DNA of 64,000 nt from Phaeodactylum tricornutum CCAP 1055/1 (Eukaryota > Bacillariophyta > Bacillariophyceae > Surirellales > Neidiaceae), in NCBI RefSeq assembly GCF_000150955.2, contig NC_011669.1:2238993-2302992 (forward strand). Direction: 5' to 3'. The notes below the pieces were generated by a model that worked only from the letters and a program-made list of their open reading frames with translations, had not been told where the DNA came from and did no database searches. Of this stretch, positions 1 to 64,000 are shown piece by piece (the stretch's first letter is position 1; every line of letters starts with the position of its first letter). Position numbers and translations under genes: made by a program.

Positions 1-1
1 T

Positions 2-2649
2 GAGCGAGGATGGGATGAAAAGAAGAAACAAATCCGTTTTGAGTGCTTTCGAAGCCGATCACACAGTGAGAGAACATATCAGAAAAGACAAGGGACAAGC
101 TTCCCCGGAGAAGACGCGAAGGCGCGTAGTACTTCCTCTAAGCGGCCGGACAAAGGGAAAGAATGCCCATTTCACTTTTATCTCTACTGGGTTCAAGAGG
201 AGAGGCATTGGTGTCTTTTTGGTGGCGCAAGGGGGAACTGTAACTCTCACTCTCATCATTTGCCAATGGAGCCTCATGAAGTAAAAAAGAGTATTGCCTA
301 CATCAATGGCCACGAAGTCCAAATTACGCTGGATGCAGCCAAGAGCAGTGCACCACCTAGTGTTATTGGAAAAATGCTCCATTTACAAACTGGCAACATC
401 TTGTCGGACTCTTCTTTGCAACACATAAGGATACAGTCGGGAAAAGAGCAAGAAACAGTGTTGCTCAAGGATGAAGAATTCATGACGCAGGCAGACAAGC
501 TTTTGTCCTATCTTGAGAACACTCCTGAGATCAGCTTTTGTGCTATATACGATGACCCAGATTCACCTCTCTTCACAGTTTACAAGCAGAGAGCAAAAAA
601 AGACCGCAGGTGTCTACCCACAAGTATTAGAGTTAACTCCGGGGTATCTGCTGAAACGGGAATTCTTGACAACGCTACACTAGATGCAATGGATCCCAAT
701 GGAGAACTTGATGACTATGTTGACCGCACACGTCGCGCATTCAAGCTCCTTGGCTCACAAAAAATGCTGTTAGGAGTTGCCTGGACAAATAATGAGAGCA
801 GAAATGTATTCTCTCGTTTTTCGGAGATAATGGTAGCAGATGTGACGGAAGGCACAAACAACGCCAAGCGACCGCTATTTCTATTCTCTGGGAAGACGTC
901 AAACCAAAACACTTTCACAGCACTGTGGGCTTTTTTACCACAGCAGGCTCGTTGGGCCTTCCATTGGGTGTGGACTTGATGCATACCGCAACTACTCCCA
1001 AAGTAAGGAATTCAACAAATTCGCCTGACAATAACAGATGGAGATCCAAAAGAGTACGGGACCTTTGTAGATGCAATACCAACTTTCTACCCTCTTTGCG
1101 AACACAAGCTTTGTCACTGGCATCTACTGTATCGCAGTAATCTCATGAAGGTGCAGACTGGAAAATGTGGAGTTAAAGCTACTATTCTATTCCGTGTAGT
1201 TGTTCTTTGGATTGAGAGCTGGATGACCAAAATTGAGACACAAGAGGAATACGAACTTTCTAAAAGGCTCTTGGCTGATTGGCTTGCAACCCCCGAAGCT
1301 ATTGATGTCAAATTGGGTGGTATGGGGCAAACTATTGTATCGCAAATTAATGCGTACATGACACTGTCACTTTTTCCTCATGAACAGCGCTGGGCTAGAT
1401 ATCGCTATTTATACACACGAGCATTCAACACATCTGCAAGCTCGTATGCCGAGGCAGAAAATAGTGCTTTAAAACGACGGGGCGACGGGGTCAGGCCAAG
1501 CTTTTCCGTACCAAAAGCAACTCAGGTTATAAATGAAGGGACACAAATTAGGTCAAAGAAGAGGCATCAAAAAGCTGTTTACAATTTAAATGCTGCCAAG
1601 ACGAGAAAGCCTGCCTACTACGCAAACATTGGGGATTTAGTGGATTACATTCAAGATTCTCTTTCCAAAGATTTTGAAGCAGCTGCTTCATTTGTGCTCT
1701 TCCGTCCAAATGCAGACCAGTTTTGGGTCAAGCAAGCCACTCGCAAAAGCAAAAACACGGACATTCGGAAAATCAACGACAGTAGCTATTACAAGTATAT
1801 GATTCCGCAGTTTGAACGCACACGAATTGTGGAGCTTGTTAATATTGATGGTACATTCTATTTGGTGTGTAGCTGCGGAAAATTTCAGCGACAAGCTTCC
1901 CCATGTGCCCATCTTTACAAGGTTCTTGGTCAATCACCCACATCAACCGATGTCTCTGTACGCTGGACAAAGCACTGGGATGTGTATTTGCACCGAAGTG
2001 GCCACAGTGACCTGTCAAAGCATTTGGAAGACCTGTACAAACAGGAGCGACCAGGTCCAGTATTTGTTGATAGTGGTCAGTGGGTGATCGGAAAAGGTGA
2101 AAAAGGGTCATATTTTTTCGAAACTTCGCTTCCGTACAAGCCCCCTGTCATACGAGATTTTAATCAATGGGCAGTGTCTTCGCAAACGACTGGAGCTGAT
2201 TTGAGTGGGACCAAAAATACCACAAATATGTATTTTTCGAGTGGAATGGTGCAAGAATCAACAAGCCTGTCCAGAGAGCATGCATTCCAGGATTCATTGC
2301 ATGAAAATTCCACAAATTCGCAAAATTCGGATTGTTTTGATGATACACAGGCAGTGACAACGGAAAGTGTATCTTCTACAAAAAGAATGTTTGGCTCAAG
2401 TGCTTTTGTGCACAATTCCATTTCTACCAGGAAATGTCCAAGCTGGCAGGATTTGATATGGAAGCTGCTGAGTCGATGAATAAAGCTATGCAAGAAGCAT
2501 TGGAAAAGGTACAAGCCAATGTTGCAAAAAGGGCTGGGAAGATGGATTACACTATAGGACCAGCCATTACAAAGGACCATGTAGGTCTAAGATTGAAGCC
2601 AAGCTACAGTCCAAAGAAGAGGAGGAAACCAAACTTACAAAGGAAATGA
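2..2649 (+). pseudogene. Mutator-like (MULE) transposase with SWIM zinc finger, decayed, cut by left edge
   Basis: One reading frame is open from the left edge and ends at 2479. Its N-terminal part (about 160-250) has a Cys/His-rich FAR1/WRKY-like DNA-binding segment (C, WC, C, HSHH spacing). A MULE transposase core follows at about 820-1120: ADVTEGTN gives the first catalytic Asp, ITDGDP the second, and CEHKLCHWH the usual Cys/His motif. A SWIM finger of form CxC-x9-CxH lies near 1868-1912. Two in-frame stops, at 977-979 and 1004-1006, lie between the first and second Asp blocks. The C-terminal tail continues in another frame (2434-2649), which implies a frameshift near 2420-2440. A very short intron over the stops was considered, but 35 nt is below the size of the other introns here (74-95 nt). 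The true start is outside the window, and I did not find terminal inverted repeats. The family call is secure. Inactivity is inferred from the stops and the frameshift. Confidence 0.8.
1860..1925 (+). other. SWIM zinc-finger coding segment of the MULE transposase
   Basis: The translation shows YLVCSCGK, then nine residues from the second Cys to the third, then CAHLYKVLG. This is the CxCx(n)CxH pattern of SWIM fingers, which are usual in MULE and FAR1-type transposases. It helps to separate this element from other DDE families. Confidence 0.8.
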
Positions 2650-4006
2650 AATAATTTTACTTACAATTACTGATTTACATTAAACAATACAGGCGTTCTT
2701 CAATAGTCTGTAAGCCGTGATCATACCACCAACAAAACTCCCCGCACAATATATCCGCCAGGCCAAGGCAACTTGCCAATACACTATTACAGCCATGCCG
2801 TCCACACCACCAAATCTCTACTGGAACATGTGTCGGAACCAAGGGAACAACTATACAAAGCCTTGCCTCCGTGGCCATTGGTTGAAGGGAAACCATTCTT
2901 GTGTACAATTCCAAGCGTAGCCTTGGGTATTGTCCAACAAGCATTGCACCGGTAGATTGTCGCTTTTCTGTATTTTTTTGTTGATACACGCCAGCAAAAC
3001 CTGTGTGTCCTTTACCATGTTTGGTATACTTGCGTTGTCGGTTTGATTGACCGACGGAATTCGATTCGTTGCCAAGGCTCGGGCCAAGACAAAGTCGGCG
3101 TCCAATGAGTATTGCGCATTGATCTTGGTTGGTGCGTACACCATGGCGGCGCGGCAAGCGTGTGGAGCCATCCCGTGTAACGCGTCGCAGAAAAATTCTT
3201 CAATCAGACTGCGTTTCTCCGTCGGCACGTGAAAGTTGACCATGGTAACGTTGGAGTCCGTAGGGCTTGGTAACGTTGACGTACCACATGACTGTACTGG
3301 AACAGTGAGAAATTGCTTTAAACACTTGTTCCACTTCTTTGGCGTGGGCATTGGGTACCTGAGTGGGGTGCAACTTCTGCAGAGCATCCAACCGCAAGGC
3401 CGTACTCAACGATCAAATGGACGGTTGACGACTTCGGTGATATGGAAAGGGCCAAGGATAATGGAAAATATTGACTGCAATTACAGACTCCGGGGCCCGC
3501 GCTCGCCTTTCGGCACGAAAGACCAAGCGGCACACTACAGGACCGTATGTTGTCAACGCAAAGTAAACAGAGGCGATCACAAGATACAAACACATCAATC
3601 CTTGCACCAAAACTGCATCGTACGAAAAGTAAGCAACACCAGCATGTACTTGATCATGATAAATGCTTTGTGCAACGGCTGTGCCTGCTCGGCAGTGAAC
3701 AGACTTGAGAAAGAAACGGGTAAAAGAACGTTTCCTCAACGACGTTTTAGGAGTCCCATGAAAGGATTTGATTCTTATGATTTCTGGCCGTACAATGTTC
3801 CCCGTTAGGTAGTTTCAATATGATACATGACGGTCGGCTAGCTAGTTTGTCTCTTACAAAATATAGCCAAAAACTTGTATTCATAACTCATGATAACAGG
3901 TGCCTTAAAGTTTCATTCTATCTAGTCCGGGAGAGCAGTGATTGCACAAGTGCGTGTGTGTCTTATGTTGACGAAACACGATGACAACATTTCCACGTGT
4001 TTTACA
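2650..4006. other. Stretch without a recognisable gene
   Basis: About 1.35 kb lies between the transposase remnant and the ferritin 3' end. Overlapping open frames exist on the minus strand (for instance about 2851-3387 and 3413-3739) and one on the plus strand (3236-3808). None shows a domain I recognise and none carries a clear gene signal. It could be the non-coding end of the DNA transposon, a decayed element, or 3' flank of ferritin. Confidence 0.5.
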
Positions 4007-4224
4007 TTAGTGATCCATCACCTGCATGTCCTTATCGATAGCGACGTACAACCCGCCTGTTTTCTCGAGCTTGATTGCCTTTCGATACAAGTCTTCGACA
4101 GCATTTTCCTCCATGAGTTGTTCGTTGAGAAACCAATTCAGAAATTCTCTCGATACGTAGTCGCTTTCCTCCTCGGCTACCTTCGCCATGTTAAAGTACT
4201 CTTGCGAATTCTGGACTTCCTGAT
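4007..4224 (-). CDS. Ferritin, C-terminal fragment cut by assembly gap
   Basis: On the minus strand a frame enters from the N gap and ends at a TAA at 4007-4009, giving about 72 residues. It contains EEESDYVSREFLNWFLNEQ, followed by a Glu-rich helix and GLYVAIDKDM near the end. This matches the last helices of bacterial-type ferritins such as E. coli FtnA, which has FLQWYVSEQ then EEE and GLYFIDKEL. The Glu-Gln pair corresponds to the residues near the third iron site. Ferritin oxidises Fe(II) and stores iron as a mineral inside a 24-subunit shell, and pennate diatoms are known to have it. The N-terminal two thirds, with the main ferroxidase residues, and the start are missing because of the gap, not necessarily because the gene is broken. 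Sequence on the other side of the gap belongs to a retroelement. Confidence 0.8.
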
Positions 4225-4274
4225 NNNNNNNNNNNNNNNNNNNNNNNNNNNNNNNNNNNNNNNNNNNNNNNNNN
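4225..4274. other. Assembly gap (50 N)
   Basis: Fifty N separate ferritin coding sequence (minus strand) from Copia integrase sequence (plus strand). Because neither gene is completed across it, the true missing length must be larger than 50, or the two sides do not belong next to each other. Confidence 0.95.
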
Positions 4275-7260
4275 ATCGGAACGCCGCCGAATGGGCAATC
4301 CGCACGTTCAAAAACCACTTCATTGCAGGTTTGGCCAGCACAGACAAGAACTTTCCGCTTCACCTTTGGGATTGCTTACTCCCACAAGCCATCATGACTC
4401 TCAACCTTCTTCGAGGGTCTCGTATCAACCCAAATCTGTCGTCTTGGGCCCAACTCCACGGCTCGTTCGACTACAATTGTACCCCTTTGGCTCCCCCGGG
4501 CATCCGCGTACTCGTACATGAAAAACTGTCAATTCGCAGAACTTGGGCCCCCCACGCAGCCGACGGTTGGTACGTTGACCCTGCCATGAACCATTACCGA
4601 TGCTATCGCGTCTGGATCAAAGAGACCACCAGCAAACGCATTTCGGACACTCTGACATGTTTCCCAGCCAAGTAAAAATGCCCAGCACCTTGTCTCGCAA
4701 CACAATTGTCGCAGCTGCTCACGATCTTGCCCATGCTCTGGCACATCCCTCTCCCGCATCACCCTTGTCGCCTCTTTCGGTCCAAGAACGCGAAGCCCTA
4801 TCGCAACTTTCAGATATTTTTTCGAAAGCCACTAATCCAGTTGACTTGTCCCTCCCCGCCGCTCCAGCGACAACCCTAAGTCAGCCAGCTACACCCACCT
4901 CCTCACCGCGTCAAGTCCACTTCCGAGACCCGGTCACTGAATCACTTCCGAGGGTGCCGACCGCCACAGCCGCCCCTCCGTAGTCACTTCCGAGGGTGCC
5001 TCCCCCGGACTCCGAGGCCGAGACGTACAAGCTTATCACCTGCAACCCTCGTCAAGCACGTCGTAGGGCCGCTCGAAAACTGAGAGAAAAAAATTTCTGC
5101 TCCAACATCCGTTGCTTCTCCCCAAGCAGCAATCGCACCCGTCGTACCTTCCCCCGAGGTCCCAACACCTCCGCACAGTCACGGAACTCGCTTGCAAGTC
5201 GCTCGATACCCAGGACACTCGTTCGACAACGCCAACGCCGTCGTCGACCCCAATTCCGGAGCCACTCTCGAGTATTCAAAACTCAAAAATTCCGAACAAG
5301 GCCCCGAATGGATTCAGGCCGCTGCTAACGAGATGGGCCGCCTATCTCAAGGCGTTAAACCCAACATGCCCACCGGCACCGACACGATGCATTTTATTCC
5401 GCATACCGCGAAGCCGCACGACCGCAAGGCCACTTACCTGAAGATTGTAGCGGCTATCAAGCCACACAAGGCCGAAAAATACCGCATCCGTTTCACTGTC
5501 GGCGGCGACCGTATCGAGTACAACGGACCCACCAGTACCCCTACAGCTGCATTACCAGCCATCAAGATCCTTGTTAACAGCGTCATACTCACCGAAGGCG
5601 CACGCTTTATGACCTGTGATCTCAAGGCTTTTTATTTGGGCACTCCTCTCCCTGTGTACAAGTACATGCGCATTCCTGCAGTCCATATACCAGACTGTAT
5701 CATGGAACAGTACAAGCTTGCCCCGCTAATTCACAAAGGCAACATTCTAGTGGAAATTCGAAAAGGAATGTACGGTCTCCCACATGCAGGCCGCATTGCG
5801 AACGACCGCCTCATTGATCACTTAGCTCTCGACGGATACCATCAGGCCAAGCATACTCCAGGCTTCTTTACCCACGAAACGCGCCCTATTTCATTTTCAC
5901 TAGTTGTCGACGGGCAAGGAACATGCCAAGCATTTACTACACTGTCTCGAAAAGCTTTACACGGTAACGACAGATTGGACCGGTGCCCTTTACTGCGGTC
6001 TCACCTTTACCTGGAATTACGAGCAGCCCCACGTTGACATGGCCATGCCTGGCTACGTCGAAAAAGCTTTACAACGTTTCCAACATCCGTCCCCAGCCCG
6101 ACCTCAACACTCCCCTCACGCGTGGGTTCCGCCATCGTACGGTGTAAAAATTCAGCTCACCAACGAAACTGATCTTTCTCCGCCGCTCGACAAGGCTGGC
6201 ATCACTCGTCTTCAAGAAGTTATTGGTACCCTGTTATATTATGCTCGCGCAGTGGATTCAACCATGCTTGTTGCTCTCTGCACCCTCGCATCCGCTCAAA
6301 CGAAAGGAACCGAAGCAACTGCCAAAGCCGTCACGCAACTACTAAATTACAGCGCAACGCATCCAGACGCAACGGTACGATACCACGCCAGCGACATGCA
6401 CTTACATGTTCACAGCGATGCCTCTTATTTATCAGAATCCAAGGCTTGATCTCGCGCTGGTGGAATTTTCTTTCTAAGTTCCGTACCTATCAAGAATCCC
6501 AAGCCAAATTCCAAGCCACCGCCATTGAACGGCGCCATACACACGCACTGTTCTATCATGAAGTCTGTTCTTTCTTCTGCAACTGAAGCTGAACTGGGTG
6601 CACTATTTTTCAACGCCAAGGACGGTGTTGAACTACGTACTACATTGGAAGCCATGGGACATCCCCAGTTAGCTACTCCTATTCAAACTGACAATGAATG
6701 TGCATCAGGAATTGTCAACAATACAGTGAAACAATGAAGATCTAAAGCCATAGACATGCGTTTCTATTGGATTAAAGACCGTGTCAAGCAAGGTCAATTC
6801 AATGTTCATTGGAGAAAAGGTACTGATAATCTTGCAGATTATTTCACCAAACATCATTTGCCATCACATCATCAAATAATGCAATCTTGTTATTTGCTCA
6901 ATCTCAACCAAACTGCCTCCAACTCAAGTTTGAAACGAGGGTGTGTTGATAATTCCATTGGGCCTACTAAATCTTTCCCAATCCGTTGTGACAAGACTGA
7001 CATTCTCCCAATCCGTTGTGACAAGATTGATAGTACCCAAGAACCTATCATGGTTACATACAGAGCTTTAACGTCCTACAAACGTTCTAGTCTTCCCGTT
7101 TACATTTCGAACAAGTCATCGCCATATGAAACAGTCATTGGCGATTCAGCTGCATCATACAAACTCAATCACGATTCTCAAACTAGTCATAAATCTTATT
7201 AGTTCATCAATTTCCATCATTCGCGTTCTTGCGTTTGTAGAGCTCATCAATAGTTATAGT
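4275..7260 (+). mobile_element. CoDi-type Ty1/Copia LTR retrotransposon, 5' part missing, broken
   Basis: The order of parts on the plus strand is Copia: integrase C-terminal part (about 4275-4675), a linker, reverse transcriptase (about 5400-5900), RNase H (about 6380-6850), a polypurine-like stretch and then an LTR starting TGTTGAT at 6944. The integrase-before-RT order and the RNase H motifs identify Ty1/Copia. The similarity of its LTR to the LTR at 32400-32776 places both in one diatom CoDi-like family. The left part, including gag, protease and the 5' LTR, is hidden by or lost at the gap. The coding part is broken several times (roughly four to six), so it looks like an old copy. Confidence 0.85.
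6944..7260 (+). repeat. LTR of the CoDi element (3' end approximate)
   Basis: The repeat starts with TGTTGATAAT right after a purine-rich run (AAACGAGGG). It ends somewhere past the block CGTTTGTAGAGCTCATCAAT, near 7250-7260. The block from about 7090 to 7255 is clearly similar to the LTR on the minus strand between about 32450 and 32640. Two short direct repeats of CCCAATCCGTTGTGACAAGA lie inside it at about 6979 and 7009. The partner LTR is not in the window, so the right end is estimated. Confidence 0.65.
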
Positions 7261-7459
7261 CAATCTTTGACAAGGAGAAAGCTCCAGAGGAAAAGGACCG
7301 ACAGTGCGAAATGGATGTGAAGACTACTACTGCAACATGCGAACAAATGTTAGAACTAGCCACAAGACAACTCTTTGTAGGCGATGAATTCATGCATGCA
7401 GGTAGGTTATCCCCGGATTTACATTAACTTCGGGAGAAAACATGCAATTGTGACAAAGG

Positions 7460-9010
7460 CTACCTGAAAAGATGAAACGGGACAGCATTGTTTTGTTCCG
7501 GAACGGAATGTTTTGATTGACGAATCCGACGTACGGCATGCTCCAAATGGTTTTGCTGAACAGCCAAGCAATTTTCTCGGACAGCCAATAGGGCAGCCTC
7601 GTTTACAACATTCCTAAGATCAGCCCCCGAAAAATTTACAGTCATGGCATCTGACGCCAGTCTTTCCCAGTCAATGGAGTTGCTAGTTTTTATAGCGTGC
7701 TGGTGGACCATCAGAATAGATTTTCGGCCTACAGCATCGGGGTAGCCCACCTCGATTTGACGATCAAATCTACGGAGAACCGCCGGATCCAAGATGTCCG
7801 CCCGATTTGTAGCAGCCATAACAACCAACGTTACGTCAGAATTCAGTGTGAATCCGTCCATTTCGGTCAACAGTTGATTCAGGGTCTGTTCTCGCTCGTC
7901 GTTCGATGACAATGTTGAGCGAGTTTTTGCGAGTGCATCTAACTCGTCAATGAAAAGAATTGCGCAAGGTTTACGGTCCTTCTTCGAGGGGTGTAATAAC
8001 ACGTTCCACCATGCCCCAATGCCGTGTTTACGCCGAGCTTCTGTCCGAGCCTTGTCAAAAATCGATCGGACCCGAGCCGCACCGCGACCTACGTACATTT
8101 CGACGAAATCAGAAGCCGAACAAGCAATAAAAGAGTCGACGCAAGCCTCTCCCGCTGTAGCACGGGCCAGCAATGTTTTTCCAGAGCCCGGTGGTCCATA
8201 AAGAAGGATTCCGCGGGGCGCCTGTGCCCCAACACTCTTGTAGAGTGCTGGCTCACGTAAAAAAGAAACAACTTCCGCGACTTCTAGCAGAACACTGTCG
8301 ATTCCGGCAACGTCGCGAAAAGTTGTATGGACTATTTCAGAGCTTGTTTTTGATGAGACGTCTCCACCAGACATGCGATTGATTAAACGGTAGACAAATG
8401 CAAGATACACAAACGGAAGTGCTGCCAAAGCAGGCGATGCCAGTCGATTGGAAAGTGGTTCAGGCAATGCGGAAACATCGGGACAGAAATCGGACAGGTT
8501 TTGAAGGATATCTGCCTGAATTCTTGGACTACTGTGTGGTAAAGTAGAGCGCTTCCACGAGCCTTTCGATAAATAGTAAACAAGATAGGGGCTGAAAAAT
8601 GCTTCTTCAATTGGCTCACGATTGTTCAACGCTCGGATGAGCAGTGACAACGGTACCTCTGACGCAGAATTACGATCGGGAGGAGACAACAGCTGTCCCT
8701 TCATCCTACCGCGCCGCCGCGCATAGAATCCAACCAGTGATAAAGAGGCAAATGCACAAAGTGATATAAATCTCAGCCTGGCTGTGGCGTCGGGCTCGCG
8801 TAGTGCTTGAATAAGACGTCGAAAATAAGCAGCAAGCCGTATGCTCCACCTCTGCTCTGTCCCACCAGGTTGCGGCTTCGAGTCTTTCTCAGCTTTGTTT
8901 GACACGAGATCTCCATCGTTCGACATTTCATAATGAGTAGTGACGTACAAAGAAGACATGTTATCATTCGGATTGACAGTGGAGTCGAAAATGGAGGACA
9001 GATTGCCCAC
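7460..9010 (-). CDS. FtsH-like AAA+ membrane protein lacking the protease domain
   Basis: The 516-residue protein has two hydrophobic segments (about 78-97 and 190-211) and then a single AAA+ module. Walker A is GPPGSGKT (272-279), Walker B is [10 protein letters not shown] (351-360) and the second region of homology is [17 protein letters not shown] (401-417). The AAA sequence, with a membrane anchor before it, is closest to FtsH/m-AAA/i-AAA proteases. The chain ends about 20 residues after the AAA lid, and no HExxH M41 zinc-protease motif follows, while FtsH normally adds about 200 residues. A basic and tryptophan-rich insert of about 25 residues sits before Walker B. It may act as an ATP-driven unfoldase or a partner of true FtsH, like plant FtsHi proteins, in a mitochondrial, plastid or ER membrane. 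The N-terminus gives no clear targeting signal. The downstream intergenic sequence was not seen to encode a protease part. Confidence 0.75.
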
Positions 9011-9464
9011 ATTTATCCAGTATTTTTCCTGTAAATGCAGGTTTCCCCACTACAATCAGGGTCGGGTTTGCGGGTACCTGTAAACACGGGCCAGATTTTC
9101 AAATTACATTAACGATACCTATCAGGTCAGTCCTATAGCCAGATCGATTAAACTGTATTCTGAAGTCAACTTAGAAAGGACGATGAGAGCTGGTGTGAAG
9201 AAAATAAAGAGTTAAGCCATTTATGAGCATCTTCTTGGGTTTGTCCTGATCATTGTTCGACGATAGGTCGTTGACAATTTGCCTTTGTGTGTTATGTTCA
9301 TCGACCCACTGACTTGTGCTGGTTCTCAAGTGACTTTCGTACGTGACGTCAATAGTAGATAAATAATCTTGACTGGCATTGCATGGACTGTCAACACCAA
9401 ATAATGACTCTCATCGTTTTAGCAAGCATAGAATCATTGCAACTTGCAGATCTTCACATAGACG
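9011..9464. other. Intergenic, divergent promoter region
   Basis: The 454 bp between two divergently read genes hold no coding signal I can support. A perfect TGACGTCA palindrome lies at 9344-9351 (listed separately). Confidence 0.5.
9344..9351. promoter_or_regulatory. CRE-like palindrome TGACGTCA
   Basis: A perfect 8-bp bZIP/CRE site lies 114 bp upstream of the methyltransferase-like gene. In P. tricornutum the core TGACGT is known from CO2/cAMP-responsive promoters bound by bZIP factors. Function here is inference from the motif alone, and one chance occurrence per about 65 kb is expected. Confidence 0.3.
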
Positions 9465-10787
9465 ATGAACCCAAAAACTCGTAGTTCGTCTAATCGCCTT
9501 TCGGAATCTAGGAATATCCCTAGGAGCTTGTGGTTCGGGATTATAACATGCGCATCCTTTGTCATCCTCATGATGGAAACGGTTTTTATCCACAACTCTG
9601 TTTCGTCGGGAACTGGCTTGGCGAACAAGTCATGCATGCAAGAGCTAGCCACATTTCCATCCTGGCTCTATTTATCGCCATTAGCTGGTGAAGCGTCTGG
9701 AGGCCGCTTCGGAGGTACGGTACAAGACACTCCTGGTGGCAGTGCTAAGAGGAAATATGTCTCCGAACGACGATTCATCTGCCCTTCTGCGCAAGATTTG
9801 TTTGACTCACAGGAGCTTGAAAAGGCCATTGGGGATGCCCACGATTTTCACACCAAGGGCGGGAATCTTAAAGCCCTACAACATTATTTGGACCAACACA
9901 TGCAATCCACTCTGGACAAGTTGCAATTGCAGTTCACGTTCTCTGGTGGGGAAAATCCGACAAAGCATGCTGTCGACGACCTCAAACACTATTATAGCGC
10001 AAATAAGGTTAAGCGCGGAGGGTACGGACAATCCCTTCCTGGCGATTTTCACGGCGAACGTCTAGATCTGTTGACCGCAAAGCGATGGATCGACGTGATT
10101 GAACCAGCTACAAGTGAACGGCAGAATACGGCTGTCGGACCTTTTGATCTAAAATGCGAGAAGCTTGTACAATTTGGAAATGGCAACTACGAAACCAAGT
10201 TTATGTGTGCCCCAGTCGAAAGTAAAACAGAGACTAAGGAAGACACGCATGGCTGCCATCTATTCTCAGTGGGTTCGAACGATCAATGGGGCTTTGAAGA
10301 AGCAGCAAGAATTCAAGTTCCGCACTGCCAGACACACACTTTCGACTGCACACTACAAAATGGGAAGCCACAGAAGAAGCCTAAAGACGAGAACGTCCAT
10401 TTTTATGACCGCTGCATTGGAGAAAAGGCAGGAAACCCAAAATACAAAGGCTACGAAGCTTTGGCTAACGAGACTGGAATCAACAGCCCACCAAAGTACC
10501 TCAAGATGGACGTAGAGGGCTTTGAGTATCAAGTTCTTCTTGAATCCGTACTAGCTGCTCCGCAGAAGATTTGGCCAGAGCAAATCATGGTCGAAACCCA
10601 CTGGGGCAGTCGCATGGTGGACTTGCCGTGGATGCTACGACATAGACAGGCAGGAGAGCTTGCTTTATTTTACTCTTCCCTTTATCACAGAGGTGGCTAC
10701 ATTCCTGTTTATACTCGCAATATTCGCGGGTGCGAGCCATGCATGGAAGTTCTTTTAGCAAAGGTTCTTTGCACAGAAGACATGTGA
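9465..10787 (+). CDS. Type II membrane protein with METTL24/FkbM-like methyltransferase domain
   Basis: The 440-residue protein has a short basic cytosolic N-terminus, one transmembrane anchor (about 21-43) and a large luminal part, a typical Golgi type II layout. The C-terminal half carries the signature of the METTL24/FkbM methyltransferase group: HLFSVGSNDQWGFEEA, then HTFDCTL, then YLKMDVEGFEYQVL, where the Asp-Val-Glu-Gly strand is the hallmark. The family transfers methyl groups from S-adenosylmethionine, often to glycans or small molecules, and the substrate here cannot be read. A coil-rich region of about 200 residues precedes the domain. The start at 9465 is chosen because it precedes the anchor directly. 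Confidence 0.7.
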   Translation: MNPKTRSSSNRLSESRNIPRSLWFGIITCASFVILMMETVFIHNSVSSGTGLANKSCMQELATFPSWLYLSPLAGEASGGRFGGTVQDTPGGSAKRKYVSERRFICPSAQDLFDSQELEKAIGDAHDFHTKGGNLKALQHYLDQHMQSTLDKLQLQFTFSGGENPTKHAVDDLKHYYSANKVKRGGYGQSLPGDFHGERLDLLTAKRWIDVIEPATSERQNTAVGPFDLKCEKLVQFGNGNYETKFMCAPVESKTETKEDTHGCHLFSVGSNDQWGFEEAARIQVPHCQTHTFDCTLQNGKPQKKPKDENVHFYDRCIGEKAGNPKYKGYEALANETGINSPPKYLKMDVEGFEYQVLLESVLAAPQKIWPEQIMVETHWGSRMVDLPWMLRHRQAGELALFYSSLYHRGGYIPVYTRNIRGCEPCMEVLLAKVLCTEDM

Positions 10788-11519
10788 CCAAATGGTCCTT
10801 CAATCGAAGGTTTGTGACCCTGATCACCTTTATCATGTTATGCACGTCGCTAGATCCTGGTGATTGCAGCGGACTACCTTTTCCTTTTGTAACAAATTTT
10901 CGTCGTCCGCAAAGTGTGTGGGAAGCAAAGCGTAGCTCATTCATGGTTCTACAAAAAATTTAACAAAATGTTCATCAAACTTGATTGAAAGTGAGTAGGA
11001 CGCGAACCTTGAAAACTCTAACAAATGGACAAACATTGGCAGAGCTAACTGTAGGTGACGCAAAGAAAGTGTCAAATGTGTGAACGTGAATTTTAAATTA
11101 TCATGGTTATTTGGCCAGTAAAACATTGTGAGTGGTTTACTCTTACATCAATAAGCAGCTTGTGACCATCTACAACTACCATACCTCCCTAGTGTACTTC
11201 GAAGTCAATGGCTAGGCTAATCGTTTTTGTCTCGGATTTTTTCATTTGGTCCACACGCACCAAATCAAGCAGAATCTGAAGCGTCTTGCAATGCTACAGG
11301 CGGACCGCTGTCAGACATCCAATCGACATAATATCGACGAATGATACGTTCTCTTCTCCATGTATCTGTATGCCGTAATTCCCAGCCGGCAAAGTGGCAT
11401 GGCATTTACTTCGTGCATGTCCATCCACAAGTACCATACCCAAGCTTTCCATCGTTGATAAGCTTGGAGACGCTGCGACTTTAATGGAAAGAGGAATTGA
11501 TTGTCTGTGAAAGTTTACC
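10788..11519. other. Intergenic stretch, nothing recognised
   Basis: About 730 bp. An open minus-strand frame (11294-11629) overlaps the first exon of the next gene in antisense and shows no family features, so it is not called. Confidence 0.5.
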
Positions 11520-12757
11520 ATGCAAAACGAGGGAAAGGAAGTGAGAGCACCTTCTGAAGCGCTGTCAGCCAGTACGCCCGTTCTATCCGAGCAACCACCG
11601 CGAAAGAAAAAGCCCAAAAAGCGCAACAAGGTAGGACTTCGTTGTGTTTCCAGTGCTTGTCTGCATTTGAAGTTCTTTCGTGCTGATTCAAATTACCTGT
11701 ACAGGATCCAAAAGCTGGCGAAGATGGTGCGATCCGTAAAAAGCCGCGCAAAAACAAGCCACCCAAAGAGGCGGATGTCAGCGCGCCCGGTCTGACTGCT
11801 GCACAGAAAGCCGTCAACGAGCAGATGCGTAGAGCGCTCGAAGAAGACCAGTATTCCGCTTACGGCAGTATCGTCGATACTGATAGTGATGGAGAAGATG
11901 AATACACGTATCGCGGACAGTCGGTACGTTTGGATCGGTCATCCATTCAACAGGCAATGAAGAAGGGTACGCTTTTTGATCCAGCACGTGGAACTGCGGT
12001 TTACGAGGAAGAAGATCCCGTTGATGAAGAAAACACGGAGAAACAAGAATCCGTTCGCACCCGTCGCAGTAAAGCAAAGAAGAAGAAACGACGTAAAGAG
12101 GCTGCTGTGGTGGCTGCAACCGAAGTTGGCGTCAGTAAGGACGTTGCTGCTGATCTTCTGGGCCTCGACGGCGCGGATGAAGATATGGATCGTGACGGAG
12201 GCTCTATATTTGGACAGACCACCGGTAGCAGCAACTCGACCTGGGTAGAATGCGACAAATGTAAGAAATGGAGACGTCTGCGAGGTGTAGTTGACGAAAA
12301 GAAGTTGCCTTCAAAGTGGTTCTGCTCAATGAACAAGAATGATCCAGAGCGCTCTCGCTGCTCCGCCCCGGAAGAAGAATATGAAGCTCCCCATACTCCC
12401 GAGTCTGCTGCGGATGCTCGTACTCGGAAACACTTGCGCGTTTGGGTACGTCGTCTCCAGAGCAATGAAGCCTACGAAGCCCGCCAACCAACCTTGACGC
12501 GAGGCAAGAAGCGTGCCGTTGCATCGAGCAGCAAAGATCCCTATGAATGGGTCCGTTGTTGCAACCCGTCTTGCGGGAAGTGGCGTGCAGTTTTACGGAT
12601 TATGGATGCGAAAACGAATGTTATCGACCGAACAACTGATGGGGAATGGTACTGCGTTATGAACATGTGGGACGAAAAAACAGCGAGTTGCGCGGCCCCT
12701 CAGGAAAATCTTCCCTCTGTCGGTTGTCCTCCCTGGGTGATGCAGGACGAAAATTAA
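11520..12757 (+). CDS. Protein with two CW-type zinc fingers (histone H3K4 reader-like)
   Basis: Two exons, 11520-11630 and 11705-12757, give 387 residues. The intron (11631-11704, 74 nt) starts GTAGGA, ends TACAG and keeps the frame, joining RNK to DPK. The N-terminal half is lysine-rich with acidic patches. The first CW finger (about residues 214-262) begins WVECDKCKKWRRL, with WFCSMN and SRCSAPEE later. The second (about 316-370) begins YEWVRCCNPSCGKWRAV, with WYCVMN and ASCAAP. Both keep the paired Cys and the conserved Trp residues that form the methyl-lysine cage. CW domains read H3 lysine-4 methylation, so a nuclear chromatin-reader role is inferred. No catalytic domain is seen. Confidence 0.8.
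11631..11704 (+). other. Intron of the twin-CW gene
   Basis: A 74-nt GT-AG intron. Removing it joins two lysine-rich coding stretches in phase 0. Without removal the first frame ends at 11795, before the zinc fingers. Confidence 0.8.
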
Positions 12758-12914
12758 AGTAATTTTACTGTAAGCGTGTATGCGCTTTTGCTAGCCGGCT
12801 GTCTTTACGTAATAGAGAATATGCCTTTACGTAGACATGCAGGGTGCATCATCTTCGTCCCACCAGCTAGGATGTAGGTAGATTAACGTAGCAGTAAAAC
12901 GAACGCTTGTATTG

Positions 12915-15794
12915 CTATATTTCATCCTCCGTGTCTATTTGCTCATGCATACAAGGATTTACTGCTCGGCAGGCAAAACTTCTTTCAACTCGGACGTCAA
13001 TATCAACACCATGCTTACTCATCGCCATGAGAAATGTGTTGAACACTTCGGATGGGAGGTTCTTGCTTACCATCCATTCGTACAGGAAATTCAGGTAACG
13101 CTTGCTTCTCGAAACGGATGTGACAATACTGCTTGCATCGGAAAGGGTGCAGCTTCTAAGGAAGTGAAGCAACAAGAGTTCAATCTCTTTCACCAACCCT
13201 GTGCTCAGAAACGGTGTCGCGCCAATTTTCCTGAGTAAAACGGTGCAAGCCCCAGTTGCTGCAGAGAGCCAAAGACTTTGTCTAGTCAAGAGCCGTAAAG
13301 ATAAGGAATCCAGGGTGCGAAGAGCCATTCCAGCAGACAACGCAATTTTTTCATGGACGTCGACAGCGCAACACATGCACCTTAGCAAAGAAGCAACAGC
13401 GCCGGCGCACCCCGATCGATACTCATCGAGCGATCCAATCCCAATCTTAAAAATTGTTGACAAAGAGTGTGCGGCTCCCCAAGCATGCTTTTTAATTGCT
13501 GACCGTTGTTTCCAGGTGAGACCGGGTAACTTCAATTGGTGCGTCGGCAGCGCGGCATCCAATCGAGTGCCTAATTCAGTCATAACTCTGTCGAAAAAAA
13601 TGACGCTTGAGCATTCCTCCCGGATTGTACCGCCACAACGTTCGATTTTGAAACGAAGGGAGGCAATGTGGCCCAAAGCCCGGATTGCATTCCCAGCGAC
13701 TTTATCGTCGAAATCGTCAATGCCTTGGCTAACAAGTTCGGAAATGTCACAAGTACACAATGAGAGAACCGGACTGTATTTTGACCAGTCCTTTATTGCA
13801 ATGGCCAAATTCCCAAGTGCATATAAAGCCATACCACGAACCGCAGCGTGATGGTCTTTCAGAGCAAGTGACATGTGGGAGACAATGGACGAACATAGTC
13901 CAGTGGCTTCAGGTGAATCGCGTGCGAGTAGAGCCGGGCACATGTCACCTACAGTTTTGCAAGCTTCACTACGAACTTTACCGATTGCATCCATGTCCAC
14001 ACAAACCGACAGAAGACATCGGACGCGACTTCCACACCCGTCCTCAAGTTTTTCAATCAATTCCCAATCCGGTGTAAGAAAAGAGCCGTAAATGGAGCAA
14101 GATCTCTCTTTATTGCCCTTATCCTCGTTCAGAAGAGGGAGAATCAAGGGTATGAGCGACGCACTGAATGCAGCACCTTCGCAAATACCGTATGTCTTGC
14201 GACCCTCCAGAAGAGAATTTAAAACTACGAGAGTCTCTGACTTCGTTTCCTTACATTTTCTGGTACTGGTTGCAATGAAGCCCACAAAAATGTGCCACGT
14301 TGTCGGGCAGTTGAAAAATACGCGCGGAATGTTCTTTGCAATCTTTCCAAGCAGGTGAAGTCCCTTGTTCTCGTACGGGTCTCGCTCAGGGTTGATCTTG
14401 ATCAAACGTTGGAGGAATATCTTGCCTTCTTCTGAATCGAGAAAACGGGAAAATGGAATGCTAGTCGAAGTAATACGTCCATCAGGGCATACCTTACCTC
14501 CTATATTGTCCTCTAAACATCCAGTGTAGAGGATCCGATGATTCCTAGGAAGCTTTGGATCAAGTATATTCCTCGCAAGCTCACTAACCAGGTCACATCC
14601 AAGTACAAGCAACTGTTTATCACTCAAATCAAAGGATATGCTTGTAAGGACCGTGGAGCAAAGTCTGTACAGCTCTTTGGTGCCTTTTTTGCGTCTAATA
14701 TGACATATTGCAGAGCGAATCGTGTTTTCGAGTCCAGACATTAAGCGTCGACGAAAAGCAGACTGTTGAGATGGCGGGTTGTGACCTTGCGAAAGCCACA
14801 AATTGAAAGGAGTAAACACAAGAAGATCAGAAATGCAATTCAAAGCCGTAGCCCCAATTGGATAATCAAACTTGTCATGGGATACGCGAAGCAAAAAAGC
14901 AGGGCTGACCAACCAACAAACTGAGCAGGATTCGACGAATGATGGTAAATGTTGAGATGATGTACTTTCACAAAGGAGCACCACAAATAAGGCAGGACAC
15001 GCTTCGGGGTGCCGCAGAAGAAGAGCTTGTAAAAGCCTCAGCGATAATTGCTTGAGATTTGTGAATACATACTCACTTTGAACACCCTCACACCAACATG
15101 TGAGCATCAGTTTCTGGATTAGAGTTGGGTCGAGATCCAACGTGGTTCGCCCGGCATGCTTTTTTGTCCCTTCGACAACTTTTGCAATCATCAGTGCTTT
15201 GAGAAGGCATCGACAAAATGCTTCAACCCGATCAATTGATTGCCTTGATGCCACGTCGCAATCACTTTTAACGAATCGCAATAGGTCTTTCTGGATTATT
15301 TCGAACAAATGACATCGAATCGGATTTGTCAAAAAAGCTTCACCACCGGTATCGGTGATGTCCTCTACAAGCGGGGCCATCATTTCCGCCCAGTAAGCTT
15401 TGTGATCTAAAATTTGTTCTAATGTTTCAAGGACGGCAGTCTGCGCTCTTATTGAACGGCAATTGCAATCGGCTTGCAAGAACGGAAGAAAAATGTCCTC
15501 CACGGCATCGTGGGAAACTTTATCTACCGGTAGCAGAGACAAATTCTTGCTAACAAACGTAGCCAGTCTTGCAATCGAATGCGTTGACGTGGTCTTTCGA
15601 CACTTTCCCGTCAAAATCAAAAATCGTTCAACAGATACGGATGCCTCGCTTCTGCCATGCTGACTTTTGTTAGAATTGGCTGGTCGTATGTGTTTGTTTT
15701 GAATTGTTTCCCCTTCATTCCGGTTGGATTCTGTCGACAATCGGCATTGTAGGCCAGTCTTTCTTGACGGATCCAAAGCATCCCATCTACTCAT
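12915..15794 (-). CDS. HEAT/ARM-repeat protein, HEATR6-like
   Basis: A 959-residue, all-helical protein without introns. Helical repeats run through most of its length. The clearest are near residues 590-720, with VRSEACKTVGDMC, VRGMALYALGNLA and VAGNAIRALGHIA, the typical HEAT pattern of Ala/Gly/Leu helices. The arrangement and the VxxNAIRALG-type helices recall HEATR6, a poorly understood protein family. No enzyme motif, signal peptide or membrane segment stands out. It probably acts as a protein-interaction scaffold. The start is the first ATG of the frame. The gene ends 157 bp from the twin-CW gene in convergent orientation, and the start is about 200 bp from the divergent TPR-like gene. 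Confidence 0.6.
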   Translation of the reverse strand: MSRWDALDPSRKTGLQCRLSTESNRNEGETIQNKHIRPANSNKSQHGRSEASVSVERFLILTGKCRKTTSTHSIARLATFVSKNLSLLPVDKVSHDAVEDIFLPFLQADCNCRSIRAQTAVLETLEQILDHKAYWAEMMAPLVEDITDTGGEAFLTNPIRCHLFEIIQKDLLRFVKSDCDVASRQSIDRVEAFCRCLLKALMIAKVVEGTKKHAGRTTLDLDPTLIQKLMLTCWCEGVQSEYVFTNLKQLSLRLLQALLLRHPEACPALFVVLLCESTSSQHLPSFVESCSVCWLVSPAFLLRVSHDKFDYPIGATALNCISDLLVFTPFNLWLSQGHNPPSQQSAFRRRLMSGLENTIRSAICHIRRKKGTKELYRLCSTVLTSISFDLSDKQLLVLGCDLVSELARNILDPKLPRNHRILYTGCLEDNIGGKVCPDGRITSTSIPFSRFLDSEEGKIFLQRLIKINPERDPYENKGLHLLGKIAKNIPRVFFNCPTTWHIFVGFIATSTRKCKETKSETLVVLNSLLEGRKTYGICEGAAFSASLIPLILPLLNEDKGNKERSCSIYGSFLTPDWELIEKLEDGCGSRVRCLLSVCVDMDAIGKVRSEACKTVGDMCPALLARDSPEATGLCSSIVSHMSLALKDHHAAVRGMALYALGNLAIAIKDWSKYSPVLSLCTCDISELVSQGIDDFDDKVAGNAIRALGHIASLRFKIERCGGTIREECSSVIFFDRVMTELGTRLDAALPTHQLKLPGLTWKQRSAIKKHAWGAAHSLSTIFKIGIGSLDEYRSGCAGAVASLLRCMCCAVDVHEKIALSAGMALRTLDSLSLRLLTRQSLWLSAATGACTVLLRKIGATPFLSTGLVKEIELLLLHFLRSCTLSDASSIVTSVSRSKRYLNFLYEWMVSKNLPSEVFNTFLMAMSKHGVDIDVRVERSFACRAVNPCMHEQIDTEDEI

Positions 15795-16000
15795 GCTGTC
15801 GCCGAAACAACGTTTCCATCGTGCCTACATGATTTTGCGACGTTTCTTACAGTCAAGTTGTTTTCGAAGAAATCAAAACAACAGTGCGACATTGTTTCTA
15901 CCGTCTGCCTGTCATGCATTTTTCTGGAGATAAATTGAACGAGGTGCGGGTTTCTACTCAGTGCGGGCAGGCATACATCAAATCATCATACAATCATACA

Positions 16001-17140
16001 ATGACGTTTTCCGGAACGACGAAGTTAAGCGTTGGATCGTTGGTTCGTGCGAAGTTTTCCGACGCTTTCAAGGGAGTTTCCAGAAGAGCAGTTGTTGCTA
16101 CCGTGCAGGAAGACTCGGCTTGCCTGCTATATGAGGACGAAGCCCCTCGTTCGCTGCCGTTTGCGGACCAAAGCACATCTGATGAAGTGAAAGATCGAGC
16201 AGGATCGTATCTACAACGCATCTTTATAGTCGCCCCTATAGTTGAAGAAAATAGTGGAGAGGCGGAGCGTTCTGTTCCTTTAGAAGAAGTCGAAGAGCTG
16301 TTGCCTTTTGAGTCGTTGTGCGACGCTTTGGCAGCGGATGATTTGGAAGTCTCATCTTGGAAAGCACGAGGCGATCAGCTCTTACGCAGGGGAGATGCGT
16401 CTGCAGCTACATCATTCTACGAGCACGCTTTGAAACTAACCAGCCGCCTTCAGATTGGATCCTCAATCATTGTAAGAGTTCGCGGGCACGCAAAGGTTGC
16501 AGAAGTTGATTGCATAGACGCGCAAGAAGGTATCGACGTTGTCATGCAAGAAGATGGACGAGAGGCGACCATCAAGGAAAGCGATATATTATTGTGTGTA
16601 ATGGAGGAGGACAGTGAGCGCTTTCAGGAAAGGATTTTACTGAATCTGAGTCGTTGCCTATCGCAAGTCCACGACATATCGTCGTGGTCTCGACGGTCCA
16701 TCTACCAGAAACGAGCCATTCTTGCCGCAACACTGGCTCTCACAGTTGCTTCTTTTCATGATGAGAAAAAGAATGTCATCTCAAATACCCAATTAACAGC
16801 CTTAATCCTCCGATGCCAATCCCATCTGTCTTTGTCCAAATTTCAGCATGCCGGTGTTGATCTCGATCGTTTACTTGCTTTGGAGCCTAATCACAAAGAA
16901 GGACTGAAACTTGCCCGCGAACTGACAAGTCTTCGGATACGTCGAAACAACGCCGACAAGAAGCTCGTGAAAGAAATGTGTCGGTGGGTGAAGGCAGCCA
17001 CGAACGATTCGGTGAGTGAGAAACGCTCAGATCCTGTACAAATATCAGGAACTCCGTGCCTTAGACGCGAACCAAGTCCAGCGCTATTAGCTATTCTCAT
17101 TCTGATCATTGCAATGTTTGTACAGCAAAGCCTTTCTTAA
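16001..17140 (+). CDS. TPR-like, tail-anchored protein
   Basis: From the ATG at 16001 the protein is 379 residues. An upstream in-frame ATG at 15884 would add 39 residues, which look like leader sequence. Around residues 120-150 is a TPR-like helix pair (SWKARGDQLLRRGDASAATSF), and a second pair lies near 265-315 (HAGVDLDRLLALEPNHKEGL). Between them is a small beta-rich stretch resembling a KOW/SH3-like fold (IIVRVRGHAKVAEVDCIDAQ). The extreme C-terminus is a hydrophobic anchor (LLAILILIIAMFVQQSLS), so the protein is probably tail-anchored with its bulk in the cytosol. TPR plus tail anchor recalls FKBP8- or Tom-type adaptors, but no isomerase domain is seen. Function unassigned. Confidence 0.65.
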   Translation: MTFSGTTKLSVGSLVRAKFSDAFKGVSRRAVVATVQEDSACLLYEDEAPRSLPFADQSTSDEVKDRAGSYLQRIFIVAPIVEENSGEAERSVPLEEVEELLPFESLCDALAADDLEVSSWKARGDQLLRRGDASAATSFYEHALKLTSRLQIGSSIIVRVRGHAKVAEVDCIDAQEGIDVVMQEDGREATIKESDILLCVMEEDSERFQERILLNLSRCLSQVHDISSWSRRSIYQKRAILAATLALTVASFHDEKKNVISNTQLTALILRCQSHLSLSKFQHAGVDLDRLLALEPNHKEGLKLARELTSLRIRRNNADKKLVKEMCRWVKAATNDSVSEKRSDPVQISGTPCLRREPSPALLAILILIIAMFVQQSLS

Positions 17141-17195
17141 CACAAAGAACTAATTTTAGTTGCGAGAAGTTTCACAGTTTGTCTTTTCCATTAAT

Positions 17196-17642
17196 TTATG
17201 CGTCATCGGGAGCATTGACGCCTCCGTACCGGTATTCTTCCTGCACACGATACGGCTCAGTCAGTATCCAATTCTGTCGCTTCTTTAGTTCACGGTCGCA
17301 ACAGCGTTGGTAGTATGCAATTGCGGTGCGGCATTTATCAAGGGGGTTCTCACCGGCCTTCGGTAGTTCAGGGTCGTCCGATCCTTCAGCAACCAACTGA
17401 GCTGCTTTGTCGTCTCCTGGTGTAACCTTGACGTCAGGAAAGTAGCTTTTATGAAGACCGGCCTTTTCCATATCCCGGGCTTTGGTGGTGGCTTCGTTTA
17501 CAAGGCAGGAGAAGAGCTTTTGCGCGTGTTTTTCGCAACCTTTCGGTTCGACCGGAAAATATTGAGGCAGTTTCGTTGGTCCTTCGGGGAGCTGTGGCTC
17601 GCCTCGAAATAAATCTACAACCCTTCCAAAGACCATGCTCAA
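17196..17642 (-). CDS. Twin CX9C (CHCH-like) small protein
   Basis: The 148-residue protein has two CX9C motifs: CEKHAQKLFSC near residue 36 and CRTAIAYYQRC near residue 105, followed by another Cys. Paired CX9C motifs are the hallmark of mitochondrial intermembrane-space proteins that are imported and oxidised by Mia40/Erv1. Spacing between the two motifs (about 58 residues) is longer than in a compact CHCH hairpin, so the fold may be atypical. No cleavable presequence is seen, as is normal for this class. The gene is convergent with the TPR-like gene, 55 bp away. Confidence 0.65.
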   Translation of the reverse strand: MSMVFGRVVDLFRGEPQLPEGPTKLPQYFPVEPKGCEKHAQKLFSCLVNEATTKARDMEKAGLHKSYFPDVKVTPGDDKAAQLVAEGSDDPELPKAGENPLDKCRTAIAYYQRCCDRELKKRQNWILTEPYRVQEEYRYGGVNAPDDA

Positions 17643-18005
17643 TTTGTCTCAGAACGGAACGATTTCGCGGTTAGTCACTCAATAAAGCTGATGGCTGTGA
17701 TGGCTCGGTGACCTCTTCATTTGGTTTCTGCTGCATCGTGCGAAACGCGAAGAGCGGAAAAGGGCTTCTTGACGTGCACATGCCAACTGTTAGATAGGTC
17801 TTCACTGTCACTGTTAATTTTGACTGTGAGCTGTTCAATAACCCTATTTATAACTTTGACAGGTTTCCCGGCTCTGACTGAGAAAGTCTGCTTTATGTTA
17901 TTACGTCAATTTTATTTGGAAATTCGGATGAACTCACAGTCAATGAAAGAAGGTAGGGATTGAAATACAAGGCGCGTTCAAAATTCGACAACTGTACGTA
18001 CGCTT

Positions 18006-19295
18006 TCATCGCATTGATTGAAGGTAGCGCTTGACAGCTCCGGCGATCCACTCCATCGGGGGCATTTTTTTGTACCGTCCGGCTGGAGCTGTAGCACCCA
18101 GCTTGAAACCATCACCAATGTCCACAAATACTTCCCAATCTCGGGGATATCTCTTAAGAACTACTATCTTGGGTTGCGGTGGATCCGGTTCTAACTTCCC
18201 GGAGTCGGTATTACTCCTATCGATTGTTTTGTCGCGAGCGATCAAAGGCAATATGCAATATACAGTTTGGGCTGAGATCAATTCGCGTGGGATCGGCTTC
18301 AATTGACAATTAACCAGAACGATTTTTTTCTCCCCTTTGTACTTCCCTACAAGGCCTCGGATACCAATAAGCTCCTGTGGCGAAATTGCAGACAAAATTA
18401 TCAGAGTATCCTCGTCAGCCTTTGGTTGAGCATTGTCCGAGACGGCCTTCGCGACTTTGTCCACCATATCGCTTCCATATTTTATATCAACACTTCCCAT
18501 CATACTCGCGAGCCTGTATCGCTGCACAGAAGACTTTGTACTTGCGGGCGGGACACCTTTTGTGTCTTTCTGTGTTTCGTCCGAGGAGATTGACTCGCTT
18601 TCCCACGAGGACATGAGCTGTCGACGAAACAAATCTAAATTGTTGTCAGAGGAAGAACTTCCAAAAGACGGATCCAGGTTGGTAGAAGGGCTCCCGGCTG
18701 CGCCAAAGTCGGCAAAGTCGTCGAAATACTCGACCTCGTTGGTGACACCGGAAGATCCAGATTGCGCCTCGTTGTCGTCTTGTCCATTTTCTCTCTCATC
18801 GCCAATCGAGAGTGAAGAACCAAATTCTCGTCTGTCTAGAATCCGTTTAACTGTATCCATCGTTCTCTGATCCTTGACAACTATGACTGATTTTCCTTCC
18901 AACCGATTAGCCAGAGCTATACAGAACTCAACTGCCAATACTTCGTCGTATAACCGGTCTCCTTGTGTGATGTCGTATTGTGGTAACAAAATGTCCACAA
19001 AGAATAAGGGTATTTGCTTTCGATCCAAAGCTTCTAAAATTGATTTAGCAGCAGAGTCGGCTGCAGATTCAGCGTTCGTTGGGATTGGTCCCATCGACTC
19101 AGAATTCCAAGATTTTTCTAATAGCCTTCTCATACTGTCCATATTTTCGTCGTCCACCATGAACTGAAGAGTTCGAAGAGATCTCGCTCCATTGAATAAC
19201 ATCGAACATGGTCTCTGAAACGCTTGGCAAAAAGTTAGAAGGAAGTGTAGACCGATTAATGATCTCAATAAAAAACGCCTATAGAGAATCTTCAT
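18006..19295 (-). CDS. Plastid-targeted DUF1995 protein
   Basis: The 429-residue protein starts with a signal peptide (hydrophobic core LLRSLIGLHFLLTFCQA) and then AF-QRP, which fits the diatom bipartite plastid presequence with Phe at the junction. The mature part has the DUF1995 pattern: early IPLFFVDILLPQYDI, a central LIILSAISPQEL, and C-terminal RYPRDWEVFVDIGDGFKLGA. DUF1995 proteins occur in plants, algae and cyanobacteria, usually in plastids, with no proven biochemical function. An acidic, Ser-rich insert of about 100 residues (about 165-270) interrupts the domain. A perfect TGACGTCA site lies 74 bp upstream. Confidence 0.75.
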   Translation of the reverse strand: MKILYRRFLLRSLIGLHFLLTFCQAFQRPCSMLFNGARSLRTLQFMVDDENMDSMRRLLEKSWNSESMGPIPTNAESAADSAAKSILEALDRKQIPLFFVDILLPQYDITQGDRLYDEVLAVEFCIALANRLEGKSVIVVKDQRTMDTVKRILDRREFGSSLSIGDERENGQDDNEAQSGSSGVTNEVEYFDDFADFGAAGSPSTNLDPSFGSSSSDNNLDLFRRQLMSSWESESISSDETQKDTKGVPPASTKSSVQRYRLASMMGSVDIKYGSDMVDKVAKAVSDNAQPKADEDTLIILSAISPQELIGIRGLVGKYKGEKKIVLVNCQLKPIPRELISAQTVYCILPLIARDKTIDRSNTDSGKLEPDPPQPKIVVLKRYPRDWEVFVDIGDGFKLGATAPAGRYKKMPPMEWIAGAVKRYLQSMR

Positions 19296-19641
19296 CGTCA
19301 GGTGGGATCAGTTGGGATTTTCGATTGTGGTTTCCTCTTGGCGGCCTCATACAAGATGCTCGCACAGATGACGTCAGCACTGTCCATATTGATTGTCAAC
19401 ATACATTTACATTAACAGAAAATGTTAAATCTTCAAACCATTTCTACTCGATACCATCGAATGAGGTAGGTGATCTAAGCAATACCAGAACTCTGTTGGG
19501 TAAAAATAGACGTGTTGTCAAATTTTGAACACTTTACATTTTGACTTTGTACAGTGCATCCACAATATCTGTGTCTAGAAGCGATAATGGGACTTTAGCT
19601 AGTCATGGGAGACGTCAACGGTTGTTTGTACTCACTGTCAG
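19296..19641. other. Intergenic region upstream of DUF1995 gene
   Basis: About 345 bp that contain the CRE-like palindrome at 19369-19376 and otherwise nothing recognised. Confidence 0.5.
19369..19376. promoter_or_regulatory. CRE-like palindrome TGACGTCA
   Basis: A perfect bZIP/CRE octamer lies 74 bp upstream of the minus-strand DUF1995 start. Motif recognition only. The position is compatible with a promoter element. Confidence 0.35.
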
Positions 19642-21168
19642 TCACATTGATGTACTGTTTGTGGCATGTATTCTATTTGTACAGTGATCTGCCTCCCTCA
19701 AGGCTAGTGCAAGCTCTACTGAATCCTGCTTCAGCACGTGACGCTTGGTCTGGTAAAACTTCATTTGCTTGCCTTGCATTTCGTTCTCCATCCTTGTCAA
19801 TGCCGAAACACTGTTCTGAGACTCTCGCATAGCATCAAAGCTCTCTCTTGACATGGAAATCATGTGGCTTATTGTTTCCGTTGTCGAATCTATACGAGCG
19901 GTCTGGTCAATGGAAACAGCAACCGGTACAAACACAAACTCCGAATCTTTTCGAAACCACTGCATTTGTTTCTTAGCATAGCGCCTTGTTGCTGTCGTGA
20001 ACATATCTAGAAACTCTTGAAAGGCAATTTCATCTTCGTCTTTGGCATCGCTGCGTTCCAAATAATCCAAAGCCTGACGATAACAAATAGCTTTCGCCGC
20101 CATATCCGGCAATCGCCTGGCCAGCTGGAGGTCAGCTGTTTCTTTGAGCAGCCCTCGCTGAACCATTTGCTCACAACGCTTATCAATAACAGCGGTGTGC
20201 TTCATTCGGTCGTCTGGACAAAGAAAGAAACATCTGACGTCGTAACCAAGTGATTTGAGGCTACCCTCTCGCTCGCCACTGTAAGGCTTATCTACGAGGG
20301 TAGCATCGCTACTCTCCTGCACGGTAAGCGCCACCTCCAGTATCCTTCGTAACCTATACCAATCTTGACCACACAGCTTTGAGGCTTGATGGGAAAATGC
20401 TTCGCCAAAATTTCTGACGTATTGCGCAGCACCTTCCCAGTCGTCGACGATTTCAAATCTGCCCATGATTTCGGCTGCTGTTCGCAAAGCGTCATCGGTG
20501 GGACGGAGCGCGTCTGGTCTCCCGTGAACCAACCACTGTAAATACATCATAGTACCACCAACCACGACAGGTAAGACCGAGCTTTCTCGTCTATACTGTT
20601 TGACTCGCAAGCCCCGCTGAATTGCTTCTTCAATCTCAAAACCTCGATTTCGGCGAAAATGTGGGTCGTGAATATCTATTTCATCGACGATACCACTAGA
20701 GTCTGTGTTGGGATCTACCAGCCGTTGAATACAATACATCGCATCCCTTCTCCATCCTGCGGCGTTGTAGTTTTCCATGTGATCGGCAACGTCAACCAGC
20801 AAATGCGGCGTCTGCTCCATTTCGGCTTTGTCCGGCTTATTCGCCCCGATCTGAACGCCTCGATAAGCTTGCACTGAATCCGCTGATACAATAATACCAC
20901 GCAGCTGCGCACAGAGTTTGGCTGCAACATCAGATTTTCCCACGGCGGTTGGACCTGCTAGTATGACAACTAGCTTGTTCCGTGTCACTCGATCATTGCG
21001 CTCATTTTCCGCGTGGGCCTCGGCAGCAGCACTCATTAAAAACCTATAATCTAGCGTTGCTGTTGATGATCTTCTTAGAGGAAGGCGCCAACCGCAAACG
21101 CCTTTGATGTGCATTAGAGCTAGTAGGCAAGCCGTAAGCCAAATTCGGTGGGTCGCCTGGTTTTCCAT
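19642..21168 (-). CDS. tRNA dimethylallyltransferase (MiaA/IPT family), organelle-type
   Basis: The 508-residue protein transfers a dimethylallyl group to A37 of tRNAs that read UNN codons. The P-loop is GPTAVGKS (72-79), followed by the IPT signature SADSVQAYRG (95-104), with Asp and Ser for substrate and phosphate binding. Further conserved parts are VVVGGTMMYLQWL, the DWYRLRRILEVAL helix and the late AICYRQALDYL and RRYAKKQMQWFRK motifs. The N-terminus carries a hydrophobic stretch (LTACLLALMHIKGVCG) before the catalytic domain, consistent with a signal peptide and organelle (plastid) targeting. The C-terminal tail of about 80 residues is unusual and helical. The first ATG is taken because it includes the hydrophobic leader. 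Confidence 0.85.
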   Translation of the reverse strand: MENQATHRIWLTACLLALMHIKGVCGWRLPLRRSSTATLDYRFLMSAAAEAHAENERNDRVTRNKLVVILAGPTAVGKSDVAAKLCAQLRGIIVSADSVQAYRGVQIGANKPDKAEMEQTPHLLVDVADHMENYNAAGWRRDAMYCIQRLVDPNTDSSGIVDEIDIHDPHFRRNRGFEIEEAIQRGLRVKQYRRESSVLPVVVGGTMMYLQWLVHGRPDALRPTDDALRTAAEIMGRFEIVDDWEGAAQYVRNFGEAFSHQASKLCGQDWYRLRRILEVALTVQESSDATLVDKPYSGEREGSLKSLGYDVRCFFLCPDDRMKHTAVIDKRCEQMVQRGLLKETADLQLARRLPDMAAKAICYRQALDYLERSDAKDEDEIAFQEFLDMFTTATRRYAKKQMQWFRKDSEFVFVPVAVSIDQTARIDSTTETISHMISMSRESFDAMRESQNSVSALTRMENEMQGKQMKFYQTKRHVLKQDSVELALALREADHCTNRIHATNSTSM

Positions 21169-21462
21169 AGACCGGCGGACAACTCACTGTCAGTAACCCC
21201 GTTCTTGTCATACCACCTTGGAGCTTTTTCTTTCGCTCGTGGCTTTCACTGTCACCTAATTGTGGCTACACGCTAGAGGACAGAACACCAGACGATTCCT
21301 GATATCTATTTACCTTACTGTTCACCATTGTCTTCCAATTATGAAAACTGGGGACATTTGTAGAAATCGTTGGCTGTCATCTCTTACAAAGCTAACTGTA
21401 AGGAAAATCACAAACGTTCCTTGATCGATATCACTGGCTTGCAACAATTTTAGTAGTCTTAT

Positions 21463-22011
21463 ATGGACGAGAGTCTTCCTGTTAATTTTGATATTCAAGA
21501 TTCGCGTTTGCTTGATGAAACCCGACCGCTTCCTGTATGTAGAAGAGCGCTTCTAATCGAACCAATGGTTCGCATTTCGTTGACAGTCTCTTCGCGTTCA
21601 AACGATGCGAGGGAACACCGCCTAACAGTAATAACCTTCCCAGAACACACAAATTCAGCCTCAACAAACAACATGATAGACACGCTCTCCGATAGGTTTT
21701 GGCATGCGGCCTCCAAGTTTGCTTCTTTCACATCCTCGATTTCTTCTGTTCTCGTTTCCCCTTGGCACATGCCGTCAGGCAACAACGCAAAGTCTTCATC
21801 AACAAGCTCCAGCCAAAGGCGGAGTAGTAAAGAATTTATGAAAAGTAGAGGTTACCACGACAGCTTTTCAAGAGCCGACGAAATGTACGGCAACGATCCT
21901 GATCACCCAAATGAAGGAATACTGCTCGTGGATGAAAAGCTTGACGGAGTCACACTTTTTGATAACGATCATGACGATGTAAGCCTTCCCGAAGACGCAA
22001 GTCTGGATTAG
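21463..22011 (+). CDS. Small hypothetical protein, Ser-rich with acidic C-terminus
   Basis: A 182-residue frame without a family I recognise. The middle is Ser-rich (SSSTSSSQRRSSKEF) and the last 50 residues are acidic with many Asp. No signal peptide or membrane segment is seen. The frame lies between the IPT gene and a membrane-protein gene and fills the space with a sensible start, but coding status rests only on frame length and composition. Confidence 0.4.
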   Translation: MDESLPVNFDIQDSRLLDETRPLPVCRRALLIEPMVRISLTVSSRSNDAREHRLTVITFPEHTNSASTNNMIDTLSDRFWHAASKFASFTSSISSVLVSPWHMPSGNNAKSSSTSSSQRRSSKEFMKSRGYHDSFSRADEMYGNDPDHPNEGILLVDEKLDGVTLFDNDHDDVSLPEDASLD

Positions 22012-22091
22012 TAAAGAACTTCCGTAATCGATGTATCTATAGATGGCGGTGATGTTCCTATGTGCAAATGGCATCTCTCCAAATTCTGGAC

Positions 22092-22702
22092 CTAGCTGTA
22101 CTCCTGTAGGAAATACGTTATGCCGACAAAGGCCACTGCATTCTGAATCGAAGTTGGTACTAGGAGTAGAAACTGCAGAATGACGCCAAAAAATGCCAGT
22201 CCAAGAACAATTGGTGAGTTCCATCCGTAATGCGGCCAAAGTGCCACATTGAATGCCAGCGACGACATTAGAAGCAGAAAGAGGACTGCGTGTGTTGTTT
22301 GCCTGAAATTCTTGTAGTTGACCTCCGTTTTCTTTATTCGACCTTCAAAAAGTTCCACATACGCTTTAATCGAAAGAATAGCTATTCCGAGCAACGTAGA
22401 TTAACATAAATAAGTACACGGTGCCACCAAACAAATGCTTCCACAAAACGTCAACACAGCAACGTACCGATTGTACCAGCAAGGCCGATCTTGAACCATT
22501 CGTGGCTAACATGTGGGGAACCCATGATGGCTCGGTAGAAGTTAAGATGTTGCAGACCATAAACGCTAACGCACATAAAGAAAATGCGCTTCATTTTAAA
22601 AATGTAGGCATTTTCCGGTAGATCCGGGCCGGGGCCTGTGTACGGATTGCTGGGTGCTGCCCCAGGTCTTCGCTGTACGTTTCCTTCAATGTCTGTACTC
22701 AT
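22092..22702 (-). CDS. Small multi-pass membrane protein, two exons
   Basis: Exon 1 (22468-22702) and exon 2 (22092-22381) are joined over an 86-nt intron (22382-22467; donor GTACGT, acceptor ATAG) in phase 1, giving 174 residues. The junction reads LAGTI-AILSIK. After a Pro/Gly-rich head there are about four hydrophobic helices: IFFMCVSVYGLQH (weak), the helix across the junction, AVLFLLLMSSLAFNVAL, and VLGLAFFGVILQFLLLVPT with the following AVAFVGITYFLQ. The size and the short loops recall small TMEM-type ER proteins, but I cannot name the family. The intron is supported by the continuous hydrophobic helix it restores. Confidence 0.65.
22382..22467 (-). other. Intron of the small membrane-protein gene
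   Basis: An 86-nt GT-AG intron on the minus strand. Splicing restores one frame across two pieces that otherwise end in a stop and begin without a start. Confidence 0.7.
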
Positions 22703-23231
22703 CGTGGTTGGTGCTCAGTCTTTATGTGCGTCTGATTCTGCGAGCAGACTGTGTGTAGTCTAAGAAATTCTTATGTAGGCGCTCTTGTTGATAGCAGTAG
22801 GATGAGCAACCCATTCAAAGTCTTTAGGTGCACTCCATTGACTGTGGATGTTACACTACGATTGCCTATTTTTGTTTTCATTTCGTCCGTTCCAACTGGA
22901 TTTGCGTTGTTCGTGATTTCACTCCCACAGTCACAGTCCATGAGCTCGAACTGTTTTTGACTTTGTTTTTCCTTTGGCGGCTGTACTGTAAGAATCTGTT
23001 TCTGGTTTGCGCTCGGTCCGTGCGGCGATGAGAAACACTGACATCATCGTTCTCCCAAAAAGGGAAAAAACAGTACGAGTTTCACGGATCCACCACGGAA
23101 TGGATGGTCTATATCCGTATGATGAAGGAGATCCATCAATTGGAATGAATTTGCCGACACGTCTAGCTAGCATATAATCAACTGTAAAATTCGGGAAATT
23201 TGCATCCATTGTCAGCCATTTTCTGCTTACC
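22703..23231. other. Intergenic, divergent promoter region
   Basis: About 530 bp between divergent genes. A minus-strand frame (22931-23479) continues as antisense of the epimerase gene and is not called. No other signal was found. Confidence 0.5.
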
Positions 23232-24260
23232 ATGAAGTTGACAATCGCATGCTTGATCGCGTGCTGCAGTTCTTCTGCCTTGGGGTTTGTGGTGCAACAG
23301 CCGTCGTCTCCCGCGCTTGCTGCGAGTTCAACGGCTTTGTTTGACAGTCGTCGTCGGCAAAAGCTCGCCGCTCGTAGCAAGTGGATCGACAATCGCGGAA
23401 TTTCCGGAGGGACCCCCACAGCAGAAGGGTCGAGTAAAACTGGCCTGATGAAGAATTCCGATGGTCTCGAGTACATCAAGTTGGTTCATCCCGATACCGG
23501 CGCCACCAGCGAAGTGTACCTTCTCGGAGGAGTCGTCACCTCGTACGTGGACGGTGACGGCACCGAATTCATTGCTGTTCGCCCTGATGCCAAGATGGAT
23601 GGAAGCAAACCGATTTCGGGAGGCTTGTCTCATTGCTGGCCTCAGTTTGGACCCGGTGCTATTCAGCAGCATGGATTCGCCCGGAATGTAAACTGGTCGG
23701 TCAAGGACATGTCTGATACGAGCTGTGTTTTGGAGCTAGCACCTTCGGAGTACACTAAGGAAATGTGGGACAAAGAGTTCCTTTGCACTTTCTCAGTCGC
23801 TTTGGAAGAGGACCAGCTATCAACCAAAATGTTGGTCGAAAACAAAGGAGTGGAGGCGCTTGACTTCCAAGCGGCTCTTCATTCCTACTTTACTGTTTCG
23901 GCTTTGGACAAGTTAGAAATTGCCGGAAGTTTCGCCGGAAAGGATTTCCTCAACAAGCTTGTGGGTGACGAGGGTGAAATGCAAACGGAAGAGCGTGAGG
24001 TGATCACTATTACTGAAGAATACGACCGCGTCTATAAGGGTGTCAACGATCCTATTCTTAAAGACGCGGGTACAGGCAAATCGTTATCCGTGCTGAACAA
24101 CGCCGGTTGGGAAGACACAGTTCTTTGGAATCCTTTCGGCAACGAAGGAATGGGTTACAACAACTTTGTTTGTGTGGAAAGTGTCAAGTTCGACCCTGTT
24201 TCTCTGGATGGCGGCTCCTCCTGGACTGGAGATATGGCCCTCAAACCTGGATCCCTCTAA
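23232..24260 (+). CDS. Plastid-targeted aldose-1-epimerase-like (hexose-6-phosphate mutarotase) protein
   Basis: The 342-residue protein begins with a signal peptide (LTIACLIACCSSSALG) followed by FVV, matching the diatom plastid presequence pattern with Phe at the junction. A Ser/Ala/Arg-rich transit-like stretch follows. The mature domain has glucose-6-phosphate 1-epimerase features: GGVVTSYVDGDGTEFIAVRPDA, GGLSHCWPQFGPG, the QHGFARNVNW motif containing the catalytic-type His, ALHSYFTVS with the second His, and the late VCVESVKF with the Glu used as general base. The family interconverts alpha and beta anomers of hexose 6-phosphates and supports plastid carbohydrate metabolism. Substrate specificity is inferred from the family. 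Confidence 0.85.
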   Translation: MKLTIACLIACCSSSALGFVVQQPSSPALAASSTALFDSRRRQKLAARSKWIDNRGISGGTPTAEGSSKTGLMKNSDGLEYIKLVHPDTGATSEVYLLGGVVTSYVDGDGTEFIAVRPDAKMDGSKPISGGLSHCWPQFGPGAIQQHGFARNVNWSVKDMSDTSCVLELAPSEYTKEMWDKEFLCTFSVALEEDQLSTKMLVENKGVEALDFQAALHSYFTVSALDKLEIAGSFAGKDFLNKLVGDEGEMQTEEREVITITEEYDRVYKGVNDPILKDAGTGKSLSVLNNAGWEDTVLWNPFGNEGMGYNNFVCVESVKFDPVSLDGGSSWTGDMALKPGSL

Positions 24261-24422
24261 AGCCCCGTATCTATAACGGGAAGAGTTTACGAGAGCAATG
24301 ATGACTGCGAGTCGAAGTCTTTAAAGCTTAAGTTCACAAATTCTTTCAGAAGTAAACGATTTTAAATCGACCAACGCAAAACAAATGAGCTAAAAATCTA
24401 AAAAAAATCTCATATGAAAGCA

Positions 24423-24950
24423 TCAATACCCGATGAGTTTGCGGTTGTTGTGTTTCTGATCCTGATGCTGGAGAAGCTGGCTTAAATGCCGAAACGCCTT
24501 AGAGCACCCGGGGCATCTGTACGGGAAATCCGGAACGCCTTCGTCAAAGTGACTGCCGTTCGTGAGCTGAGGAACGTCGTTCATGTATCGATGCATCCCC
24601 CCTTTCGTAGACGAGAATTTGTAGATTTGCTCGCGTGCATTTTGTCGGCCTGGGCGGCCACTACAGTACCCGCTCTCCACATGTTGGACCGCGTTGGCTC
24701 CAGATTTGAATCGAGTATCGCCACACACCGGACAAGCCACGTTGCGCGGTCGGTGAACCTGCATGTGCATGTTCAATTCATTTTGGTTCCGAAACTGACG
24801 AGAGCAAGAACGACACTGGAAAGTGGGCTCAAAGATTCCATCTTCCACGCAGTCTCTGCACCGGGAGTACCCTTCACCCTTGAACCACTGATTGCGGCTA
24901 AAGCTGTCGCCGCTGAGGTAGCGTTGGCACGAATAACATTCGCGAACCAT
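24423..24950 (-). CDS. C2H2 zinc-finger protein with N-terminal Stc1-like CxxC module
   Basis: A 175-residue protein. The first 35 residues have CYSCQRYLSGDSFSRNQWF and later CRDC, the Cys pairs and FS-x-Q pattern of Stc1-like domains. Two C2H2 fingers (FQCRSCSRQFRNQNELNMH and the C-terminal YRCPGCSKAFRHLSQLLQH) flank a third Cys-rich part, CPVCGDTRFKSGANAVQH, with CxxC and His. Such proteins bind nucleic acid or proteins in the nucleus. Stc1 links RNAi and chromatin in fission yeast, but the resemblance here covers only the Cys pattern and is not proof of that role. Confidence 0.7.
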   Translation of the reverse strand: MVRECYSCQRYLSGDSFSRNQWFKGEGYSRCRDCVEDGIFEPTFQCRSCSRQFRNQNELNMHMQVHRPRNVACPVCGDTRFKSGANAVQHVESGYCSGRPGRQNAREQIYKFSSTKGGMHRYMNDVPQLTNGSHFDEGVPDFPYRCPGCSKAFRHLSQLLQHQDQKHNNRKLIGY

Positions 24951-26260
24951 GGTGCAATGTTCTCCTTCGGAACGTTTTCACTTGCAAGGACTGGTTAAAG
25001 GTTGACAGAGCAAGCTGAAATTTGAGCCAGTTGAAGCGGTCACAAGTGCCATGCCTGTTCACAGTAGCGAACTATCACAAAACGGAAGATACGTTCCTTT
25101 TCCTCAAAGTCCCAATGTCGCGAGGAACAGAAAAGAGAACACGACTGAGATTATATTTCTAGCATACTCGAGACAACAGTACAAAGCTTGGTAATAATAC
25201 GAGGTGAATATCAATCAATGTAAACTTGAATGACTTTGAGCAGCTAGCTTGAGTCGGATTGATCTTCCAATGATGGCGGCTGGCAAGACATAAATTAGAA
25301 TTGCTCACAAGAGTTCGACTGTGAGGGAGTTGTATGAACCAATTAATGCAAAGGAGAATAGTAAACTAGAGCTTTATAAGCGTTGAAGTTAGTGGAGTAG
25401 TCAAGCTTACAACTGGAGAGTAATTGACTGGTCCGGACCTGCCATGAGACAAGCGAAAATGAATCCGCGACCCGGTACGATCCATCAAAACCAGAACCCG
25501 TGAACGAGAGAGTCTGGCGAAAAGCCGTCTGTTCATAATACCCGGTGCCATATAACATATGACAGCACAAAATTATGTTTGTGACTTAAGAACCAATGGT
25601 CCTTTAATCCGGGTCTCGTGATATTTTTCAATATGTGAGTCCCTGGAGCTATTGACAGTGCGTGTCAAAAATACGATTTTATCAGAGTTGACAATTAGAA
25701 CTCCGCTATGCATGTTGATGGAGAGAGACTTTGATTTGACTGTGTAGCCTACCAGTTTCCCTAACAGTAACCTCTCATCTTCATCTTCATTGTCAGTGTT
25801 TGCTTGGGTTCATACAGGTCACGACATATAGAAATCCGCTGTGATCTCTTGTGGAGGTCTTACTACAATGCTTGGTTGTGTAGTGGTACACCGACAGCAT
25901 TGTACACTTCACGGGACTGGCAGGCTACATCTCAGCCCACTGGAACGATCCATTTCTTTTTTCAGCTAGAGAGTCTCTCCGAAACAAACGCTCACAGTCG
26001 ACTTCGCGATCGGCTTAATAAACGGTGAAAAGTACGATAAGTACCGTCCGGTAATATCACGTGCATGTGTGAAAGTTGCAAAAGAGCCTGTGGGGAGATT
26101 ACGTTACCAAAGCAGCATTATTCGACGCCTTTTTTACATCACGTTATCAAATGCAGCTAGCTCTAGCTCTAGAACATGCAATGTTCGTTGCGCACTCGGA
26201 GTTTTCGAAAAGGTTGAGTGAGTCACGACTCCAACACGATTGCCCACACGATCGTGAGAC
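24951..26260. other. Long intergenic stretch without a gene
   Basis: About 1.3 kb. Several short frames (for example 25343-25570 minus and 25804-26028 plus) have no family features. It ends at the base where homology to the second copy of the duplicated block starts (26261). Confidence 0.5.
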
Positions 26261-26397
26261 CAACAACCGTCGGCAAATCAGAAATATTACCACCATGACG
26301 GCGATACGCATCGCATCATCTATACATTTCACCACTACACAAAGGACTTACAGTTAACAAACAAATGCATTGAGTGGGCATGTAACGAGCTCAAATT

Positions 26398-28284
26398 TTG
26401 TGGGGAAGCTTCTTTTCATTCTCCGACATGCATAGTTCCCTCTTCTTTTACGCAGCTTTCTACTCTGTGTACAGAGGCGTTGTCGATAATGTGTCTGCCC
26501 TACAGTTAATCAACCCGATTTCACTTGTTAGACGAAACGGTTCTTCGAGTTCAAGTAATAGGCGTTTCCTTAGTCGGTGTTCAAAAAGTTCCGAGAGGGA
26601 ACCTTGTAGAGTGGTTGTGGTTGGAGGAGGTTGGGCTGGTTTCACCGCAGCAGATACTTTGGCAAGAGCATCTTCGAATGTATCAGTTACCCTCTTGGAT
26701 GCGTCACAGAGGGGCCCCGGAGGACTAGCAGGTGGCTGGAGAACGCCCAAGACTGGCCGGCCCGTCGAAGCAGGAATTCATGGCTTTTGGAGAGAGTATC
26801 GTAATACGTTTGCCATGATTGAAAACATTGGTTTAGACCTTGACGATGTCTTGACAAATTTCACACCGTCAATTTTGGTTTCGGAAAATGGACGCGTCGC
26901 CCTCGCACCCGTCCTCGGCAATACAATGGACAAGCCAAATCATCTACAAGCCAACAACCTGGACTGGTCTAATCCTCGCAGCCTGTTGGAGCAAATAGCG
27001 CCTTTGTTGCCGTCGCCTTTAGATGTTGCTTTGTTGGCTGATTTCAATCCCGACTCGGAACTCTCCATTGCCGACAGAATCAGCGGTATCGGGTTGCTTG
27101 GTGCATGGGCCGACTTTGTACAAGAAGACCGCGACTCTTGGGAAAGATACGACAAGATATCAGCTGAAAACTTGTTTCGCTCGATTGCATCGATTTCACC
27201 AAACTTATACCGCGACTTGGTCGCTCCTCTTCTTCATGTTTTACCAATGACCCCAGGATACGACTGCTCCGCAGCTGCAGCGCTATCCTGCTTCCACTTC
27301 TTTGCACTACAATCTCGAGGTGCGTTTGATGTACGCTGGTGCCGTGGGAGCATTTCGGAACGCATCTTCAATCCCTGGGTTGAGAAGCTGAGGGAAAGCG
27401 GCAATGTTTGCATTCAAGGCTCCGCTCGGGTGACATCCATTGAACACTATGGCGGAGAGTACACGGTAATGATCAACAACAAGGTGTCCGTTACATGTGA
27501 TGCTGTTGTTCTTGCCGTTGGCGCCACAGCGGCAGGAAGACTGATTGATTCGTGTCTACCACTGCAGAAGATTCCGAATCTAGCTTCAAAGTGGAAAGAA
27601 CTTCGTGGTGTGAGCTGTGTAGCGGTTCGTCTCTTCTTTGCAGAACTTCCGCCGAGTCTTGCCTCTGCTATGAGCGACTCTCCTGTTGTCGTATGCGGGC
27701 CGAATATTGGGGGAGCCCCGCAACTCGTTGAGACTGGCTTTTGCATCTACGATCTGTCTCGATTGCAAGATGACTTCAAGGGCGGCGGTTTTGTGGGATT
27801 GGAGGTCGATTTTTTCCGGGCGGATGCGATTGCAAAAATGAGAGATGGCGACATTATCAAGCTTACATTGGATGCTGTCCAAACAGCACTTGGAGTCGAA
27901 AGCATCGACATGGAGCTCGTCGAAGATTCGGCGGTTATCAGAGCCCTAAATGCTGTATCGCATTTTTGCGTCGGATCGGCAAGCAAGTCACCTCCCGTGA
28001 GGATTACGAATGGGCTCTACATTTGTGGCGATTGGGTTGATCGAAGCGGGCATGCGTCGTGGAGCACCGAGAAGGCTGTGGTTACTGGTTTACAGGTGGC
28101 CAACGCAATTGACAGAGACTTTGGATTGGATTGTAGGCAAGCAGTTATTCCCGCTGCTGCCGATACCCCGCAACTCATGGGCTTGCGAAAGGCTGCCAAG
28201 GCATGGCGCAATGCATCACCTCCGCGATCGTTCCCAGTGGCACCGTGGTTACCCTTAAAGCAGTTTCGCCGTCGGATTGAATAG
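26398..28284 (+). CDS. FAD-dependent oxidoreductase, carotenoid-desaturase-like (copy 1)
   Basis: The 628-residue protein has an N-terminal Rossmann FAD-binding motif (VVVVGGGWAGFTAADTL, about 72-90). The C-terminal flavin motif, LYICGDWVDRSGHASWSTEKAV near 540, resembles the last block of phytoene/zeta-carotene desaturases and other amine-oxidase family proteins. The central region includes EAGIHGFWREYRN and the long substrate domain of that superfamily. Diatoms have several desaturase-like proteins of unknown substrate besides the classical PDS and ZDS, and this looks like one of those. The first 60 residues contain a hydrophobic part and a Ser/Arg-rich part and could be an organelle presequence. 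The neighbouring 208-residue gene is convergent, 95 bp away. A copy with the same sequence is at 32914-34779. Confidence 0.7.
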   Translation: MWGSFFSFSDMHSSLFFYAAFYSVYRGVVDNVSALQLINPISLVRRNGSSSSSNRRFLSRCSKSSEREPCRVVVVGGGWAGFTAADTLARASSNVSVTLLDASQRGPGGLAGGWRTPKTGRPVEAGIHGFWREYRNTFAMIENIGLDLDDVLTNFTPSILVSENGRVALAPVLGNTMDKPNHLQANNLDWSNPRSLLEQIAPLLPSPLDVALLADFNPDSELSIADRISGIGLLGAWADFVQEDRDSWERYDKISAENLFRSIASISPNLYRDLVAPLLHVLPMTPGYDCSAAAALSCFHFFALQSRGAFDVRWCRGSISERIFNPWVEKLRESGNVCIQGSARVTSIEHYGGEYTVMINNKVSVTCDAVVLAVGATAAGRLIDSCLPLQKIPNLASKWKELRGVSCVAVRLFFAELPPSLASAMSDSPVVVCGPNIGGAPQLVETGFCIYDLSRLQDDFKGGGFVGLEVDFFRADAIAKMRDGDIIKLTLDAVQTALGVESIDMELVEDSAVIRALNAVSHFCVGSASKSPPVRITNGLYICGDWVDRSGHASWSTEKAVVTGLQVANAIDRDFGLDCRQAVIPAAADTPQLMGLRKAAKAWRNASPPRSFPVAPWLPLKQFRRRIE

Positions 28285-28379
28285 AATAGTAGAGAGAATA
28301 TTTTCAACATCAAGTTTAATGGTGTAGTGTACATTATCATACAGCTAGCCTAAAATTCGCCAAGATTGAACTAAGGAAT

Positions 28380-29006
28380 TCAGGAAAACGAAAAGTAAAA
28401 TGAAGGCTCGTCTTCATCAATCCTTGTTTTCAATTCGAAGCCTATCGGAACGTTTAATTTGCGAAGCGTACGAAAAGCGAAAATGAGCACCGCAATGGTC
28501 AGTACAAAAACTTCCAATGCCTTATATACACGAATGGCACGTCCAGTGCCCGGATGTGTAAAAATGATACCACTCTGTTCGTCTTCGTCATCTTCCTGCT
28601 CGTCTGGAACTGCGGTAATGGAACTTATATCCCCGCTATCAATGGTCTGCGTGGTGACGCCGGAATTAATACTTCTATTCGTTGCGGATTTCCTTTCGTC
28701 TCCGACAAGCTCTGTGGGATCGCAGAAGCCGTAATGTAGTGCTCTTTTCAAGTTTGTGTATGGGTGTACGTTGATAACAGCTTCCAACCCTCTGGATGAG
28801 GGACTTATTTTATAAGACGACGATTGTGAAGCGCTGTCGTCTACAAGAATCTGTGTGTTCCCATCCGGAACAGAGCTGAGACTTTGCCGAGGCCGACAAA
28901 ACCCAATCAGAAATTCGTTGACGTTTTTGAACGGCGCAAACTCGACTGGGTTCAGTTCCAATAACGGACTGTCGTCGCACACTTCACCGTGTTCTGCGTG
29001 GCTCAT
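28380..29006 (-). CDS. Hypothetical one-TM protein (copy 1)
   Basis: A 208-residue protein with no family I recognise. The first 140 residues are polar, Ser/Asp/Glu-rich, with an acidic run (DEQEDDEDEQ). A single hydrophobic helix (ALEVFVLTIAVLIFAF) follows near residues 163-178, then a short basic and acidic tail. It is probably a membrane protein with a disordered soluble head. Copy 2 at 34875-35501 is identical at the protein level, so the frame has been kept intact. Confidence 0.5.
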   Translation of the reverse strand: MSHAEHGEVCDDSPLLELNPVEFAPFKNVNEFLIGFCRPRQSLSSVPDGNTQILVDDSASQSSSYKISPSSRGLEAVINVHPYTNLKRALHYGFCDPTELVGDERKSATNRSINSGVTTQTIDSGDISSITAVPDEQEDDEDEQSGIIFTHPGTGRAIRVYKALEVFVLTIAVLIFAFRTLRKLNVPIGFELKTRIDEDEPSFYFSFS

Positions 29007-29518
29007 CGTGTGCTCGTGTGACTTGGTGTTCTGCTCTCCACCTTCCGGACGGTTTTATTGCGAGAGACGCTGCTTCTGACTTTGGGTCGCTGTAAGCCTT
29101 CTTGACAAGAATGGGTTAATGGGATTTCAAACGATTTGAGATTACTAGACGCGGCCTTTCCAAATGATGATTGCCGCTGGTCAAACACCACCGGTAGCTA
29201 GTGTACCCGTTCACTGAACACAAAACAAGCGAGTTTCTTTTCTCCCGCCACACGTGTCGAAAGTTAGATCGCATCGATCGTGTGCTGACATTTTACATTA
29301 TTATAGCCTATCGTGGAAGGCTAATTTCCGGTTTCGGCGAGACTAACATAAACGCAATCCCGGGGTATCAAAGAGCAACACCACTGTAGTCTGGCAGTCT
29401 ATCCGGTCATAGCTCTTTTTGTTATGCACGTGCTCTTATACGCTACTCCAAGTCGAATGCCAAACTGAAGGTAACAGACACCTGCGTGTAAGACTTCTCA
29501 TACATCTTTCATAGTTTC
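29007..29518. other. Intergenic stretch in copy 1, no gene recognised
   Basis: About 510 bp between the one-TM gene start and the 3' end of the PsuG-PsuK gene. It is repeated in copy 2 and shows no conserved coding frame. Confidence 0.5.
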
Positions 29519-31711
29519 CTATTTTCCTAGTTTTAGAGTACTAAGAAAAGGTGAAATCGCCCTTTCTTTGCATTCCAAACTGAGTTTGGCTGCTTTCAAA
29601 CCAAACAGAATAGCGTCTTCCATCGACTTTCCCTCTAAAATTGCGTGTATAAAAGCTCCACAGAGGGAATCGCCAGCTCCAGTACTATTCTGAACCACAT
29701 TGCATTCCCGTGCAGGGAAATGACGAAATGCGAAACGGTTATTCTCAATCTTGGAAGCGTAGAAAACTCCTTTCGCGCCAACTGTAACAATAAGATGCGC
29801 TTCGTCCGGGTGCATTCGTTCCAAAACGCTCTGCGCAAGTGGCCGTGTTTCTGCGAAGGCATCGTCGTGTAGTAGCGTGTCCAAATCTTCGTCCGTGTTC
29901 AACCATCCATCCGCCATTGCAGAAAGCTCTCCAATGTTAGGGAAAGCGACTGAGATACACGACATTAATTTGTCGTCTCGGCCAACATCAGAGGCTTTGG
30001 GGAAGCTAGTCGGTTCAAAGTATACCTTTGTGTCCAGCGTGATTGCCAGTAGGGCGGTTTCTCGTAGCACTTCTATGGGAGGATTAGCATCCATCAGGAA
30101 AATGGCCGCATGTTGCAATACTTCCTTGGGTGGTGGCTGGATAGCATCCAAAACTCGTGTATCGGCGCATGCCACATGAAGATCGCCATCGGCTTGCAAA
30201 ATAGCAAGATAGGTCGCCGAGTTTAAACTATCTACAACTCGAACAGTATCGCGGCAATCTCGCATATTGCATTCATTTTCCAGTCGATCGAGTAACGCAA
30301 AGCCTCTAGCGTCTTTGCCAACTGCCGAATACAAGGCTGGTTTGGAACCCAGTCGTCCTAGAGATTCAGCCACATTTCGGGCCACTCCACCATCCGATTC
30401 AGAGCAAACGGCCCGGTTGGAAGTTTTCGGAACGAGCTCACACCCTAAAGCTGCCTTGGCGATCACATCAAGGACAATGCCTCCCATGATGACAATCCGT
30501 GAGTGAGGAATTGCGCTGGTGGGTTTGGCAATACAATCCGTGAGATTGGCAGTGCTTCTCCTTCGCTGCTCCGCGATCGCAATTGCAATGTCTGCGCCGA
30601 CTCTAGCGTTGTTTCGCACCAGCGACAAATTGCTACGTAAGGAATCACCACCGGTCAGCTCCGACACACGCTTTAATATAAATGGAGTTACGGCTTGGCC
30701 GACAATGCTCGGATCAACGCTAGCTTCTTGTAGCGCACGTTGAATCGCCTCTTCCACATTAGCACCGGCGGGGTCCATATTGGGGACCCCAACCAGCATT
30801 CCGTGTGGTAAATTCAAATCCCTGGCCACGTTGTAGGCAGCAGCGATTGTATCGGCATCCTCCATTCGACAAGAGGCCGGCACTCCAGAATGCGGTGAAA
30901 AGAATGCGGGAAACTCGTTAGATCGGTACGAAACAACCGGAACACCGTTTGTTTCTAAAACTTCCAGCGTGCGAGGGATGTCTAAGATGGACTTGATCCC
31001 GGCTGACACTACCACTACCGGAGTACGTGCTAATTCGTGTAAATCAGCCGAGACATCCATACTGACGTGACCGTCACGGTGCACACCACCGATTCCGCCC
31101 GTGACAAAAGTGGAGATGCCGGCCAAGTGAGCTAGTCGCATTGTAGACGCTACTGTCGTGGCCCCCCAATAGTTCGTATGACTTACGCCTTGTTTGCGGC
31201 GCCCATGTTGTGCCAAGAACAGAGACAGCTCGCGCGTGGAGCATTTTTGTACCCGATTTTGTTGTTTCGCCACGGCCAAGTCTTCCAATTCTTCCCATGT
31301 TAATCCAATTTTACAAACTCCATTTTGGACGGCAACTGTGGCTGGTTCAACCCCCTTATCCCGGAACAACTGCACTAGTGTGCGACATAGCTCAACGTTT
31401 TCTGGATAAGGAAGGCCATGTGCGACAATGGTCGATTCCAAGGCCACTACAGGACGCTGCTCAGAAAGCGCTTGTTGCACAGATTCATGCACTTGGATCG
31501 AATTATCGTCGGAAGGGCGTAGAAGTGGCGACCATGCTGACTGCGCGGATGATGAATATCCGCGCGAACTGTCACTTTCGAAAAGGCCCACCTTTGAGGA
31601 TGGCGAACTCAATCTTCGGGAAAAGGAGGATTCTACGCTCGTAGAAAACGCAGCAAAAACTTGTTTTCGGTGGGAACTCAGGCCAGCTGCATGTATTGCA
31701 ACAGAAGCGCG
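29519..31711 (-). CDS. Pseudouridine-5'-phosphate glycosidase / pseudouridine kinase fusion (copy 1, start in gap)
   Basis: A bifunctional pseudouridine catabolism enzyme. The N-terminal PsuG part contains VVALESTIVAHGLPYPEN, a GATTVASTM segment, FVTGGIGGVHRDGH and SAGIKSILDIPRTLEVLE, with the catalytic Lys in the last. The C-terminal PfkB-type kinase (PsuK) has a GGVARNVAESLGRLG motif and the NSTGAGDSLCGAF anion hole and catalytic Asp. The kinase makes pseudouridine 5'-phosphate and the glycosidase splits it to uracil and ribose 5-phosphate, so the fusion runs both steps. In copy 2 the frame begins 117 bp further upstream. The matching start would fall in the N gap, so 31612 is only the first visible ATG (697 residues). 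Two substitutions near the N-terminus, N/K and Q/R, separate the copies. Confidence 0.85.
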   Translation of the reverse strand, partial: RASVAIHAAGLSSHRKQVFAAFSTSVESSFSRRLSSPSSKVGLFESDSSRGYSSSAQSAWSPLLRPSDDNSIQVHESVQQALSEQRPVVALESTIVAHGLPYPENVELCRTLVQLFRDKGVEPATVAVQNGVCKIGLTWEELEDLAVAKQQNRVQKCSTRELSLFLAQHGRRKQGVSHTNYWGATTVASTMRLAHLAGISTFVTGGIGGVHRDGHVSMDVSADLHELARTPVVVVSAGIKSILDIPRTLEVLETNGVPVVSYRSNEFPAFFSPHSGVPASCRMEDADTIAAAYNVARDLNLPHGMLVGVPNMDPAGANVEEAIQRALQEASVDPSIVGQAVTPFILKRVSELTGGDSLRSNLSLVRNNARVGADIAIAIAEQRRRSTANLTDCIAKPTSAIPHSRIVIMGGIVLDVIAKAALGCELVPKTSNRAVCSESDGGVARNVAESLGRLGSKPALYSAVGKDARGFALLDRLENECNMRDCRDTVRVVDSLNSATYLAILQADGDLHVACADTRVLDAIQPPPKEVLQHAAIFLMDANPPIEVLRETALLAITLDTKVYFEPTSFPKASDVGRDDKLMSCISVAFPNIGELSAMADGWLNTDEDLDTLLHDDAFAETRPLAQSVLERMHPDEAHLIVTVGAKGVFYASKIENNRFAFRHFPARECNVVQNSTGAGDSLCGAFIHAILEGKSMEDAILFGLKAAKLSLECKERAISPFLSTLKLGK

Positions 31712-31761
31712 NNNNNNNNNNNNNNNNNNNNNNNNNNNNNNNNNNNNNNNNNNNNNNNNNN
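31712..31761. other. Assembly gap (50 N)
   Basis: Fifty N lie between the end of copy 1 and a retroelement-bearing sequence. The left flank is 18 bp short of the expected start codon of the PsuG-PsuK gene. Confidence 0.95.
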
Positions 31762-31782
31762 CTGTTTTGGGTCTCGACCGTT

Positions 31783-31915
31783 ACCATGCTTGGAAGCATG
31801 GTTACTATGGCAAACTTGCCCACGGTAGTGTGCACAATACCGTGGGATTGATGAAAATGGTCCACGGTAATGCTTAAGACCGTGGAACTGGACCACGGTG
31901 GTTTTGGCACCGTGG
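31783..31915. repeat. Cluster of four perfect hairpins next to the gap
   Basis: Four inverted repeats follow each other. They are accatgctt/aagcatggt (31783-31802, 2-nt loop); cccacggta/taccgtggg (31819-31846, 10-nt loop); tccacggt/accgtgga (31861-31886, 10-nt loop); and ccacggtg/caccgtgg (31893-31915, 7-nt loop). The last three share the same CCACGGT/ACCGTGG arms with different loops. Confidence 0.8.
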
Positions 31916-32776
31916 AACTTGATGAAACTGAATAGATTTGGCTTTAGTTTAGAGCTTATAAATCTTAACAACGATTGTGTGAAAACCATATTTGTTAGTT
32001 TGTATCTCTTTGTTAGAAGCCAGACGAGTCTTGATCACCTCGTGCTGTCTTCAGAAGCCAGGAGATACTTGACCATTGTCACAAGATACTCGGCTTTGGG
32101 AATGACGAGAAAGATGTGGCCGTGATTGCCGTCGCTGAATTCGGATTCGATAGATTCAGCGTTGTTGTTAAGCTCCCACTGCATTTTACGTAGGTTTTCG
32201 TACGTTGGATACGAAGTTGTAGTTGCAATGGGTGTTAGCGTGGTGTGAGGGAACAAATCCATGAGGCATGTAGTTGTAGTGATGGGTGTCATGATGATGA
32301 CGGTAGAAATCAAGGCAAGCGGTCAAATCTTGTGAAATCGCTGGAGTGTGTTGGCCGGATTGGTTAGATTGGTAACTTTTCGTGGCAGGCAACGGGAAGA
32401 GTAACGAGGTGGTCGTTGAAGGTGTTGTAAGGAGATAACGTGAGGGAATTGACTTTCTTATTAGTTCTATTGATGAGCTCTACAAACGCAAGAACGCGAA
32501 TGATGGAAATCGATGAACTAATAAGAATTATGAGTCGATTGAGAATCGCTATTTGGTTTGTATGGCTCGGAGACACTCTCAATGACTGGTTTGAATGGCA
32601 ATGACATGTTTGAAATGTCAGCGGGAAGACTAGAATGCCCGGTTGGCGTTCTTGTCTTGTAAGTACTTGTGATTTGAATCGGGATACTATAAGTAGACCC
32701 GTGACTGATAGGGTAACTGTCATCAGTACCGTAACTGATAGGGATAGGATGATTGGGCTCGATCTTCATATCAACA
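31916..32776 (-). mobile_element. CoDi-like Copia fragment: 5' LTR and start of gag, minus strand
   Basis: Read on the minus strand, an LTR starts TGTTGATATG at 32776 and runs to about 32400. A gag-like frame (32035-32313) with SYPTYENLRKMQWELN and DGNHGHIFLVIPKAEYL follows, typical of the N-terminal gag region of diatom CoDi elements. Only the 5' end of the element is present before the hairpin cluster and the gap. The LTR resembles the one at 6944-7260, so both come from related CoDi copies. The fragment is incomplete, and I did not see a second LTR or its other flank. Confidence 0.75.
32400..32776 (-). repeat. CoDi-like LTR abutting copy 2 (left end approximate)
   Basis: The TG end of the LTR is at 32776 and copy 2 homology starts at 32777. 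The shared LTR block is the segment around TTTCCATCATTCGCGTTCTT, seen also near 7213. The inner end near 32400 is estimated, because no second LTR of this copy is present. Confidence 0.65.
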
Positions 32777-32913
32777 CAACAACCGTCGGCAAATCAGAAA
32801 TATTACCACCATGACGGCGATACGCATCGCATCATCTATACACTTCACCACTACACAAAGGACTTACAGTTAACAAACAAATGCATTGAGTGGGCATGTA
32901 ACGAGCTCAAATT

Positions 32914-34779
32914 TTGTGCGACATGCATAGTTCCCTCTTCTTTTACGCAGCTTTCTACTCTGTGTACAGAGGCGTTGTCGATAATGTGTCTGCCCTACAG
33001 TTAATCAACCCGATTTCACTTGTTAGACGAAACGGTTCTTCGAGTTCAAGTAATAGGCGTTTCCTTAGTCGGTGTTCAAAAAGTTCCGAGAGGGAACCTT
33101 GTAGAGTGGTTGTGGTTGGAGGAGGTTGGGCTGGTTTCACCGCAGCAGATACTTTGGCAAGAGCATCTTCGAATGTATCAGTTACCCTCTTGGATGCGTC
33201 ACAGAGGGGCCCCGGAGGACTAGCAGGTGGCTGGAGAACGCCCAAGACTGGCCGGCCCGTCGAAGCAGGAATTCATGGCTTTTGGAGAGAGTATCGTAAT
33301 ACGTTTGCCATGATTGAAAACATTGGTTTAGACCTTGACGATGTCTTGACAAATTTCACACCGTCAATTTTGGTTTCGGAAAATGGACGCGTCGCCCTCG
33401 CACCCGTCCTCGGCAATACAATGGACAAGCCAAATCATCTACAAGCCAACAACCTGGACTGGTCTAATCCTCGCAGCCTGTTGGAGCAAATAGCGCCTTT
33501 GTTGCCGTCGCCTTTAGATGTTGCTTTGTTGGCTGATTTCAATCCCGACTCGGAACTCTCCATTGCCGACAGAATCAGCGGTATCGGGTTGCTTGGTGCA
33601 TGGGCCGACTTTGTACAAGAAGACCGCGACTCTTGGGAAAGATACGACAAGATATCAGCTGAAAACTTGTTTCGCTCGATTGCATCGATTTCACCAAACT
33701 TATACCGCGACTTGGTCGCTCCTCTTCTTCATGTTTTACCAATGACCCCAGGATACGACTGCTCCGCAGCTGCAGCGCTATCCTGCTTCCACTTCTTTGC
33801 ACTACAATCTCGAGGTGCGTTTGATGTACGCTGGTGCCGTGGGAGCATTTCGGAACGCATCTTCAATCCCTGGGTTGAGAAGCTGAGGGAAAGCGGCAAT
33901 GTTTGCATTCAAGGCTCCGCTCGGGTGACATCCATTGAACACTATGGCGGAGAGTACACGGTAATGATCAACAACAAGGTGTCCGTTACATGTGATGCTG
34001 TTGTTCTTGCCGTTGGCGCCACAGCGGCAGGAAGATTGATTGATTCGTGTCCACCACTGCAGAAGATTCCGAATCTAGCTTCAAAGTGGAAAGAACTTCG
34101 TGGTGTGAGCTGTGTAGCGGTTCGTCTCTTCTTTGCAGAACTTCCGCCGAGTCTTGCCTCTGCTATGAGCGACTCTCCTGTTGTCGTATGCGGGCCGAAT
34201 ATTGGGGGAGCCCCGCAACTCGTTGAGACTGGCTTTTGCATCTACGATCTGTCTCGATTGCAAGATGACTTCAAGGGCGGCGGTTTTGTGGGATTGGAGG
34301 TCGATTTTTTCCGGGCGGATGCAATTGCAAAAATGAGAGATGGCGACATTATCAAGCTTACATTGGATGCTGTCCAAACAGCACTTGGAGTCGAAAGCAT
34401 CGACATGGAGCTCGTCGAAGATTCGGCGGTTATCAGAGCCCTAAATGCTGTATCGCATTTTTGCGTCGGATCGGCAAGCAAGTCACCTCCCGTGAGGATT
34501 ACGAATGGGCTCTACATTTGCGGCGATTGGGTTGATCGAAGCGGGCATGCGTCGTGGAGCACCGAGAAGGCTGTGGTTACTGGTTTACAGGTGGCCAACG
34601 CAATTGACAGAGACTTTGGATTGGATTGTAGGCAAGCAGTTATTCCCGCTGCTGCCGATACCCCGCAACTCATGGGCTTGCGAAAGGCTGCCAAGGCATG
34701 GCGCAATGCATCACCTCCGCGATCGTTCCCAGTGTCACCGTGGTTACCCTTAAAGCAGTTTCGCCGTCGGATTGAATAG
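32914..34779 (+). CDS. FAD-dependent oxidoreductase, carotenoid-desaturase-like (copy 2)
   Basis: A 621-residue protein with the same FAD motifs as copy 1 (GGGWAGFTAADTL at the N-terminus, LYICGDWVDRSGHASWS near the C-terminus). It is seven residues shorter at the N-terminus because of the 21-bp indel. The differences I noticed are Leu/Pro (SCLPLQ in copy 1, SCPPLQ here) and Ala/Ser (PVAPW in copy 1, PVSPW here). If the two copies are alleles, this is the second haplotype of the same gene, and it then lies just downstream of the CoDi LTR, about 140 bp from the start codon. Confidence 0.7.
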   Translation: MCDMHSSLFFYAAFYSVYRGVVDNVSALQLINPISLVRRNGSSSSSNRRFLSRCSKSSEREPCRVVVVGGGWAGFTAADTLARASSNVSVTLLDASQRGPGGLAGGWRTPKTGRPVEAGIHGFWREYRNTFAMIENIGLDLDDVLTNFTPSILVSENGRVALAPVLGNTMDKPNHLQANNLDWSNPRSLLEQIAPLLPSPLDVALLADFNPDSELSIADRISGIGLLGAWADFVQEDRDSWERYDKISAENLFRSIASISPNLYRDLVAPLLHVLPMTPGYDCSAAAALSCFHFFALQSRGAFDVRWCRGSISERIFNPWVEKLRESGNVCIQGSARVTSIEHYGGEYTVMINNKVSVTCDAVVLAVGATAAGRLIDSCPPLQKIPNLASKWKELRGVSCVAVRLFFAELPPSLASAMSDSPVVVCGPNIGGAPQLVETGFCIYDLSRLQDDFKGGGFVGLEVDFFRADAIAKMRDGDIIKLTLDAVQTALGVESIDMELVEDSAVIRALNAVSHFCVGSASKSPPVRITNGLYICGDWVDRSGHASWSTEKAVVTGLQVANAIDRDFGLDCRQAVIPAAADTPQLMGLRKAAKAWRNASPPRSFPVSPWLPLKQFRRRIE

Positions 34780-34874
34780 AATAGTAGAGAGAATTTTTTC
34801 AACATCAAGTTTAATGGTGTAGTGTACATTATCATACAGCTAGCCTAAAATTCGCCAAGATTGAACTAAGGAAT

Positions 34875-35501
34875 TCAGGAAAACGAAAAGTAAAATGAAG
34901 GCTCGTCTTCATCAATCCTTGTTTTCAATTCGAAGCCTATCGGAACGTTTAATTTGCGAAGCGTACGAAAAGCGAAAATGAGCACCGCAATGGTCAGTAC
35001 AAAAACTTCCAATGCCTTATATACACGAATGGCACGTCCAGTGCCCGGATGTGTAAAAATGATACCACTCTGTTCGTCTTCGTCATCTTCCTGCTCGTCT
35101 GGAACTGCGGTAATGGAACTTATATCCCCGCTATCAATGGTCTGCGTGGTGACGCCGGAATTAATACTTCTATTCGTTGCGGATTTCCTTTCGTCTCCGA
35201 CAAGCTCTGTGGGATCGCAGAAGCCGTAATGTAGTGCTCTTTTCAAGTTTGTGTATGGGTGTACGTTGATAACAGCTTCCAACCCTCTGGATGAGGGACT
35301 TATTTTATAAGACGACGATTGTGAAGCGCTGTCGTCTACAAGAATCTGTGTGTTCCCATCCGGAACAGAGCTGAGACTTTGCCGAGGCCGACAAAACCCA
35401 ATCAGAAATTCGTTGACGTTTTTGAACGGCGCAAACTCGACTGGGTTCAGTTCCAATAACGGACTGTCGTCGCACACTTCACCGTGTTCTGCGTGGCTCA
35501 T
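34875..35501 (-). CDS. Hypothetical one-TM protein (copy 2)
   Basis: The protein is identical in sequence to the 208-residue protein of copy 1: a polar, acidic head, one hydrophobic helix near residues 163-178 and a short C-terminal tail. Family unknown. Confidence 0.5.
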   Translation of the reverse strand: MSHAEHGEVCDDSPLLELNPVEFAPFKNVNEFLIGFCRPRQSLSSVPDGNTQILVDDSASQSSSYKISPSSRGLEAVINVHPYTNLKRALHYGFCDPTELVGDERKSATNRSINSGVTTQTIDSGDISSITAVPDEQEDDEDEQSGIIFTHPGTGRAIRVYKALEVFVLTIAVLIFAFRTLRKLNVPIGFELKTRIDEDEPSFYFSFS

Positions 35502-36013
35502 CGTGTGCTCGTGTGACTTGGTGTTCTGCTCTCCACCTTCCGGACGGTTTTATTGCGAGAGACGCTGCTTCTGACTTTGGGTCGCTGTAAGCCTTCTTGA
35601 CAAGAATGGGTTAATGGGATTTCAAACGATTTGAGATTACTAGACGCGGCCTTTCCAAATGATGATTGCCGCTGGTCAAACACCACCGGTAGCTAGTGTA
35701 CCCGTTCACTGAACACAAAACAAGCGAGTTTCTTTTCTCCCGCCACACGTGTCGAAAGTTAGATCGCATCGATCGTGTGCTGACATTTTACATTATTATA
35801 GCCTATCGTGGAAGGCTAATTTCCGGTTTCGGCGAGACTAACATAAACGCAATCCCGGGGTATCAAAGAGCAACACCACTGTAGTCTGGCAGTCTATCCG
35901 GTCATAGCTCTTTTTGTTATGCACGTGCTCTTATACGCTACTCCAAGTCGAATGCCAAACTGAAGGTAACAGACACCTGCGTGTAAGACTTCTCATACAT
36001 CTTTCATAGTTTC
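35502..36013. other. Intergenic stretch in copy 2
   Basis: This is the same sequence as the intergenic stretch of copy 1 and holds nothing recognised. Confidence 0.5.
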
Positions 36014-38224
36014 CTATTTTCCTAGTTTTAGAGTACTAAGAAAAGGTGAAATCGCCCTTTCTTTGCATTCCAAACTGAGTTTGGCTGCTTTCAAACCAAA
36101 CAGAATAGCGTCTTCCATCGACTTTCCCTCTAAAATTGCGTGTATAAAAGCTCCACAGAGGGAATCGCCAGCTCCAGTACTATTCTGAACCACATTGCAT
36201 TCCCGTGCAGGGAAATGACGAAATGCGAAACGGTTATTCTCAATCTTGGAAGCGTAGAAAACTCCTTTCGCGCCAACTGTAACAATAAGATGCGCTTCGT
36301 CCGGGTGCATTCGTTCCAAAACGCTCTGCGCAAGTGGCCGTGTTTCTGCGAAGGCATCGTCGTGTAGTAGCGTGTCCAAATCTTCGTCCGTGTTCAACCA
36401 TCCATCCGCCATTGCAGAAAGCTCTCCAATGTTAGGGAAAGCGACTGAGATACACGACATTAATTTGTCGTCTCGGCCAACATCAGAGGCTTTGGGGAAG
36501 CTAGTCGGTTCAAAGTATACCTTTGTGTCCAGCGTGATTGCCAGTAGGGCGGTTTCTCGTAGCACTTCTATGGGAGGATTAGCATCCATCAGGAAAATGG
36601 CCGCATGTTGCAATACTTCCTTGGGTGGTGGCTGGATAGCATCCAAAACTCGTGTATCGGCGCATGCCACATGAAGATCGCCATCGGCTTGCAAAATAGC
36701 AAGATAGGTCGCCGAGTTTAAACTATCTACAACTCGAACAGTATCGCGGCAATCTCGCATATTGCATTCATTTTCCAGTCGATCGAGTAACGCAAAGCCT
36801 CTAGCGTCTTTGCCAACTGCCGAATACAAGGCTGGTTTGGAACCCAGTCGTCCTAGAGATTCAGCCACATTTCGGGCCACTCCACCATCCGATTCAGAGC
36901 AAACGGCCCGGTTGGAAGTTTTCGGAACGAGCTCACACCCTAAAGCTGCCTTGGCGATCACATCAAGGACAATGCCTCCCATGATGACAATCCGTGAGTG
37001 AGGAATTGCGCTGGTGGGTTTGGCAATACAATCCGTGAGATTGGCAGTGCTTCTCCTTCGCTGCTCCGCGATCGCAATTGCAATGTCTGCGCCGACTCTA
37101 GCGTTGTTTCGCACCAGCGACAAATTGCTACGTAAGGAATCACCACCGGTCAGCTCCGACACACGCTTTAATATAAATGGAGTTACGGCTTGGCCGACAA
37201 TGCTCGGATCAACGCTAGCTTCTTGTAGCGCACGTTGAATCGCCTCTTCCACATTAGCACCGGCGGGGTCCATATTGGGGACCCCAACCAGCATTCCGTG
37301 TGGTAAATTCAAATCCCTGGCCACGTTGTAGGCAGCAGCGATTGTATCGGCATCCTCCATTCGACAAGAGGCCGGCACTCCAGAATGCGGTGAAAAGAAT
37401 GCGGGAAACTCGTTAGATCGGTACGAAACAACCGGAACACCGTTTGTTTCTAAAACTTCCAGCGTGCGAGGGATGTCTAAGATGGACTTGATCCCGGCTG
37501 ACACTACCACTACCGGAGTACGTGCTAATTCGTGTAAATCAGCCGAGACATCCATACTGACGTGACCGTCACGGTGCACACCACCGATTCCGCCCGTGAC
37601 AAAAGTGGAGATGCCGGCCAAGTGAGCTAGTCGCATTGTAGACGCTACTGTCGTGGCCCCCCAATAGTTCGTATGACTTACGCCTTGTTTGCGGCGCCCA
37701 TGTTGTGCCAAGAACAGAGACAGCTCGCGCGTGGAGCATTTTTGTACCCGATTTTGTTGTTTCGCCACGGCCAAGTCTTCCAATTCTTCCCATGTTAATC
37801 CAATTTTACAAACTCCATTTTGGACGGCAACTGTGGCTGGTTCAACCCCCTTATCCCGGAACAACTGCACTAGTGTGCGACATAGCTCAACGTTTTCTGG
37901 ATAGGGAAGGCCATGTGCGACAATGGTCGATTCCAAGGCCACTACGGGACGCTGCTCAGAAAGCGCTCGTTGCACAGATTCATGCACTTGGATCGACTTA
38001 TCGTCGGAAGGGCGTAGAAGTGGCGACCATGCTGACTGCGCGGATGATGAATATCCGCGCGAACTGTCACTTTCGAAAAGGCCCACCTTTGAGGATGGCG
38101 AACTCAATCTTCGGGAAAAGGAGGATTCTACGCTCGTAGAAAACGCAGCAAAAACTTGTTTTCGGTGGGAACTCAGGCCAGCTGCATGTATTGCAACAGA
38201 AGCGCGATGGCCTATTCGATTCAT
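36014..38224 (-). CDS. PsuG-PsuK bifunctional pseudouridine catabolism enzyme (copy 2, complete)
   Basis: The complete 736-residue form has the same glycosidase and PfkB kinase motifs as copy 1 (STIVAHGLPYPEN, FVTGGIGGVHRDGH, SAGIKSIL; later GGVARNVAE and NSTGAGDSLCGAF). The first 40 residues (MNRIGHRASVAIHAAGLSSH, then several Arg, Ser and no acidic residue) look like a mitochondrial targeting peptide. That would place pseudouridine degradation in mitochondria, while in plants the two enzymes are separate proteins in peroxisomes. The order glycosidase-kinase is the one seen in fused eukaryotic proteins. Start at 38224 is the first ATG of the frame. Confidence 0.85.
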   Translation of the reverse strand: MNRIGHRASVAIHAAGLSSHRKQVFAAFSTSVESSFSRRLSSPSSKVGLFESDSSRGYSSSAQSAWSPLLRPSDDKSIQVHESVQRALSEQRPVVALESTIVAHGLPYPENVELCRTLVQLFRDKGVEPATVAVQNGVCKIGLTWEELEDLAVAKQQNRVQKCSTRELSLFLAQHGRRKQGVSHTNYWGATTVASTMRLAHLAGISTFVTGGIGGVHRDGHVSMDVSADLHELARTPVVVVSAGIKSILDIPRTLEVLETNGVPVVSYRSNEFPAFFSPHSGVPASCRMEDADTIAAAYNVARDLNLPHGMLVGVPNMDPAGANVEEAIQRALQEASVDPSIVGQAVTPFILKRVSELTGGDSLRSNLSLVRNNARVGADIAIAIAEQRRRSTANLTDCIAKPTSAIPHSRIVIMGGIVLDVIAKAALGCELVPKTSNRAVCSESDGGVARNVAESLGRLGSKPALYSAVGKDARGFALLDRLENECNMRDCRDTVRVVDSLNSATYLAILQADGDLHVACADTRVLDAIQPPPKEVLQHAAIFLMDANPPIEVLRETALLAITLDTKVYFEPTSFPKASDVGRDDKLMSCISVAFPNIGELSAMADGWLNTDEDLDTLLHDDAFAETRPLAQSVLERMHPDEAHLIVTVGAKGVFYASKIENNRFAFRHFPARECNVVQNSTGAGDSLCGAFIHAILEGKSMEDAILFGLKAAKLSLECKERAISPFLSTLKLGK

Positions 38225-38521
38225 ATGCTGGCGAGAAAATGTACCTAGAGATCAACAAGCCAATTTCAGAAACGATAGGAAGGAGAAATGAAAGAGTTCG
38301 GAAAGTCGACCCTCACAGGAAACGATTTTTGGCTTGATTATGGATATACCACGACCTTGAGATAGCACATGAACCAAAATAAGTTTGTTTGGTTTGCTTG
38401 GTTGGTTGCTTTGGGCTCACTTTTTCGTTGATGTAACTGTAAACGAAACGTAAATCGCTGCTTCCTTTGCCGCAATAGAAGAAATACAAAGGAAATCATC
38501 AGCTGCAAAACGAGGTCGACG

Positions 38522-40870
38522 GTGAGCATGGATTCCTGGGGACAGCTGGCAGAAGCGGCACCGATAACACTTCAGTGTTTCTCAAAAAGAACATGTTTGA
38601 ACGACGCACATTTCGAGAGCTTGCCGATACTCCTTTGCTTGAGCTCAACGAGCCCTGCGAGTCGACGGCTCATGTTTTCGAGCTTGGTATTTGAAGTGAT
38701 TCCGTCTTCTTTTTGTCCCCAGAATACCTTGCGGATTCATCCCCTACTCCTCGAGTTTGTGACTGCCGCTTGTGCGGTCGAGGACAACAATGTCGGGCAC
38801 GTACTATCCAACAGGGATGGCGCGTCCGATTTTACTACGGTTCGCTTGGAGTCGATTCCCACAACGGATGCCTCTTATTGGGGCGATCCGGACGACCATG
38901 ATGTGCTGCTATACCGAGCACAAAGTGTCATTTCGGTGGACCTTGCCAGCGATTTTGTTCTTGTGTTGGAGTGTGTGTATTCTGATTTTGAGACAGCGAC
39001 AATGGACTCGGAAATGCTGGTAGACATCTTATGCACGGCAATAGTGGGACACTTTGTACAGTTGCAAGCGTTGCTGTTGCTACACACAGTCGAGGGCTAC
39101 ATATTATGTGCAGTACGAGAATTGCGATCTCCTGAAATGACTTTGCATGATCGCACTGTTTATCGAGTCGGTGCTGAGGCAAACGTGCGACTCCAGCTTG
39201 TTCCATCAACTTTTTCTCCCGTTCATCCACAAATAGATTCTGGTATGCTACTTTCGTCCTCGTGTCCCGGGTATGAAGCTTTGCTTGACAATCTATTGGA
39301 TCTAGTCCAGTTGACGGTCTCCTTTCCAGTCGTCGCACCTTCGGGCATTCTATTAACTGGGTGTGCCGGAGTAGGCAAATCCTGGTTGGCCTCAGCTGTA
39401 GCAAATACACTGACAGTGTCGCAATCATGGGCGATACACTGGGTTTCTTGTCAAGAACTACTGCTAGCCGCCGGTCAAGCAAGGGAGGAAGATTTGTTGA
39501 GCATTCTCCTTCCGTTTCGGAGTGAAGAACATCCGACATTGGTAGTCATCGACGATCTGCATATATTTGCTTCCGAGCCATCAACTGAGCAAGCATTGAT
39601 TGATAGAGAACAGCTGCTTGCCGTTTCTTGCCTGGTCCAAGCTATTGACAAGTTGAAAGATCAGCATGTACCTGTTATTGGTATTGGTCTGTCGTCAATG
39701 AATCTACCCAACGAGCTGACCAAGATTGGTCGCCTAGAAAAGGAAGTCAACATGACCACTCCAACACAAACGCAGCGAGAAAGTATCTTGCGGCACATGC
39801 TCCCTGAAATCGTTGATGACAAGACAATGGTTCGAAACTGGGCTTCGGCCTTGGCTTCGGTAACGTCAGGGTGTGTGGCGGCTGATCTTCGCCGCCTATG
39901 TACCGATGCATATACATGTGCACGAGCAAGCTCTCCTAAAGAGAGCAAAATTATCGCAACGTGGGACATTTTGGCACAAGCTGCACGGGGACTTGTGCCG
40001 TCGCAGCTGGCGTTATTCGATGTCACTAAAGCAGCTGTTGTTGAAGGTGAAATTGGACCAGAGGATTGGGAACGTATTCACAACATGTGTTGGTCTAAAG
40101 TGAGTGGTTACGCTCTCCAAAAACGGCGCGTATACCGTAGCATAGTAGTCCCATGGCGTCGCTATATGAGCACCGAGTTTCAAGGCGAAAAGGCACTTTT
40201 ATCAACAATTTCGATTCCAAGTGGTGTCTTATTTTACGGCCCCCCTGGTTGTGGCAAAACCATGGCCGCATTATGCTTGGGGTCCTCGCTATCTCTCCCT
40301 ATGATAAACGTACGAGCTGCCAACGTCTTGGACAAATGGCTGGGCGGATCAGAGGCGGCCATTCGTTCCCTGTTTAGTCGTGCTCGTTCGGCTGCACCGT
40401 GTATCCTGTTCTTTGACGAAATTGATGCCATTGCAAGCAACCGAGGCACGGATGGCGAGTCTGTTGATGTCATGTCGCGCTTGTTGTCAACACTGTTGAA
40501 TGAGCTGGATGGTGTCAACAGTGAGGGGCAAGCAAATGTGCTGGTAGTGGCGTGTACAAATCGAATCGACGATTTGGATGCTGCTCTCATACGACCTGGG
40601 AGGTTGGCAGAGCACATCTGTCTGCAGCCACCTGATGAAAACGACGCACGCGAGATTTTGACACAAACTCTGGCAAAAGTACCGGTAGACATCCATCTTG
40701 ATGTGGAAGCCTGGGCTAGTCGCCTCTCGGAAGCAAAATTCAGCTGTGCACAAGTTGAGGGGCTGGCCCGTGAGGCGGTCCTCCGATGCCTTCGACGCTG
40801 CAACGAAAATTCTAAGATACACGTCACATCACAAGACTTTGATAGTGCAGCAAGGGCGCTGATGCTTTAA
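38522..40870 (+). CDS. Type II AAA+ ATPase, PEX1-like
   Basis: A 782-residue protein with two AAA+ modules. D1 has Walker A GCAGVGKS (280-287) and a Walker B of form VVIDDLH (341-347), where the second acidic residue is Asp instead of Glu. PEX1 D1 has the same LLDDLD form. D2 has Walker A GPPGCGKT (about 573-580), Walker B ILFFDEIDAIA, and a full second region of homology (TNRIDDLDAALIRPGRL). The D1-D2 linker with LAQAARGLVPSQL resembles the PEX1 helix LRGFLPASL. PEX1 with PEX6 pulls ubiquitinated PEX5 out of the peroxisome membrane. AFG2/SPATA5-type and other CDC48 relatives remain possible, because the N-terminal 250 residues gave no clear domain. D2 is probably the active ATPase and D1 weak. 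Confidence 0.6.
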   Translation: MSMDSWGQLAEAAPITLQCFSKRTCLNDAHFESLPILLCLSSTSPASRRLMFSSLVFEVIPSSFCPQNTLRIHPLLLEFVTAACAVEDNNVGHVLSNRDGASDFTTVRLESIPTTDASYWGDPDDHDVLLYRAQSVISVDLASDFVLVLECVYSDFETATMDSEMLVDILCTAIVGHFVQLQALLLLHTVEGYILCAVRELRSPEMTLHDRTVYRVGAEANVRLQLVPSTFSPVHPQIDSGMLLSSSCPGYEALLDNLLDLVQLTVSFPVVAPSGILLTGCAGVGKSWLASAVANTLTVSQSWAIHWVSCQELLLAAGQAREEDLLSILLPFRSEEHPTLVVIDDLHIFASEPSTEQALIDREQLLAVSCLVQAIDKLKDQHVPVIGIGLSSMNLPNELTKIGRLEKEVNMTTPTQTQRESILRHMLPEIVDDKTMVRNWASALASVTSGCVAADLRRLCTDAYTCARASSPKESKIIATWDILAQAARGLVPSQLALFDVTKAAVVEGEIGPEDWERIHNMCWSKVSGYALQKRRVYRSIVVPWRRYMSTEFQGEKALLSTISIPSGVLFYGPPGCGKTMAALCLGSSLSLPMINVRAANVLDKWLGGSEAAIRSLFSRARSAAPCILFFDEIDAIASNRGTDGESVDVMSRLLSTLLNELDGVNSEGQANVLVVACTNRIDDLDAALIRPGRLAEHICLQPPDENDAREILTQTLAKVPVDIHLDVEAWASRLSEAKFSCAQVEGLAREAVLRCLRRCNENSKIHVTSQDFDSAARALML

Positions 40871-40939
40871 CTAAGTGGTCAACTGTACACTCTATGGGTA
40901 GATTGAGATTGGATTATGTAGTGTGACAGAGCCATCCCA

Positions 40940-42949
40940 TCAGTTGGGAGAAGGATCACCAAGATCGATAAGTTCGTCTTCCGTAAAAACCTTGGGGAGG
41001 ACGAAGGCCCGGATCAGCATCAAAAGTCCGATCACGCTTGGGAAGAAAATAGCTGTTGTACTGTTCTGTTTAAAGAACCAGAGTCCTCCCAAGCATCCAA
41101 TTTGTGTGACCGTAAATATGTTTGTCTTCTTTCTTCCAATGTAGCGTATTGGGTGGTCGGCCGGGAGTCGACTCTTTTCCACAAAACAGTCGCGTATTCG
41201 TTGCAAGAACGAGTTGCCTGACATGAGTTTCCTTCCAAGAAATAGGAATACTCCGGCGACAACGGGGATCGGGACAAATCGTAGTAGCGGCAAGATGGCA
41301 AGTGTTGAACATATTAGTGCATGGACGGCAAATCCTGTTACTCGCGTTTCTGTTACGCCGATAATCTCGGGTTCACCAGTGCGCTCGTTGAACCGTGTCT
41401 CGGTCAATGCGCGTACATGATTCAAAGACTGAACGGTCGCCCCACACATCCATGGCAGGCCGACGAGCGATAAGCAGCTAGTAATCAGTCCTAGTGCTAC
41501 CATATCGAGATTGTACGCAGCTCCCTTTTTGAGCTTGTTGTCGGGGTTGTTAACGACGCGGACACTAATGTTCTGGTCCATGAAAAAAAGGCTCGTCAGC
41601 AGAATCGCAGGTAGTACGCACGCCAATTTGATATTGAGAGGAATAGCGTTCAGATTGATCAGAAAATTACGACCACCAGACAACTGAAAGCTGCTCGGCA
41701 CAGTAAGTGTGGGAACCTTAAATTTTTTCATCCAAGCCCGCTGATTGAAAATTGACATGAGGATAAAGATTGTTACGGGTCCGAAATCTTTGACAATCGA
41801 CCGAATTTTTTGGTTCAGATACTTGCTGCTTTCAAAAGCGGCAACTTTGGCGGTGCACCAAAAAGTTGAAAGTGCCATGGCCAAGGAAACAAAGGGCATG
41901 GTTAAGTTCATGGGGTCGGCCAGGTCAAAATTACGCTTCAAGGAAGCAACAGCTTCGTATATAAAATTGACACTGAGCAAAGCATTAAAGACTTCATCCG
42001 TAAAGCGAGTGCAGAAGCGAATCAATTGGCTGGAACCACCAAGCCCAAGTAATACGAAGAAAAAACTTGTCCATAGTCCGACCCAGGCATAGATAGGAAA
42101 GAAAGGCAACGCCTTGACCATACAGAAACGGTAGAGTCCAGAAATAAAAGCGAGCGTCAGTCCCGTAGGAGCGATGAATGCCATGGGTTGTCCACACATC
42201 ATCGCGTAAGCCATTCCACTCAGACCGGAACTCAGTAAGAACTCAACAATGCCAATCGATCCTTGCGTTATCTCCGAAGCAATGGTACCGAAACTGACCG
42301 CCGGAGAAAGACAGGCAAAGTACAAGAACAGAATTGCAGGAATGACTTTCCGCTTGTTCTTAAATCCGTCTTCCCAGTCGGACCAGTATACCTTTTTGCG
42401 CCTTCGTATGTCGTCCCGCATTTCCTGCGAGACGATTGTATCGAAAAGATTCTTGGCGTGTTTTTGTGCGGTAGTCTCCGTGGAATTTCCATTGGAATAC
42501 TCTTCCAGTACTCTCTTCCATTGACGCTTTCGTCGATACCCTCTCATTCGGTCGATCTGTTCCAGATAAGAAGGTGAAAATTGAATCTTTTCCTTTACAT
42601 CTTCTTTCGTTCCTTCGATTGACTGTGTAGCATCATTGTTTGTGCTATCTGTATTGTCCTTATTCTTGCTGGAACCAACACTGGTCCTTCTGTCAGCAGG
42701 TAAAGACAGCCGTAGATAATTGGACCGTTTTCCCGGACGTCTCCCCAAATTCAGAACTGCAGCACTTCCCGGCACCAAGTGCAAGGATGATGGTTTGGTT
42801 CTACCCAGTGCACTAGAAGTAAAGGCGGATCCTGTGGTACAGAACGCGGACAATATTCCGATCCAGAGCACCGTATGCTGTAGAGCCCCGTCTTTTCTAT
42901 GGCGTTTACTCGACTGCTTCATTGCGTGAACAAGTGAGAGCCAATTCAA
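40940..42949 (-). CDS. Plastid-type SLC4 bicarbonate transporter
   Basis: A 669-residue protein of the SLC4/anion-exchanger family. After a polar N-terminus the DIRRRKKVYWSDWEDGFKNK segment precedes the first helices (VIPAILFLYFACLSPAVSFG). Later helices include AYAMMCGQPMAFIAPTGLTLAF, with the conserved substrate-site Pro/Thr region, and the C-terminal FLGRKLMSGNSFLQRI. About 12-14 membrane segments are visible. The N-terminus has a signal-peptide core (TVLWIGILSAFCTTGSA) followed by FTSS, the diatom plastid junction. This suggests import to the plastid envelope rather than the plasma membrane, where it would bring bicarbonate to the stroma in the CO2-concentrating mechanism. P. tricornutum has several SLC4 genes, and I cannot tell which one this is. 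Confidence 0.8.
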   Translation of the reverse strand: MNWLSLVHAMKQSSKRHRKDGALQHTVLWIGILSAFCTTGSAFTSSALGRTKPSSLHLVPGSAAVLNLGRRPGKRSNYLRLSLPADRRTSVGSSKNKDNTDSTNNDATQSIEGTKEDVKEKIQFSPSYLEQIDRMRGYRRKRQWKRVLEEYSNGNSTETTAQKHAKNLFDTIVSQEMRDDIRRRKKVYWSDWEDGFKNKRKVIPAILFLYFACLSPAVSFGTIASEITQGSIGIVEFLLSSGLSGMAYAMMCGQPMAFIAPTGLTLAFISGLYRFCMVKALPFFPIYAWVGLWTSFFFVLLGLGGSSQLIRFCTRFTDEVFNALLSVNFIYEAVASLKRNFDLADPMNLTMPFVSLAMALSTFWCTAKVAAFESSKYLNQKIRSIVKDFGPVTIFILMSIFNQRAWMKKFKVPTLTVPSSFQLSGGRNFLINLNAIPLNIKLACVLPAILLTSLFFMDQNISVRVVNNPDNKLKKGAAYNLDMVALGLITSCLSLVGLPWMCGATVQSLNHVRALTETRFNERTGEPEIIGVTETRVTGFAVHALICSTLAILPLLRFVPIPVVAGVFLFLGRKLMSGNSFLQRIRDCFVEKSRLPADHPIRYIGRKKTNIFTVTQIGCLGGLWFFKQNSTTAIFFPSVIGLLMLIRAFVLPKVFTEDELIDLGDPSPN

Positions 42950-42966
42950 GATGATATGCTGATGGA

Positions 42967-42973
42967 TGACGTC
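42967..42973. promoter_or_regulatory. TGACGT / ACGTCA motif upstream of SLC4
   Basis: TGACGTC lies 18 bp upstream of the SLC4 start codon on the minus strand. The TGACGT and ACGTCA cores are those reported for CO2/cAMP-responsive elements in P. tricornutum carbonic-anhydrase promoters. A site this close to the start codon may lie in the 5' UTR. Six-base cores occur by chance every 2 kb or so. Confidence 0.25.
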
Positions 42974-43410
42974 TCAAAACCGAGAGGTCGCCTCAAAAGG
43001 CCAAGTCCGTGAGCAGTGGTATACGAAGAAACAGCATAGATAACATCCACTTCACCTTTTTTCCCTCTGTTGAACTCCTGTGTCGTCAGGATTATCAAAT
43101 GTGCGTTGCGAGGAAGCATCTCGCCCGTCCGTCAGCCGCAAATTGAGACTAGGTTTTGATTGGATATTCAATATCTTTCTATGTTTTCATTCGTTAAGCG
43201 TCTCCCGTTTCAGAAATTCTGCCGGCTCTCGACGTGCAAATGGAACATATTTCTGCCAGCTATCTGTATTTCGCGGCTACAGAAACGTTAGTCCAAATCC
43301 CACCCTAGTGCTCGAATCGGAATGTTGCGCCGCCTCTCGACACGCCAAGGAAACAAAGTACATTTAAAAGAGCGAGCGACGATACAAATCTATTTTAATT
43401 CAACTCGTCG
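42974..43410. other. Intergenic, nothing recognised
   Basis: About 440 bp between the SLC4 start and the 3' end of the NELF-B-like gene. No coding frame of note. Confidence 0.5.
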
Positions 43411-46248
43411 TTATTGCTCATCCATCGCGGCGTCAGCAATAGTATCAAGTCTTTCAATGTTAGTACTGTCGTGCGCCAAAGCAATGTGGGAAGTTGAATC
43501 TTCGTTCTCGTTGTCATCTTCCGCCTTTCGTCTAGCACTCTCCTCGACAATGCTGCATCCCTCTTTCCATTGCAACGCCTTATTTGCGGGAATGTTCCTG
43601 AGCATTCGGTCGTACTGCCGGCGTACAGCGGTGAAGTCCGCGTTCCCTTCCCACAAAGCAGCGAACTTGCGCGTATCCTTCGATTCGGAAGCATCCACCA
43701 CAACCACAACGTCTGCGGCAATCTTTAGCAGATCATCACGAGGTAGCAGTTGGTTACCCAGTGACGACCATTCATTCAACAACATCACAAAGCAATCGTG
43801 TGCCGCCGTCATTATGGATCCTCTTTTGGAGCTTGTCTTTTGTGACAGCCATTGTAACCAGCACGATGTAATCGTATCGCGTGTCGTCTTGGCTAATTTG
43901 GCCTTATATCGCAGAATTGCTGAGATCAGGCAGAGGAAGAATACGCGGTCTTCCAAGAATGAGGTCGATAAGTTTTGCAAGGCAGCGGCAAACTTGGGGA
44001 AGGTTAGCGACAAAGAGTGGTCAGTAGAATTCTCGGGCTGGCATACTTGTACGAAGGCTCCTTCCACTAGCGATACCACCACACGCACATAAGTACTGCC
44101 ATTCCGCCAGGCATCGTTCGGAATGGGTTTTGGCTGAAGTAGAGGTGTAGACTGTGCGGCATCATACAAGTCGCCACCCAATACGATCCTCCTGTCCAGC
44201 TTTGACTCCAGCAGCAATCGCAACAACAGTGGCAGGTACCGTCGCAAGGATACAAACGGAATCATAGCGACAGGGTCTTCTGTTTCGGTAGCGAGCTCCA
44301 AACCTGCGTCTGGTACAGCGTACATCTTGGCTCGTATAGCACAGACTTTGGTTGACCAGCTGGCCATATGCAAAAACTGTAACAATGATGGCACCAGTGA
44401 ATGAGCTACTGGTAACGAGGTTGCCGGCAACACTCCTTTGCGTACTTCTCTCAGTACTCTTGCTAGTACAATTCTGACAACGAACGGATCAGATAGCAGC
44501 ATAAAGGCCAGAGCAGGCATACTCGGTAGATTGTCCTCTTTTGTTTCTTTCTTGCGTTTCTTGTTGGCAGCCTCGAGCGGCGTTATTGTTGGTTCTTCTT
44601 CGCCTGCTTTACGCTTGCGATTCACCGGATCATCCAAAACGATACGTTTAGCTTTTTCCTTTTGGTACAAGCGCCGTGCCTGCGGTAAAATTTCTTCCTT
44701 AAACACTTTCATTTGACGGTGGGCTTCGCCGCGGAACCATTGCCCGGCGTTGCCTCGGTTGTAGTCAATACAATTTTTGTACATGAGATTGACGTCTCCT
44801 TCCCAGTCTGACGGGGAGTTATATTTGTGTGATTCGACTTTATCTTCCATTGCCGCAATGCAGATTGGGTGCTTGATGACTTTGCTGTATCCCGGAGCAA
44901 TTTCATCCGTTACGGGGTTTAAAAAGAGGTGCTGCGGATCCGCTTCCTTGATAGCTGTCAAACCAGCAGTTATGATACGATCGAGCTGTCTTTGAATTGA
45001 GTTGGTGGCATGTTTATCCTCTTGCTTCTGCTGAGCCTTGGCGGCTGGCTTCTTTTGCGGACTGAGCGGCGCACCAATTTCATCCGGTTCGAAGATTCTG
45101 CGCAATGCTTCTTGTATTTTGACCACATGGGCATCTAGCAATGCTCCTTGTTGTACAGACTCGTCTAGTACGTGTGCCAAAGTCAACACGTGTTGATACG
45201 CCTTGGGAAGTGGTCCTCCTGTTGACAAGAGAAGGTCGGCTACCAAAGTGCAGTGGAGGTGTTCGGCGCCGCCGAGAAATGCCGTCTTATGAGTCCCGTG
45301 CTGTGCCATTAGAACAGACAGAATGGCGTGCAACAACTTGGGTCGATAGCTAGAGGATAAAGCTCCTGCATCACACAAGAGGGAACGAAGTTGCGAAACA
45401 GCCTTTCCGGAAGTCAAGCCTTCGGGCAACACGGCGGCCGTTCGTACAACAACACCTCCAGCAGGGCTTGAGGAGCTTGTCGAGGTATTCAACGAGGAGA
45501 GAGCTCGCCGCTGTGTAGTAGAGATACGGAGCTCGCGAATGCTGGACACAAAAGGTCGATTGGCTGCATCCACTAATGCCGTGTTTGAAGAGTACTGCCT
45601 CATGAAGGGTTCGATCGTCTCGAAGAGCAAGGTTGATTTCACTTTTTCCAAATAGCTATTGGGTTCGTCATCCGTGTCGACTGAGATTCGGTTTTCCCAG
45701 TCAGCTTCCCAAACCAACCGTTTGAGGAGCGAAGGAAGAGGTTTGAATATATCTGTGTGCTTCATTTCCCCCTGCTCGTCTCGTTCCGCCAAGGCGATCA
45801 AAACAGCGTTTGGTGTTTTATCCCCCAACTGCCGCAGCACAGTCCACAAAACGGGTCGTAACTCTGGCAGCGTCGTAGCATAGTTCCAGGAGGATTTTAA
45901 AAGCTCCAGAAGAGGCTCCTTTGACGTGGTTTTACGGATCTCGTCTTCGAGCTGCTTCATGAAAGTCTCCGAGATCCGTTTATGTACTTCGTGCTGCCCA
46001 ACTCCCAAATGAGCAAGAAATTGAAGGACCGAGTCCGTATCCAAAGCCTCGCAATCTTCTCCATTCTCCACTTGGTATGAGGGAGTAGTACCGAAAGCCT
46101 GAGCCATCATTGTGTGTAAGGAATGGGACTGCTGAAAGCTAGTGATGGTCGCTGCCGGATCTGTCGAACGGACCAGGGCACGTCGGAGGTCACGTTTTCC
46201 CGCGGGCCCCACGGGAAATACCGGTGACTTATCCTTGGAGGATGCCAT
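43411..46248 (-). CDS. NELF-B-like (COBRA1) protein with internal bromodomain
   Basis: A 945-residue single-exon protein. Residues 1-380 match the N-terminal half of negative elongation factor B in pattern. RRALVRSTDPAATITSFQ parallels KETLTNCTEPLKAIEQFQ. LLKSSWNYATTLPELRPVL parallels LLEKSFSLVKMPSLQPVV. LVWEADWE sits where NELF-B has IWQDN. A bromodomain occupies about 415-530: HLFLNPV, GYSKVIKHP, then DVNLMYKNCIDYN with the acetyl-lysine Asn at about 497. After a Lys/Arg-rich stretch the NELF-B-like part resumes at LLSDPFVVRIVL (584), which parallels the LCDPFAINTL segment, and runs on as helices. So the bromodomain sits in the linker that precedes this DPF block. NELF-B belongs to the complex that pauses RNA polymerase II. 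The bromodomain suggests contact with acetylated histones. Similarity to NELF-B is by eye and not by search. Confidence 0.65.
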   Translation of the reverse strand: MASSKDKSPVFPVGPAGKRDLRRALVRSTDPAATITSFQQSHSLHTMMAQAFGTTPSYQVENGEDCEALDTDSVLQFLAHLGVGQHEVHKRISETFMKQLEDEIRKTTSKEPLLELLKSSWNYATTLPELRPVLWTVLRQLGDKTPNAVLIALAERDEQGEMKHTDIFKPLPSLLKRLVWEADWENRISVDTDDEPNSYLEKVKSTLLFETIEPFMRQYSSNTALVDAANRPFVSSIRELRISTTQRRALSSLNTSTSSSSPAGGVVVRTAAVLPEGLTSGKAVSQLRSLLCDAGALSSSYRPKLLHAILSVLMAQHGTHKTAFLGGAEHLHCTLVADLLLSTGGPLPKAYQHVLTLAHVLDESVQQGALLDAHVVKIQEALRRIFEPDEIGAPLSPQKKPAAKAQQKQEDKHATNSIQRQLDRIITAGLTAIKEADPQHLFLNPVTDEIAPGYSKVIKHPICIAAMEDKVESHKYNSPSDWEGDVNLMYKNCIDYNRGNAGQWFRGEAHRQMKVFKEEILPQARRLYQKEKAKRIVLDDPVNRKRKAGEEEPTITPLEAANKKRKKETKEDNLPSMPALAFMLLSDPFVVRIVLARVLREVRKGVLPATSLPVAHSLVPSLLQFLHMASWSTKVCAIRAKMYAVPDAGLELATETEDPVAMIPFVSLRRYLPLLLRLLLESKLDRRIVLGGDLYDAAQSTPLLQPKPIPNDAWRNGSTYVRVVVSLVEGAFVQVCQPENSTDHSLSLTFPKFAAALQNLSTSFLEDRVFFLCLISAILRYKAKLAKTTRDTITSCWLQWLSQKTSSKRGSIMTAAHDCFVMLLNEWSSLGNQLLPRDDLLKIAADVVVVVDASESKDTRKFAALWEGNADFTAVRRQYDRMLRNIPANKALQWKEGCSIVEESARRKAEDDNENEDSTSHIALAHDSTNIERLDTIADAAMDEQ
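44659..45006 (-). other. Bromodomain-coding segment inside the NELF-B-like gene
   Basis: Residues about 415-530 form a complete bromodomain pattern with the ZA-loop Pro residues (NPV, KHP) and the YN acetyl-lysine pair. Basic, disordered-looking sequence follows it up to about residue 570. Confidence 0.75.
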
Positions 46249-46646
46249 ACGAAAACTGTAGTTGATGTAACTTGCTGTGCTGTGTAGTAAGGCACCTGCT
46301 ACGATGGATACTGGAAATAAGGTCGATGCTGTTGGATCTGTGTCGTTTATGGGAACGTGCCGTGCCGTGCCGTGCGGTGTGGTTGTTATATGGGGCCCCG
46401 ACTGCCGTATTCACGGTCACATCATACTTTTTGATCGGGGACAGTCCCGGACTTTTGTCAAACCCTCGAGAGTATTTGGTGGATAAAGTTTTATTCATCA
46501 TAGGATAACGCACGTCCTAAGACATGTGTACGGGGAAATGTTTGTACCCGAAAAAATGACTTGGCGAGGCTTTGTCCATTGGCACTTTTTTCTTCAGTCG
46601 TTCCAATCTGCAAACCCCGGTGATAGTACTTTCGAAAAAACATGAA
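46249..46646. other. Intergenic, with short GCCGT repeat
   Basis: About 400 bp between divergent genes. A small run of CGTGC/GCCGT repeats lies near 46350-46378. Nothing else recognised. Confidence 0.4.
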
Positions 46647-48549
46647 ATGAGTCGTCCAGACATGATGTTTCACTTCTTTTGCTTGCTCTCGATGGCTTTG
46701 ATTATGGCTAGGAGGTCTGTGGCAGCCCATATGCAGTGCGGAACTCATGATCCTTCATCTTTCGAGCTCAAGCTCGATCAGTTGCGCACTCACAATTTCA
46801 AGCATTCGGAGCGCGGACGCAAGCTCATTGCCGATTCATGTGAGGAGCTGTGTGTACAATGCGTTGACATCGACGTATACTTTCATCTATCAGCGATTCC
46901 CCAGACGAGCACTAGTGATTACATTCTACCTCAACCAATCGAAAGCGTTTCTCGCTTTGTGAGAGAGGACCCCACGCTGATTCGGGGCGATTTTTCGACG
47001 GTAGCAGAAATCTATAGTTTGATCGAGGACAACATGCGCGTCTTGAACGAGCGCTTTGCCGAATCTCCTTTCTCATTTACCTGGAGGAACTCCAATCCTA
47101 TCAACCCCAGCGTATCTGCAGATCTTTCGTTCGCTCAGCTCGACATCAACAGCATTTTCAATGACGACAGTGTAGTGAAAGAGCTACATACCGGTGATTC
47201 CACCACACTAAACGTCTTTCTAACGTACGCACAATGTTCCGACGATGCCGATCCACGGACTGGACAAATCACGACAAACTGCGATATCCTGGGAGCTGCT
47301 GTATTTCCAAGCTACCAGCAGGCGAATCGCGATATTGACGGCGTGTACGTAAACTACAGTACACTCACCGGAGGAGGGTATGTAACAAGATTTGCCGGTC
47401 TGTATCTTTGCCCGGTATCCATACACTGACCGCGTTCTACCACTATACCGTTTCCTTCTCGACAACAGGTTTCCTCAAAATGACGAAGGCCTAACGTTGG
47501 TGCACGAGGTTGGACACTGGCTCGGACTGTACCACACCTTCCAAGAATCAGCAAGCGCCAGTGATCCTTGCTCGCCATCTAACGAGAACGACTTCGTGGC
47601 AGATACTCCGACGCAAGCGGGATCGTCCCAGTCTCTGTACGAGTGCTCATTGACTCACTACGAAGGTGAAAGCTTGCCGGACTCATGCCCCGACCTTGCC
47701 GGAAGCGACCCCGTGTTCAATTACATGAATTACGTCAGTGACGAAGCGTGCTGGCCTCCTGGTGTTGGTGAGTTTACGTGCGGACAGTACGAGCGTATGT
47801 ACACGCAATGGCTACTGTATCGCCAGCACAACGAGACCTGCCAGTCGAACGAAATGGAGATTAAAATCGTGGTCGAGTTCAACCGGTTCTTTCAGCGCGA
47901 AAATGTCTTTTACCTCTTCAACGATGCAGATGAAGTCCTGCTCAACTCTACTCGAGACTTTGATAGCCTGCTGACAGGGATAGTGCAAGACCAGTTGCGT
48001 GTCGATTTTTGTGCACCTCGTGGAACGTATCGCCTGGTCTTTCTCGACACGCTTCAGGACGGTTTCGAGGAGGGGGGTGCCTATGAAGTCTATGTTGATG
48101 GGAGTCTTGTGGATCGAGTTGTGGGTGACTTTGGTAGATCTTCCGTCACTGAGTTTGGCCCTCCAGACGCCATAGACGCTCCGAGTCGTATTCCAAGTAG
48201 GGCGGAGGCAACCGCTCCAACAGTCTCTCCCGTATTTCTGTCACCAACGTTGATGCCAACAAATCTTCCATCTATTGCTCCCGTTCTTCTTTCCTCTGCA
48301 GCTCCAAGCACATCTCCAACAAAAAACCCGGGCGGAACAGTAACCGAAATTCCAATCGCTGGTGAGATAGGAGCGACATCAATACCAACTCTGACTTCAC
48401 CACATGTCCCAAAAGTAGCAAGTATCACTTCAGTGCCGATTGGGTTGAGTCATACAGAACCTGAGCTCCCAAGCGGTGTCAGAAACAAATGGCATTTTTG
48501 CACTCTGGTACTCTCTGTGCTGGTGTTGATCCCCATTCCATATCTGTAG
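46647..48549 (+). CDS. Secreted or surface M43 (pappalysin-like) metalloprotease
   Basis: Two exons, 46647-47377 and 47469-48549, give about 603 residues. The 91-nt intron begins GTATGT and ends ACAG and falls just before the active site, joining LTGGG to FPQNDEG. The zinc site HEVGHWLGLYH (about 256-266) fits HExxHxxGxxH of M43 metzincins. Cys residues and the following NYMNYVSDEACW Met-turn are as in fungal and algal secreted M43 enzymes. The N-terminus has a hydrophobic signal (MMFHFFCLLSMALIMARRSVAA). After the catalytic domain comes a beta-rich segment with YEVYVDGSLVDRVVGDFG, then a long Thr/Pro/Ser stalk and a hydrophobic C-terminal tail (LVLSVLVLIPIPYL), as for a cell-wall or GPI-like anchor. 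The ATG at 46647 is chosen as nearest to the signal core; one at 46572 is also in frame. Confidence 0.8.
47378..47468 (+). other. Intron of the metalloprotease gene
   Basis: A 91-nt GT-AG intron in phase 2. Without it the first frame stops at 47429, before the zinc site. Confidence 0.8.
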
Positions 48550-48789
48550 AAAAACCTAGTACCAACAGCAAGAACTCTCTTTTCAGTGCTCGTACCACGT
48601 CCTTTACGTATGAGGGAGAGGCATGCTTGCGGTGAAACTCGTCTCACAAGTCCTTTCGAGGCGTATTCCCGTTCCCCCCACTTGTGATGCTCTCGCGCGT
48701 CAAACATTTGATGTCGCGTAAGTCCGACGCTGCAACGTGATTGCACAATAGCCTGAATCATACTAGCCCAGTATATTGCCTGTCCTGGA

Positions 48790-49153
48790 GTGGTCGGATG
48801 AACGAAGCAAGATCTCAGAAAAATTTTACATATGAAATGTATGTCGATGGAAGTCTTGTGGATCGAGTTGTGGGAGACTTTGGCGATACAACCTTCACTA
48901 AGTTTGGCCCTCAGGGTGAGACGGAGACCTTGACTTCATGCCATCTACGGCTGCTATTGCAGGAACATCAAGCCCATTTTGTACCCCTTCAAGTGCCCCA
49001 CTTGCTTTTGATGTATCTAGCCCTACTGGCGGGGTAGTTGCCTCAACGTCGCCAGTGTTGACCCTGGCGCTGGCCAGCAATGTGAGAGAATTGGGTTTTA
49101 CACACACTTTGGCCACCGGGGTAATCGGGCTGGCCATCACTTTATTGTGGTAG
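48790..49153 (+). pseudogene. Decayed tandem fragment of the metalloprotease 3' end
   Basis: YEMYVDGSLVDRVVGDFGD with FGPQ (48834-48915) is nearly the same as YEVYVDGSLVDRVVGDFGR in the intact gene at 48083-48140. Further on, a Thr/Ser/Pro stretch and a hydrophobic tail (ATGVIGLAITLLW) lie in another frame, so at least one frameshift separates them near 48915-48938. No catalytic part is present. It is probably the remains of a second gene copy whose front has been lost. Confidence 0.7.
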
Positions 49154-49247
49154 CCCCATGCTTGCATGATTTATCCGAGAGCAGAATTTGAGGCATCTCA
49201 TCGACTTACAGAAAATTTCCATTCGAATTCAATGCAAAAACGATACT

Positions 49248-51062
49248 TTAAACTAGCAGACCTCCTTGTACAACGAGAAGCCGTTCCCATGATCGTCTTT
49301 TCGAAATGTGTTCCCATTCGTCTCTGCTGATGCTCCAAATCCTATACCTAACCGTAGCCGCGTACTTCCGCGCGCCCTGCCATGCCTCTGCCACGGGTTT
49401 ATCGTCAAGGTCCAGCTGAATATCGTATTCAGCGGGAGCCAGGCAGCGAATTTCATGGAGTAACCTGGCCTTTATGTTTGAAAGCAGCGCAAGACCACCA
49501 ATCAGACGAATCGTCTTATACAGAGCTGGCTGGTAGGATTCTGGACACGCTCCAATGGATTGCACAATCGCCTGCGGAAGACTGGCCCAGTCAAGTGGCA
49601 GTCCCAAATCGGAGGGACGAAAGAAGGCTTCGGGGAAGGTAAAGCGTTCCACACTTACGTTCAAAATTTGTTCTTCCTCTTCCTGATCTCTTCGTTGTCG
49701 TTCTTCCTCTTTCCGTTGGCGTAGTAAGCGCTGTCGTCTATCTTCGGGACTCTCATCCTCAGAATCTTCCGCATCGTCGTTGTCGCCGCTGTCGTCTTCG
49801 TTGTTGGTTTGGCCAAATATTTCATCCTTGCCGACACTTTCGTCATCGAAAAATTCATCCTTGGCCGCCAGCGTTTTGATTTGTTCTACTTCTTGTTCTG
49901 GTTGTTGTAGCTGCAAGGCGGCGGGCAACTGGACTCGTCCTTGTGTGGTTTTTTGGAAATCCGGTAAAACAAACTCTCGATCGTAGGGTCGCTGCCCGGC
50001 AGGGAGACGTCGTGCCAAAGCTATTTCGGTATGAAAATCGAGGGAGACGTAGGCCGTCCGCTCCCAAACATCGCGTACAATGAATTCCTGCTCCATCAAG
50101 TTCCATTGTCGATAGGAGCAAAAGTGTTTCCAAGCATTGATCAGATGCCGACCGCCAATTGGGACTCGCCGGATGGCTCGTGAGTCCAGTACCTGTTGTC
50201 GGTGAGTCGGAACAATGTGTGTGGCGCTCCAGCCGAGATCAACGACGCAGCAGGTATCGTAATCGTTGGAGACATTCTGAGCCGCGGCGACGGCGGATAC
50301 GCAGAGTCCGACGTGCGCGAAGCCCAGGTCTTCCAGCCAAGTCTGTACGATGAGATCCAGCATGATCCGAGGCGTGTGCGGGGCCAAAGCTAGCAGGACT
50401 GCACACGTTGCGGCGGGAATCTCGGGAGTGTCCGGATCGGCGGCTCTGGCTCGGGCGGCGATTTTCCAACCAAACGCCTGAGCTGTTTCGGTATGCGTTG
50501 GTACCGATACGTGCAAAAGATCCAAGAGACGCTTCCAGACTTGCACCTGATTGCCGAGATTAACAACGACACCGCGTTCGGTCGAGTGAGTGACACCAAT
50601 GAGCTGACTGGGATTCTGAACGGTGGATAACTGATCACCGACTAGAACAGTCCACTGTTGCGGTAGGCGCGCCGTTTTGTTGGGAATCAAGGACGGCAAT
50701 GTGTCCGTCGACCAACCGTACTTCAACGTGTCTCCACCATTGTCGATGATCAAAATGCGTGTCGGTGCGGGTGTTGATGTTGTGGTAGATAGTTTCTGGG
50801 GAGAAACGTTCTTTACCACTTTGACCTTGCGTACCGCAGAGTCGGCCCCCACTCGCTTCTTTTTCTTCGTTATAGTTGTATCTGTCGTAGGATCGGATGT
50901 CACCGCAGACTTTGGTCGTTTCCGTTTCTTCGCGACGCCGGCATCGCGTACCGAGGAAACGTTGGGATCGGGAACGGGAGCAGCCTCGGTAGCTTGCGTT
51001 GTCCTTTCGGCCTGGATGGTGCTGTTGCTGGTGTTATTATTGGCAACCATGATCGACACCAA
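49248..51062 (-). CDS. ARP6: Actin-related protein 6 (Arp6)
   Basis: A 604-residue actin-fold protein. The ATPase-like start IIDNGGDTLKYGWS and the phosphate-2-like CCVVDLGWSATHIVP are seen. The most specific part is the C-terminal third: SVERFTFPEAFFRPSDLGL, then TIRLIGGLALLSNIK and ARLLHEIRCLAPAEYDIQL, close to NFPVERFTVPEILFHPSDIG and VYSEVRCLTPTDYDV of animal and fungal Arp6. Arp6 is a subunit of the SWR1/SRCAP complex that exchanges H2A for H2A.Z. An acidic and then Arg/Glu-rich insert of about 90 residues (about 330-420) interrupts the fold. The N-terminal 100 residues are Lys- and Thr-rich and probably disordered with nuclear-localisation signals. Confidence 0.85.
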   Translation of the reverse strand: MVSIMVANNNTSNSTIQAERTTQATEAAPVPDPNVSSVRDAGVAKKRKRPKSAVTSDPTTDTTITKKKKRVGADSAVRKVKVVKNVSPQKLSTTTSTPAPTRILIIDNGGDTLKYGWSTDTLPSLIPNKTARLPQQWTVLVGDQLSTVQNPSQLIGVTHSTERGVVVNLGNQVQVWKRLLDLLHVSVPTHTETAQAFGWKIAARARAADPDTPEIPAATCAVLLALAPHTPRIMLDLIVQTWLEDLGFAHVGLCVSAVAAAQNVSNDYDTCCVVDLGWSATHIVPTHRQQVLDSRAIRRVPIGGRHLINAWKHFCSYRQWNLMEQEFIVRDVWERTAYVSLDFHTEIALARRLPAGQRPYDREFVLPDFQKTTQGRVQLPAALQLQQPEQEVEQIKTLAAKDEFFDDESVGKDEIFGQTNNEDDSGDNDDAEDSEDESPEDRRQRLLRQRKEEERQRRDQEEEEQILNVSVERFTFPEAFFRPSDLGLPLDWASLPQAIVQSIGACPESYQPALYKTIRLIGGLALLSNIKARLLHEIRCLAPAEYDIQLDLDDKPVAEAWQGARKYAATVRYRIWSISRDEWEHISKRRSWERLLVVQGGLLV

Positions 51063-51579
51063 GCCTCAACAAGGAAACACAACAAGAGACAATCACTGGA
51101 TTGTTGTAGCTTTGAGTGTCTGTATGGTAGTGTTGTTTACGGTAGGTGTCGGCAGGATCCGGTTCCGGTTCCTCTCCCATTCCTTCCTTGTCGTTTGTAA
51201 ATGTCACGTCCCCACAGTCAGCCAGCGTGCAGCGAGTAGCGAATAGGTAGTGGTGTCGATAAATGGACGCCTGCGACAACGACACGAAATTGTGTCGTCT
51301 ACGACTATGTTCGAATGTCCATTATTAACACTAGCGTGAAAAAAGTATGTGCAAACATAGGATTCCAATTGTGGACGGTCTACTGTTCGACATTCACAGA
51401 AATGGTCCACACCGACACAGCCTTGCCCCCCCCTGCACGAGACAACCAACCCTTCGGCACAGGACATTGGAGTGGAGTCGATCGGATCATAGGATCCTCA
51501 TGCACAGTCAATCCATTCATTTCGGACTGGTACATACGCACAGAGACAGATAGACACACATACGCACACGCTACGTACC
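51063..51579. other. Divergent promoter region between ARP6 and CWC27-like gene
   Basis: About 515 bp. A purine/pyrimidine-mixed CA-rich run lies near 51537-51570 just before the cyclophilin start. No gene recognised. Confidence 0.45.
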
Positions 51580-53226
51580 GTGATGAGCAGCGTGTACGCC
51601 ACCGAGCCCGCAACGTCGGGTCGGGTGATTTTCGAAACGACACACGGGCCTTTGGAGATTCAGCTGTGGTGCAACGAATGTCCCGAAACGACGAGATTCT
51701 TTCTGCAGCTCTGCATCGACGGATTTTTCGATGACATGCTTTTTCACCGTATCGTACCCGGGTTTCTCATCCAAACGGGTGCCATGCGACAGTCGGAAGT
51801 CGCCAGTCACCGCAACAACAAAGTCGACAGCAACAGTCAGCAAATCAACGATTCTTCGAGGGACGACAGGAAAGCCTACCGACAGGCTGTCCACGCCGAC
51901 TACGCATTGGAACGCCGTAAATACGAATTGCATTCACGGTTGCGATTCAATCATCGGGGACAAGTCGCTATGGCTTTGAATCTAGATGACGATCACGACC
52001 GGAACAATGGTGGTAGTGCAAGTGCCAGTGCTACCGCGGTGGAGTCTGTCGAAGACTTGCAGCCGCAGTTCTTTGTAACGCTCGACGAAGCGCCTTATTT
52101 GGACGGCAAACACGTATTGTTCGGGACCATATCGGGTCCTACCATTTTCAACGCCATTCGTATCGGTGGTGTGGAAGTGGACGATCAGCTAAACGCATCC
52201 CAACCGGTGGATCTCGAACACGCACCGCGGGTCCGAACGGTCAAAATTGTGGACAATCCCGTGCACGTCACCTTGCGTCCGTCGACGGAGACTGCCACCG
52301 TCGTTCCCTGGCGTTCAGCACCAGTCCACGAAGGCAATCAACAACACCAACGGAAAAAGAAGAAACGTAAAGGCAAGCTAGACATTAATGTTCTATCGTT
52401 TGGGGACGAAATGGAAGACGGGAATACCCGGCTTTCTCAACGGGATACAACGAGTCGCCACGATGCTCCCAAGGTCGAATTGATGGTCGCCGGCCAGGAT
52501 TCTGCAACGGACCATACGCCGCCCGAAACCCATGATATGCAATCAACGCAAAACCAGCCTCGTCTGGAGACTGACAACGGGGAACAATTGAAGCAGACTT
52601 TGAAGTACCGACCAAGTGCCGAATCCTTCGGTAAGGCAGTCAAGGACCAATCCATCAATTCTCCAAAATCCGAACAGCTTGCGCCAATCTCGAAAGCGAG
52701 CCATCTTGATAGCACAGACGCAAAGGTAGCCAAGAGTGCCGTGGAAGCACGTCGGGCCAAATACACCAAAGGACGCTTGGGTAAACGTCAGCGTGAAGAG
52801 GATACCATGAACAAACTATTGTCGTTTCAAAGCAAGGTCAAGGAACAGGTTTTGGGAAGTAGGAAGGCAGCCATGGAAGGGTTGGAGGATTCCTTAGCAT
52901 CACGCATGGCTCGTAGGGCGGCACAAGTCGAGGATGCTGACGATGCGAATGACCAGACACCGTCCTATCACGGACAAGTGCTGGAAGACGACGGCGAAGA
53001 TCGAGATATCGACGGTTCCTGGTTGGCGACGAGGTTTAAATGCCGTCGACACATGGACCAAAAATCCAAGGATGGAAAAGAATTGGCCGGAGATGGCCGC
53101 GCCGTGGATGATTATGAAGTTATTGACGAAAAGGTCAACGGTCATCATAGTGGTGATCATAATACTCGGAAGAGTCATAGTCGGCGCCGGCATAGACGGG
53201 AAACAGAAAGAGAAAAGCGTCGCTAA
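51580..53226 (+). CDS. CWC27: Spliceosomal cyclophilin, Cwc27-like
   Basis: A 548-residue protein. The N-terminal 200 residues are a cyclophilin-type PPIase fold: GRVIFETTHGPLEIQLW, then FFDDMLFHRIVPGFLIQTGAM and later FFVTLDEAPYLDGKHVLFG. This resembles Cwc27/SDCCAG10, including GRV/ILKTT-type start and ELW-CNE-CPE. An insert of about 60 residues with Asn/Ser/Asp falls between FLIQTG and the next conserved block. The C-terminal 330 residues are charged, with Lys/Arg/Glu coiled-coil and an RRHRRETEREKRR end, as in Cwc27. In the family the active-site pocket is often changed so that isomerase activity is lost; whether that is so here is not decided. Nuclear role in the Bact spliceosome is inferred. 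Confidence 0.75.
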   Translation: MMSSVYATEPATSGRVIFETTHGPLEIQLWCNECPETTRFFLQLCIDGFFDDMLFHRIVPGFLIQTGAMRQSEVASHRNNKVDSNSQQINDSSRDDRKAYRQAVHADYALERRKYELHSRLRFNHRGQVAMALNLDDDHDRNNGGSASASATAVESVEDLQPQFFVTLDEAPYLDGKHVLFGTISGPTIFNAIRIGGVEVDDQLNASQPVDLEHAPRVRTVKIVDNPVHVTLRPSTETATVVPWRSAPVHEGNQQHQRKKKKRKGKLDINVLSFGDEMEDGNTRLSQRDTTSRHDAPKVELMVAGQDSATDHTPPETHDMQSTQNQPRLETDNGEQLKQTLKYRPSAESFGKAVKDQSINSPKSEQLAPISKASHLDSTDAKVAKSAVEARRAKYTKGRLGKRQREEDTMNKLLSFQSKVKEQVLGSRKAAMEGLEDSLASRMARRAAQVEDADDANDQTPSYHGQVLEDDGEDRDIDGSWLATRFKCRRHMDQKSKDGKELAGDGRAVDDYEVIDEKVNGHHSGDHNTRKSHSRRRHRRETEREKRR

Positions 53227-53305
53227 TGTAATTTAAAACGTGTTTCTAAGGCGTCCGCTGTCGTTGGTCAATTGTCTAATCCTTGTAATATGAAAATGCA
53301 ATAGG

Positions 53306-55551
53306 TCAAAAAGTGAACCAGGCTTTCTTTTTCGTTGTTTTCCGCTTGTGGGCGGTGATTTCTTCCGAAAGATGCTTTATGTCGCTAGAAATCTTGTCGT
53401 TATTTACTTCGGAGATTTCAAAGTCACTGACCACCCTCAAAAAGTCTTCCATCATGTTCATGTTGCCCAGGATGTCAACATGATCGGAGCTCGAAGGGCC
53501 ACCACGCATAGGATCATCAACACAGAAACCCGGACTGTGATGGTATTCTCTAGTATGCACGGCTGTCTGCGATGGGTTCAGGCCAGTCTCTCTTCGCTTC
53601 CACAAGTCTACGCAAACATACCCAAGCGAGATAAGTGGTACAGATCCATCCCCGTCACTGTAACGAATCCCGTGGGTTACATTGCGCTCTGCATCGTTTA
53701 CAGTCGGATCCAGAACGACCGGTGGCTCCTGAAGATCTTGTCCTGGGCCTGCTTCATCTTTCGCCTCCTCGCGATTTCCCTGGTAGTAGTACGCGCGTTC
53801 CGTTGCAACCCCCACACCGTACATGCAATATATCTTCATGTTTGGTGCGTAAGGCAGTGGAGTTCGCGTTGGGTCGTGCCACGTTCTGGACGACGGTTTT
53901 TCGTCGTCACCGTACACAGACACCATTTTGGGGTTGGCAACTTCGTGCCCGCGTGCGGCACCGAATCCAATGAGAAAGTCGGCGACATCTTCGGCCGTGT
54001 GCGATTTATATGATACAAAGTCTTCTGCGAAGTCTTTGAGAGATGAATCTATGTCGATCGTTGCATTCATTTCGGATTTGGCGTTCTCTTTTGCATCTGT
54101 CATAACCATTAATGGAGACAACCCTTCCTCTGGACACATTGGGTCCTCCGCAGAACGTTTCAGGCACATGTCGGCACCACTACCCCAGATTGAATTTCCC
54201 CCTAATGGAAGCATTGTCCATAGCGATCCCCATGTCGTCCATAAATCTCGGCGCTGTCGTCGTCCGAAGAACTGTTCCAGCATACTGCCCATTGTTCCCA
54301 TGAGGATGGTGTCACTCATTTCTCCGGACAACAAGGCTGTTGCCGCTTTCACAACGCCCAGATGGGAACCGGCAATATTGACGTAAGCGTGAATATGCTC
54401 GTCAACCCAGTGTTTGCCTCCCCCACCTCCGCCCTTCGATGCACTCGTCGTCACCCATTTAAAGAAATAGTGGACTAACATTCCCCCCATGGAATGCGAG
54501 GTTAAAACAATCTTCTTCCCGGTAGTTTTGTGCATGGCTTCAATTGTGTGCCGTAGTTTAGTAAGGTATCCGTCGCGCTTTTCGAGTAAAGGAAACGCCA
54601 GGCGCCAGTCATACGGTTCCATCGTCATTTCGGATGGAGAATATCCCAAATCGGCCAAATTTTCAATGATCTGAAGCATCGCAAGAGAAAACGTCGGTAT
54701 TGTGAGGTCGATAAGATTCAAGCTTGAGAAGCATTTGACTCTGTAACTAAGAGCATGTGACTTGCCTTTCCGAAAACCCAATAGTTTGCCATGAAGTAGT
54801 CCGCCGCTTCAAAGCCTTGGGCAGCTCGTAGCCGAATGTCAGCTGGATCGACACCGGTCTTTAGACTCAACATCATATGCTCCTTCCAGCATTCCCGGTC
54901 AGTCAGAAAACTCCTTGCTCCACCAATAGCAGCCCAAAGGCGCTGTCGAAAATGACTGCGCGCACACTCTTTCCCGCCCCAAACCTCAAGACCCGATGTG
55001 ACAAAGCCGGGCATCATGACCACAGGATAGTTTGCTTTTGCGCCTTTTTGAGCCAGCTGAAAACCTGGTCGCTTCGTTTCTTGTGTCAGATACGACAGAG
55101 GAATAGACTGATTCAAGCGACTCCAACCCTGTTCGAATTGTGCGAGATAGGATGGAGGGATTGATTCGTTCAGTCGATTCCAACCTTGTTCCAGTTGGGG
55201 AAGTACTTTCTGCGCCACGGCCTCGTCTAGTCGAAACCGAGGATCCAGGACACCGAAACGTTTCAGGGCGAGTACCACAAGAAATTCGAGCAACCACAGT
55301 GCCAAGGCGCAGCCAATCAAGTATCCAACGGTTGATCTGGTAGATTGTTTCCTACTGCGGCGACGACGGCGGCGACAGAGGAATCCACGGGTCGACACCA
55401 TCTCATCGTCATCCGAAGAAGATCCTTCCTCCGAAGATGAGTCCTCCTGTTTGAGACTCGACGATTTGGATCCCATTTTCGACGCTCGTGACGCTTGCTG
55501 ATGATTGCTAGTCGTGTTTCTTTTGGCGTGGCGAGTTTTGTGTTTCGACAT
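53306..55551 (-). CDS. Phospholipid:diacylglycerol acyltransferase (PDAT, LCAT family), GC-AG intron
   Basis: Two exons, 54766-55551 and 53306-54670, join in phase 0 to 716 residues. The intron (54671-54765, 95 nt) has a GC donor (AG/GCAAGT) and a CAG acceptor. Splicing gives AADYFMANYWVFGK-IIENLADLGY, which aligns with AADFFMAGYWIWNKILQNLG in yeast PDAT. A Lys/Ser-rich cytosolic head precedes one membrane anchor (about 74-98), and the rest lies in the ER lumen. Conserved lipase elements are PVVMMPGFVTSGLEVW near the oxyanion region and the nucleophile elbow SHSMGG (Ser about 322), followed by AYVNIAGSHLG and a C-terminal His near DHVDIL. PDAT moves an acyl chain from phospholipid to diacylglycerol and makes triacylglycerol. 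The gene has no further introns visible. Confidence 0.85.
54671..54765 (-). other. GC-AG intron of the PDAT gene
   Basis: The donor is GCAAGT directly after ...GGAAAG and the acceptor is CTTCAG before ATCATTG. GT donors nearby (GTTTTC) would remove the conserved VFGK, so the GC site is preferred. Confidence 0.7.
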
Positions 55552-56430
55552 GTTGTTGCAGCTTGGGTCCAGGAAGACGACAGAATTATATTTCTTCCAC
55601 AGTCAAGCCAGAGCTCGTGGGGAGCGGATTCTGATACCAGTAGATTTTTGGAAGCAACTAGCCGAGACGGTAACCAAGTTCTCGTGCAGCAAGCTAGTGT
55701 AATTGTGTCACGCTCGAATGCAGGGATTTGATCGATGCGAACTCGGATCGGTGCATTCCACCAATTGTATGCGGTCTGCTGTTAGCGTTACGGAATCTCG
55801 TATTGGTGTTGCGCAGAGTTCCTCCTCGAAGGTCTTTCGCCGCTACGTTCTCATCTATTCGATTATCGCTTCGAAGATTTACTCCAACAGTACGTTCTCG
55901 AAGGAAGCGATTCGATATCGACAAAAAGGCCAGACCGTCTGAAACGAATGACCCTACCCCACCAAACCTACCTTCGGTAGCCTGCGAGGCACCGTGTCAC
56001 AGTCACTACCATCAAACCAGCAGTTCGCTGTGGGAAACTAGCAATCGTCGGCTCACGATGGATACTAAAAAGCTCAGAAAAGACTATCAGCCAAGTGAAG
56101 ATGTTCGCTTGGAAATTACAAGGAAACCATCGTTTTGCTGTGAAAGGTTTTCGATTAAAGTTAATAGTTAGTTTTCTCATTTTATTTTCTTGCTGTCACA
56201 ATACGCTTTGTACGGAACGCGTAAACCTATAGCTAGCCATGGCATAGAAAACGAAAATTCAGTTCAGGCCGAACAAAGGCAGACACATAAGGCTATTGTA
56301 AAGTAACGGATTTTTCTTATAATGTGGGAAAGCATAGCGATAAAGGTAATATTCAAAAAAGCAAGAGCGGGAGAGGGTTATAGACGTGTTGAAAACACGA
56401 CAAATTCAACCTAAGGCTTGGCACGTCAGT
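55552..56430. other. Intergenic region, no supported gene
   Basis: About 880 bp. A plus-strand frame of 147 codons (55728-56171) has no family features, no signal and a basic composition typical of chance frames, so it is not called. Confidence 0.45.
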
Positions 56431-56964
56431 TCAGCTGGCCGTACGGCGCATCGACAGGACTTTGCTGTGTCGAATAAGCTCATCTTCAGCTTCTGCTGTA
56501 TCCACGAACTGACCCCAGGTATCATTGTGGTCGACTATTGCCGGAACGGATGACTCTGAATATCGGGATAGTCGTGTGAGGTGTTTGACGTTGGTGTTTC
56601 TGCTCTCCTTTTCCGATGTCTCCACAGCGGCTATTTCTCGGTGGCGCCGGCTGGACCAGGATGGAGAGCTGGCGGTAGATGAGGCTGAAGACGACTGAGG
56701 CGTTTGACGTTCTCCTCGTGGAAACATCCATTGGGTGAGGGTTGACAGAGAATCATTGACCGTAAGTGATGCCTCGGAGGGCGCGGACTTGCTCCCCAAA
56801 TTTAACACGCCTACCTGTCGGCGATACATGGTTGTACTGCGGCTAAGGATCCTCGGCATTGTACGTGAAAGGTAGAATAGTGTGAACACTGTGTCTTCGA
56901 CAGCGGCCACTTTTCGCAGATGGATGCGTATAGCAGGTATAGTCGACCCTTCTTGTGGCAACAT
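56431..56964 (-). CDS. Hypothetical protein, Ser/Arg-rich
   Basis: A 177-residue frame without a family I can name. The middle is Ser-rich with Arg; the C-terminal 40 residues contain an acidic stretch (DNTWGQ-type, then AEAEDELIRH). An internal Met at residue 36 (56859) could be the true start. No membrane segment or signal peptide. Coding status is uncertain. Confidence 0.35.
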   Translation of the reverse strand: MLPQEGSTIPAIRIHLRKVAAVEDTVFTLFYLSRTMPRILSRSTTMYRRQVGVLNLGSKSAPSEASLTVNDSLSTLTQWMFPRGERQTPQSSSASSTASSPSWSSRRHREIAAVETSEKESRNTNVKHLTRLSRYSESSVPAIVDHNDTWGQFVDTAEAEDELIRHSKVLSMRRTAS

Positions 56965-57528
56965 GCGTAACCACGCGACCCATCAAAAGCCAAGTGTGCG
57001 TATGATGTGGAACAATTTGCTTTCCAATGAGAATTGAACCTGAAAGTGAACACGTAAGTTCAATCACAATGGATAAGGGTCATTGCAAATTGTAAATAGG
57101 ATTGGTTCACGTCAGTGAAAGATGATGTCGTCACATATGTTAGTACCATATGAGATATTCGTCAGCCAATCCAAAGTCATTGATCCGGTCGAAGTGCTCG
57201 AAAATACAATTTCTGACTCACTTTGACGAAGATCTGACAGATGTTTGTGTTTTTATTTAATCATTTTTGGAAACATAAATTATCAATGCACAAGAATGAA
57301 TCTTGGAGTGGCTGTCGAATAGCAAATACGACATATCATTATTGATTCTAGTTTCCGGGTTAATTTCATTTCGAACGTGTCGTTCAGATGTCGAAGGAAA
57401 AGGCTTACAAGACGCCCTTTTCTTTGGCTATCAAAAGCGTTCGGCATCTGCTTCACGGCAATCGACTGCTGTCTCCAACTAACTAATGTAATATATAGAG
57501 CGGCAACTAAATTTCACTCTCATTTGAC
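56965..57528. other. Intergenic region upstream of the carrier gene
   Basis: About 560 bp of AT-richer sequence with no gene or element recognised. Confidence 0.45.
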
Positions 57529-58685
57529 TTGACATTGTTAACGCTGATTCTATCTGGAGTGCAGCAAGGCCAAACGATGCCTTCTCAGTCACTAAGTCCG
57601 CTCATTGCGGGTTTCACTGGTGGTGTAGTTAGCACAACGCTCCTACTTCCGCTGGATGTCATCAAAGTCCGGCTGCAAGTGAACGAATCCCCTGCTTCAC
57701 CAGTCGGTTCAGATCAGAAACATGGTCGTAAGCGGCGTTTGGGAGCTACTCGTGTGATGCAAGGCATTGTGAAACACGAAGGGTTTCGCGGATTGTGGGT
57801 CGGCTGGACACCGGCTGTGATTGGATCCGCTGTGTCGTGGGGAGGATATTTCTTCTTTTACGAAAGCTTCAAAAAGCAGCTTGTTGAACACAAGAATCGC
57901 CAAACTTCGAGTGGTGGTAGTTCCAATAGCGCTACTATACAGTCCGCAAGCGACGTATTGAGTTCACTCGATAATTTTGCCCTGGCCTGTACAGCTGGTG
58001 GCGTCATGGTTTTAATGACGAATCCGATCTGGTTGATCAAGATCCGCATGCAACTCCAAATGAAGAGAGCAAGCGAACTGCTCAATATCAAGCCGTATCG
58101 AAATATTGGTGATGCAGTAGCTACTATTGTGAGAGAGGAAGGTCCACTGGCTCTTTATAAGGGTGTCGGACCAGCTTTGTTATTAACGTCCCACGGAGGA
58201 GTTCAATTTGTGGTATATGAATACTTGAAGAAGCACTTTCGCTTCCAACGGATAAACCGGGAAGAAACAGGAAGAGCAACGCAAGGCATTACGAAAAGAC
58301 TACAAAAGTCAGCTGGATACCTGGCAATGGGGGCTGTCGCAAAAATGTAAGTATATCTGGATTTAGCAGATTCTTGAAAGCTTCGATTCCTGTCTCACCG
58401 TCAGTTCCAAATGCCGATAGTGCGGCAAGCACAGTGACGTATCCGTTACAAACGATCAAGGCACGTATGCAGCAAAGGTCGGATGCGTTGGAATTCACCG
58501 CTGACGGCGAGGTTCGGGCAGTCAGACGCGACTACAGAGGCCTGTTCTCAACGATAAAGCGCGTGTTCAGACAAGAAGGCTTTGTTGGATTTTTCAAAGG
58601 TTGCATTCCCAATGCCATTCGAGTTGCCCCTGGTGCGGCTATCACATTTGTGGTTTATGAAGCGCTTATGGATTATCTCGATTAG
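57529..58685 (+). CDS. Mitochondrial carrier (SLC25A32/FLX1-NDT-like), two exons
   Basis: Exons 57529-58346 and 58421-58685 join over a 74-nt intron (GTAAGT...GATAG) in phase 2, giving 360 residues (344 from the ATG at 57577). Three carrier repeats are visible with signatures PLDVIKVRLQV, NPIWLIKIRMQLQ and YPLQTIKARMQQ. The NPxW in the second repeat, with the third YPLQ, is typical of the folate/FAD/NAD carriers (SLC25A32, FLX1, NDT) rather than ADP/ATP carriers. Six membrane helices are seen with a long loop after repeat 1. The intron joins MGAVAK to IAASTVTYP. Transported solute unknown; FAD, NAD or folate are likely candidates. The 3' end is repeated twice downstream (see next entries). 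Confidence 0.75.
58347..58420 (+). other. Intron of the carrier gene
   Basis: A 74-nt GT-AG intron; removing it restores the third carrier signature in frame. Confidence 0.75.
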
Positions 58686-58770
58686 ATATCATTCCCAATG
58701 CCGCTCAAATGCCATAGGAGCGGTTATCATATTTGTGGTTTGTGAAGCACTAATGGATTATTTCGATTAG
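58686..58770 (+). pseudogene. Partial copy A of the carrier 3' end
   Basis: This copies the last about 83 bp of the carrier gene (58603-58685), with a change in nearly every fifth base. It ends with the same TTTCGATTAG stop region. Confidence 0.75.
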
Positions 58771-58960
58771 GGATGGCGAGGTTCGGACAGTAGAACGCAA
58801 CTACGAAGGCCTTTTCACAACGATAAAGCGCGTATTCAGACAAGAAGGTTTTGTTGGATTTTGCAAAGGTTGCAATTTTGACACCATTCGAGTTGCCCTT
58901 GGAGCGGCAATCACATTGTTGGTTTATCAAACGCCTATAGGTAGATTATCTCGATTACAG
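58771..58960 (+). pseudogene. Partial copy B of the carrier 3' end
   Basis: This copies about 58504-58685 and includes ACGATAAAGCGCGT, CAGACAAGAAGG and the final helix, with several differences and a small insertion near its end (CTATAGGTAG). It follows copy A directly, and the block is longer than copy A. Confidence 0.75.
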
Positions 58961-59562
58961 GTTTAGCTGCAATCGAATTATGCAAGCAAGGAGGCTGGCC
59001 TTTCAGGTTAAATGGAAGCTGCAGAATGCGAAATCGTGAACCTTTTCGTTTCTAGATAAAGCTAAGGATAGCAAAGAGCTGCTCCGGCGCTAGACGAGAT
59101 CAGGGCTTCCATTCCTTAGCGAGCATGGATCGCAAGGATAGGTTGTGAGTACGAATCGCTCTTTTTGCGATTTAAATCTATTTTGAGTTTAAGCCCAAAC
59201 TTGTGGCAGTCTTATCATTTTGAAATTGTATCATTCGTTTTACACGAAGAGAGGCCAGGCCGATGCCGGAAGAGGGTAATGGAATTATCGGAACATAGCC
59301 AGACTTCGTACAAATGCAAAACAGAAATGAAGCCAAATCCACCCAACCAAGCTGATTGTAACGAACCAAACGGTAAACCTCAAGCCCATCACATCAACTG
59401 TATTTTACCGCTAGTCGGTACGGATATAGAGCCTTGTCTCTTCCAAAAGAATTAATCTAGTTAGTGAGGTGGAGGATTGTAAACCCGCAAATTTTCACAA
59501 TAGTTGAGAAAGATACCGGCTTTTCGTTCCAGTCGAACGTCCTTGTTGGCGTGTAAATCACA
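58961..59562. other. Intergenic region, no gene supported
   Basis: About 600 bp. A 96-codon plus-strand frame (59165-59455) shows no family or signal features and is not called. Confidence 0.45.
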
Positions 59563-61455
59563 ATGGCAAATTCCGGTTTGAATGGAACCGTGGCCAACGC
59601 CAATTCCAAAGGACAGCCTTTGGAGAACACTCCTTTACTCCTACCTTGCCCTGTTGATGCTGATGATGGATCGGCGGATGAAGTAAGCAGCGAGCGAACG
59701 TCAGATTCACAGGAGCTTTGGCAGGAGCTGGAACAGCCGTGGCCTTCGACGTTCGAAAGATCGATCGCTTTGTTGGCCAGTCCAGTTATTAGACCAACTC
59801 AAGTGGAACTTTATACGAAAAGTCCAAAGCCTGGATCAACCCTGCTCGCTCTAGACAGGCGGCAGAATTTGAATCGCGGTTTTTACACCCCTGATCATGG
59901 TGTAGTTCCACCTACTAGGCATCACAGTGATCGCGACGGAGAATTCCTCAAAGGTGTAGCAAAAGTAAAAAGCCTAGACTTTTCTCTGAGTGCAAAGGAG
60001 ATTTTGGGTGCTCGTACCGGCCAACAACTAAAGCAACAACGTAAGGCTCAACAAGCACGAGACTATCGTGCTAAGCTTCTTCAGAACAAAGAAGAGGAAG
60101 ATGGAGTAATGAGTCCTGGCTATTCCCGGGAGAAGGCCTCGATGCGGTTTCGAAAAGAGCAGAGAAAGGTCGAAGAAGCGAGCATTGAAGAAAAATCGTC
60201 TTTTTTACAAGCTGCTTTCAATCTCGCGAACATTTTAATGGGTGTGGGTCTCCTTGGACTTCCCTTTGTTTTTCGTAGTGCTGGGTGGTTCGGTGGTTTT
60301 GTTTGTCTCTGTATTTTTGGTCTTATTACATGGAGGACTTCTATTTTAATTGGGCGGGAGCTCAACGGTGATCCTCGTCCAGGCAATTGCTTTTTCGACT
60401 CTCCTTTCAAGTCTCCGCTGCAACCTGGTTCTGTTCCCGAAGCACGCATGTTCCCTCCGATTAGCTCGTTTCCTGATATTGCACGCGCCGCCTTCGGCGA
60501 CACCGGATGCTTGATACTCTCCGTCATTTTATACTTCGAGCTCTTTTCCTGCGTTTGCATTTTCTTTGTAACGATCGGAGACCATTTACATCAATTGTTC
60601 CCAATGATTTCGGTATCGAACCACATGATTATGGTTGCTGTCGTGTCAATTGTTCCTACCATTGTTCTTCGAACGCCGACCCTTCTCTCATACTTGAGCA
60701 TGATTGGTACTTTCGCTACAATTGCTGTTGTCTTTTCTGTTGTTGCTGCATCTATCATTGAGGGCGACATCTCGGAAGATGTCGCTGAGAAGAAAGGTGT
60801 GGAAATGGAAGGAGGATACCACGGAGATTTCCGTCCAGAAGGTCTCGCGCTTGCGCTTGGATTGGTGGCGTATTGCTTCAGTGGCCATGCCATTGTCCCT
60901 TCTATATACTCATCCATGGAAAAACCTCAGCAGTTTGAACAAATGGTTACGCTCACTTTCAGCGTAGTGGTTGGATGCTGTCTTGCCGTGGCCATTGCAG
61001 GCTACTACATGTTTGGAGACATGGTGGAGGACCAGGTTACTTTATCGTTGGAGGAGAATTCCAAGGCCGAGCGTGCAATGAAAGCCCTTACCTGGCTTAT
61101 GGTGTCTACAGCTTTTTCGAAAGTAACTCTGACCATGTTCCCATTAGCGCTTGGCATTGAAGAGATTGTGGCGCCGTTTTTGACGAGTCAACGCTTGGTA
61201 GATGCTGCTTCGGCCACAATCAAGTTGGTGATGACTGTCCTGGCACTATGCGTTTCAATTTTTGTGCCGTCCTTCAGTCTGTTATGCTCACTAGTTGGTA
61301 TGATTTGCACTATGTCTGTGAGTGTTATATTCCCTGCAGCGGCGCACCTCAAAATGTTCGGGCCTAGACTCTCAATGTGGGAAAAATTGACAGACTGGTT
61401 TTTTGTCGCCGTCGGCCTGGTAATGGCGGTAGTCGGGACAGTCGCCACAATTTAG
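59563..61455 (+). CDS. Amino acid/auxin permease family transporter (AVT1/SLC32-like)
   Basis: A 630-residue AAAP-family transporter. About 220 residues of polar cytosolic N-terminus end in EEKSSFLQAAFNLANILMGVGLLGLPF, the characteristic first helix with the NxxNxxxGxGxLxxP-type unwound site. Further helices include ILSVILYFELFSCVCIFFVTIGDH, then MIMVAVVSIVPTIVLRTPTLL and ALALGLVAYCFSGHAIVPSIY, which contains the FSGHA motif of vacuolar AVT1/SLC32 proteins. Eleven helices are expected and visible. AVT-type proteins exchange amino acids across the vacuolar membrane with H+. Substrate unknown. No intron. Upstream start at 59563 is the first ATG of the open frame. Confidence 0.8.
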   Translation: MANSGLNGTVANANSKGQPLENTPLLLPCPVDADDGSADEVSSERTSDSQELWQELEQPWPSTFERSIALLASPVIRPTQVELYTKSPKPGSTLLALDRRQNLNRGFYTPDHGVVPPTRHHSDRDGEFLKGVAKVKSLDFSLSAKEILGARTGQQLKQQRKAQQARDYRAKLLQNKEEEDGVMSPGYSREKASMRFRKEQRKVEEASIEEKSSFLQAAFNLANILMGVGLLGLPFVFRSAGWFGGFVCLCIFGLITWRTSILIGRELNGDPRPGNCFFDSPFKSPLQPGSVPEARMFPPISSFPDIARAAFGDTGCLILSVILYFELFSCVCIFFVTIGDHLHQLFPMISVSNHMIMVAVVSIVPTIVLRTPTLLSYLSMIGTFATIAVVFSVVAASIIEGDISEDVAEKKGVEMEGGYHGDFRPEGLALALGLVAYCFSGHAIVPSIYSSMEKPQQFEQMVTLTFSVVVGCCLAVAIAGYYMFGDMVEDQVTLSLEENSKAERAMKALTWLMVSTAFSKVTLTMFPLALGIEEIVAPFLTSQRLVDAASATIKLVMTVLALCVSIFVPSFSLLCSLVGMICTMSVSVIFPAAAHLKMFGPRLSMWEKLTDWFFVAVGLVMAVVGTVATI

Positions 61456-61925
61456 GAGGCTAGCAGCAACCTGTCTACTTTGTCATGTTTCGTCTCTGTT
61501 CTGTACACAAGTAAAAGTTTTGCGTTTGCAAACCTTGTTTTACGCAACAAAAATACTATCACATGTTGTACAAGTTGTTTTTGCAAGTAACTGTGGTGCA
61601 AATTGAAGGCCTCTCTAGCTAGAGTAGCTGTAACTGTATAACAGAAAGCAATGACCGTCAACGACAAGCACAAAAGGACTCCCGTCGCATACGATCCTAT
61701 ATTTATCAAAAGACATATTTTGGGATATGAAATCTCTTATCTGACATTGCATGTCTGCAAATACTGCTATATTTCGATTACGCTGGCGATGGTCAATGGG
61801 GTTGTCGGTACACAAGGCGGCAAGGTCATAAAGCATTTGGGATCGCTCTGAGTAGAGAACAAGTCTCCGTGTTTTACGGATCTTTGAAATACAAAGCAAG
61901 CAGCTTTTAGAAGTGACCAAGAGCT
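61456..61925. other. Intergenic region before the Sly1-like gene
   Basis: About 470 bp. Nothing coding was recognised; only short antisense frames. Confidence 0.45.
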
Positions 61926-63961
61926 ATGAAGGACTCCTCTCTAAAATCCGCGCAGTTGGCGGCGGTACACCGGATGCTCGCCTTTAACGAAGTGGACGGG
62001 ACGGCGTACGAAAATGAGTACGCGCTGCCGCCCGCTGGAAGCAGCCACAATCAGTGGAAGATTCTAATTTACGATGCAGCTTGCCAAGCAATCATTTCTC
62101 CGATTCTTTCGGTTCAGCAGCTACGACGACGGGGGGTGACCTTGCACTTGTTGTTGAATAGTGAGCGTGAGCCCATCCCCGATGTACCGGTCATTTACTT
62201 TTGTCGACCGACCAAGCAAAATTTGGCAATCATTGCGCAGGACTGTGCCAAGGGTCTCTACGGGCGCGCGCATTTAAATTTCGTAACGAAGCTTGATCGA
62301 TCACTGATGGAGGAATTTGCCAAGCTTGTTGTACAGACAGGATCGTTAGAGTCGATTGCTTCCGTGCATGACCAGTATCTGGACTATGTTTGTATGGAAA
62401 AACGACTATTTAGCTTGCACAAAGTCAATTCGTATGTCACTTACAATAGTTCCGGAACAACTGAGGAAATGATGGAACAGGCAATGACGGATATTGCGTA
62501 CGGCTTGTTTTCGGTAGTAGCTACGCTGGGACAGATTCCAGTGATTCGTTGTCCCCGGGTAAGTGCAGGCTTGTGAGGAGCTGGTGACCACAGGAAGCAA
62601 GTTGTTATGACTTTCGTTGATTTGGTGCTCACACGTGTTTTGAATAGGGGGGTGCTCCGGAAATGGTGGCCCGTCAATTGAATCGAATGATAGCTGAGCA
62701 TCCAACACTGCTCAGGAATAAATCTTCTCTGACGAGACCACTTCTTGTTATTTTGGATCGGAATGCTGATTTGATCACTCCGGTTCAGCATACCAGTACG
62801 TACCAGGCGTTAATCGATGATCTTCTTCGTCATAAGGCGAACCGCGTGGAATTTGAAGTTGTTCAAGATCCGGATGCCAAACGTCCGAAAACAATTCTCA
62901 AGAGGTTTGATTTGGATCCAGACGAGGACGCATTTTATTCCGCACATAAGTTCCAGCCCTTTCCAGAAGCCATCGAAAGCAACGGCACGGAGCTTCAGGA
63001 AGTCACCACGAGAGAACAAGCTATACGCTCTAAAGCGGGAGGAAGTGATGCTCGCAACGACCCCATGGCTTCAGGTGCAACCGATTTAGCGAATGCTGTG
63101 GATTCATTACCTGCTCTCTTAGATCGTAAAAAACAGCTAGAAGTACACACGAGTATCCTACAAGCAGTCATGAATGAAGTAGCCACACGAGACGTTCCTC
63201 AGTTCTACGAACTCGAGTCGTCTTTGGCAACTGGGGCGTACAGGAACGACTTGGCTAAAGCGAAAAAGGAGGTTTTGGCCCTCGTGAGTGATGAAACCAA
63301 GGGAAATATTGACGACAAGATCCGCTTAGTGATGGTGTACACTTTAACAACGGCTGCTAAAACTGCCGACTTGGAAGAAGTGAAAGTGACTTTGCAACAA
63401 GTTGGCGATATTTTGGGAGCGGAGGACAAAACGGCGTCAACTCGTCTCGCCTCGGGAATCAAAGCTTTACAGTATCTCAAGCAGCTCCGGTCTATGCATA
63501 TGATTCCTTCTGCTACTGATATGTTGCAAGAGTTGCAAACGCCATCGTCTGCCAGTGAATCGTCCAGCACCATGCTGAGCAGCCTCATGGCCAAAGCTAC
63601 AACGCAAGCTACTGGTTTATTGGCGAAGGCTACGGATCGTGTGGCCTCCATGTTGGGTAAAATCCACAAGCACCACGCCACAGTGGTAGTCGAAAATTTG
63701 TGCGAAATGGCACAGGGTAGCGAGGATGAAACTTATCTATATTTGGACCCTAAGGTCAAGGGAGACGTTGATATACACAAGCTACGTGGCATGAATCGAG
63801 CAGCAATTCGCAACGTAATTTGTTTTGTCATAGGCGGCGGCTCGTATGGAGAGTACCAGAATTTGCAAATGCTGGCCAATGATCGTCTACAGATTGGGTA
63901 CGGCAGCACGGAGCTTTTGGACGCCGGATCCTTTTTGGCGCAATTGGGACAATTAGGATAG
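61926..63961 (+). CDS. SLY1: Sec1/Munc18 protein, Sly1-like
   Basis: Exons 61926-62558 and 62648-63961 join over an 89-nt intron (GTAAGT...ATAG) in phase 0, giving 648 residues. Domain 1 begins WKILIYDAACQAIISPILSVQQLRRRGVTLHLLL, the Sec1 start with the DAACQAIISP pattern of Sly1 (SCFD1), followed by PVIYFCRPTKQNL. After the intron, the Sly1-like RPLLVILDRNADLITPVQHTSTYQALIDDLL segment follows, and the C-terminal part contains CFVIGGGSYGEYQNLQ as in SM proteins. Sly1 binds syntaxin-5-type SNAREs and drives ER-Golgi vesicle fusion. The stop at 63959-63961 is inside the window, so the gene looks complete. Confidence 0.85.
62559..62647 (+). other. Intron of the Sly1-like gene
   Basis: An 89-nt GT-AG intron in phase 0, joining IRCPR to GGAPEMV. 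Without it the first frame stops at 62576. Confidence 0.8.
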
Positions 63962-64000
63962 GGCAAGGCTATGGTACACGAAACTAGGATGAGCAAAAAA

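Follow-up and report, generated by a model that had tools for sequence, protein, structure and literature searches.

A bromodomain inserted between the two parts of a NELF-B protein in the diatom Phaeodactylum tricornutum

Results

An uninterrupted, single-copy gene

The window analyzed here is a stretch of 64,000 nucleotides of the Phaeodactylum tricornutum CCAP 1055/1 genome (contig NC_011669.1, positions 2,238,993 to 2,302,992). On its minus strand, an open reading frame at 43411-46248 starts with ATG and encodes 945 amino acids with no stop inside, within a stop-to-stop frame of 999 amino acids; the intact 945-residue frame given in a preliminary description of this DNA was thus found to be uninterrupted from its ATG. 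When the whole genome (27,450,724 bases in 88 contigs) was searched with either half of the NELF-B part at E up to 10, no second NELF-B copy was found. The gene is therefore single-copy, and must act as the genome's NELF-B. It is followed on the minus strand by a bicarbonate-transporter gene at 40940-42949 (PF00955, E 6.3e-128). The features discussed below are as follows.

43411..46248, minus strand: complete gene for the 945-residue NELF-B with inserted bromodomain (open frame, conservation, structure model)
45094..46248, minus strand: NELF-B N-terminal module, residues 1-385 (hhalign against vertebrate NELF-B)
44635..45006, minus strand: bromodomain, residues 415-538
44887..44889, minus strand: codon of Tyr454, presumed ZA-loop pocket tyrosine (conservation; role from general knowledge)
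44758..44760, minus strand: codon of Asn497, presumed acetyl-lysine-binding asparagine (conservation; role from general knowledge)
44548..44562, minus strand: basic stretch KKRKK, residues 563-567, between the bromodomain and the second NELF-B part
43570..44523, minus strand: NELF-B middle (hinge) and C-terminal modules, residues 576-893 (hhalign, COBRA1, model alignment)
Contig 2, 741206-743785 (L003:707-3286), plus strand: NELF-C/D (TH1) with tandem WW domains (PF04858, PF00397)

The bromodomain and its pocket

The bromodomain was the sole Pfam family above its cut-off in the 945-residue protein (PF00439, residues 431-500, E 8.7e-19, 67.7 bits against a cut-off of 21.7), and in the predicted structure the helical domain spans about residues 415-538. 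When the window protein was aligned with its 120 listed relatives, Asn497 was conserved in 120 of the 121 sequences and Tyr454 in all 121; from general knowledge of bromodomains, we take both to be residues of the acetyl-lysine pocket. The complete bromodomain with an acetyl-lysine asparagine near residue 497, as proposed from the letters in the preliminary description, was therefore borne out. Judged by its sequence, the pocket looks functional, and the near invariance of its Asn and Tyr while the adjoining linkers diverge argues for binding under selection. The modeled domain superposed on that of BRD1 with an rmsd of 1.3 over 112 residues; a Plasmodium protein and BRD1 gave the best bromodomain folds for the model, and BRD9 was the closest solved bromodomain by sequence (55.7 bits). 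A complete domain with pocket Asn and Tyr is thus common to the diatom protein and to bromodomains of the BRD9, BRD7, and BRD1 type, whereas the diatom domain sits within a pausing factor. In 113 of the 121 sequences, moreover, the interval from residue 535 to residue 581 contained a K-K/R-K/R-K/R run; the corresponding KKRKK at residues 563-567 is a possible nuclear signal or nucleic-acid contact.

Distribution of the fused architecture

A protein search (E up to 1e-3) yielded 190 relatives among the 7996 best word-sharing candidates that were scored, of which 120 were listed. The bromodomain was present in all 120 listed relatives. Their identity to the window protein ranged from 39 to 62%, with the best listed relative being 62% identical over 94%, and for 106 of the 120 the alignment covered more than 90% of the protein. 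Those listed with an organism name were raphid pennate diatoms (Epithemia, Nitzschia, Mayamaea, Fistulifera, Cylindrotheca, Seminavis, and Pseudo-nitzschia) or "Bacillariaceae sp."; many rows carried no name. Six relatives (P0072, P0095, P0099, P0103, P0108, and P0114), among them Pseudo-nitzschia arenysensis and P. pungens, are transcriptome-derived by name and carry the fusion, indicating that one continuous transcript exists in relatives. In the databases, some relatives are named "bromodomain-containing protein 7/9" or "7" and others hypothetical. No relative was found in viral contigs scanned with the profile of alignment A1 (described below). When human NELF-B was used as the query, the named matches were vertebrate and no protist intermediates were seen among the 120 of 819 matches listed; outside diatoms, NELF-B was accordingly compared by using vertebrate sequences.

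The flanking parts correspond to NELF-B

Profile comparisons were carried out with a diatom profile built from alignment A1 (59 of the 121 sequences, each less than 70% identical to the others) and a vertebrate NELF-B profile (human NELF-B plus members shorter than 640 residues among the 120 listed matches). A smaller alignment, A2, comprised 50 of these 59 diatom sequences. In local hhalign comparisons, residues 13-385 aligned with human NELF-B 8-290 (probability 96.2%, E 2.1e-9), and the full-length profile matched NELF-B with a probability of 95.3%. When the bromodomain columns were removed, a single alignment ran over human residues 8-383 (97.0%, E 8.8e-11), whereas the bromodomain alone gave 0.1%. 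The C part alone matched weakly, with residues 581-681 on human 301-383 (13.2%, E 0.0021). In global mode, NELF-B was matched at 97.7% by the N part and at 97.5% by the profile lacking the bromodomain, and the other three queries (C part, full profile, bromodomain) each gave 0.0%. With a reversed NELF-B profile as the control, probabilities dropped to 0.1-0.3%; neither flank matched NELF-C/D, which is likewise helical (0.1-0.7%; profile from 51 of 111 relatives, 820-999 residues long). The preliminary description had pointed to two motif blocks colinear with NELF-B and had proposed comparing each flank separately with that family (Pfam COBRA1). The N block was strongly supported on both counts; the C block proved to be colinear but weak, and it is assigned to NELF-B on the strength of this colinearity and of the structure comparison below.

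Scans of single sequences were not decisive. In the window protein alone, Pfam COBRA1 gave no match even at E up to 10, and an NCBIfam scan gave nothing at E up to 1; its only other Pfam match, to a coatomer family, stayed below cut-off (E 0.14, or 0.051 when the N part was scanned by itself). A six-frame search of the genome with COBRA1 also gave no match, but as control genomes likewise gave none, this outcome is uninformative. When 50 relatives were scanned singly against Pfam at E up to 1, just one family occurred more often than COBRA1, which was weakly matched in 9 (best E 0.012). In relatives P0010 and P0060, it scored 8.7 and 13.7 bits (cut-off 22) at the block that follows the bromodomain (family profile 196-254). 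A few other families had somewhat better best E-values than COBRA1 in single relatives: DUF7877 in 4 members (best E 0.00037), where the match in P0100 falls within the bromodomain region; the helical repeat HEAT_EF3_N in 3 of the 50 (best E 0.0065; 15.6 bits against a cut-off of 32 in P0072); and COG2_C in 2 of the 50 (best E 0.011).

The profile comparison covered NELF-B and its controls; the unbiased comparison was that of structure. The predicted model (pLDDT 83.7, pTM 0.73) had NELF-B as its best Foldseek match, and its five best matches among solved structures were all NELF-B entries. The remaining 45 of the best 50 structure matches were bromodomains, so that weaker helical-repeat matches would not show there. 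The model aligned with NELF-B chains up to residue 887-893, and the NELF-B fold extended over the whole modeled chain; identity with human NELF-B (PDB 7ycx_f, 8jj6_A, 8w8e_V) in the structural alignment was 17%. When the A1 profile was compared with the sequences of solved structures, the best 60 of 437 matches were all bromodomain proteins, a result that says nothing on NELF-B. Both NELF-B halves are thus present, and they are predicted to fold as one NELF-B.

The insertion point lies at a known module boundary

In human NELF-B, about ten residues (291-300) lie between the two flanking blocks, whereas in the diatom sequences (n = 121) 179-262 residues, including the bromodomain, occupy this interval. 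The bromodomain region hence stands in place of human residues 291-300, in the inter-block linker to which the preliminary description had assigned it. Crosslinking has divided human NELF-B into N-terminal (85-291), middle (291-438), and C-terminal (438-519) parts, of which the middle may serve as a hinge (PMC4940160). As the boundary at residue 291 coincides with the insertion point, the bromodomain was inserted at an independently known module boundary. The linkers around the bromodomain showed low conservation across A1, and those at residues 390-412 and 538-549 were modeled with low confidence; the domain is therefore probably held on a flexible tether.

The NELF-C/D partner carries tandem WW domains

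The partner of NELF-B was found in the same genome. An 859-residue frame on contig 2 encodes NELF-C/D (TH1), matched by PF04858 with E 2.8e-27 in the genome search and 9.1e-42 on the 859-residue protein. Unexpectedly, two WW domains were detected at its N terminus (PF00397, E 2.8e-18). Human NELF-C/D is not known to carry WW domains, and the diatom protein differs from it in this tandem. A WW domain was listed in 88 of 111 NELF-C/D relatives, including the centric diatom Discostella and Fragilaria, and some relatives are annotated in metagenomes as "TH1 protein/WW domain". Of the 23 without a listed WW domain, 22 start matching at query residue 184 or later, past the WW region, as could result from truncated models or from an intron upstream; the start of one relative with no WW domain listed, P0314, shows a WW-like stretch by eye. 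Some of these relatives may nonetheless hold a genuine WW-less form. With the WW tandem, the core pausing complex has a second fusion of the reader type. A genome search for NELF-A (PF23553) gave no match at E up to 10, and control genomes likewise gave none. Strong evidence for NELF-E has been described as confined to metazoans (PMC11482795).

Discussion

A core of NELF-B and NELF-C/D has been reported to be widespread in eukaryotes (PMC10055653, PMC11482795), and species with NELF to have higher pausing indexes than species without it (PMC11482795), yet NELF was still termed metazoan-specific in a 2025 paper (PMC11881899). In the main text of a preprint on NELF evolution, the terms diatom, stramenopil, Phaeodactylum, Thalassiosira, and bromodomain all go unmentioned. 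As far as our searches go, both a bromodomain within NELF-B and WW domains on NELF-C/D are new in the open-licence literature, where no report was found of acetyl-lysine or chromatin binding, complex formation, or pausing by a diatom NELF.

The preliminary description had regarded the protein as a NELF-B with a built-in bromodomain, a reading upheld by the profile comparison, the structure model, the occurrence of the domain in 120 of 120 listed relatives, and the single copy. We propose, with a probability of roughly 60%, that this NELF-B pairs with NELF-C/D and reads the acetylation of the +1 nucleosome, tying pausing to it. By this proposal, NELF-B would join the genome's NELF-C/D in a core NELF on early-elongating Pol II, and the bromodomain would bind acetylated histone tails from a lobe able, in the human complexes, to face the +1 nucleosome downstream. 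Acetyl binding would then bring NELF to active, acetylated promoters or keep it there, such that the strength or release of pausing would track how far the +1 nucleosome is acetylated; the WW tandem could offer a second contact, perhaps with the CTD of Pol II or a different proline-rich protein. Recruitment or retention is favored over an effect that draws NELF off, a choice that sequence cannot decide.

In P. tricornutum, H3K27ac was reported mainly as narrow peaks near transcription start sites (PMC10421102), and the human NELF-BE lobe lies near the nucleosome in one binding mode (PMC11881899). Acetylation at start sites, combined with this lobe position, would place the NELF-B bromodomain to read the nucleosome that Pol II enters next. 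Because it is NELF-E and not NELF-B that touches the nucleosome and DNA directly in the human structures (PMC11881899), the direction of the bromodomain within the complex is an extrapolation. A bolder version of the proposal, which we offer tentatively and consider less likely than not, is that a core NELF with two readers replaces the metazoan NELF-A and NELF-E tentacles and renders pausing gated by chromatin; here the bromodomain would read +1 nucleosome acetylation and the WW domains might recognize the CTD of Pol II or some proline-rich protein.

Among other explanations, the one that survives best, with something like a one-in-five chance in our estimate, is that the ligand of the bromodomain is an acetylated protein other than a histone (for example, an elongation factor, the polymerase itself, or the protein's own basic linker), with the domain serving to control how NELF assembles instead of contacting the nucleosome. 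Such ligands are within the general repertoire of bromodomains, which are able to bind non-histone proteins, and the lysine-rich stretch just past the domain is conserved in 113 of the 121 sequences. However, nothing ligand-specific points to non-histone reading, and the position of the human NELF-BE lobe near the nucleosome (PMC11881899) makes histones a nearby acetylated target. Somewhat less probable still is a NELF-B whose bromodomain is structural or vestigial, or which acts independently of Pol II. A pausing-independent, cytoplasmic function of NELFB has been described in mammals (PMC10591015), but conservation of the pocket Asn (120/121) and Tyr (121/121) next to diverging linkers speaks against a vestigial domain.

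It is very unlikely that the protein is a SWI/SNF subunit of the BRD7/9 type whose helical flanks are not NELF-B. This identity is suggested by BRD9 as the closest solved bromodomain and by the names (BRD7/9 or 7) given to the Fistulifera, Seminavis, and some metagenome entries; it was rejected, as the flanks match NELF-B in both profile and fold and DUF3512, which we take to be the BRD7/9 family domain, was found neither in the window protein and six relatives (E up to 10) nor among the 25 families, out of 31, that were listed for the 50 relatives (E up to 1). An annotation or assembly artefact in which two adjoining genes are read as one, for which no supporting point was found, is strongly disfavored by the continuous stop-free frame, the bromodomain in 120 of 120 listed relatives including six derived from transcriptomes, and the joint modeling of the N and C halves as one NELF-B.

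The link between pausing and histone acetylation runs, in animals, through separate proteins such as BRD4 and P-TEFb. Here, a predicted acetyl-lysine reader lies in the same chain as a core pausing subunit in each of the 120 diatom relatives listed; if the proposed function holds, a non-animal NELF core would have gained its own chromatin reader. One gene and one asparagine provide a testable handle on pausing in major ocean photosynthesizers and on the evolution of pausing.

Other features of the window

An apparently recent tandem duplication was observed at 26261-38224, with a spacing of about 6.5 kb. Frames 29519-31612 and 36014-38224, both of which carry Indigoidine_A and PfkB, are identical at 694 of 697 residues, and the segments 26261-26402 and 26419-26718 are repeated (99%) at 32777-32918 and 32914-33213, respectively. 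On the minus strand, 49248-51062 encodes a 604-residue protein of the actin family (PF00022, E 3.1e-36), longer than the 410 positions of the family profile.
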